Source: Acidobacteriota bacterium
Lineage (GTDB): Bacteria; Acidobacteriota; Terriglobia; Bryobacterales; Bryobacteraceae
Assembly: GCA_016215215.1 (NCBI GenBank)
Contig: JACRKW010000201.1
Span: 1 to 37,392, forward strand
DNA: 37,392 nt
Reading direction: 5' to 3'
Shown here: in pieces, positions 1 through 37,392 of the stretch
Layout: each line of letters opens with the position of its first letter
Numbering within the stretch: the first letter of the stretch is position 1
Program-made: the position numbers and the translations under genes
The notes under the pieces: model-generated
The model's input: only the letters and a program-made list of their open reading frames with translations
The model's database searches: none
Told to the model about the DNA's origin: nothing

Positions 1-42
1 CAGTTCAATCGCCAGCAGTTCAATCGAAGGAGTCGCAAGAAG

Positions 43-533
<491 letters not shown>

Positions 534-537
<4 letters not shown>

Positions 538-1670
538 GCGCACCAGCAACCCAAGCCACCAAGTCCACGTCGATGTGGACCAATCTGCGCGAGCTGCCCG
601 CCAACGTGTGGCGCTCGCTGTTCCGGAACCCGATTCCCTCCAGCGACCTGGAGCGCGCATCGACCAGCTTCACCAACTTTTTCCTGCACATCCATCCGGT
701 GAAGGTCCACCGCAATACGCTGCGGCCACTGTACAGCATGGGGCTGGGGCTGATCTCGTTCTTCCTGTTCCTGATCCTGACAGTGACCGGCGTGCTGCTG
801 ATGTTCTACTACGTGCCGTCGACGACGCAGGCCTACGACCGCATGTTGGACCTGCGCGGCACGGTGGCTTTCGGCATCTTCCTGCGCAACATGCACCGCT
901 GGTCGGCTCATGGCATGGTGGGCGTGGTGGTGCTGCACATGTGCCGGGTGTTCTTCACCGGCTCCCACAAGCAGCCCAGAGAGTTCAACTGGGTGGTGGG
1001 CGTGCTGCTGTTCCTGCTCACGCTGTTCTCGTCGTTCACCGGCTACCTGCTGCCCTGGGACCAGCTCGCCTTCTGGGCTATCACCGTGGGTACGGCCATC
1101 GCGGGCTACGCGCCAGTGATCGGCAAGCAAGTTCAGTTTCTTCTGTTAGGCGACACCACCGTGGGGCAGGAAGCTCTGCTGCGCTTCTACGTGTTGCACG
1201 TCGCCGTGCTGCCGCTGGTGATGGCACTGCTGGTGGCCATCCACTTCTGGCGCATCCGCAAAGACGGCGGCCTGTCCCGGCCGGAAGAGCCGGCGGCGGC
1301 TCTGGCGGCCCCCGGCGAAACGCCTGTTGCGGTTCTTTCGCTGGCCTTCGACGCGCCGCTCGAAGAACCGGTCAACGTGATGCACCCGCCGAACCCAGCC
1401 AAGGCGCCGTGGTACTTCCTAGGTCTCCAGGAGATGGTGAGCTACTCGGCGTTCTGGGGAGGCGTCGGCATCCCGACGATCTTCGTGCTGCTGCTGCTGG
1501 CGGCGCCCTACCTGGAGCGCGGCTCGGCCGGCGTGGGCAAGTGGTTCGCCCGCGAGCGGCTGCTGGCCAACACGGTCTTCCTGACCTTCGCTCTCATCAA
1601 CGTCATCTTCGTGATCATCGGTACTTTCTTCCGCGGACCCAACTGGGAGTTCATCTCCCCGTTCAAATGA
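534..1670 (+). CDS. Cytochrome b subunit of the quinol:cytochrome c oxidoreductase
   Basis: 378 residues, a fused cytochrome b with an N-terminal four-helix part and a shorter C-terminal part. Haem b ligands are visible: H121 and H135 in helix B (13 residues between) and H221 and H236 in helix D (14 between, the spacing of cytochrome b6 rather than bc1). The Qo-site PEWY motif appears as APWYF (residues 290-294) followed by LGLQEM, a variant common in menaquinol-oxidising bacteria. About four hydrophobic helices lie at 70-240 and two more at 305-370. It starts inside the stop codon of the Rieske gene (ATGA) and ends 10 bases before the heptaheme gene, with GAGGAG-like sequence between. It should oxidise menaquinol or ubiquinol in the inner membrane; which quinone cannot be decided from sequence. 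Confidence 0.95.
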
Positions 1671-1680
1671 GGAGCACAAC

Positions 1681-3492
1681 ATGAGACTTGCACTTGCACT
1701 AGCCAGTTTCGTCATCCTTCTCATTCACGGGTTGGTGTTCTACAACCAGTTCTTCCATAAGTGGGAGAACTACCAGACAGCCTACTTCGACCAGGCGCGG
1801 GCGCTCTCGAAGACCGACGCCGAAAAGGCGGCGCTGGCGGCGCGCAGCCCGCGCATCGAACAGTCCCTGGTGACCAAGTTCGGTGACATGCGCGTGGACC
1901 GGTGCGTCACGTGCCACGTGGCGATGGACGATCCGCGCTTCGACAAACACGCCCAGCCGCTGCGCACTCACCCCTACTCGGCGTCTCTGGGCGACACGCT
2001 CGCCAACGGCAAGTGGGAGCGGCGGCACAAGTTCTCTGACTTCGGCTGCACCGTGTGCCACGACGGGCAGGGACGCGGCCTGAAGGAGCACTACAGCCAC
2101 GGCGAGGACCACTACTGGCCTGACCCGCTCGCCGGATACATCGTACAGGCGAACTGGCGCAAAGAGTTCCAGCCCAAGCTGAAGGGCAAAGACTATATGC
2201 AGGCCAACTGCGCCCAGTGCCACACCGAAGAGGGCTTCCCGGGCACGCCGATGGTGGACCGCGGCCGCAAGTTGTTCTTCGCCAGCAACTGCTACGGCTG
2301 CCACCGCATCGATGGGCTGTCGGAAGGCACGCTCGGGCCGGACCTCTCAGAAGTCGGCAAGAAGTTCAAGACCGACTACCTGTGGGAGTCCGTCGTCGAT
2401 CCGCGCGCCAACCTGGCCACTTCGTTCATGCCCAAGTTCAACCTCAGCGACGACGATGTGCGGGCCGTGGTCATCTTCCTCAAGAGCCGCCGCGGCATCA
2501 ACTTCGCCGAGACGTCGCTGGAGCGCTACCGGGCGGCGCTGAACGCCAGAAAGCCCTCGGCCGAGGCGGGCAAGGAGCCGGTTCTGGCTGGAGCCGCGCT
2601 GGCAGCCAGGGGAGAGAAGCTCATCGCCGACAGAGCCTGTACCGCCTGCCACAAACTGGGCCAGCGCGACGGCGGCGTCGCGCCGGACCTGTCGTTTGAG
2701 GGACTCATGAAACCGCAGCAGTGGATCGAGGAGCACTTCCGCAATCCACGGGCCACCATTGCGGACTCCATCATGCCGACGTTCCGCTTCTCCGATGCCG
2801 ACTTCGCGGCGATGAGCGCCTATTTGGCGGGTCTGAAGACGGCTCCCGCGCTCCCCACTCCGGCCGAGACGTACAAGACGCTCTGCCAGCGGTGCCACGG
2901 CGAGAAGGGCGACGGACATGGAACCATCGCCATCTATCTCGATCCGTACCCGCGCGATCTCACCAAGGCCGGCTTCATCAACAGCAAGACAATGGACCGC
3001 CTGTCCAACTCGGTGAAGCATGGCGTGGCAGGCACATCGATGCCGGCCTGGGGCGCCGTGCTCAAAGACGACCAGGTGCGCGGCGTGCTGGAATACGTCT
3101 TCGCCACCTATACCAAGGAGCCGCGGAAGGAATTGAAGCCGCTGAAGGCGCCCGATTCCAATCCCGTGGCCTCCAACGCGGATTCCATCCGCAGGGGAGA
3201 GGAGACGTTCGTCCGCCGCTGTTCGGGCTGCCACGGCCGCAAGGCCGACGGCAAGGGGCCGAACTCGCTCGACATTTTGCCGCGGCCGCGCAATCTGCGC
3301 AATTCGGCCTTCGTCAACAGCGTCAGCGACCGCCGGCTGTTCGAATCCATTCTCTATGGGGTCCAGGGCTCGGCAATGCCGTCCTGGATCGACTACGGGT
3401 TGTCGCAAAACGATGTCGGCGACCTGGTGAACTTCATCCGCAGCATCAACGCTCAATCCAGTTCGAGGAGTTCCAATGCCAGAGGAAACTAA
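1681..3492 (+). CDS. Membrane-anchored heptaheme cytochrome c (cytochrome c1/CcoP substitute)
   Basis: 603 residues with an N-terminal hydrophobic helix (2-24) that is probably an uncleaved anchor, then seven CXXCH sites at C75, C123, C177, C204, C320, C402 and C514. The first three form a multihaem head; the last four look like separate class I cytochrome c folds, with likely Met ligands in SFMPKF (about 250), SIMPTF (365), TSMPAW (454) and SAMPSW (566). It lies between the Rieske/cytochrome b pair and ccoN and overlaps ccoN by 17 bases. There is no cytochrome c1 gene and no diheme ccoP in the operon, so I infer that it wires the quinol-oxidising module to the oxidase. It belongs to no single named family that I recognise. 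The haem count is direct observation; the bridging role is inference. Confidence 0.93.
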
Positions 3493-4876
3493 CAGCAGCG
3501 TGAACCCGTCCGCGGCGCCGTCCTGGCCCGTGCATGAGGACACCACGGCGAAATGGTTCCTGATCAGTTCCATCGCCTACTTCTTCATCGTCGGCATCAT
3601 CGCAGTGGTGATTGCCGCCAAGTTCGTGTGGCCCAGCCTGCTGGGCACCGTGCAATATCTCACCTACGGCAGGTTGAGACCCTTGCACGTCAACGGCATG
3701 CTCTTCGGCTGGCTGCTGGCCGCTGATATGGGTCTCACCTATTTCATGGTCCCCCGGCTGTGTGGCGTAAAGCTGTGGAGCGAAAAACTGGGGGTTGCCA
3801 CCGCAGCGCTGTGGAACGTGATCGTTCTCGGCGCGGTTGTAAGTCTGCTGATGGGCTGGAATCAGGGCCTCGAGTACGCGGAATTGCCCCTGGCGCTGGA
3901 CGTGCTGGTCGTGGTCGCCTGGATCATGTTCGGCGCCAACATCTTCCTCACCATCGCCTCCCGCAAGTACGACCAGATGTACGTTTCCATCTGGTACATC
4001 ATGGGTACCATTCTATGGACCGCGTTTGTCTATCTCACGGGCAACTTCGCGGTGCTGTTCGCCACCGGCGTGAATCAGGCGAATCTGAACTGGATGTATG
4101 TCCACAACGCCGTGGGGCTGATCTTCACTCCGGTCGGGCTTGCCATCGCGTACTACTTCATTCCGAAGTCCTCCAATACCCCGCTCTACAGCCACAAGCT
4201 GTCGATGATCGGCTTCTGGGCGCTGGCCTTCGTCTACGTGTGGACCGGCGCGCACCACATGATTCACGGGCCCATCTCGCAGTGGCTGCAGACCATCGCC
4301 ATCGCCTTCTCGCTCATGCTGCTGATTCCGGTCTGGGCGGTGGTGTACAACTTCTTCGCCACCATGAAGGGACAGTGGTACCAGCTGAAGGACAACATCG
4401 CATTGAAGTTCCTCATGTCCGGCGTGGTGTTCTACCTGCTCACCTGCTTCCAGGGGCCGATGCACAGCCTGCGTTCGGTGAACGCCATCGTTTCGAAGAC
4501 GGACTGGATTCCCGGTCACGCGCACATGGCCGTGCTTGGCGCGTTCAGCTTCTTTGCCATCGCCGGCACCTACTGGATGATTCCGAGGGTGTTTAAGACG
4601 TCGCTGTTCTCCGAAGGGCTGGCGAACTGGAGCTTCTGGTTCATGATGATCGGCGGTCTGGGATTCTTCGTCACACTGAGGCTCGGCGGCTTCTGGCAGG
4701 GCTGGCAGTGGAACAATGTCGCCATCCCGTTCATCGACACCGTTGTTGCCCTGAAGCCCGTCTGGATCGTCCGGTTCTTCTCCGGCATCCTGATGTTCCT
4801 CGGCATCGTGTCGTTTTCATACAACATCATGGCCACCATCCTCGGAGCGAAGGATCGCCCCGCGGTAGCCGCCTGA
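3476..4876 (+). CDS. ccoN: cbb3-type cytochrome c oxidase subunit I (CcoN)
   Basis: 466 residues, a 12-helix haem-copper oxidase subunit of the C family. Expected ligands are all present: H71 and H350 for the low-spin haem b, H348 for haem b3, H210, H260 and H261 for CuB, and Y254 in YVWTGAHH at the position of the cbb3-specific cross-linked tyrosine. The EYAELP motif near residue 133 also fits the family. GAGGAG at 3465-3470 gives a ribosome site within the end of the preceding gene. It reduces O2 to water in the inner membrane, normally with high oxygen affinity. The length is normal and nothing suggests inactivity. Confidence 0.97.
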
Positions 4877-4896
4877 GATCGAGGAGGAAGCAAGAG

Positions 4897-5466
4897 ATGC
4901 TCAGAAAAGCAGATTCCAACTTCGGATTCGCCGTCGTCGCGGCGCTGATCTTCTTCTTCATCGGAGGCACCTTGACCACTGTCGTGCCGCCGCTGGTGGA
5001 CAAGAGCTGGGGCAAGGCCTTCGAAAACAACGACCCCGCCAAGGGGCCCACCGGCAAGCTGCAGCCCTACACCGAACTCGAACTCAAGGGCCGCGCGGTG
5101 TACGTTCGCGAGGGCTGCTGGTACTGCCACACGCAGCAGACCCGCACGCTGCTCTCCGACACGAAGCGCTCGGGCTGGAAGGGTGTGGATTCGCCCATCT
5201 CCACGCCCGACGAATTCGTCTACGACAACCCGCACATGTTCGGCACCAAGCGCACCGGGCCGGACCTCTCGCGCGTGGGCGGCAAGTACGACACACAGTG
5301 GCACCGCACCCACTTCCGCAATCCGCGCGACCTGGTACCGGGCTCCATCATGCCGCCGTTCCCCTGGATCGTCGAGAACCAGGAGGAGTTCACGGCGCTG
5401 GTGGCCTATATGCAAACGCTCGGCCGCGCCAAGAACTGGCGGCCCGACAATGACTACGAGAAGTAG
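4897..5466 (+). CDS. ccoO: cbb3-type cytochrome c oxidase subunit II (CcoO), monohaem
   Basis: 189 residues from an ATG preceded by a purine-rich GAGGAGGAAG (4881-4890); an in-frame extension upstream overlaps ccoN and is unlikely. One membrane anchor (about 10-33) is followed by a periplasmic domain with a single haem site CWYCH (C74-H78) and the distal methionine in GSIMPPFPW (M152). These are the hallmarks of CcoO, which passes electrons to CcoN. At 189 residues it is slightly shorter than many proteobacterial homologues (about 200-240). It lies 20 bases after ccoN and 9 bases before the next small gene. Confidence 0.96.
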   Translation: MLRKADSNFGFAVVAALIFFFIGGTLTTVVPPLVDKSWGKAFENNDPAKGPTGKLQPYTELELKGRAVYVREGCWYCHTQQTRTLLSDTKRSGWKGVDSPISTPDEFVYDNPHMFGTKRTGPDLSRVGGKYDTQWHRTHFRNPRDLVPGSIMPPFPWIVENQEEFTALVAYMQTLGRAKNWRPDNDYEK

Positions 5467-5475
5467 AGGAAAACC

Positions 5476-5649
5476 ATGCAGGACCACGTCTATCCGAGCA
5501 TTTACTTCTCCTACTTCTTCTTCGCACTGATGGCCGGCGGAGCCTTGTACTTCTTCGTGAAATCGTTGAAGTCGGGCTACCTCGGCAGGAACAGCGAAGA
5601 GCCGAAACACCGCATGTTGGAAGACGACGAGCAGGGAGGCATCCGATGA
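5476..5649 (+). CDS. 57-residue single-helix membrane protein, CcoS/CcoQ-like
   Basis: A short ORF starting MQDHVYPSIYFS, with one strongly hydrophobic helix (about 8-29) and a charged tail containing KSGYLG and HRMLEDDE. The tail resembles the end of CcoS/FixS (SGQ, then a HRIL-DD pattern) more than CcoQ, although the slot right after ccoO is where ccoQ usually sits. A weak AGAGGAAA (5465-5472) precedes the ATG, and the TGA overlaps the next ATG. Either role concerns assembly or stability of the cbb3 oxidase in the inner membrane. That it is a gene is well supported by coupling on both sides; the exact family is uncertain. Confidence 0.75.
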   Translation: MQDHVYPSIYFSYFFFALMAGGALYFFVKSLKSGYLGRNSEEPKHRMLEDDEQGGIR

Positions 5650-5942
5650 GCGAGAACAAACCGGAGATCAAGGAATACGCCGGCGGCTGGATTACGGAGC
5701 GCACGGGCACCCAGGTGCCGGGCTTCCTGAAGATCGCTTTCCCGATCATCGGACTGGGCTGCGTCACCTACTTCCTCGTCAACATCAACGGGGAGGTGTC
5801 GCACGAGGAGCGTGGCGCGCTGGTCCGGGCCTTCAACCAGACCACCGGTGGCGCCGACATGTTGATGTACCTGGTCACCGCCCTGGCGCTGATCTTCGTC
5901 GTTACCGTCGTAGTGTTCGCAGTCCGCAAGTCTGACCACTAA
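5646..5942 (+). CDS. 98-residue two-helix membrane protein in the ccoP position
   Basis: I do not recognise this family with confidence. It has two predicted membrane helices (about 27-46 and 72-92), no CXXCH and only one cysteine. The N-terminal stretch with EYAGGW, ERTG and VPGFLK, leading into the first helix, is reminiscent of the short haem-free N-terminal membrane part of CcoP. It starts in an ATGA overlap and ends 12 bases before the flavoprotein gene, in the place where the diheme CcoP gene normally follows ccoNO(Q). I infer a structural subunit of the oxidase that has lost, or never had, haem domains. An unrelated small membrane protein remains possible. Confidence 0.8.
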   Translation: MSENKPEIKEYAGGWITERTGTQVPGFLKIAFPIIGLGCVTYFLVNINGEVSHEERGALVRAFNQTTGGADMLMYLVTALALIFVVTVVVFAVRKSDH

Positions 5943-5954
5943 GAGCAAGCTCGT

Positions 5955-7895
5955 ATGAACAACGGCCACTACCAGATCCGGGTGCCGGACGCCACCGACT
6001 ACTGGGTCGAGATGGTGAAGTGCCGGCACGCGTGTCCGGTCCACACCGACGCCTGCGGCTATGTGAATGCAATCGCCGAGGGGCGGAACCAAGACGCCTA
6101 CCGTATCGCGCGCGCCACCAATCCGTTCGCCTCCATCTGCGGCCGCGTCTGCGGCGCGCCGTGCGAGGCCAATTGTCGGCGCGGCTCGCTGGACAAGCCC
6201 GTCGCCATTCGCGCGTTGAAGCGCTTTGTGACTGAGGTTCACGGGCCGGAGACCGGCGATTACGCCAATCACCGCGGCTACTGCGACACGCGCATGCTGC
6301 CGCCCAACAAGGGTGACTATGAGCGCATCGCCGTGGTCGGCGCAGGCGTCTCCGGGCTTACCGTGGCTCACGACCTGGCCCAGATCGGCTACAAGGTCAC
6401 GGTCTTTGAGGCCTACTCCGAACCCGGCGGTATGCTCACCGTCGGCGTACCGGTCTTCCGGCTGCCGCGAGATCTGGTGCGCCACGAGATCAACGCCGTG
6501 CTGTCGCTGGGCGTTGACCTGAAGTGCAATATGCGCCTCGGCCGCGACTTCACCATCGAGAGCCTGAGGCGCGACGGCTATCGCGCCATCTTCCTCGGCA
6601 TCGGTTTGCCGAAGGGCCGCCGCCTACCGCTGCCCGGCGCGGACCTGGAAGGCGTCTACGACGGCATGGACTTCCTGCGCGCCTTCAACGCGGGCACGGC
6701 GCTTCCGATGGGCCGCCGCATCGTGGTGATCGGCGGCGGAAACGTGGCCTATGACGTGGCGCGTTCTGCCGTGCGTCCTATCGAGTCGATGGGAAGGGGC
6801 GAAGCGCTGGCGGAGATGGAGCGCGGCGAGCAGGTGGCCTATGACGTTGCCCGTTCGGCTTTGCGCATGAGCGGCGACAAAGAGGTTCACGTCGTCTGCC
6901 TGGAGTCTCGCGCCGAGATGCCCGCCGACGAAATCGAAGTGATCGAAGGCGAGGAAGAGGGCATCGTCCTGCACAACCGGCGGGGCCCCCGCGAAATTCT
7001 CGGCGAAAACGGGAAGGTCAAGGGTCTGCGCACCATTCAATGCACTTCAGTGTTCAACGCCGAGGGACGCTTCAGCCCGTCTTTCGACGAGTCCGTGGTC
7101 GACGACATCGCGGCAGACACTGTCTTGTTCGCCATCGGACAGTCCTCCGACCTGTCTTTCCTCAAGCCCGAGGACGGCGTGGAGAGCGAGCGCGGCCTTA
7201 TCAAGGTGAACCCGGAGACCTACCAGACCACTGCGCCGGATGTCTTCGCCTGCGGTGACATCGCCCACGGACCAAGGCTGTTCATCGACGCCATCGCTTC
7301 GGCGCAGATCGCCGCCAGGTCCATGCATGACTTCCTTCGCGGCACGCGCACGGACGTGGTGCTGCGCAAGCAGTGGCGGCCGGCCGCCTACGCCATGGCC
7401 GAGGGCTGGAATCGCTTCGAGCGGTCCAATCCGCCAGTCATGGAGAGCGGCAGGCGGGCCGCCTCGCTGGAGACCATCGAGGAGAGGTACCCCGAGGCCG
7501 AAGCCCGCCGGCAGGCCGCGCGCTGCCTGCGTTGCAACGTCAATACGATTTTCGACACCTCCATCTGCGTTGCCTGCAACGGCTGCGTGGACGTGTGTCC
7601 GGAGAACCTGATCCGGCTCGTGGGGTTGAGCCAACTGATCTCCGATCAACACTATCTGCAGCTTGCAGCCGGCGCGCTTGGCGTCTCTGAAGAACTCGTC
7701 ACCACGTTACCCGCCGCTTCGCTGGACCAGTTGGGCGGTGTGATGATGAAGGATGAAACCACCTGCATCCGCTGCGCCATGTGCGCTTCGCGCTGTCCGA
7801 CCCACGCCATCACCATGAAGCACTTCGATCACTATCGGGAGTGCGTCACCATTCCGGTGCAGAATGCGAAGATCCTCTATTCGCGAGGTGGCTGA
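5955..7895 (+). CDS. GltD-type FAD/NAD(P)H oxidoreductase with N-terminal Fe-S and C-terminal 2[4Fe-4S] ferredoxin domains
   Basis: 646 residues. An N-terminal double-cluster cysteine domain (C23, C27, C34; C62, C66, C70, C74) precedes an FAD Rossmann motif (GAGVSG, 129-134) and a second nucleotide-binding motif (IGGGNVAYD, about 258-266). A CGDIA motif, C524/C527, and a bacterial ferredoxin module with C538, C541, C544, C548 and C604, C607, C610, C614 follow. This is the small-subunit glutamate synthase/dihydropyrimidine dehydrogenase fold with extra clusters. It sits in the oxidase operon, not beside a glutamate synthase large subunit, so glutamate synthesis is unlikely. It may couple NAD(P)H or ferredoxin to the quinone pool or to oxidase assembly. 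Substrate and partner are unknown. The segment VAYDVARSA occurs twice, 30 residues apart. Confidence 0.88.
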   Translation: MNNGHYQIRVPDATDYWVEMVKCRHACPVHTDACGYVNAIAEGRNQDAYRIARATNPFASICGRVCGAPCEANCRRGSLDKPVAIRALKRFVTEVHGPETGDYANHRGYCDTRMLPPNKGDYERIAVVGAGVSGLTVAHDLAQIGYKVTVFEAYSEPGGMLTVGVPVFRLPRDLVRHEINAVLSLGVDLKCNMRLGRDFTIESLRRDGYRAIFLGIGLPKGRRLPLPGADLEGVYDGMDFLRAFNAGTALPMGRRIVVIGGGNVAYDVARSAVRPIESMGRGEALAEMERGEQVAYDVARSALRMSGDKEVHVVCLESRAEMPADEIEVIEGEEEGIVLHNRRGPREILGENGKVKGLRTIQCTSVFNAEGRFSPSFDESVVDDIAADTVLFAIGQSSDLSFLKPEDGVESERGLIKVNPETYQTTAPDVFACGDIAHGPRLFIDAIASAQIAARSMHDFLRGTRTDVVLRKQWRPAAYAMAEGWNRFERSNPPVMESGRRAASLETIEERYPEAEARRQAARCLRCNVNTIFDTSICVACNGCVDVCPENLIRLVGLSQLISDQHYLQLAAGALGVSEELVTTLPAASLDQLGGVMMKDETTCIRCAMCASRCPTHAITMKHFDHYRECVTIPVQNAKILYSRGG

Positions 7896-8593
7896 TGGCG
7901 CCCGCTGAGCTCGCCATCCCGTTTGGATTCGGTCTGGTGTCCAGTCTGCACTGCGCCCAGATGTGCGGCCCCATCGTGCTCTCCTACAGCATGGGCGGCC
8001 GCGGCGGCGCGCTTTCGCACGCGCTATACAACGTGGGACGCATCTGCACCTACGCATTGCTCGGGGCCGCTGCCGGCGCGGCGGGCAACGCGGTGGGCTT
8101 GCTGGGGCGCATGGCCGGCTATGAACGGATCGCCGCGCTGATCGCGGGCGCACTTCTGATCGCCGCTGGCATAATGATGTCCGGCGTTCTGCCGAAGTCC
8201 GGACTGGTGCGGATCGAGCGGATCGGGCTGCCGCGCCTGTTTTCGCGTAGCGTCGGACGGCTTCTGACCTCCTCTCACCCCGGCTCGCGTCTCGCCCTTG
8301 GACTGGTGCTCGGCTTCCTGCCGTGCGGCCTTTCCTACGCCGCGGTACTGCAATCCCTGGCCACAGGCTCGGCTTTGGGCGGAGCCCTGTCGATGGCCGC
8401 CTTCGGTGTGGGAACCTCAGCCTCCCTGCTCGCCATCGGCATGTTCTCCTCCGCCATCGGTGCGCGGCTGGGACGCTGGAATACGGTGCTGGCGACCGCC
8501 AGCGTGATTCTTATGGGTGCGTTCCTTTTGTATCGTGGGATCATGCCCGGTCCCGCCATGACGATGGGGCGCAACTGCCATGGCCACTCCTGA
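7895..8593 (+). CDS. TauE/SafE- or DsbD-like membrane protein of cbb3 assembly clusters
   Basis: 232 residues from an ATG that overlaps the preceding TGA (TGATG); a longer in-frame start at 7781 would lie inside the flavoprotein and is rejected. About six hydrophobic helices. The first holds SSLHCAQMCGP (H19, C20, C24) and the middle one GFLPCGLS, the two conserved cysteine motifs of the family often annotated as sulfite exporter TauE/SafE or cytochrome c biogenesis transmembrane region. The C-terminus ends in NCHGHS, which could bind metal. Members are regularly found beside ccoG and ccoI and are thought to serve metal or thiol handling during oxidase assembly. The substrate is not established. 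Confidence 0.85.
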   Translation: MAPAELAIPFGFGLVSSLHCAQMCGPIVLSYSMGGRGGALSHALYNVGRICTYALLGAAAGAAGNAVGLLGRMAGYERIAALIAGALLIAAGIMMSGVLPKSGLVRIERIGLPRLFSRSVGRLLTSSHPGSRLALGLVLGFLPCGLSYAAVLQSLATGSALGGALSMAAFGVGTSASLLAIGMFSSAIGARLGRWNTVLATASVILMGAFLLYRGIMPGPAMTMGRNCHGHS

Positions 8594-9815
8594 CGCACCA
8601 CCCAGGCCCGCCGCGCCACGCCGCCTCCCCGTGATCGACGACTTTCCGCGTTACCACCGCGCACGCAAACTCACCCACCTGATTTGCTTCCTGATCTTCG
8701 TGGCGCTGCCGTTCTTCAACTGGATGCGCTTCGACATCCCCCGCCAGCGTTTCTACTTCGCCGGATACGAACTGTGGATCAATGAGTTCGGCATCATCTT
8801 CTTCACCCTGATGTTCCTCATGTTCGTCATCGTCGCTTCGTCGGTGGTTTACGGGCGTGTGTACTGCGGGTACCTTTGCCCGCAGATGATCTTTTCCGAA
8901 TCGAGCATTTACCTGGAGGACTGGATCAAACGGAAGGTGAACAAGCACCTGTCCAAGTGGCCTGCTGCGCGCCGCAAGCTCGCCGCGCGGCTGGCCTGGC
9001 TGGCCATCATCGCTGCCGCCAGTGTGGTGCTGGCCTTTGTCTTCATCGCCTATTTCGTGGAGCCGCGCGACCTGCTGGCCCGTCTGATGAGCCTGGACCT
9101 CCAGACAGCCGGCGGCATCTCCGGCGCTGTGGTGACGCTCATCGCCTTTCTCGATTTCACATTGGTGCGCGACTGCATCGAGTGCAAAAAGTGTATTCGC
9201 GTCTGCCACATGGGCATCGACATTCGGGAATCGCCGTTCCAGATTGAATGTGTCCACTGCGGCGAGTGCATCGATGCCTGCAACGAAATCCTCGGCAAAC
9301 TCGGCAAGCCCGGCCTCATCCACTACACCTGGGGTGAAACCGGCAACATCGTCGAGACCGAGACGTCCTGGTACAAGAAGCTGGGCCTGCGCGACGCCAA
9401 GCGCGTGGTAGTGATGCTGGTGACGTTGTTTTACTTGTCCGGGCTGTCCATCGCCTTGTCCATGCGGCGGCCGCTGCTGGTGCAATTGCAGCCCGTCCGG
9501 ACCACTATGTACCGCCTCGGTGATGAGGGTACGGTATACAACCGTTTCCGCATCAAGCTGGCCAATCGCGGCAGCGCGGATGCGCGCGTGCATGTAGCGG
9601 TCGAGGGGCTGCCCGGCGCCGTTATCGCGCTGGAAGCCAATCCCCTGATGCTCAAGCCCGGGGAATCCGTCGAGCGCGAATTCGAGATTGCGGCCCGTCC
9701 GTTCCAGGGTTCGCGCGACGTCAATCCGTTTCGAATTACCGTCGCCTCGGCGGGCCAGGATGCCGAGCGTTTCGACGAGACTTTCATCATGCCGCCGGAG
9801 GGTACTACCCATTGA
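8580..9815 (+). CDS. ccoG: Cytochrome c oxidase accessory protein CcoG/FixG
   Basis: 411 residues. The protein has an N-terminal membrane region (about 28-100) with YCGYLCP (C96, C100), further helices near 130-195, and a ferredoxin module with C199, C202, C205, C209 and C224, C227, C230, C234. A membrane helix near 280 leads into an Ig-like C-terminal domain (about 300-411). This is the full CcoG layout. CcoG is described as a cupric reductase that helps deliver copper to the CuB centre of cbb3 oxidase. It overlaps the preceding gene by 14 bases and its stop overlaps the TTG start of the next gene. Confidence 0.95.
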   Translation: MATPDAPPRPAAPRRLPVIDDFPRYHRARKLTHLICFLIFVALPFFNWMRFDIPRQRFYFAGYELWINEFGIIFFTLMFLMFVIVASSVVYGRVYCGYLCPQMIFSESSIYLEDWIKRKVNKHLSKWPAARRKLAARLAWLAIIAAASVVLAFVFIAYFVEPRDLLARLMSLDLQTAGGISGAVVTLIAFLDFTLVRDCIECKKCIRVCHMGIDIRESPFQIECVHCGECIDACNEILGKLGKPGLIHYTWGETGNIVETETSWYKKLGLRDAKRVVVMLVTLFYLSGLSIALSMRRPLLVQLQPVRTTMYRLGDEGTVYNRFRIKLANRGSADARVHVAVEGLPGAVIALEANPLMLKPGESVEREFEIAARPFQGSRDVNPFRITVASAGQDAERFDETFIMPPEGTTH

Positions 9816-9991
9816 GCCTCTATCGATTTGACAGCCGTGGGGCGTTTCTGCCCAAGTTCCTCGCCTTCATCATGCTGCTGTTCATCGGCATCCTGGTGGT
9901 CACCTACCTCATCGCCCGCCAGGCCGATCCGGTGATTCTCGACGACCAGGGCCACTACCGCACGGGCGGACATGCCTCGGGTGGTCGATGA
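9812..9991 (+). CDS. 59-residue minimal CcoH/FixH-like protein (TTG start)
   Basis: A short reading frame fills the space between ccoG and ccoI. It starts with TTG inside the ccoG stop (TTGA) and its TGA overlaps the ccoI ATG (ATGA). The product has a basic N-terminus, one membrane helix (about 15-34) and then ARQADPVILDDQGHYRTG. CcoH/FixH proteins have a helix followed by a similar ADPLVVDDYYKEG motif and normally continue with a periplasmic domain to about 150 residues. Here the protein stops just after that motif. Position, coupling at both ends and motif together support a real, shortened CcoH, needed for cbb3 assembly. Confidence 0.8.
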   Translation: MSLYRFDSRGAFLPKFLAFIMLLFIGILVVTYLIARQADPVILDDQGHYRTGGHASGGR

Positions 9992-12387
9992 GCTGTTCCC
10001 TTTGCGGTCTGCCTGCCGAGGCCGGTGCGCTCCACCGGGACTTCGGCGGTCAATCTCTCGCCTTTTGCTGCGTCGGCTGCATGAACGTCTACACGATTCT
10101 GTCCGAGAGCGGCATACTGGCCTCCGGCGCGGACTTCCGCCAGAGCGAGATCTACCGCGAGAGTCTCCGGCTTGGGCTGATCAGCCAGGGCCAGGCGCTC
10201 AAAGAAGAGCTTCCCGCCGGCGCCGAGATCCGCGAGGCCAGCTACCGGCTCTCTGGCCTGTGGTGCGCCTCGTGCGGCTGGCTGATTGAACACGCGCTAG
10301 CCTCGGTGACCGGCATCGTCTCAGCGGAAGTCCTCTTCGCGTCGGATTTGCTCCGCATCCGCTACTCGCCGCAATTCGTTCCGCCGGGTACCGTGGAGCG
10401 GCGGGTCGCCCGGCTGGGCTACAGAGCGGGACCCTTCACCGGGCAGACCGACGGCAGCCGCCAGGAGCGGCGCGACCTCCTGCTGCGCATTGGCATCGCC
10501 TTCTTCATCTGGATGAACGTGATGGTGCTCAGCCTGGTGATCTATGCCAGCTACTGGGAGTCCATTTCCGATACGGCGCGGCACGTCGTACCTCTGGTGC
10601 TGGCCGCGCTCACTCTGCCCGCCGTGTTCTATTCGGCCTGGCCCATCCTGCGCGTGGCGTTTCTGGGGCTCAAAGCGTTCACGCTGCGTATGGAAGCGTT
10701 GCTGGCGCTCGGCATCATCGCTGCGTTCGGCTACAGCGCGGCGCAGGCCTTCCTCGGAGGCAAGCACTACTATTTCGACACGGCCTGCGCCATCATCACG
10801 CTGGTGCTGCTGGGGAAGCTGTTGGAGCGCGGCGCCAAAGAGAAGACCTCCCAGGCCATCACGCTGCTCTACGGCATGATGCCCAACAAGGCGCGCCTGC
10901 TGGCCGAAGGCCACGAACGATTCGTCGCCGTGGAGACTCTCGCCGCCGGTGCTGTCTTCGTGGTGAAGACCGGCGAGCGGATTCCGGCCGACGGCGTGGT
11001 GGTCACGGGAGAGTCACACGTCGACGAGTCCATCCTCACCGGCGAGTCCGCGCCGCGTCAACGGCGAGCGGGCGATGAGGTAATCGGCGGCAGCCTGAAC
11101 ACCGGCGGCGTGCTGGAGATCCGCGCCGTGCGCGCGCCGGGCGAAAGCGCCATCAACTGCATCATCCGCTCAGTGGAGCAGGCCATGGCCAGCCGCGCTC
11201 CGATTGAACGCGTGGTCGATCGCGTTTCGCGGACCTTCGTGCCTGTCGTCATTCTCCTGTCGGCGTTCACGCTGGCAGGCTGGCTGGCTGTCGGCTTGCC
11301 CGCCGCGGACGCCTTGATGCGCGCCATCGCAGTGCTCGTCATTGCCTGCCCGTGCGCGCTCGGTATCGCCACTCCGCTTGCCGTTACCGCCGCCGTCGGC
11401 GCCGCTTCGCGCCGCGGTATCCTCATTCGCGACAGCCGGGTGCTAGAGGAGATCGGCAAGGTGGATTTGCTGATCCTCGACAAGACTGGCACTGTGACCG
11501 AAGGCGATTTCAGCGTGCTGGCCACCGAGCCGGCCGGATTTGACCTTACTCTGGTCGCGGCTCTGGAAGCCTACTCCGAACATCCGCTCGCGCGGGCGCT
11601 GGCGCGCGCATGTGGCGGCAAGACGCTGCCTGCGGTCACGGAGGTCCGCATCGTGAAGGGTCAGGGCATCGCCGGCGTCTGCCAGGGCAGGGAAGTGGCC
11701 GCCGGCAACAGGCTGTTCCTTCAGCCTGCCGGCATTCCGGATGAGATCGAGCGCCAGGCGCGCGCTTGGGAAGAAACCGGCTCCACCGTGACGTTCGCCG
11801 CTTACGACGGCCAGGCGGTAGCGGCCATCGGCTGCGGCGACCGGCTGCGGCCGGAGTCGCGCGGCGTGGTGGCCGCGCTGCACGGGCGCGGTGTGAAGAC
11901 CATCCTGCTCTCCGGGGACGCTGAAGCCACCACGCGGTGGGTGGCCTCAGAGATCGGGGCGAGTGATTTCCGCGCTGAAGTGCTGCCCGAGGGCAAGCGC
12001 GCCTTCGTCGAAGAGTGCAGATCAAAGGGGGCCACAGTCGCCATGCTCGGCGACGGGGTCAACGACGCGCCCGCGCTGGCCGCGGCTCACCTCGGCATCG
12101 CCCTCGGCTCCGGCTCCGACCTGGCCATGCAGGCCGCCCCGGTCGTGCTGATGAGCTCGTCCATCGGCCGCGTCACGGAGGTCTTCGACATCGCGCGCAG
12201 CACGCTGCGCGTTGTAAGGCAGAACCTCTTCTGGGCGTTCTTCTACAATGCAGCCGGCATAACGCTGGCGGTGACGGGAGTTCTCAACCCGATCCTGGCG
12301 GCGGGGGCAATGGTCCTTTCGAGCTTGTCGGTGGTGGGCAACTCCCTCCGCCTCAACTCCCGTATCGGCGGTCAAGCAAAGACATGA
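9988..12387 (+). CDS. ccoI: Copper-transporting P1B-type ATPase CcoI/CopA2
   Basis: 799 residues. An N-terminal metal-binding region has C3, C6, C27, C28 and C31, followed by a heavy-metal-associated domain with WCASC (C93, C96). The P-type core shows CPC at 454-456 in the membrane, the phosphorylated aspartate D498 in DKTGT, the SEHPLA nucleotide-binding motif and GDGVNDAP at 688-695. The CPC motif and the cysteine-rich N-terminus with FCCVGC mark the CcoI/FixI subgroup, which exports Cu(I) for cbb3 oxidase assembly rather than for copper resistance. The place in the operon supports this. Translation is coupled to the mini-CcoH upstream and the zinc-ribbon gene downstream. Confidence 0.95.
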   Translation: MSCSLCGLPAEAGALHRDFGGQSLAFCCVGCMNVYTILSESGILASGADFRQSEIYRESLRLGLISQGQALKEELPAGAEIREASYRLSGLWCASCGWLIEHALASVTGIVSAEVLFASDLLRIRYSPQFVPPGTVERRVARLGYRAGPFTGQTDGSRQERRDLLLRIGIAFFIWMNVMVLSLVIYASYWESISDTARHVVPLVLAALTLPAVFYSAWPILRVAFLGLKAFTLRMEALLALGIIAAFGYSAAQAFLGGKHYYFDTACAIITLVLLGKLLERGAKEKTSQAITLLYGMMPNKARLLAEGHERFVAVETLAAGAVFVVKTGERIPADGVVVTGESHVDESILTGESAPRQRRAGDEVIGGSLNTGGVLEIRAVRAPGESAINCIIRSVEQAMASRAPIERVVDRVSRTFVPVVILLSAFTLAGWLAVGLPAADALMRAIAVLVIACPCALGIATPLAVTAAVGAASRRGILIRDSRVLEEIGKVDLLILDKTGTVTEGDFSVLATEPAGFDLTLVAALEAYSEHPLARALARACGGKTLPAVTEVRIVKGQGIAGVCQGREVAAGNRLFLQPAGIPDEIERQARAWEETGSTVTFAAYDGQAVAAIGCGDRLRPESRGVVAALHGRGVKTILLSGDAEATTRWVASEIGASDFRAEVLPEGKRAFVEECRSKGATVAMLGDGVNDAPALAAAHLGIALGSGSDLAMQAAPVVLMSSSIGRVTEVFDIARSTLRVVRQNLFWAFFYNAAGITLAVTGVLNPILAAGAMVLSSLSVVGNSLRLNSRIGGQAKT

Positions 12388-12869
12388 TGGAATTCGACAC
12401 GATCCACTATTCGAAGTGCCCGATGTGTGGCATGGCAAGTTCGGCAGCCGCCGGTGCGTGCTCCATCTGCGGAGCAAGCGGGCTAGCACCTTGGCCGGCC
12501 GGTGCGGAGCTTCCGCTCGATCAGCGCCTGACAGCATCAGGCCGGCTTGCGGACGCCTATGCGCTTCTGCAGGACCAGGTCTCGCGCGTCCAACAGGATG
12601 CCCCCTCTTGCGTGCGCCTGGCGTGGCTTGCCTACGCCTTCGAGGACATGCGTGCCGTGGAAATCTGGTGCCACGAAGCCTCACGCCTGGACGGCGATTC
12701 GGCTGAACCGCATATGCTCCTCGGCCTCGAGTTCCAGCGCTCGGCTCGCTGGCCTGAGGCTTTGGAGGAGTACGGGGCCGCGCTCCGCAAGCCCGGCCTG
12801 TCCACGGAGAGACACGAATTGCTCACCCGCCTCTCTGCGGAGTGCCGCGGACAGATGCCGGAGTGGTAG
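12384..12869 (+). CDS. Zinc-ribbon protein with TPR-like helical repeats
   Basis: 161 residues. The start is the first ATG of ATGATG, overlapping the ccoI stop; the second ATG is also possible. Two CXXC knuckles (C12/C15 and C26/C29) form a small zinc ribbon. The rest is helical, with alternating Ala/Leu patterns resembling two or three tetratricopeptide repeats (about 45-155), including a LEEYGAALRKPG stretch. No signal peptide is seen, so it is probably cytoplasmic. It is the last gene of the oxidase operon and ends 6 bases from the convergent DUF2892-type gene. The function is unknown; an assembly or scaffolding role is only a guess from position. Confidence 0.8.
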   Translation: MMEFDTIHYSKCPMCGMASSAAAGACSICGASGLAPWPAGAELPLDQRLTASGRLADAYALLQDQVSRVQQDAPSCVRLAWLAYAFEDMRAVEIWCHEASRLDGDSAEPHMLLGLEFQRSARWPEALEEYGAALRKPGLSTERHELLTRLSAECRGQMPEW

Positions 12870-12875
12870 CCTGCT

Positions 12876-13064
12876 TCAGCCCTTGACGCCGGTCTTGCGC
12901 AGGATCGTCATCATCGGGCACCAGTTGGTGAAGGCGCTCTGAAAGAGGTTCAGGCCCACGAAGGCCGTGAAATAGAACCAGCGCGGGTCGTGCAGAATCC
13001 CCAGCGCCACGCTCAGCATGACGAAGAACCCTGCAATCATTCTCAACCATCGATCCACTGTCAT
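12876..13064 (-). CDS. Small DUF2892-type membrane protein
   Basis: 62 residues with two hydrophobic segments (about 8-23 and 28-45) and the pattern WLRMIAG, then FNLF-like and NWCPM, typical of DUF2892 (YgaP-type) inner-membrane proteins. The start codon overlaps the stop of the RND pump gene (ATGA), so it is the last gene of the efflux operon. Relatives are often next to rhodanese-like or metal-stress genes; the molecular role is not established. Confidence 0.88.
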
Positions 13065-16000
13065 CGTTGCTTCCCCTTGTTGAATATGTAATACACGATC
13101 GGCACCGTCATGCGCGACAGCGCCAGCGAGGCGATCTCGCCGGCCATCAGCGCGATAGCCAGCCCCTGAAAGATCGGATCGAACAGGATCACGATACTGC
13201 CCACTACCACCGCCGCAGCCGTCAACATCATGGGGCGGAAGCGGACGGCGCCGGCGTCGATCACGGCCTGGTCCAGCGGCATGCCCTCTTTCAGCCGCAG
13301 TTCAACGAAGTCTACCAGGATGATGCTGTTTCGCACCACGATGCCTGCGCCCGCGATGAAGCAGATCATCGAGGTGGCCGTGAAGAAGGCGCTCATCATG
13401 CCATGCGCAGGCAGGATGCCCACGAGCGAAAACGGAATGGCCGCCATGATCATCAGCGGCGTCAGGAAACTCTGGAACCAGCCCACCACCAGGACATAGA
13501 TCAGCACCAGCACGGCCGCGAAGGCGATGCCGAGGTCGCGGAACACTTCGTAGGTGATGTGCCACTCTCCGTCCCACTTCATCGAGTACTTCGAGTCCTC
13601 GAACGGCTGGCTGGCGGTGTGCTGCTCGATCTCGTAACCGCCCTCAACGGGCAGTTTGGCGATCTCCGGACCCAGTTTCAGAATCGCGTACACCGGGCTC
13701 TCCATCACGCCCGCCACGTCGGCGGTCACGTAGGTCACCGGCATCAGGTTCTTGTGGTAGATGCTCTTCTCCACCACGGTGTTCTCCACACGGACCAGTT
13801 CGGAAAGCGCCACCAGGTTGCCCGAGCGCCCTGCCACCTTCAGACCCTTCAGCCGCTCGAAGTCGCTGCGCGTGGCTCGATCCAGCCGCACCGTGATCGG
13901 CACGTCTTCTTTGGCTGATTCATCGTGAAGCAACCCGGCACCCATGCCGGCGGAGGCCAGAGTCAGCGCCTTGGCCACGTCTTCGGTCGAGACGCCGTTC
14001 AGTGCCGCTTTCTCGCGGTCGACACGCCACATCTGCTTCGGTTGGGCGTCTTCCACATACCAGTCGGCGTCGACGACACCATTGGTCCTGTCGAACACTC
14101 CCAGGATCTGCCCGGCAAGCCGGTCGCGCCCCTCTGCTGAAGGGCCGTAGACTTCGGCAACCAGCGTCTGCAGCACCGGCGGGCCGGGCGGCACCTCGGC
14201 CACCTTGATGCGCGCGCCAAAGGCCTTGGCGATCGGCGCCAGATTCTCGCGCACCTTTTTGGCGATGTCGTGACTCTTCAGGCTGCGCTCGCCCTTGCCC
14301 AGCAGGTTCACCTGAATGTCGGCCATGTGCGAACCGCGACGCAGGAAGTAATGGCGCACCAGGCCGTTGAAATTGTATGGCGATGCCGTGCCCGTGTAGG
14401 TCTGTACGTTCACCACCTCGGGCTGAGCGAACGTGGCTTCGGCCAGTTGGCGCGCCACCCGGGCCGTCTCCTCGAGTGTGGTCCCCTCGGGCATGTCCAC
14501 AATCACCTGAAACTCGCTCTTGTTGTCGAAGGGCAGCATCTTCACCTTGACGAACTCCACGTAGACCAGCGCCATGGAGCCCAGCAGCAGGCCGGTCACC
14601 ATGAGCAGGAAGCCGTAACGGTACAGAGGCACGTGCAGCAGCTTGTCCATCACCCTCCGGTAGGCCATCGTCACGCGATCCTCGCCATGCTCATGCCCGT
14701 GGCCCGTGTCCTGCTTGAGGATGCGCACCGCGGCCCATGGCGTTACCAGGAACGCCACGATGAGCGAGAAGACCATCGCCGCGGTCGAGCCGATCGGAAT
14801 CGGCCGCATGTACGGTCCCATCAAGCCGCCTACGAAGGCCATCGGCAGGATGGCGGCGATCACTGTCAGCGTGGCCAGAATCGTCGGATTACCGACCTCA
14901 TCCACCGCCTCCACCGCCACCTCCGCCAGGGGCCGGCCCGCGTTCTGCGGCAGCCGTGTGTGCCTGACAATGTTCTCCACCACCACAATGGCGTCATCCA
15001 CCAAAATGCCGATGGAAAAGATCAGGGCGAACAGCGTGATCCGGTTCAGGGTATAGCCGTACAGGTAGAACACGGTCAGGGTCAGCGCCAGCGTCACCGG
15101 GATTGCCGTGAACACGATCAACGACTCGCGGAAGCCCAGCACCAGCGCGATCAGCAGGCTGACCGAGACCACGGCGATGCCCATATGAAACAGCAGTTCG
15201 TTCGACTTCTCGGCCGCAGTCTCGCCGTAGTGACGCGTGATCGTTACCTCCACGTCGCGTGGGATCAACGACCCCTTCAATCCCTCCACCTTCTCCAGCG
15301 CCTTGTCGGCCACCGTGATCGCGTTGGTGCCCTTGCGCTTGGCCACTGAGATGGTCACCGCCGGCTCGAATTGGCCGCGCTCGGCGTACTGCACGTATTG
15401 CACGGGCTCTTCGCCGGTGTCCTCCACTCGCGCCACGTCGCGCAGAAAGACGGGGCGCCCGGCGGACACCGCCACCACCAGACCGCCCGCGTCGGCGGCG
15501 TTCTTGATCCAGCCGCCTGCCTCGAGCACCGTCTCCCGGTTCTTCGCGCTTGCCTTGCCTGCCGGGAGAACCTGGTTCGACATGCCCAGCGCGCCGGCCA
15601 CCTGCAGCGGGCTCAGGTTGTAGCCGCCAAGTCGCGCCGCGTCCAGCGTCACCTTCAATTCGCGCCGCTGGCCGCCCAGCAGCGTCACCTCGCTCACGTC
15701 GGCCACCTGCTTGATGGCGTCATGCACCTGAGCCGCCACTCGCCGCAGCTCAAAGTCGTTGTAGCGCTTCGAATGCAGCGTCAGCGCCAGAATCGGCACG
15801 TCGTCGATGGACCTGGGCTTCACCAGCGGCTGGCTGGCCCCGGGCGGGATCTTGTCGAAGTTGGCGTGCATCTTCTGGTTCAGCTTGACGATGCTCTTCT
15901 CTTCGTCCTCGCCGACCTTGAAGCGCACAATCGCGATCGCCCCCCCCGGCGAAGAGGTCGAGTAGACGTATTCGACGCCTGGAATCTCCCACAGGAACTT

Positions 16001-16231
16001 TTCCATCGGCGTGGTGACCCGCTGCTCCACCTCACGCGCGCTGGCCCCCGGCATGGCCACCATCACGTCGATCATGGGGACGATGATCTGCGGTTCCTCT
16101 TCGCGCGGCAGCATGAAGACGGAAAACGCACCGACCAGCAGCGAGCCGAAAATCACCAGTGGCGTGAGCTTGGAGTGGATCCAAGCGTGCGCCATGCGCC
16201 CCGCCAGGCCGAAAGAGGACTGTTCCTTCAC
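13061..16231 (-). CDS. RND-family efflux pump inner-membrane permease (AcrB/HAE1-like)
   Basis: 1056 residues, the normal RND size, with the duplicated layout of a first helix (about 22-42), periplasmic porter domains, a helix bundle from about 345, a second periplasmic loop and a last bundle near 900-1050. Helix 4 has [13 protein letters not shown] with D412 and D413, the proton-relay pair of hydrophobe/drug exporters. Heavy-metal exporters of the CusA type usually differ here. The substrate cannot be read from the sequence. It overlaps the adaptor gene by 4 bases and the DUF2892 gene by 4, so outer membrane factor, adaptor, pump and small membrane protein form one operon. Confidence 0.95.
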
Positions 16232-17400
16232 TGCCGCACCTCTACCTTCCCGCCGTCCACCAGGCCCACGGGCGCCGGCGCGGCCACTGCCTCTCCGGCG
16301 CTCAGCCCACTCAACACGGCAATCCTGCCCCCGTGTACTGTGCCCGTCGTCACCAGGCGGCCCCGCGCCACGCCACCCTGCACCACGTAGACTTTCCGCA
16401 CCTGGCCCATTTCCACCAGCGCAGCCAGGGGGATGGTGAGCGCCTGGCTGTGCCCGCCAGCGAATCGCGCCCGGCCGAACATACCGCTGCGCAGCATGCC
16501 GCCCGGCAGGCCGATCTTCACTGTGAACGTCCTGGAGCCAGCGTCCAATGCGGGTACGATCTCTTCCACGCGCGCATCAACACTTTTGCCCAGAGATTCC
16601 ACTTCCACCCGCACCGCCATCCCCGGCCTGATACTGCTCAGTCTGCTTTCCTCCACTGCCGCCTCCAGCCGGTAGTTGCCGGCCTGCTCAACCACCAGAA
16701 TCGGCATGCCGGGTGAGGCTAGCATCCCCGGTTCGGCTTTGCGCTCAATCACCATGCCCGCGAATGGGGCAGCCAACTGCGTGTAGCCCTTCATCAGCTC
16801 GGCCTGCGCCACCGCTTCGTCAGCCTGCCGGATCTTTTGTTCCAGTTGCGACATCTTCGCCCGTGCCATCTCGAAGTTCGCCTGGGCCATCCTTTGCCGC
16901 GCCGTGGCTTCGTCCATCTCCTGGGGGGTAATCGACTTCTGGTCGAACAGCGACTGCATGCGCTTGTGCGTTGAATTGGCCAGGTCCAACTGCGCCCTCG
17001 CCGCGACGATTGCGTTGTTCACCTCCGGTGTTGCGCTGCGTGCTTCGGCGCGCGAAGCTTCGGCCTGCCGCACCGCAGACTCCACTTCTTTCGCCTCCAG
17101 CACGGCCACCACCTGGCCTGCCCTCACGGCGTCGCCGGCCTGTACGCGGACCTCCCGGATGTAGCCCATCACGCGCGCCGAAAGTACAGACGTGGTTCTG
17201 GCCCGCACAGTGCCAGAGGCCTCATACTCATCCGGAATGCTCTCCTCGGTGACCTTCGCCACCTGCACCGGCACCGCCGCCGCTTCGCCGGCCTTGCTCG
17301 TACGGGCGGCCCTCTCACCGCCGCAGGCGGCCGTCGCCAAAGCCATTGCGGCAACAGCCGCGCCCACCGTCCATTTATTCCAGAACATTGGAGTCTCCAT
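16228..17400 (-). CDS. RND periplasmic adaptor (membrane fusion) lipoprotein
   Basis: 390 residues. A lipoprotein signal ends in LATAAC, so the mature protein should be tethered to the inner membrane through that cysteine. The body follows the HlyD/AcrA plan of a barrel-sandwich lipoyl half, a long helical hairpin rich in Ala/Glu/Gln (about 115-200), the second lipoyl half, a beta-barrel and a membrane-proximal domain. Two starts are possible: this ATG, preceded by AGGGA, and an ATG four codons later (17388) preceded by GGAG, which would give a tidier signal peptide. It overlaps the outer membrane factor gene by 26 bases and the pump gene by 4. It links the pump to the outer-membrane channel. 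Confidence 0.93.
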
Positions 17401-18733
17401 TCAAAATCCCTGCCGCTCTCTCCACTTCCAGAGCCGCCAGCCGTTGATCGTGTATCGCCGCCAGGCGGCGCGTCCGGGCGTCCAGCAGCGCCGTCTGAGC
17501 CCGCAACAGGTCGGTGATAGTCGCCAGGCCGTTGGAATACCGGTTGCGCAGAATTCGCAGGCTCTCGTCCGCTTGCGCCACCGTGGCCTCGGTCACGGCG
17601 ATTCGCTCGCTGGCGGCGTCGAAATACGATTTCGCCTTCCGCACTTCAAGATTCACCGCGCTCGCAAACTGCCTCTCTGATGCCTGCGCCGCTGCCGCCA
17701 TCGCCCTCGCCTCCGCTACGCTCTCTCGCGTCCGGTGGCCGTCGAAGAGGTTCCACTTCATTCCCGCGACGAACATCCAGTTCGCTCCGCCCTTGCGGAC
17801 GAATTCCTGCCGGTCGGCCTCAAGCGTGCCCTTCATGAAGACCTGCGGCAGGTAGGCGGACCTCGCCGCAGCCGCCTGAGCCTCCGCGGCCTGCCGCGCC
17901 AGCCTGAGTTGCTCCAGTTCGGGCCTCGACTTGCCTGCCTCGCCTTGCGCTCCCGCTGCCGGCGCAAGCGCAGTGGTCAGAGTGAACGCCGTGTCCAGCG
18001 GCAGGCCCAACGCTTCGTTGAACGCCGCCCGCGCCACCTTCGCGTCAGCCGCCCTGCGGATCACCTGCTCTCTCATCGCGGCCACGTGGACCTTCACCGA
18101 AAGGACGTCGGACTCGGTCGCCATGCCCGCGTCGCGCACCGTCTCGGCCCGCTTCTGGTCCGCCTCGGCTGTCTTCAGCGCCTCGCGGGCCACCTCCAGC
18201 GCCTGGTCCGACAGCGTCACGCCGTGGTAGGCGCGGGCCACGCCGGCGATCAGCACCAGCTCCAGCGCCTTCCTCTCCTGCTCCGTCATTTGCTTGCCGA
18301 GTTCGGCCGCCTTCACGTTGTTCTTCATGCCGCCGAAATCGTAGATCAGTTGCTCGGCCGACACCGTCGATTGGAAGTTGTTCAACACGTCGGGCCTGTT
18401 CAGTTTGTTCAGGGCGAAGTTCCCGGCCGCAAACTGCCTCTGCGTCAGCAGCGATCCGAAGACGTAGACCGGGTTGTTTCCGCTCTGAAACGTCTCGCTG
18501 TACTGGACGCGAGGCAGGTAGCCGGACCGTGCCTGCCCAATGCGGCTCCCCGCCGCCTGGATCTTCGCCGTGGCCACCTCCATGGACGGGTGTGCGCGAA
18601 GCGCCTGCTTCACCGCGTCCTTCAGAGATAGCGGATCCTGTGCGCTGGCGGTCGCGGCCGCCAGGCACAAACTGACTATCTGGATTCGTTTTCGCACGTT
18701 CCACAGGATGCGGCCGGCGGCTCGAGGTGACAC
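17375..18733 (-). CDS. TolC-family outer membrane efflux protein
   Basis: About 452 residues from a GTG at 18733 that has GGAGG (18747-18743) nine bases upstream. A later GTG at 18697 leaves a shorter, classic signal peptide, and an upstream ATG at 18790 would overlap the divergent OsmC-like gene, so the start is uncertain. The signal peptide ends in ATASAQ. The rest has two long helical repeats with heptad patterns (for example around DQALEVAREALKTAEAD), typical of OEP/TolC proteins, which trimerise into an outer-membrane channel with a periplasmic tunnel. First gene of the efflux operon. Confidence 0.92.
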   Translation of the reverse strand: MSPRAAGRILWNVRKRIQIVSLCLAAATASAQDPLSLKDAVKQALRAHPSMEVATAKIQAAGSRIGQARSGYLPRVQYSETFQSGNNPVYVFGSLLTQRQFAAGNFALNKLNRPDVLNNFQSTVSAEQLIYDFGGMKNNVKAAELGKQMTEQERKALELVLIAGVARAYHGVTLSDQALEVAREALKTAEADQKRAETVRDAGMATESDVLSVKVHVAAMREQVIRRAADAKVARAAFNEALGLPLDTAFTLTTALAPAAGAQGEAGKSRPELEQLRLARQAAEAQAAAARSAYLPQVFMKGTLEADRQEFVRKGGANWMFVAGMKWNLFDGHRTRESVAEARAMAAAAQASERQFASAVNLEVRKAKSYFDAASERIAVTEATVAQADESLRILRNRYSNGLATITDLLRAQTALLDARTRRLAAIHDQRLAALEVERAAGILNGDSNVLE

Positions 18734-18739
18734 GTCACC
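18726..18739. promoter_or_regulatory. Inverted repeat at the start of the efflux operon
   Basis: GGTGAC-AC-GTCACC, two perfect 6-base arms around a 2-base centre. It overlaps the proposed GTG start of the outer membrane factor gene and lies 40 bases before the divergent OsmC-like gene. It could be an operator for a dimeric repressor or an mRNA hairpin over the start; no regulator gene is adjacent. Confidence 0.35.
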
Positions 18740-18779
18740 TTTCCTCCGCAATCGCATCTGACAAAACGGATAGATCAAT

Positions 18780-19202
18780 ATGGAAGTCAACGTCAGCTAC
18801 CTCGGAGATGTACAGTTTGAAGCCGAAGCCCGTGGGCACAAGATCGTCTGCGATCAGCCTCTCGAGGCCGGTGGAGCCGATGAAGGCATGACGCCGCCGG
18901 AGTTTCTCCTGGCTTCGCTGGCGACTTGCGCTGGTTTCTACGCCGTTCAGTACCTGCGCGCCAGAAATTTACCAAGCGCGGGGCTGCGCGTCAAGGTGGT
19001 GGCTGAGAAGGCCCTGCAACCTGCCCGACTCGACCATTTCGTGATCACCGTTCAAGCGCCCGGTATCACCCAAGATAGGGACGTCGAAGGCATTCGCCGA
19101 TCGGCTGAGAAATGCCTGGTCAAGAACACCATGCTGATTCCGCCCTCCATCTCTGTCGCCGTGGAGGCGCCGGCCACCGCCGCGCTGGAGCAGGTAACAT
19201 GA
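18780..19202 (+). CDS. OsmC/Ohr-family protein
   Basis: 140 residues. It shows the OsmC fold signature: a short beta N-terminus, TPPEFLLASLATC with C50, and a second cysteine C112 in EKCLVKN. These two are the conserved pair that reduces organic hydroperoxides in active members. Its short length and lack of Ohr-type motifs place it in the broader OsmC-like (YhfA-type) group, whose substrates are not well defined. It is transcribed divergently from the efflux operon and ends four bases before the sigma factor gene, so the two are probably co-transcribed. Confidence 0.9.
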   Translation: MEVNVSYLGDVQFEAEARGHKIVCDQPLEAGGADEGMTPPEFLLASLATCAGFYAVQYLRARNLPSAGLRVKVVAEKALQPARLDHFVITVQAPGITQDRDVEGIRRSAEKCLVKNTMLIPPSISVAVEAPATAALEQVT

Positions 19203-19206
19203 TGTT

Positions 19207-20010
19207 GTGCAGACGCCGTCAACTCCCGCGCCCGAGGTGGAATGGGCAAGGCGCCTCCTGGCGGGAGATGCCTCTGCTTTCACGCCGTTCGTCGAGTCGT
19301 TTCAACACCGCATCTTCCAATACACATGGCTGATGTGCGGCCAGCGGGAGGATGCCGAGGAGGTCTCTCAGGATACGCTCCTCAAGATCTTTGAAAGCTT
19401 TGATCAGTTGCAGGACCCCGAGAAGGTCAAGTCCTGGGTGTTCCGCATTGCCAAGAACTATTGCCTGATGAAGCGGCGCAAGAGCGTCTTCGCTCCGGAC
19501 CGCGAACTCTCCCTGGACGAATTGCTTCCGGGAACTGAAGGCGAGGGCACGCGGACCATCCAGGTGCCCGATTCCGGAGAGTTGCCCGACGAGCAGGTAC
19601 TGCGGTCGGAACTGAGCGGCGAGTTGGAGCAGGCGCTCCGTGAACTGCCGGACATCTACCGCTCGGTCGTCCTGCTCCGCGATGTGGAAGGACTGTCCAC
19701 CGCCGAAGCCGCCGAGGTGCTGGACCTCAGCGAAGACGCGGTGAAGCAACGGTTGCACCGCGGCCGGCTTGCGCTCCGCAAGCGGCTGACCGCCTATCTC
19801 CGGCGTGCCTGGAAGTCTTTGCGCGCCTCGCCGAGTACATCGACGGAGAATTGCCCGTCGCCGACTGCGCCGGCATCGAGTCCCATGTCGCCGACTGCCC
19901 GCCCTGCGTCGAGTTCATCCGCAGCCTCAAGCGCTGCGTGGAGGTCTCCAAGGGATTCCACAGCGCGGAAGACTGCCCGCCCATCCCGCCCGAGTTGGAG
20001 CAAAGGCTGA
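19207..20010 (+). CDS. ECF-type RNA polymerase sigma factor, C-terminal tail probably out of frame
   Basis: Starts with GTG four bases after the OsmC-like stop. Region 2 (about 25-95) and region 4 (about 135-195, with helix-turn-helix around LSTAEAAEVLDLSEDAVKQRLHRGR) identify a sigma-70 family ECF factor. After residue about 200 the sequence turns into a Ser/Pro/Ala-rich tail of some 66 residues with no domain character. The same DNA, read one frame back, encodes a zinc-finger anti-sigma domain with much better codon use. The annotated end at 20010 is therefore probably not the natural end. Either a one-base indel or a frameshift joins the two, or the sigma protein truly carries a junk-like overlapped tail. 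Confidence 0.85.
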   Translation: MQTPSTPAPEVEWARRLLAGDASAFTPFVESFQHRIFQYTWLMCGQREDAEEVSQDTLLKIFESFDQLQDPEKVKSWVFRIAKNYCLMKRRKSVFAPDRELSLDELLPGTEGEGTRTIQVPDSGELPDEQVLRSELSGELEQALRELPDIYRSVVLLRDVEGLSTAEAAEVLDLSEDAVKQRLHRGRLALRKRLTAYLRRAWKSLRASPSTSTENCPSPTAPASSPMSPTARPASSSSAASSAAWRSPRDSTARKTARPSRPSWSKG

Positions 20011-20048
20011 AGGCTGCCTGGCAGGCAGCCCTCGAACGCAAGCGATAG
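19851..20048 (+). CDS. Zinc-finger anti-sigma factor (or displaced C-terminal domain of the sigma factor)
   Basis: From a TTG at 19851 this frame gives 65 residues ending in LERKR. The homologous sequence clearly begins earlier, at 19806, as CLEVFARLAEYIDGEL, which matches the usual start of zf-HC2 anti-sigma domains, but no ATG or GTG lies in frame there. Zinc ligands would come from H in IESH, the CPPC pair and an upstream cysteine; the domain has six cysteines in all. Third codon positions are almost all G or C, as in true genes of this window. It probably binds and silences the sigma factor, perhaps redox-dependently. Frame and start are unresolved. Confidence 0.55.
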   Translation: MPVADCAGIESHVADCPPCVEFIRSLKRCVEVSKGFHSAEDCPPIPPELEQRLKAAWQAALERKR

Positions 20049-20056
20049 TCCCTCCG

Positions 20057-21142
20057 CTACCGTCCCTTGAGGTGCGCCAGCAGGTCCGCCATCTCAGCGG
20101 TTTCGAACCGCGGCCAGGCTATGCCCTTCGCCTTCATCTCCTTCTGCATGGCAGGCCCGTGGCCCCACAATACGGCGATCATCTCGTACGATGTCGCCTT
20201 TTCGCCCAGAGCCAGCACCGGCGCAATGCCTTTGCCGTGGCAGTTGCCGCAGCCCTTGGCCTCGAACACCTTGGCGCCGCGAGCCGCGTTCGCCCCTTCA
20301 TTGGCGAACTGCAGTGCCCAGAGATAGCCCACCAGGCGCTTCATCTCTTCCGGCCGGATCTCCGCCCGCTGCTGCATCTTGGCTGAGTGGTTCCACATGC
20401 CCGCTGCAAAGTCACTGGCTCCGCGGAACTGCGGGCCCTTGACCAGCGCGTTCGCATCGCGGTGGCAACTCCTGCACCCCTTCAGCTCGAACAGCATTTC
20501 ACCGGTGTCAGGAGCTGCGGGCTGGAACTGGGGCTTCATGCCGCGCGTGGCCGGCAGGTTCTGCAGGTACACCGTAATGTCGTTCATCTCGGCGGCCGTC
20601 AGTTGCGGCTGCCTCATCCCCTTGGCCTTCATCGCCTCCCGCATCTTGCCCGAGTGGTTCCACATCTGCCGCGAAAGCTCGATCGGATCGGCCACCGACT
20701 CCCACTTCGCCACCGCCGGTCCTGCGGAACTGGCTCCGCCGCTGATGGAGTGGCACTCCGAACATCCGCCCTTGGCAAATGCCTCGCGGCCTCTGCCCGC
20801 GTCACCCTTGCGTTCGAAGTAGCGCGCCGCGTAGAAGTAAGCAAACAGGTCCGCCGCCTGCTCGCTGCTCAACTTCGGCTTGGCGACGTTCGCCTTTTCC
20901 ATCGCGCTCCACATCGCCGGTGCGTGATTCCACATCAGCGAGGTGAGCTCCGACGGCGTGTAGCCGCGGCTCGCCCGCTTCCCAAGATCCGGACCAGCCT
21001 TGCCGCCCTCTCCGTTCACGCTGTGGCACGTGACGCAATTCTGGCTCTTGAATACCTCCGCGCCGCGCGCGGAGTCACCCACCAGCACTGCACCCTGAAC
21101 AGCCGTCGATACGACGGCCAATAGCGCATAGAGCTTCTTCAT
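20057..21142 (-). CDS. Periplasmic tetraheme cytochrome c with four tandem repeats
   Basis: 361 residues with a cleavable-looking signal peptide (about 1-18). Four CXXCH sites lie at C36, C127, C223 and C298, each starting a repeat of roughly 80-100 residues. Each repeat continues to a conserved MWNH (LWGH in the last) followed three residues later by Met, at M77, M167, M256 and near 338, which could supply distal haem ligands. It is last in the conduit operon, 60 bases after the outer-membrane barrel gene, with a GGGGAGG ribosome site. I infer a soluble periplasmic carrier between inner-membrane complexes and the outer-membrane conduit. No named family is recognised beyond cytochrome c. Confidence 0.9.
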   Translation of the reverse strand: MKKLYALLAVVSTAVQGAVLVGDSARGAEVFKSQNCVTCHSVNGEGGKAGPDLGKRASRGYTPSELTSLMWNHAPAMWSAMEKANVAKPKLSSEQAADLFAYFYAARYFERKGDAGRGREAFAKGGCSECHSISGGASSAGPAVAKWESVADPIELSRQMWNHSGKMREAMKAKGMRQPQLTAAEMNDITVYLQNLPATRGMKPQFQPAAPDTGEMLFELKGCRSCHRDANALVKGPQFRGASDFAAGMWNHSAKMQQRAEIRPEEMKRLVGYLWALQFANEGANAARGAKVFEAKGCGNCHGKGIAPVLALGEKATSYEMIAVLWGHGPAMQKEMKAKGIAWPRFETAEMADLLAHLKGR

Positions 21143-21169
21143 TGTCGGGAACCTCCCCTAACTGTCAAC

Positions 21170-21193
21170 GGGGAAGGGCGGCGGCCCCTCCCC
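21170..21193 (-). other. Intergenic hairpin between barrel and tetraheme genes
   Basis: Ten-base arms GGGGAAGGGC and GCCCCTCCCC with one mismatch and a 4-base loop lie in the 60-base gap. No T-run follows on the minus strand, so it looks more like an mRNA-stability or partial attenuation element than a full terminator. Confidence 0.45.
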
Positions 21194-21202
21194 TGTGATC
21201 CA

Positions 21203-23320
21203 TTAAAGCAGGAACCGGAGCCCGCCCATGTACATGTGTGACCGGAATCCTTCGTAAGTGTAGAAGTACGGCTGCGACAGCCCGTAGTAGCGCCACTCGG
21301 AGAAGAACTCCAGCTTCGGCGTCACCGGAAGTTGGATCCGGCCCTGCGGCTGGTAGTAACGCGACGGCCGCGAACCGGCCGTGGTCACCAACGATCCGCC
21401 GAACGTCAGCTTCACCTCATGGCTCTTGGCCACAGGCAGCCGCACGTCGGCCAGCAGCATCCCCGTGTTCGCGTTGTCGGCGTACAAGGAGCGCACGTTG
21501 AACAGCCCCAGCGGGTACAGGTAGCTGATGTCGCTTCTGATAGTCGACCGCGAGTAGTCCGCCAGGATGCTCAGGCGCTTGCCGCCCTTGGGCATCCACT
21601 GCAACTGCGCCGAGGTCGCCTGCGACCGGTAGTCATAGTTGATCCCCTTGTTCGGATTCTGGTTCTCGAAGCGCGTGTAGATCATGTTGAAGAACATGCT
21701 CGCCGGCAACGTCACCCGGCCCTGAAGCCGGTACTTGGTGGTGTCCATCAATCCGATCCGGTAGTAGGTCTTCTCGCCGTCGCCAACCTCGAAATCGCCG
21801 TTCACCGTCAGCCGGCTGAACGGTCTGGCCATGAACCCGGCCAGCAGCACGCCGCGCTTCAGCTCTCCGCGTTCGTATTCGGGCCCAGGGACGAAGGGGT
21901 CCGACTTCATCAGTGACGAGCCCCACTCCCAGCGGTAGCCGCCGCGCAGCATGAAGTTCTTCGACAGGTCGAACAGCGCTTCCAACTGCTCCCGGCTGCG
22001 CGTCGATTCCAACCGCTCGCCGTCCGGCGTGATGGTCAGAACCGGCACCGCGGTCAGTGACGGATACATCATCGAACGCTCAGTAGCCGTGCTGTTGATC
22101 ACGAAGCGGTCCGTCTCCCACACCTGCCGGATGCGGAGCCGCGAGCCCGCCCGGATTTCAGCCGCGGCGGTGCCGGAGGTGCGTGGCCCGCGCGCGTTGC
22201 CATAGACATAATCCACCGCCCTGGCGTAGAGCAGGATGCTCCCCGCCTCGGCGAAGTTGCCCGTCTGTGTTTGATTGAGCTCGCCGAAAGTCTGCGGCTG
22301 GCTGCGCACGAATGCGCCGGACAGGTCCAGCCAGTTGGCCGGATTGGCCGTGATCAGGCCCTTTGTGTAGGCGCCTGTTCCGCGGATCCGGTACGACTGC
22401 CCGCCGCTGGCTAGCGTAAGTTGCTGGCCGAAATAGGGAGACGTCCGGTTGCCGGTCAGGGCTTGCGTGGAATAGACGGACTGGTTGTCGTCAAACCACG
22501 TGCCGCCCTCTTCCAAGGTGGCGTGCCAGCGGCGCATCTCGAATCTCACGCCGCCGCGAACCTCCTTCTGGCCCCAATCCACAACGTTCCGCAAAGGATA
22601 CTCGTTGCCGTTCTGCACCAGCGGCGTGATGCCGCTGCCGAGACTCGAGTTCCTGGAGAAACCGAAGTAGGGCACAAACCTCGCTCCCGGCATGAGTTGC
22701 AGTTCGTTATCGAAGTTGCTGATCGCTGTATCGTAGGCCCGCTGGTTCAGAAAACTCCCAGTGGCCCGGGACGGGTCGGCGAAGGAGGGCAGGTGGTTGT
22801 AATAGGCGATGTTGGAGTAGTTCCCGTTGTAGCGGTACTTGCCCCGCTTCAGGATATCCAGGCGCGCTGTGTTGTACGGGTCGCCGCCCCAGTTGGCCGC
22901 CTGCAGGCGGAGTGAGTCCACCAGCTTGTTGCCCGCCGGTTCGTAACCCACGTCCAATCCCACCAGCCGCAACCCCTGCGAGAGGTTCACCATGCTGCGG
23001 TATGTGTTAAAGTCGCCTGCCCGGCCCACCCAGCGCGCGCCGGCGTCGATGTAGCCCGTGAAGGCCTTCTCCGTCTTCGGCGCGGGAGCTGCCGCCTTCT
23101 CGTCTTTCTTCTCCGGCGCTTGCTTCTCCGGCGCCTGTTCCGGCACAGCCAGGCCCGGGGCAGGCGAGGTCATGCTCACCTTCTTCACCCGCGCCTTGCG
23201 CGCCTTGGAGCCGCTGGCCTTCGTGTGCCCGGCCGTAGCCGGACTGTTCGCTTCCTTCTTGATGGCTGGCTCTCCCGACAGAAGCGTGAGCGGGAGCAGC
23301 AGGGCCAGGTAGGATCTCAT
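21203..23320 (-). CDS. Outer-membrane beta-barrel of MtrB/PioB type (porin of a porin-cytochrome conduit)
   Basis: 705 residues from the ATG at 23320, which overlaps the stop of the decaheme gene (ATGA); a longer in-frame start lies inside that gene and is rejected. A signal peptide (about 1-17) is followed by a Lys/Ala/Pro/Glu-rich linker (about 20-85). The remainder alternates aromatic and polar residues as in amphipathic beta strands and ends in GGLRFLL, the C-terminal strand pattern of barrel proteins. The length equals that of MtrB (about 700 residues, a 26-strand barrel). No cysteine remains in the mature protein, so the N-terminal CXXC of Shewanella MtrB is absent. The MtrB/PioB assignment rests on size, fold pattern and the two decaheme neighbours. 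Confidence 0.78.
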   Translation of the reverse strand: MRSYLALLLPLTLLSGEPAIKKEANSPATAGHTKASGSKARKARVKKVSMTSPAPGLAVPEQAPEKQAPEKKDEKAAAPAPKTEKAFTGYIDAGARWVGRAGDFNTYRSMVNLSQGLRLVGLDVGYEPAGNKLVDSLRLQAANWGGDPYNTARLDILKRGKYRYNGNYSNIAYYNHLPSFADPSRATGSFLNQRAYDTAISNFDNELQLMPGARFVPYFGFSRNSSLGSGITPLVQNGNEYPLRNVVDWGQKEVRGGVRFEMRRWHATLEEGGTWFDDNQSVYSTQALTGNRTSPYFGQQLTLASGGQSYRIRGTGAYTKGLITANPANWLDLSGAFVRSQPQTFGELNQTQTGNFAEAGSILLYARAVDYVYGNARGPRTSGTAAAEIRAGSRLRIRQVWETDRFVINSTATERSMMYPSLTAVPVLTITPDGERLESTRSREQLEALFDLSKNFMLRGGYRWEWGSSLMKSDPFVPGPEYERGELKRGVLLAGFMARPFSRLTVNGDFEVGDGEKTYYRIGLMDTTKYRLQGRVTLPASMFFNMIYTRFENQNPNKGINYDYRSQATSAQLQWMPKGGKRLSILADYSRSTIRSDISYLYPLGLFNVRSLYADNANTGMLLADVRLPVAKSHEVKLTFGGSLVTTAGSRPSRYYQPQGRIQLPVTPKLEFFSEWRYYGLSQPYFYTYEGFRSHMYMGGLRFLL

Positions 23321-24291
23321 CTCAGCAACGCCCCATTCGCATTCGATCCGTGAATCTTCTGGTGGCAGATCGTGCAATTCCGGTACCGCGGACTGCGCAG
23401 ATCGTGAATCGCCGGCGGGATGCCGCCCACCGTCGTGGCCGGCGGCGCGGCCTGAATGTTGGAGTGGCACTCCAGACATAACGGAGCGATCTCAGCCCGC
23501 TTCAGCATCCGCGGATTGGTCGAGCCGTGCGGTTCGTGGCATGTCGCACAGGACTCGTTCCTCGAAGGAGCGTGTTCGAACACGAATGGACCGCGCTTCT
23601 CGCCGTGGCAGGCGAAACAGCCCGGCTCGTTGCCGCCCGACAGGCGCAGGTTCCTGTTCATGAAACTCGCGTGAGGATTGTGGCAGCTCGTGCAGCTCAT
23701 CGCGCCCTCCGGCAGCTTGTGCCGGTTCGGCTTCTGGAACGCCGCCCAGACGTCCGGGTGGCAGCTGGCGCATGCCTTGTTTACTCCGGCAGTCCGCTTC
23801 AGTTGGAACTCGCTCGACTCCTCGCCTTCCCTGTGCATGTTGTGGCACGACGTGCAGGGCACCGCGTTTCTGGCGTGGCTGCTCTGCAACCGGCCCACAT
23901 GCGTCGGCTGGTTCTTGTGGCAGCTCAGGCACATCGTGTCGATCTCAGCCGCCCGCATCCTCTTCGGGCTGCGGATGTCTTCGGCCGAATTGGTCTCAGC
24001 GTGCACCGATCCGGGCCCATGGCACCCCTCGCAGGCCTTGCCGTCAAACCCGCGCTTCTTGTTCGTCTCCAGCGCCGAATGCGGGTTCTTCTTGAAACCG
24101 GTGCTGATGTCCTCGTGACAGGCCGCGCAGGTCTCCGACCCGGCGAACTCCTTCTTGACCGCCTTGGCGTCCTGCTTGGCCGCGGCCTTGTCGTCTGGTT
24201 TCTGCGGCGCCGCCTTCTGGTCCTGGCGGGGCGCCGCAGTTAACGCCACCGCCAGCAAGGCGGTTGTCAACAGCGGTAACCGGAATCGCAT
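23317..24291 (-). CDS. Decaheme c-type cytochrome, DmsE/MtrA family
   Basis: 324 residues starting at an ATG with GGGAG five bases upstream; a TTG four codons earlier contains that ribosome site and is rejected. After a signal peptide (to about residue 20) and a Lys/Ala/Gln-rich linker come ten CXXCH sites at C55, C87, C121, C146, C174, C200, C225, C248, C272 and C306, the number and density of MtrA/DmsE. Pairs such as CTSCHNMH and CTSCHNPH supply extra histidines for bis-His ligation. MtrA-type proteins thread into the MtrB barrel and carry electrons through the outer membrane. The barrel gene follows with a 4-base overlap, as expected for a complex. Confidence 0.93.
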   Translation of the reverse strand: MRFRLPLLTTALLAVALTAAPRQDQKAAPQKPDDKAAAKQDAKAVKKEFAGSETCAACHEDISTGFKKNPHSALETNKKRGFDGKACEGCHGPGSVHAETNSAEDIRSPKRMRAAEIDTMCLSCHKNQPTHVGRLQSSHARNAVPCTSCHNMHREGEESSEFQLKRTAGVNKACASCHPDVWAAFQKPNRHKLPEGAMSCTSCHNPHASFMNRNLRLSGGNEPGCFACHGEKRGPFVFEHAPSRNESCATCHEPHGSTNPRMLKRAEIAPLCLECHSNIQAAPPATTVGGIPPAIHDLRSPRYRNCTICHQKIHGSNANGALLR

Positions 24292-24313
24292 GAATACTCC
24301 CAACTATGAGAAA

Positions 24314-24341
24314 GGGCAGGTCCTCAATTGAGGACCTGCCC
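24314..24341 (-). terminator. Perfect 28-base palindrome between the two decaheme genes
   Basis: GGGCAGGTCCTCAA joined directly to its reverse complement, 14-base arms with no unpaired loop. On the minus strand it is followed by TTTCTCAT, a weak U-rich stretch. It lies in the 66-base gap between the OmcA/MtrC-type gene and the DmsE/MtrA-type gene. It could be a leaky intrinsic terminator that lowers downstream expression, or a processing site. Confidence 0.6.
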
Positions 24342-24357
24342 GTATTTTAGCCGCTAA

Positions 24358-26493
24358 CTACTGTGCGTGCACTCTGGCCACCGAGAACTCGGCGTTTGGC
24401 CCGTGACAGGCCGCGCAGCTCTCGCCCAGCGTCGTCGTGTTCGCCAGCGCGTGCGACGCAGCTTCCTTGCTGGCGTGACACGCTAGACATGCAGCCGTGG
24501 TCGGCCCTGCGGGCGTGAGCCAGCCACGAGGATCGGTCACGCTCGCCGTCCCCTTGGCAGGCACCGCCTCGGTCCCGGCCACGTGGCACATCGTGCACTT
24601 TGCCGTAATCGCAGGAGGCGGGAAAACAGCCTTGCTGAAATCCGCTGCCCCGCCACGTCCGTAGAGGATGTAGCCGTTGGGCTGCTCCTCGCCGGTGTGG
24701 ATGCGGTGCACCATCGACGCCATGCTGATCGACTCGGCCGGCATCTTGTCCGCCGGCCGGCGTGCCGCGTCGGTCATGGCCGGATTGTGGCAGATCACAC
24801 AGCTCTCCACGACGTTCCGGTTGAAGCCGTGGAGCGCCAGGTTGGCGTGGCAGTTGTTGCAGGTAGTCGTGTTCGCCACGGTCCGTCGCGGCGCCACCGT
24901 GCTGCCGTCAACCGAGAAGTACCGTACCTGGTTCGGCAGATTTACCTCGACGATGCGTTCCTTCAGCGTCCCGGCGAGAACCTTCTCGTCCGAACGGCCT
25001 TCAATCTGCATGACCCAGGTGCCCTTGGCATCCGCCGGGATGGCTGTTGCGATGGTGTACTTGTACAGGCCCGGCGTGCCGGTAAACCCGGTGGTCGCCG
25101 TCGGGGCGTCCTGCACGTAGCCGGCCGTGGTTGCCGTGGAAATGCCCTTGCCGTAGTCGCCGCCCGTCAGCGCCGCCAGCGTGAAGCCGATGCGCCCGCG
25201 GCCCGCGCCCGGGATCAGTTCGTTGATGTCCATGGCCTTGCCCGACTTGTCCGTCAGCGAGAATGTGATCGTCGGCTTCTGGCCCGGCTTGGTGTTCTCG
25301 ATGTTGACGAACTTGGCGATCACGCCGCGCACCAGGGCTGATTCCTGCTCCACCACGTGAGCGCCCTTGATCGAAGCGTCAAAGTCGATTTCACCCTGAG
25401 GGATATGGCAGCTCGCGCACTGGTTGTCGCTCGGCTGCGGCAGATTCACGTGACCCTGTCCGGTCTGGAAGTTCACCTTGTCGTGGCAGGCGCCGCAAGC
25501 CGCGCGCGACGGCTCGGTCAGCCAGTTGTCCTTCTGCGCCGCCTGCTCGTTGCCCTTCTCGTGGCACCACTGGCAGTTGTTCGTCCCCGACGGCATGTTG
25601 ACGTAGGAGAAATCACTGATCGCGTTGCCGAAGCCGATGATCTGGTACGGCTTCCCACCGGTTACGCTCGGCAGCTGCGATCCCATGTGGATCTTGTGGA
25701 TCATCACCGTCATGTCGATCGTGTTGTCCGTTTCCGGATTCAGGTTCGAGACGATCTGGCCGCCGGTGGTGTACTGCGGCACGTGGCAGATCACGCAGGA
25801 TTCCACGCCTACGCGCGAGCCGCCATGGAAGCGAAGATTGTCATGGCACTTGTTGCACGACGCGCTCTTGAAGACCTCGCGTACCTTCTTCACCGGCGTG
25901 CCGTCCGGCACAAAGTTGTAAATGTCGGTCGCGTAGTTCGTGCTCATGCCGAACTCGCTCAGGTTCCGGCTGCCGTACACCATGATCGTGTGTGTCGCGG
26001 TCTTGGCATACCCTGTCGGCAGCTTGAGCCCGGAAGTGTACACATACTCACCGTCGGCCACCTTCGCGTATGTTCCACCCGTGTCGGATGACGCCTGCCG
26101 CGCCTGTTTTCCCGCCGTCGGCGCATACGTGCTCGTCTTCAGACGCGTCGTGTAGGGCTGCTGCCACTTCGACTCGTTTGGAATCATCGAAAGCACGAAA
26201 CTTGTGCTCACCGTTCCCGGCGTGTTAATTCCTTCGCGTTCCAGCGGCACGCCTTTCGGGTCCGTCATCTTGAACCGGACCTTCACCGTGCCGTCAGTCC
26301 CGATCTCGTGGCTGACTATCTTGAACACCAATCCGGGACGCACGAAGTTGGCCGTCGCCTCGTCCGCGTAGTACGCCTTGTCTTGCGGGGTGAAGGGGGA
26401 TTGCGTCGAACTGACCAGTGCTGTCGATGCCACCAGCACCATCACCACGAGCGCCCACTTCATCCAGCCGCCAGAGCGTGAATGCATTCGCAT
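24358..26493 (-). CDS. Decaheme c-type cytochrome, OmcA/MtrC family
   Basis: 711 residues from an ATG preceded by GAGGAG; a longer in-frame start at 26589 would extend across the promoter and is rejected. After a signal peptide (hydrophobic core about 11-28) the order is a beta-rich domain (about 50-205), five CXXCH sites (C213, C233, C307, C333, C359), a second beta-rich domain (about 375-535) and five more sites (C545, C565, C633, C669, C693). This is the four-domain, 5+5 haem plan of MtrC and OmcA. The two pentaheme halves are visibly alike, for example ESCVICH in both. Family members sit on the cell surface and exchange electrons with minerals or other acceptors. No lipobox cysteine is present, which is unusual. 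Confidence 0.95.
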   Translation of the reverse strand: MRMHSRSGGWMKWALVVMVLVASTALVSSTQSPFTPQDKAYYADEATANFVRPGLVFKIVSHEIGTDGTVKVRFKMTDPKGVPLEREGINTPGTVSTSFVLSMIPNESKWQQPYTTRLKTSTYAPTAGKQARQASSDTGGTYAKVADGEYVYTSGLKLPTGYAKTATHTIMVYGSRNLSEFGMSTNYATDIYNFVPDGTPVKKVREVFKSASCNKCHDNLRFHGGSRVGVESCVICHVPQYTTGGQIVSNLNPETDNTIDMTVMIHKIHMGSQLPSVTGGKPYQIIGFGNAISDFSYVNMPSGTNNCQWCHEKGNEQAAQKDNWLTEPSRAACGACHDKVNFQTGQGHVNLPQPSDNQCASCHIPQGEIDFDASIKGAHVVEQESALVRGVIAKFVNIENTKPGQKPTITFSLTDKSGKAMDINELIPGAGRGRIGFTLAALTGGDYGKGISTATTAGYVQDAPTATTGFTGTPGLYKYTIATAIPADAKGTWVMQIEGRSDEKVLAGTLKERIVEVNLPNQVRYFSVDGSTVAPRRTVANTTTCNNCHANLALHGFNRNVVESCVICHNPAMTDAARRPADKMPAESISMASMVHRIHTGEEQPNGYILYGRGGAADFSKAVFPPPAITAKCTMCHVAGTEAVPAKGTASVTDPRGWLTPAGPTTAACLACHASKEAASHALANTTTLGESCAACHGPNAEFSVARVHAQ

Positions 26494-26782
26494 GTGGCTC
26501 TCCTCTTTCTTACGTATCTTATTAATCCCGCAGCTTGCGCCGCGTCTCACACAACTCGGGATCTGCACTGCAGGATCCAGGCCAAACATACCTGATTATC
26601 CTTTAATCAGTCAAGCCCTATTGAATCAACGCTATCGCGAAAGTGATGAAGAACTCAACAGTACAGATTGCCGCCCCCGGTGGGTGAAACCCACCACCGT
26701 TGGGTGAATCGCCCCAACTCCAACAATCTACAGAGGCATCCGCCACTGCTTGGGTCCGTCGAAAATGCCCCCCACCCGCACC
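26494..26782. other. 289-base intergenic region upstream of the cytochrome conduit operon
   Basis: No credible gene is seen. It contains the putative promoter and operator at 26585-26614 and a short hairpin GGTGGGT-gaa-ACCCACC at 26679-26695 with a repeated TGGGTGAA beside it. The part nearest the cytochrome gene is AT-richer than the surrounding DNA, as expected for a promoter region. A leader of roughly 85 bases would precede the cytochrome gene. Confidence 0.6.
26585..26614 (-). promoter_or_regulatory. Putative sigma-70 promoter with inverted repeat in the spacer
   Basis: On the minus strand TTGACT (26614-26609) and TATGTT (26590-26585) are 18 bases apart. The spacer contains CTGATTA-N5-TAATCAG (26592-26610 on the plus strand), a perfect 7-base inverted repeat that begins within the -35 box. 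A dimeric repressor bound there would block RNA polymerase. The position, about 90 bases before the OmcA/MtrC-type gene, suggests that the conduit operon is regulated here. The regulator is unknown. Confidence 0.5.
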
Positions 26783-27619
26783 CTACCGCACGTCCAGCCC
26801 CACCCGGCACACGTGCCGCAACGATTCCTGCTCCATCTCCCGGTAGGCCCGGTTCCGCCGCGTCAACTCATCGAAGTCCACCAGGTGCGCGTCAAACTCA
26901 GGCCCGTCCACGCAGGCGAACTTCACCTCGTTGCCAACCGTCACACGGCACCCACCGCACATCCCCGTCCCGTCGATCATCACCGGGTTCAGGCTTGCGT
27001 GTAACTTCAGCCCCCAATCCCGCGTGGCTTCCGCAGCCGCCTTCATCATCGGAATCGGTCCGATCACGTGCCCCTCGGTGAACGTCCCCGGCCCCGCCAG
27101 GCTCTTCAGCAACTGCACCACGTTGCCATGGAAACCGAACGTCCCGTCGTCGGTGGCCCACTGCAATTCATCCACCGCCGCCTTCAGCTCCTCGTCCAGA
27201 ATGCGGTAACTGTCCGATCGAGCTCCGCACAGCGCCGTCACGTGGTTGCCCGCGTCGTGAAACGCCTTGGCTACCGGCAGGAGTTCAGCTACGCCCACGC
27301 CGCCCGCCATGCATACCACCCTCTGTCCGGTGGTCATCGTCGCCGCCTCTCCCAGCGGCCCCACCAGGTCGCACAGAGCGTCACCCGGCTCCAGCGCCAC
27401 GGCCTCCTTCGTCGTCTTTCCGATTGCCTGAATCACCATCGTGATCGATTGCCGCTCGGCGCTGGAATCTACAATCGTCAGCGGGATCCTCTCGCTCTCA
27501 GCCAGCGGCCGGATGATAATGAACATCCCCGGCTTCCACCGCTTCTGGATGCGCGGCGCCTCCACCTCCAGCAACGTCACCTCGGGAGCCAGTTGCCTCT
27601 TTGCCAGTATCCGGTTCAC
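26783..27619 (-). CDS. Ferredoxin-NADP+ reductase-like small subunit (NfnA/SudB type)
   Basis: 278 residues. An FAD-binding beta-barrel with the RIPLT motif (R44), an NAD(P)-binding part with AGGVGVAELLP (about 105-115), and a C-terminal [2Fe-2S] site built from C221, C224 and C236 plus the preceding acidic region (DGTGMCGGC). This is the NfnA/SudB/PyrK-like layout. It overlaps the large-subunit gene by 4 bases. Such pairs act either in flavin-based electron bifurcation (NADH-dependent ferredoxin:NADP+ oxidoreductase) or as sulfide dehydrogenase/NADPH:acceptor reductase. Sequence alone does not choose between these. Confidence 0.88.
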   Translation of the reverse strand: MNRILAKRQLAPEVTLLEVEAPRIQKRWKPGMFIIIRPLAESERIPLTIVDSSAERQSITMVIQAIGKTTKEAVALEPGDALCDLVGPLGEAATMTTGQRVVCMAGGVGVAELLPVAKAFHDAGNHVTALCGARSDSYRILDEELKAAVDELQWATDDGTFGFHGNVVQLLKSLAGPGTFTEGHVIGPIPMMKAAAEATRDWGLKLHASLNPVMIDGTGMCGGCRVTVGNEVKFACVDGPEFDAHLVDFDELTRRNRAYREMEQESLRHVCRVGLDVR

Positions 27620-29049
27620 TGCGCCACCTCCACCTCGGCCGCCACGCCGCTCAGTGCTTCATGGATCGCCTGCGCCGCCAAACGGCCGTCCTTCATCGCC
27701 AGGATCACGGTCGATCCGCCGCGCACCACGTCGCCGCCCGCAAACACGTGCGGCATCGACGTTTCGCCTTTGGTGTCCACCACGATCTTGCCCCGCTTGG
27801 TGATCAGGGTCGGCGTCGCCTTCTGCAGCGTCGGATTCGGCGCCTGGCCGATCGCCGCCACCACCGTGTCTACCGGAATCCTGTGCTCGCTCCCCACGAT
27901 CGGCACCGGCGACCGCCTTCCGCTCTCATCCGGCTCGCCCAACTCCATCCGGATGCACTCCACTTCTTTCACATACCCGTTCTCGTCGCCAAACAGAGCC
28001 ACCGGAGCCGCCAGGAACTCGAACCTCACGCCCTCTTCCTCGGCGTGCTCGATCTCTTCCAGGCGCGCCTTCAACTCCGCCCGGCCGCGCCGGTACAGTA
28101 CCGTCACGTCGCTGCCCATTCGCTTGGCCCATCGCGCCGCATCCATTGCTGAATTGCCGCCGCCCACAATGATTGTGTGCGCGCCCACCCGCACCGGCGT
28201 CGGCGCGTCCGGGAACTTGAAAGCCTCCATCAGGTTGATCCGCGTCAGAAACTCGTTGGCCGTGTACACGCCCACCAGGTTCTCGCCCGGGATCCCCATC
28301 ATGTACGGCAATCCCGCGCCCGTGCCGATGAATACCGCCTCGAAGCCTTCCTCGAACAATTCATCCAGCGTCGCCGTCTTGCCGACGATGAAATCCGCCT
28401 CGAACTCCACTCCCATGTTCTGCAGCCGGGCGATCTCCTCGTGCAGGATCTCCCGCGGCAGGCGGAAGTTCGGAATCCCGTAGGCCAGCACACCGCCGAG
28501 TTTGTGCAGCGCCTCGAATATCGTCACCCGGTAGTTGTTCCGCACCAGATCGTAGGCCGCGATCAACGACGCCGGCCCGCTGCCCACCAATGCCACTTTC
28601 TTGCCGGTCGGCTTCGGATAGCTGTGCGCCAGCTCCTGCATCCTCAGGCGCGCATGGTCGGCCGCAAACCGCTCCAGGCTCCCAATCGCCACCGGCTCCC
28701 ACTTCTTGGCCACGATACAGGCGTCTTCGCAGAACAGCTCGTGCTGGCAAACCCGCCCGCACACACCCGGAAACGGGCTCTGCTCGCTGATCACGTCGTG
28801 CGCCGCCTGGTACTCGCCCTCGGCCAGCCGCGCGATGAACCTCTTAATGTCTATATGGATCGGGCAGGCGTCGATGCAGGTTGGTTTGGCGCACTGCAGG
28901 CACCGTTGCGCCTCTACACGCACCTGCTCGGGAGTGAATCCCAGCGCCACCTCCTGCGATGTAACGGCTCTAACCTCAGCATTCAAAACAGGTAAGATCT
29001 GCCTGGGCGCCTTCGGGTTCGGTTTGTAACTGAGCGGCTGGACTGCCAT
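27616..29049 (-). CDS. GltD-type flavoprotein large subunit (NfnB/SudA type)
   Basis: 477 residues. Two N-terminal [4Fe-4S] sets (C50, C53, C58, C62 and C97, C101, C107, C111), an FAD Rossmann motif GSGPAS (about residue 156), an NADPH motif GGGNSAMDAAR and a C-terminal GGDVVRGG. This matches the protein often annotated as homotetrameric glutamate synthase (NADPH). With the NfnA-like partner next to it, a two-subunit NfnAB or SudAB enzyme is the better reading. A TATAGC (29060-29055) lies five bases before the ATG and may be a -10 element giving a leaderless mRNA. The end of the pair is 289 bases upstream of the cytochrome conduit genes on the same strand. Confidence 0.9.
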   Translation of the reverse strand: MAVQPLSYKPNPKAPRQILPVLNAEVRAVTSQEVALGFTPEQVRVEAQRCLQCAKPTCIDACPIHIDIKRFIARLAEGEYQAAHDVISEQSPFPGVCGRVCQHELFCEDACIVAKKWEPVAIGSLERFAADHARLRMQELAHSYPKPTGKKVALVGSGPASLIAAYDLVRNNYRVTIFEALHKLGGVLAYGIPNFRLPREILHEEIARLQNMGVEFEADFIVGKTATLDELFEEGFEAVFIGTGAGLPYMMGIPGENLVGVYTANEFLTRINLMEAFKFPDAPTPVRVGAHTIIVGGGNSAMDAARWAKRMGSDVTVLYRRGRAELKARLEEIEHAEEEGVRFEFLAAPVALFGDENGYVKEVECIRMELGEPDESGRRSPVPIVGSEHRIPVDTVVAAIGQAPNPTLQKATPTLITKRGKIVVDTKGETSMPHVFAGGDVVRGGSTVILAMKDGRLAAQAIHEALSGVAAEVEVAQ

Positions 29050-29136
29050 AACTAGCTATACCAAGCAATCACAATGCCAGAATACTGATTCATTTCACCC
29101 ACCCCCCATCCGGCCCATTCTGGCGTACCCTGGAGC

Positions 29137-29826
29137 TTGGCCAGCAAGTCTGTCATCCTCCGACGCCTCCTCCGCCTGTCGCTGATCGCCCTCGCTTTCC
29201 TCTCCGGCGTTGTCGTCCTGGCCCTGCTGGCCCTCAAAGTCATCAATCCTCCCACCACCGCCGTACAGACCCAGCGGCGTGTGGAATCATGGTTCAAGCC
29301 CGGCAAGTACAAGAAACAACACAGCCAAGTGCCACTCTCTCAGATCTCGCCCAACCTTCAGTGGGCCGTCATCGCCGCCGAGGACGGGCGCTTCTTTGAG
29401 CACCACGGCTTCGATTGGACCGAGATCCAGCACGCCATCGACGAAGCCTTCGATGATGACCAGGACCGCGCCCGCGTCCGCGGTGCCTCCACCATCTCCC
29501 AGCAACTCGTCAAAAACCTCTTTCTTACCACCCGTGGCGGTTTCTTCCGGAAAGGGCTGGAGGCCGCTATCGTCCCCCTGGCTGAGCTGATCCTCGGCAA
29601 GCGCCGCATCCTGGAGCTCTATCTCAACAACATAGAATGGGCCCCCGGCGTCTTCGGCGCCGAGGCCGCCGCCCGCTTCCACTACCGCACCTCCGCCGCC
29701 CGTCTCTCGCGCGACCAGTCCGCCCGCCTCGCAGCCGTCCTGCCCAGCCCCCGCCGCCGCTCCCCCGCCCGCATGGACCGCTACTCCGCCATCATCCTCC
29801 AGCGCATGACCCTCATGGGCCACTGA
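29137..29826 (+). CDS. mtgA: Monofunctional biosynthetic peptidoglycan transglycosylase (MtgA-like)
   Basis: 229 residues, starting with TTG. GGAG ends only one base before it, so the ribosome site is poor, but no better start keeps the membrane anchor. One N-terminal helix (about 12-34) is followed by a GT51 domain with AAEDGRFFEHHGFDW (catalytic E82), GASTISQQLVKNLFL (116-130) and KRRILELYLN (155-164). It polymerises lipid II into glycan strands on the periplasmic side of the inner membrane and has no transpeptidase domain. It is divergent from the NfnB-like gene and convergent with the M23 peptidase gene, which ends 2 bases away. Confidence 0.94.
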   Translation: MASKSVILRRLLRLSLIALAFLSGVVVLALLALKVINPPTTAVQTQRRVESWFKPGKYKKQHSQVPLSQISPNLQWAVIAAEDGRFFEHHGFDWTEIQHAIDEAFDDDQDRARVRGASTISQQLVKNLFLTTRGGFFRKGLEAAIVPLAELILGKRRILELYLNNIEWAPGVFGAEAAARFHYRTSAARLSRDQSARLAAVLPSPRRRSPARMDRYSAIILQRMTLMGH

Positions 29827-29828
29827 GC

Positions 29829-30638
29829 TTACTTCTTCTTTTTCCCTCCCGCGGGCGCAGCCGCGCACGCCCCGACCCTCACCCACTGCGCCGGGTTCAC
29901 AGCTACACCGTTGGCGAACACCGACCAGTGCAGGTGCGGCCCGGTAGAACGGCCCGTCGATCCCACGTACCCCACCACGTCCCCCTGTTTCACCTCTGCC
30001 CCCTCCGCCACCGCGAACCCCGACATGTGCAGGTACATCGTCTCCAGCCCCTGCCCGTGATCGATCCCCACCGTCCCGCCCCGCAGCTCGAACATCTTCG
30101 CGATCCGCACTACCCCGGCGGCCACCGCCCGTACCGCCGTCCCCTTGGCCCCTCGCTGGTCCCACCCGCCATGGACGTTCCCCGTCGGCTTGCCGTTGTG
30201 GAGCCGCTCTACACCGTACGGCGAGATCATGCATCCCGGAAGCGGCAACTTCAGCGGCTCGGCCCAGTAACGCCTCTCGGTCTCAGCCGCCAGGAAAGCG
30301 CGCACCAATCGGGTCTCCTCCTCCGACGGCGCCAGTGCCGCTGTCTCCTTGCCGATGACGACGTTTTGCTTTCTGAAGCGTGCGTCCTTCACCACCACGC
30401 TCTCGCTGCGCACCACGTTGCCGCCTCCATCCATCACTTGCAGCGTGTACTCACCCGGCTTCTCCGTTGCAGGCACGGCCATCAGCCCCAGCCGGCTGCC
30501 GTCCGTCTGTTCAAAAAGCCTCACCGTTCGCCCGTTCATCCGCGCCTTCTCACCCGGTCCGGCCACGCGGATCACGTCGCCTTGCCGCACCTCGCCGTGC
30601 AACGCCATCATTACCGCCAGCAGCAGCATCAAACGCAT
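29829..30638 (-). CDS. Secreted LytM/M23-family metallopeptidase
   Basis: 269 residues with a short signal peptide (about 1-14). The C-terminal half is an M23 domain with zinc ligands in VHGGWDQRG (H and D) and GPHLHWSV (the HXH pair) and the structural YLHMSG and GYVGSTGRSTG motifs, so it should be catalytically competent. The N-terminal half is beta-rich and unassigned. It probably cuts peptidoglycan cross-links in the periplasm. The C-terminus ends in a run of lysines. Convergent with mtgA, both acting on the cell wall. Confidence 0.92.
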   Translation of the reverse strand: MRLMLLLAVMMALHGEVRQGDVIRVAGPGEKARMNGRTVRLFEQTDGSRLGLMAVPATEKPGEYTLQVMDGGGNVVRSESVVVKDARFRKQNVVIGKETAALAPSEEETRLVRAFLAAETERRYWAEPLKLPLPGCMISPYGVERLHNGKPTGNVHGGWDQRGAKGTAVRAVAAGVVRIAKMFELRGGTVGIDHGQGLETMYLHMSGFAVAEGAEVKQGDVVGYVGSTGRSTGPHLHWSVFANGVAVNPAQWVRVGACAAAPAGGKKKK

Positions 30639-30664
30639 TCATCCAGAATACCCGCGTGTCAGAG

Positions 30665-30710
30665 CCCCGACCGTGAGGGAGGGGGTTGCGCGGTTGATTC
30701 GTCCCCCGCC
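30665..30710. repeat. Copy A of a dispersed intergenic repeat
   Basis: This 46-base stretch upstream of the M23 peptidase gene resembles 34616-34667: blocks CCG(T/C)GAGGGAG, GGGT, GCGCGGT and GTCCCCCG occur in the same order. It lies between two divergent genes. Probably a short REP-like element; no ORF or terminal repeats are seen. Confidence 0.45.
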
Positions 30711-30773
30711 CTAAGTGTTTTCCCCGCTGACATCAGCCCCCAATCGGCTTACACTGCACTCAGGAGGGATCCC

Positions 30774-31256
30774 ATGCGGCCCATCATCATTTCGTGTGCC
30801 CTGGCGGTCTTCTCCGCCTGCGCTTTTGCTCAGGGCATGGTGGAGTACGGCGCCATCGCTGCGGCGACATCCACCTCCGGCGCCGGGGCAGGGAAGTCCA
30901 CCGCCTCTGCCCTCTCCAAAGCTCTGGGCCGCATCGACGGAAACCTCTCCACCGCCAGGCAGGAAACTCCTGCGGCAAAGTCCTATGGAGCGGCCGTCCG
31001 TACTTACGTGCCCGCCAAGCCCCTGCCGAAGCCGGCCCTCGCGGCTTTCGACGGGATCGAGCCCGGCGCCCCGCGCGCCGATCTGATCGCCAAGGCAGGC
31101 AAGCCCTCTTTCGCCATTACCACCTCCGAAGAGGAAGTTCTTCGCTACTCCACCAGCGACGGCGGCGAGGTCCGCGTCCGCGTCGTCGACGGCAAAGTCT
31201 CCCAAGTCGACCGGCCCCAGCCGAAGCCCGCGCCTGAGCCCGCCGCCGCAAAGTGA
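30774..31256 (+). CDS. Small secreted protein with BamE/SmpA-like domain
   Basis: 160 residues from an ATG with AGGAGG six bases upstream. A signal peptide ends in ACAFAQ (about residue 20). The middle is Ala/Ser/Lys-rich. The C-terminal part (about 95-145), with a G-APRADLIAKAGKPS core then alternating strands, resembles the small SmpA/OmlA (BamE-like) fold. It ends in a Pro/Ala/Lys tail. It abuts the convergent aldo/keto-reductase-like gene with no intervening base. The role is unknown; an envelope location is inferred. Confidence 0.75.
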   Translation: MRPIIISCALAVFSACAFAQGMVEYGAIAAATSTSGAGAGKSTASALSKALGRIDGNLSTARQETPAAKSYGAAVRTYVPAKPLPKPALAAFDGIEPGAPRADLIAKAGKPSFAITTSEEEVLRYSTSDGGEVRVRVVDGKVSQVDRPQPKPAPEPAAAK

Positions 31257-32135
31257 TCAGCTCGGACCCACGCACGCCGCCACCAGGCGGCTGTTCTCCA
31301 GTACCTGCTCGCTGATCTTCGGATACATCCCCACCACCACGCAGTCGCTCTTCTTCGCCGACGCAAACACCTGCCGCAGCGCCGCCCGGCGGTCCTCCTC
31401 GTCGCGGCACCTCCGGCTTGCCCCGTATACTTTGAACACAAAACACTGCCGCGCCGTTCGCTTCACCCGTTCCAGCATCTGCGCCCGGTCCGGCTCGTGG
31501 AAGTACTCACCCTCCACCACCCTGCCTGCCAGCTTCGAAGCCTCCTCTCTGCTTCGGCTCAGGTTGTACAGGCAGGTCATGTAGAAATCCACCTCCCAGC
31601 CCTTCTCTTCGATGTAGTCAATCACCTCGGGAATGTGCGTGCCCACGCCTGCCCGCAGCCCCAGGTCGCGCATCACCTTCACCCGCTCCAGCACCTCGTC
31701 GATCTTGCCGCTTCGCCACATGGCGTCGGTCGCCGTTCCATGGTGGTAGGCGCCGATCGCTCCAGCGCCCGCAATCTCCCGGATGTTGCGCCTGATGTCG
31801 GCCATCTCCGAAGCCGTCTGCGCCACCCATTGAATCCGGCCGCCCTCGTTCCTGTACTCCCGCAGCATCCGGATGATGAACCGGTCCGCCCTCGACTGCC
31901 AGACGTTAATCCCCGCCTGCTCGCACGCCCGCAGCAACTGCTTCACGTTCTCCGCCGTAAAATAGTCCGCCATCTCGCGGTCCAACGCCGCCGAGACGTG
32001 CGAGTTCCCGCTCACCGGATTTCCCCCTACAATCAGCCGCGACACCCGGTGCTTGCCGAAGTCCACCTGCTCTAGGCCGGCCACGGCGGCCATCGCCCCG
32101 GCCGCCCCCAGAAAGCCCCGTCTCGTCTGCGCCAT
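31257..32135 (-). CDS. Tat-exported aldo/keto reductase-like protein of unknown function
   Basis: 292 residues. The N-terminus MAQTRRGFLGAAGAM is a twin-arginine signal, common on Acidobacterial and Planctomycete secreted enzymes. The body has the alternating pattern of a TIM barrel, beginning with VSRLIVGGNPVSG as in aldo/keto reductase-like families, but I cannot point to the usual Asp-Tyr-Lys-His catalytic set. The substrate is unknown. Its start faces the divergent 544-residue secreted protein gene across 94 bases. Confidence 0.75.
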   Translation of the reverse strand: MAQTRRGFLGAAGAMAAVAGLEQVDFGKHRVSRLIVGGNPVSGNSHVSAALDREMADYFTAENVKQLLRACEQAGINVWQSRADRFIIRMLREYRNEGGRIQWVAQTASEMADIRRNIREIAGAGAIGAYHHGTATDAMWRSGKIDEVLERVKVMRDLGLRAGVGTHIPEVIDYIEEKGWEVDFYMTCLYNLSRSREEASKLAGRVVEGEYFHEPDRAQMLERVKRTARQCFVFKVYGASRRCRDEEDRRAALRQVFASAKKSDCVVVGMYPKISEQVLENSRLVAACVGPS

Positions 32136-32192
32136 GCCGGGATCATATCACTGCCCCGCACACGGCTCGCGCGGCATAGGGCGCAAACTTGA

Positions 32193-32221
32193 TTGACAGG
32201 TGCTCTTTGCGTCTGCATAAT
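32193..32221 (+). promoter_or_regulatory. Strong sigma-70 promoter for the 544-residue secreted protein
   Basis: TTGACA (32193-32198), a 17-base spacer and CATAAT (32216-32221), matching the consensus at 11 of 12 positions. The ATG begins only 8 bases after the -10 box and no ribosome site is seen, so transcription should start at or within a base or two of the ATG, giving a leaderless mRNA. Confidence 0.7.
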
Positions 32222-32229
32222 TTACAAAC

Positions 32230-33864
32230 ATGAAGCCATGTCCAACATTCGCTGCTCTAGCCGTTGCTCTTGCTCTGGCCGTTCCCGCAGTCACCCTGGC
32301 GCAGGGTATCGGTTCAACGGTCTCCCAGGAACACCGGGCAGAGGTCAGCCACCCGGTCCACTTCGATACCACCAAGATCCCCCTGCGCGATCTGCCCGAT
32401 CAGGGGCCGGTGACTCCCGCGCGCGGCGGCAGAGACTTTGAGCCCGGCAGGCCCGAACCCGTCGGCAACGTAAATCCCCAGTTCAACGACCCCCTCGCCG
32501 CCACCGGCGCGGGCCCGGTGAAGGCCTCCTCCGTGACCCTCGCGGCGTTCACAGACGGGACACCCGTGGACCCCAACTACCGCGTGGCGCCGCCGGACAC
32601 GACCGGCGACCTCGGACCGAACCACTACGTCCAGTGGGTGAACCTTCGCTATTCGGTCTACACTCTCACACGCGACGCCAACCAGCAGATCACAGGTTTC
32701 AACCTGGTCGCCGGTTTCCCCAAGAACGGAAACGTCTTGTGGCAGGGCTTCGGCGGTCCGTGCGAGAAATACAACGACGGCGACCCCATCGTTCAATACG
32801 ACCAGCTCGCCAACCGCTGGGTACTCACCCAGTTCGCCGTTTCCGCCTCGCCCTACACCCAGTGCGTTGCCGTCTCCACCGGGCCTGACCCCACCGGCAC
32901 CTACAACCGCTATGCCTATTCCTACGGCACGGACTTCAACGACTTCCCCAAAATGGGCGTCTGGCCGGACGCCTACTACATCACCTACAACATGTTCAGG
33001 AGGGGCCGGACCTTCGTGGGCAACAAGGTCTGCGCTCTTGAGCGCGACAAGATGCTGATCGGCGCCTCGGCCCGTCAGATCTGCGCCCAGACCTCCAGCA
33101 CCTATCACAGCCTCGTTCCTGCCGACCTGGAAGGCGCTACTCTCCCCGCCGCCGGAACCGCGAATCCCTTGCTGAGCATCTCCTCCAGTTCCGTCTACTT
33201 CTGGAAGTTCGCCGTCAACTGGACGGCCGGGACAGGCACTCTGACCGGACCCACCACAATGGCCGGAGTCAGCGCCTTCAGCCGCGCCTGCGGCGGCGGA
33301 ACCTGCATCCCGCAGCCAGGAACCACCAGGACACTCGACTCTCTGGCGGACCGCCTGAATTACCGCCTCAGCTACCGCCGCTTCGCCGGTTACGAGTCGC
33401 TGCTCATCAACCACGCTGTATCGGCCAACAGCGCCAGCGGCATCCGCTGGTACGAACTCCGCAATGCGGCCGGCAATACCATCTCCAGCGCCACCCCAGT
33501 CGTCTACCAGCAGGGCACCTTCTCGCCCAACTCCGAATACCGCTGGATGGGGAGCGCCGCCATGGACAAGACCGGCGGCATCGCCGTCGGTTACAACGTA
33601 TCCAGCGCCACCGTCAAGCCGAGCATCCGCTACGCCTTCCGCGGCCCGGCCGATCCTCTCGGCATCCTCGGATCGGAAACCCTCATCAAGTCCGGCACCG
33701 GATCGCAGACGGGGACCCTCTCTCGCTGGGGCGACTACAGCACCATCAGCGTCGATCCCGTCGACGGCTGCCAGATGGTCTTCACCACCGAGTTCATCCC
33801 CTCCGATGGCTCCTTCAACTGGAGCACGTTTATCTCATCCTTCAAGTTGAGTACCTGCAACTAA
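32230..33864 (+). CDS. Large secreted protein of unknown function, probably beta-propeller-like
   Basis: 544 residues. A signal peptide ends in AVTLAQ (about residue 25). The rest is rich in Gly, Ser, Thr, Tyr and Trp with repeated short strands, for example DTTGDLGPNHYVQWVN, FPKMGVWPDAYYITYN and YRWMGSAAMDKTGGIAVGY, as in extracellular beta-propeller proteins. Several cysteines (in GGPCEKY, TQCVAV, KVCAL, RQICAQ, RACGGGTC, DGCQM, STCN) suggest disulfides after export. No catalytic motif is recognised. The gene has its own near-consensus promoter and is followed by a hairpin. Confidence 0.85.
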   Translation: MKPCPTFAALAVALALAVPAVTLAQGIGSTVSQEHRAEVSHPVHFDTTKIPLRDLPDQGPVTPARGGRDFEPGRPEPVGNVNPQFNDPLAATGAGPVKASSVTLAAFTDGTPVDPNYRVAPPDTTGDLGPNHYVQWVNLRYSVYTLTRDANQQITGFNLVAGFPKNGNVLWQGFGGPCEKYNDGDPIVQYDQLANRWVLTQFAVSASPYTQCVAVSTGPDPTGTYNRYAYSYGTDFNDFPKMGVWPDAYYITYNMFRRGRTFVGNKVCALERDKMLIGASARQICAQTSSTYHSLVPADLEGATLPAAGTANPLLSISSSSVYFWKFAVNWTAGTGTLTGPTTMAGVSAFSRACGGGTCIPQPGTTRTLDSLADRLNYRLSYRRFAGYESLLINHAVSANSASGIRWYELRNAAGNTISSATPVVYQQGTFSPNSEYRWMGSAAMDKTGGIAVGYNVSSATVKPSIRYAFRGPADPLGILGSETLIKSGTGSQTGTLSRWGDYSTISVDPVDGCQMVFTTEFIPSDGSFNWSTFISSFKLSTCN

Positions 33865-33884
33865 CTGGCTTCCGCCGCTTGCTT

Positions 33885-33914
33885 CGCCCGCCGGTGCACT
33901 GCCTCCGGCGGGCG
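33885..33914. terminator. Hairpin in the convergent gap after the secreted protein gene
   Basis: Perfect 10-base arms CGCCCGCCGG and CCGGCGGGCG around a 10-base loop, 20 bases after the stop at 33864 and 6 bases before the end of the convergent lipoprotein gene. No T-run, so it would be a bidirectional hairpin-type terminator of moderate certainty. Confidence 0.5.
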
Positions 33915-33920
33915 CCCCCC

Positions 33921-34475
33921 TCACTGCCCCTTCACCCGCCGGAATCCCAGGCTGTCCGACACCGCCTTCCCGTCCAGCCCGAACTTCGCCAGAAATGCGT
34001 TGATCTCCGCGCTCCCCGCCGTGATCACCGGTTTGTCCCCCACCATCGTGTGCGCCAGCGCGTTCTGCCACACCACCCTGTTCCGCAGCCACTCCGAATC
34101 CAGCCAGTAGAACTTCACCCCGTCTCCCGTCTTCTCCACCAGCATGAAGAAATGCCCCGCCACCGCCAGCTCCTGCTTCCGCGTCGTCACCAGGTCGAAC
34201 ACCACCCTGTCGCCCACCTTCACCAGCTTTCCCTTCAGCCGTAGCGTTTCATCGTCGGCATCGCCGGGGATCCACACGATGTCGTACTCCTTCTTCTCCA
34301 CCGAGGCCGCCCGGATCAACGCCGTGCCCTTGCAGTCCTTGTCGGAGCACGCCCATTCCCCAATCAGCCCCGCATCGAAGACCGCCGTCTCCGCCGTCGC
34401 CAGCGGATGCACTGACAACAAATCACCACACCCCGACAGCAGCAGCATTCCGATCAACGTCAGTACGAAACGCAT
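33921..34475 (-). CDS. Hypothetical lipoprotein
   Basis: 184 residues. The N-terminus has a lipoprotein signal with lipobox LLSGC (C16), so it is anchored to a membrane by lipid. The body is beta-rich with charged loops (GEWACSDKDCKG, GKLVKVGDRVVFDL, HFFMLVEKTGDGVKFYWLDSEWL), like a small lipocalin- or META-type sandwich, but I do not recognise the family. It stands alone between a convergent and a co-directional gene. Confidence 0.8.
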   Translation of the reverse strand: MRFVLTLIGMLLLSGCGDLLSVHPLATAETAVFDAGLIGEWACSDKDCKGTALIRAASVEKKEYDIVWIPGDADDETLRLKGKLVKVGDRVVFDLVTTRKQELAVAGHFFMLVEKTGDGVKFYWLDSEWLRNRVVWQNALAHTMVGDKPVITAGSAEINAFLAKFGLDGKAVSDSLGFRRVKGQ

Positions 34476-34572
34476 TCCTCTTTACCTCCACATCCACTCT
34501 AGATCCTTTCGAGCTCCCAAGAGCCTGGCGCTTCATTTCCCCCCGGCTTCAGGCGGGCCCGCCTGCAAGCTG

Positions 34573-34594
34573 GGACAGGCCTCCTGGCCTGTCC
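34573..34594. repeat. Intergenic hairpin, REP-like
   Basis: GGACAGGCC-TCCT-GGCCTGTCC, perfect 9-base arms. It lies in the 238-base gap between the S9 peptidase end and the lipoprotein start. The same gap repeats CCCCCGGCTTCAG at 34540-34552 and 34661-34673. It may serve as a terminator for the peptidase gene or be part of a REP element. Confidence 0.45.
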
Positions 34595-34615
34595 GGCGCG
34601 GCTCCTCAGCACACT

Positions 34616-34667
34616 CCCCCGGCCGCGAGGGAGCGGGTATGGCGCGGTCAACTCCTTTGTCCCCCGG
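34616..34667. repeat. Copy B of a dispersed intergenic repeat
   Basis: Related to 30665-30710 by ordered blocks (CCGCGAGGGAG, GGGT, GCGCGGT, GTCCCCCG) with small indels. Both copies are intergenic. Confidence 0.45.
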
Positions 34668-34713
34668 CTTCAGCCGAGGGCCGCCCGCCAGCGGGTCTAG
34701 CGCAGATCCCCCC

Positions 34714-37347
34714 TCACCTCCCCTCCAGCACCACCCGGAACCCCGTATAGTCCCCCCGCGCCGCCTCCGTGCTCTTCGCGTCCACCGGCCGGTCCGCGCT
34801 CCCGCCCAGCGCCTTCCCCTTGCCATCCTTCGTCCGCACCCACTCCGCCACGTTCCCGCCCAGGTCAAACAGCGGGTCGTCGCCTGACCCCGCATATGAC
34901 CCCACCGCCTTCAGCAGCGCCCCCGGACCCATCCCTTCCACCAGCGAACTGAGCCGCGACGCGTCGTCCACGCTCACCGCATACCCCGCCCACGCGTCCA
35001 GCGTGTTCTCCGCCTTCGACTTCGTCAGCAGCGAGCCCATCTCCTCCTCCGTGCCCAGCCGGTACGTCCTACCCGTCTTCTTCGACAGCCACGCGCAGTA
35101 CGCCTCCGCCCGCTCGAAGCTGATCCCGCTCGCCGGGTAGTTCTCCGTCCCCGCCGCCACCGCGTAGCCGGCGTCAAACGCCCGGTACTGCGCTCGCGTC
35201 ACCTCGAACCGCCCGATCGAAATCGCACCCCGCTCCACCGTCTCCGGTACTTCGCCCGCCTTTCTCACCTTCGCCATCGCCGCCAGCGCGGACTCCGGTT
35301 TCAACGCCTCGTTCACGTCCGCCGCCGTCCCGAAGAGGTATTTGTCGAACCATGCCAGCTCCTCGTCCACCTTCCTCCTCTGGTGGACGTACTTTCGCGG
35401 CCCGTGCGCCTCGCCCGGAAACAGGATGAACTTCACGTCCGTCTTCCCGTAGTGCTGCAACGCCCGGTAGTGCTGCCATCCCTGCTCGGTCGGCACCTGC
35501 TTGTCCTCCGTGCCGAAGTAGATGATCGTCGGCGTCTTCACCTTGTCCATGCGGTACAGCGGCGACTTTCTGATGTAGAGCTGCGGATCGTCCATCGGCG
35601 TCTTGCCCAGGTAGTACTGCTCGAAGCTGTCCCCGAACACCGCGTTGCCCCAGTCGCTGGACCAGTTCACGTCCCCCGCGCCCGCGCTCGCCGCCTTGTA
35701 CCGCGTCGTCCTCGTCGTCAGCTCGATCGTGATGATCGATCCGTTCGACCATCCCATCACCCCCAGCTTCTCCGCGTCCACCAGGCCCTTGGCGATCAGC
35801 GCGTCCACGCCCTTCTCCACGTCGATCCACTCCAGGTCGTTGTACTTGCCCCCCGAAATCGACTCGCCCCACTTCAGCCCGTAATTCGACGAGCCGTGAT
35901 AGTTCGGCTTCAGAATGAACGCTCCCCGCTGCGCGAACAACTGGTGCGGATACGCCATCCTCTCGCTGAAAACGTCCGCATCGTGCCCGAACGGACCGCC
36001 GTGGATCATCACCACCAGCGGGTGCTTCTTGCCCGCCTCGTAGTTGTGCGGGTAATACAGGATCCCCTCCACTTCCTCATCCAGAGCGCCCTTCCACCGC
36101 ACCAGCTCCGTCTTCGCGATCGGCTTCTTCTTCCAGCCCGCGTTGGTCTCCACCAGCGTCTTCGCATCGGCGAGCTTCGCCCCCTCCAGCTTCGCCAGCA
36201 TCCACTTGGCCGGCGACGACGCCGTCGAGTGCGTGTAGATCGCCTGCGTCCCGTCCTCGCTCACCGTCACGCTCTGCACGCCCTCCGTCTCGATCCACTC
36301 CCGCGTCCATCCGCTGCCCGCCCGCGTGTACCGCGCCACTTTGTTGCGCGCCCCGTTGGCCAGCAGCGCCACGAATCCGTCCGGCGTCGCGCTCATCCCT
36401 CCGCCCATCCCGTTCTCCCACTGGAGGTCCACCTTCGTATGCTTGCCCAGCGCCACGTCGTACCAATACGCCAGGCTCACCGACGCGCTGTACAGGTAGG
36501 CGTGCGTCGTGTACGGCGCGGAGAAATAGAAGCCCTTCGAGTCGCTCGCCCAGTGAAACTGCCGCGGATAAAGCCGCTGCCCGGCGAACAGCTCCACGCT
36601 CTTGCCTGAGCTGAGATCGGTGAGCATCGTCACCGGCTTGATCTTCTGGTTGTAGATCTCCGCCAGGCTCCGGTTGTGTACCGTGATCGCCCACTTGCCG
36701 TCTGGCGACGCGTCCACGCTCGTAATGCGGTCCGCATTTGCCGTCAGCCGCGTCGCCTTTGACCCCTTCAATTCAAACTTGAACAGCCGCACCGGCGCTG
36801 CGTGCTTTTCGTCGTCCACCACCTGCGAGGTGTCTTTGCGCTCCTTCACCTTCTGGTCGTGCAGCGTCGAATCCTCCGGCGCCGCCACCAATAATGTCTC
36901 CTCGTCCAGCCACTCGAACGCCCGCACGCCCCTCTCGAACTTCGTCGCCGCCCACGGCTCTCCGCCGCCCGTATTCAAGAGCCACACCTGCGCCCCGCCG
37001 CCCTGCGCTTCCGCCGCGCCAGCCGGCGCCCCCGCCGCCCCCGGGGCTTTCCTCGATGTCAGGAACGCGATCTTCTTGCCCGACGGCGAAAACTTCGGTC
37101 CGCTCTCGCTGTCCTGCCCCCGCGTCAGTTGGATCTCCTCGCTCTCCCCCAGCCGCTTCAGGTACAGGTGCGAGATGCTCTCGCCCTTCTCCTTGTCCAT
37201 CCGCGACTTCACGTACACCACCGTCTGCCCGTCCCGGCTCCAGTTCAGTGACGACGCCGACTCCTGCAACATCAGATCGTCCACCGTCCACTTCTCCGCC
37301 GCCGCCGCCAGCCACAACCCGATGAGACCAACCAGTACCGTGCGCAT
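34714..37347 (-). CDS. Secreted S9 prolyl-oligopeptidase-family peptidase fused to a SUMF1/FGE-like domain
   Basis: 877 residues. A signal peptide (about 1-17) is followed by a beta-propeller region of TolB/PD40-like repeats (about 20-430). The alpha/beta-hydrolase domain (about 435-690) has GWSNGS with S534, D615 in GTEDKQVP and H648 in GEAHGP, a complete Ser-Asp-His triad. The last 160 residues form a formylglycine-generating-enzyme-like (SUMF1) domain: YPASGISFERAEAYCAWL, RLGTEEEMG, FDLGGNVAEWV and GDYTGFRVV. The catalytic cysteine pair of true FGE is absent (one Cys only), so this part is probably a binding module. The peptidase should degrade peptides in the periplasm or outside. Confidence 0.92.
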   Translation of the reverse strand: MRTVLVGLIGLWLAAAAEKWTVDDLMLQESASSLNWSRDGQTVVYVKSRMDKEKGESISHLYLKRLGESEEIQLTRGQDSESGPKFSPSGKKIAFLTSRKAPGAAGAPAGAAEAQGGGAQVWLLNTGGGEPWAATKFERGVRAFEWLDEETLLVAAPEDSTLHDQKVKERKDTSQVVDDEKHAAPVRLFKFELKGSKATRLTANADRITSVDASPDGKWAITVHNRSLAEIYNQKIKPVTMLTDLSSGKSVELFAGQRLYPRQFHWASDSKGFYFSAPYTTHAYLYSASVSLAYWYDVALGKHTKVDLQWENGMGGGMSATPDGFVALLANGARNKVARYTRAGSGWTREWIETEGVQSVTVSEDGTQAIYTHSTASSPAKWMLAKLEGAKLADAKTLVETNAGWKKKPIAKTELVRWKGALDEEVEGILYYPHNYEAGKKHPLVVMIHGGPFGHDADVFSERMAYPHQLFAQRGAFILKPNYHGSSNYGLKWGESISGGKYNDLEWIDVEKGVDALIAKGLVDAEKLGVMGWSNGSIITIELTTRTTRYKAASAGAGDVNWSSDWGNAVFGDSFEQYYLGKTPMDDPQLYIRKSPLYRMDKVKTPTIIYFGTEDKQVPTEQGWQHYRALQHYGKTDVKFILFPGEAHGPRKYVHQRRKVDEELAWFDKYLFGTAADVNEALKPESALAAMAKVRKAGEVPETVERGAISIGRFEVTRAQYRAFDAGYAVAAGTENYPASGISFERAEAYCAWLSKKTGRTYRLGTEEEMGSLLTKSKAENTLDAWAGYAVSVDDASRLSSLVEGMGPGALLKAVGSYAGSGDDPLFDLGGNVAEWVRTKDGKGKALGGSADRPVDAKSTEAARGDYTGFRVVLEGR

Positions 37348-37392
37348 CCCCCTATTCTTACTCGCCCGGAGTCCGTATGCTGGTTCATCCTG
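37348..37392. other. Start of the upstream region of the S9 peptidase gene
   Basis: 45 bases between the peptidase start codon and the window edge. Too short to identify a promoter; nothing else is seen. Confidence 0.4.

Follow-up and report, generated by a model that had tools for sequence, protein, structure and literature searches.

Comparison of conduit loci across the Bryobacterales suggests, on balance, a hybrid electron-transfer chain that has not been described before, in which a Geobacter-type ImcH would pass electrons to a tetrahaem class-I cytochrome and on to a Shewanella-type MtrCAB; the genes form a five-gene cluster in several lineages, and in one genome a single open frame joins ImcH, a 12-haem arm, and MtrA and would reach across the periplasm. 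The window, which is the whole stretch of DNA analysed here (1-37,392, in nucleotides), carries four genes that almost certainly encode an MtrCAB-type porin-cytochrome conduit. This cluster belongs to an already published MtrCAB group, and it is the ImcH neighbour that is new relative to the published surveys. The analysis, computed from protein families, barrel fold, gene order, and the co-occurrence and linkage of ImcH-type genes, adds a candidate quinol dehydrogenase and a fold-based barrel assignment, and removes an argument built on an oxidase. Acidobacteria are abundant in soils, and the wider question is which members of the phylum take part in electron exchange with iron minerals.

Composition of the cluster and its published group

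All four open reading frames were found on the minus strand (Table 1), with 10, 10, 0, and 4 CxxCH motifs in the mtrC-like, mtrA-like, barrel, and cytc4 products, respectively; shuffled sequences of the three cytochromes contained at most 2. The shared strand, the haem counts, and the Cys-free barrel agree in every countable detail with the sequence-only reading of the same DNA, as does the 4-base overlap that it had described between barrel and mtrA, in which ATG 23320 lies within the ATGA shared with the mtrA stop codon. The best start of the mtrA-like gene is ATG 24291, which is preceded by GGGAG, while the longest open reading frame begins from TTG 24303. In relatives, mtrA precedes the barrel gene wherever the contig extends and mtrC almost always precedes mtrA, and the order mtrC-mtrA-barrel is conserved across the Bryobacterales. 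Chance is excluded as an explanation of the cluster because it is conserved in relatives.

Table 1. Features of the window discussed in the text, with the evidence used for each.
Feature	Position	Strand	Evidence
cytc4, periplasmic tetrahaem cytochrome, 361 aa	20057..21142	-	PF00034/PF13442, 4 CxxCH
MtrB-like outer-membrane beta barrel, 705 aa, no Cys	21203..23320	-	predicted fold, gene position
mtrA-like, DmsE/MtrA-family decahaem cytochrome, 324 aa	23317..24291	-	TIGR03508, 6r2q_A match, 10 CxxCH
Hairpin with T-rich tail, terminator-like, between mtrC and mtrA	24305..24343	-	folding, conservation
mtrC-like, OmcA/MtrC-family decahaem cytochrome, 711 aa	24358..26493	-	TIGR03507, PF22113 (Pfam search), fold
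NfnAB-like gene pair (FAD/NAD-binding subunit and GltA-like subunit)	26783..29049	-	PRK06222 353 bits, TIGR01316 561 bits
Rieske/cytochrome b/multihaem c/CcoN-like cluster	43-4876 (CcoN-like 3476-4876)		

Both decahaem proteins matched the family models expected by the sequence-only reading above their curated cut-offs: the mtrC-like protein scored 491 bits against the OmcA/MtrC model TIGR03507 (cut-off 209), and the mtrA-like protein scored 243 bits against the DmsE/MtrA model TIGR03508 (cut-off 192). The latter also matched MtrA of the solved Mtr complex (PDB 6r2q_A) with an E value of 3e-41. In the mtrC-like protein, the CxxCH motifs fall into two groups of five (residues 213-363 and 545-697). 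Its structure model is of low confidence (pLDDT 62), and only the ranking of matches was used; the best 15 Foldseek matches in the PDB were all OmcA, UndA, MtrC, or MtrF. Its signal peptide has no lipobox, which is also the case in relatives. All 20 of its Cys residues lie within haem motifs, and an extra Cys pair, with the spacing CX5C, was found in 3 of 13 mtrC-like homologues.

The fourth gene, cytc4, starts 60 bp downstream of the barrel gene and lies on the same side of the barrel in relatives. Its product consists of four monohaem class-I domains, with PF00034 and PF13442 each matching four stretches. The W-x-H motif is invariant in each domain among 11 homologues, while the Met that follows is not invariant in the third; we infer that the haems are probably bis-His ligated.

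Comparison with the Shewanella MtrCAB complex (6r2q) showed two decahaem cytochromes and one barrel in common, with the mtrA-like protein resembling MtrA and the barrel fold resembling MtrB. Shewanella MtrC carries a lipobox and an extra Cys pair. The window's mtrC-like protein lacks the lipobox and any Cys outside the haem motifs, and the absent lipobox, which makes the anchoring of this protein less certain, is a point against the proposed conduit. The tetrahaem class-I cytochrome, which differs from a small c3-type fold, is an addition relative to the Shewanella set. The Fe(II)-oxidation systems MtoAB and PioAB likewise combine a decahaem MtrA homologue with a barrel; these systems have no MtrC and are associated with PioC or MtoD, in contrast to the window cluster, in which an OmcA/MtrC-type cytochrome is present and no gene for PioC (HiPIP) or MtoD is annotated next to the barrel.

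The gene order with a tetrahaem cytochrome, which the sequence-only reading had put forward as a departure from Shewanella, already defines a known group. Baker et al. (2022) described MtrCAB clusters in 148 species, and the hosts of their Group 5 are Acidobacteriia only, either unclassified or Bryobacterales; in every Group 5 member, mtrB is directly followed by the gene for a tetrahaem cytochrome predicted to be periplasmic, and no inner-membrane quinone oxidoreductase was reported nearby (PMC8805035). The window holds an OmcA/MtrC decahaem, a DmsE/MtrA decahaem, an MtrB-type barrel beside mtrA, and a tetrahaem gene after mtrB, clustered in a Bryobacterales host, and has no adjoining quinol oxidoreductase. 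The taxonomic order of the host, the arrangement of the genes, and the presence of the tetrahaem gene are the grounds for assigning the predicted conduit to Group 5, and cytc4 corresponds to what Baker et al. call 'c-cyt group 5'; the window represents a new species. Two features go unreported for Group 5: an imcH-type gene that adjoins the cluster or lies within it in many other Bryobacterales, and the lack of the tetrahaem gene in some Bryobacterales clusters.

ImcH-type genes beside the conduit

ImcH proteins are recognised by three N-terminal transmembrane helices, an adjoining atypical CX3CH motif, and five to nine CX2CH motifs; no mtrAB or mtoAB gene was found next to imcH in the published survey (PMC6295460). 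Analysis of a conduit locus in Candidatus Solibacter (L042) revealed a membrane cytochrome beside the conduit with three transmembrane helices, one CX3CH motif, and five CxxCH motifs. This protein matched the NrfH model with an E value of 5e-12, below the cut-off, and scored just above the NapC/NirT cut-off. The window's genome (G000) carries its own imcH homologue on another contig (G000:C101:17158-18573, 53% identical), which fits the definition of ImcH with 3 transmembrane helices, CGQTCH as the first haem motif, and 5 CxxCH motifs; in these three features it resembles the Geobacter ImcH family. More broadly, two to four transmembrane helices, a CX3CH first haem motif, and at least five CxxCH motifs were present at 29 of the 29 loci checked.

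To relate these genes to the conduit, we surveyed 200 Bryobacterales genomes, 132 with the barrel and 68 without. An ImcH-type gene was present in 120 of the 132 barrel genomes and in 10 of the 68 others (Fisher 1e-27, uncorrected for shared ancestry); in the remaining 12 barrel genomes, nothing matched ImcH at the threshold applied. In 46 genomes, which kinship sorts into 20 genera, no more than 9 kb separate the gene from the barrel, and in 39 of these both are on one strand. By our estimate, two genes in a genome of 6 Mb would be this close by chance in far fewer than one of 120 cases. In contrast to the published ImcH survey, imcH thus adjoins mtrAB in many Bryobacterales, and we found no report of imcH beside mtrCAB in the open-access literature searched.

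Several layouts were observed. Twelve genomes (L139-L150) carry mtrC-mtrA-barrel-cytc4-imcH contiguously on one strand; elsewhere imcH precedes mtrC and cytc4 is absent. In one genome (G062) the ImcH part continues into 12 haems and is followed by a separate mtrA. In another (G044) a single open frame of 1164 residues, with 27 CxxCH motifs, comprises ImcH, 12 more haems, and MtrA; a signal-like segment precedes its MtrA part, so that this frame may reflect either a sequencing error or a fusion that undergoes processing.

Of the five-gene set, all but imcH are present in the window. Its genus does not place imcH beside the conduit; in G003, G005, and G006 the two are 68 kb to 273 kb apart. The electron path that the sequence-only reading had called complete is therefore not so within the window, since the inner-membrane quinol dehydrogenase is not encoded there. 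A search of the window's genome with PF03264 (the NapC/NrfH family, including CymA) at E 1e-5 returned nothing, which sets it apart from Shewanella, and the same search missed the ImcH-type gene that is present; PF03264 was rejected as a quinol-dehydrogenase marker, being too insensitive for the ImcH family. A bc module downstream of the Candidatus Solibacter conduit was also considered as a general quinol link and set aside, as it was seen at one such locus only. Taken together, the co-occurrence and linkage indicate that the ImcH-type protein is probably the main electron donor of the conduit. It provides a testable inner-membrane partner that is absent from the published description of Group 5, and P. 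fermentans is a cultured strain suited to testing this link.

Direction of electron flow

The sequence-only reading had placed an MtrCAB-type outer-membrane conduit in an acidobacterial host, and the protein families and the barrel fold bear this out. The window's genome belongs to the same genus as Paludibaculum fermentans P105T (G006). In that strain the four genes occur in an identical order, and over the matched part the two barrels are 63% identical. Fe(III) reduction by P. fermentans P105T has been demonstrated (PMC8407742), and acidobacterial MtrA and MtrC homologues were earlier proposed to belong to iron reducers in Arctic peat (PMC3669403).

The explanation that best fits these data, and a likely one, is a conduit with a periplasmic feeder that is supplied by ImcH and carries electrons outward to Fe(III) minerals or similar acceptors. 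Menaquinol would be oxidised at the inner membrane by the ImcH-type cytochrome encoded elsewhere in the genome, and the periplasmic tetrahaem cytochrome would receive the electrons. From there they would travel along the haem chain of the mtrA-like protein, which is expected to sit inside the barrel as part of an assembled complex, and reach the mtrC-like decahaem protein, whose putative position at the cell surface would allow it to reduce Fe(III) minerals or similar acceptors.

Outward flow itself is strongly favoured over Fe(II) oxidation because a congener that reduces Fe(III) carries the same four genes. The co-occurrence of ImcH-type genes gives a further reason to expect this direction, since all ImcH occurrences known so far are in Fe(III) reducers (PMC6295460). 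On both grounds, the earlier proposal that oxidation of Fe(II) or another extracellular donor was as possible as metal reduction appears too even. That inward reading, in which the surface cytochrome would take up electrons from such a donor and MtrA and the tetrahaem protein would relay them to the bc/cbb3-like complex encoded at the start of the window, is unlikely. It draws on the presence of that cluster, on a related bc module that G001 and G011 carry within another conduit operon, and on the MtrAB homologues of the Pio and Mto systems, which run inward, while MtrCAB can also run backwards (PMC8805035). However, the pairing with the oxidase, which had served as the argument for Fe(II) oxidation, dissolved on comparison with relatives. 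The CcoN-like protein has close homologues in some congeners only; in P. fermentans, 2.57 Mb separate its homologue from the conduit, and a search of four conduit-bearing congeners, G001, G003, G004, and G007, yielded none (the G001 and G004 assemblies are fragmented). The window's oxidase cluster was accordingly rejected as a partner of the conduit, its linkage not being conserved. No RuBisCO match was obtained in the window's genome (85% complete), the OmcA/MtrC-type surface cytochrome distinguishes the cluster from Pio and Mto, and ImcH is implicated only in quinol oxidation (PMC6295460); these points, with the demonstrated Fe(III) reducer in the genus, speak against inward flow.

It is less probable still that the conduit serves a specific extracellular reductase, as DmsEF serves DmsAB, rather than minerals. 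The match of the mtrA-like protein to the DmsE-family model would fit such a role, as would a second DmsE-barrel pair, without mtrC, in the same genome (G000:C109), but the model name also covers MtrA. In the window no molybdopterin reductase gene is annotated, and a complete surface cytochrome of the MtrC family is encoded in its place. Outward transfer to minerals or similar acceptors remains the preferred reading.

Fold of the barrel and elements around the cluster

The barrel was identified as MtrB-like by its predicted fold and its context, and not by the MtrB/PioB sequence model. Against TIGR03509 it scored 17.9 bits, far under the cut-off of 240, and among the barrel and 16 homologues only 3 of 17 family members matched this model at E 1, with a best E value of 9e-4. 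No Pfam family matched at E 1, including any TonB receptor or plug domain, and sequence searches of the PDB, with the single sequence or a profile, gave nothing useful. The structure was predicted from 17 sequences with a mean pLDDT of 78; about 82 N-terminal residues are disordered, and strands run throughout the rest of the model. Its best match was MtrB (6r2q_B), the partner of 6r2q_A in the solved complex, with a Foldseek E value of 2e-18. A second aligner gave a Z score of 25.1 over 565 residues at 3.7 Å, with about 12% identity in the structural alignment. TonB receptors ranked next, reaching Z 17.1 at most and deviating more.

The assignment made in the sequence-only reading is thus supported by fold and not by the MtrB/PioB sequence model, and a better match to a TonB receptor, which would have spoken against it, was not obtained; the predicted fold favours MtrB by a wide margin. 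That the barrel is a TonB-dependent receptor or an unrelated porin merely standing beside cytochrome genes, as the missed curated model and the lack of a PDB sequence match might suggest, is highly improbable and is already contradicted by the predicted fold, by the lack of any Pfam match, and by the constant position of the barrel directly behind mtrA in relatives. The curated model is almost completely blind to this acidobacterial family, and surveys built on it would therefore undercount conduits.

Two further elements accompany the cluster. A GC-rich hairpin of about 12 pairs between mtrC and mtrA, which the sequence-only reading did not describe, folds with its flanks at -31.9 kcal/mol, and its stem is kept in four congeners through wobble pairs and one U-A/C-G exchange. 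It may be an attenuator, which could raise mtrC transcripts above those of the other conduit genes. Upstream of the conduit lies the NfnAB-like gene pair, found at the same position in L031, L034, and L035; we regard these genes as conserved neighbours and do not claim them as part of the conduit.

Surroundings of the conduit in the window

The bc-cbb3-like cluster at the window start is unusual, and its CcoN-like subunit scores under the ccoN cut-off. This cluster is found in only some of the congeners, with no linkage to the conduit in those genomes. Analysis of the conduit itself revealed a terminator-like hairpin that may raise the mtrC dose. The NfnAB-like gene pair occupies the same position in several congeners, while in other genera it is inverted yet close by.

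Coordinates and contents of the features
Feature	Location	Description
bc-cbb3-like cluster	window 43-9815	Rieske, cytochrome b (ExtP/ExtQ-like), seven-haem cytochrome, CcoN-like subunit, GltD-type oxidoreductase, CcoG-like gene
Terminator-like hairpin	window 24305-24343	between mtrC and mtrA; conserved in congeners
NfnAB-like gene pair	window 26783-29049	immediately upstream of mtrC
ImcH-type gene neighbourhood	L083 (G000:C101:8000-27900), 9120-17319	the genome's ImcH-type gene, next to a further multihaem gene and a protein with 19 haems and four TM segments
OmcA/MtrC-family gene	L063 (G000:C70), contig end	43% identical
cytc4 homologue	L062 (G000:C247), contig end	50%; after barrel C-terminus
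DmsE/MtrA-like gene, then distant barrel	L061 (G000:C109:8000-22000), 5375-8190	without mtrC
ImcH-MtrA open frame	L087:3811-7305 (G044:C12)	1164 residues, 27 CxxCH and one CX3CH
Second conduit operon	L089 (G001:C133:1-19900); L104 (G011:C213:4000-23900)	mtrA, barrel, 7-haem protein, 9-haem MtrC, GltD-type protein, Rieske, cytochrome b

Further conduit genes in the same genome

The window's own genome (G000) also carries pieces of a second conduit at the ends of two contigs (loci L063 and L062). Pairs resembling its separate DmsE/MtrA-like gene and barrel (L061) were observed in most sampled genomes of the class.

Conduit genes in other sampled genomes

In G044, a single open frame links MtrA to an ImcH-type domain and four repeats of three haems each; in the G062 counterpart the first 17 haems form one gene and mtrA is a separate gene. 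A different, second conduit operon is kept across two genera (G001 and G011). The G001 version continues past cytochrome b with an 8-haem cytochrome c, a 1-haem cytochrome c, and then cytc4; the G011 sequence stops within the subunit-IV gene. The cytochrome b of this operon is 61% identical to that of the window.
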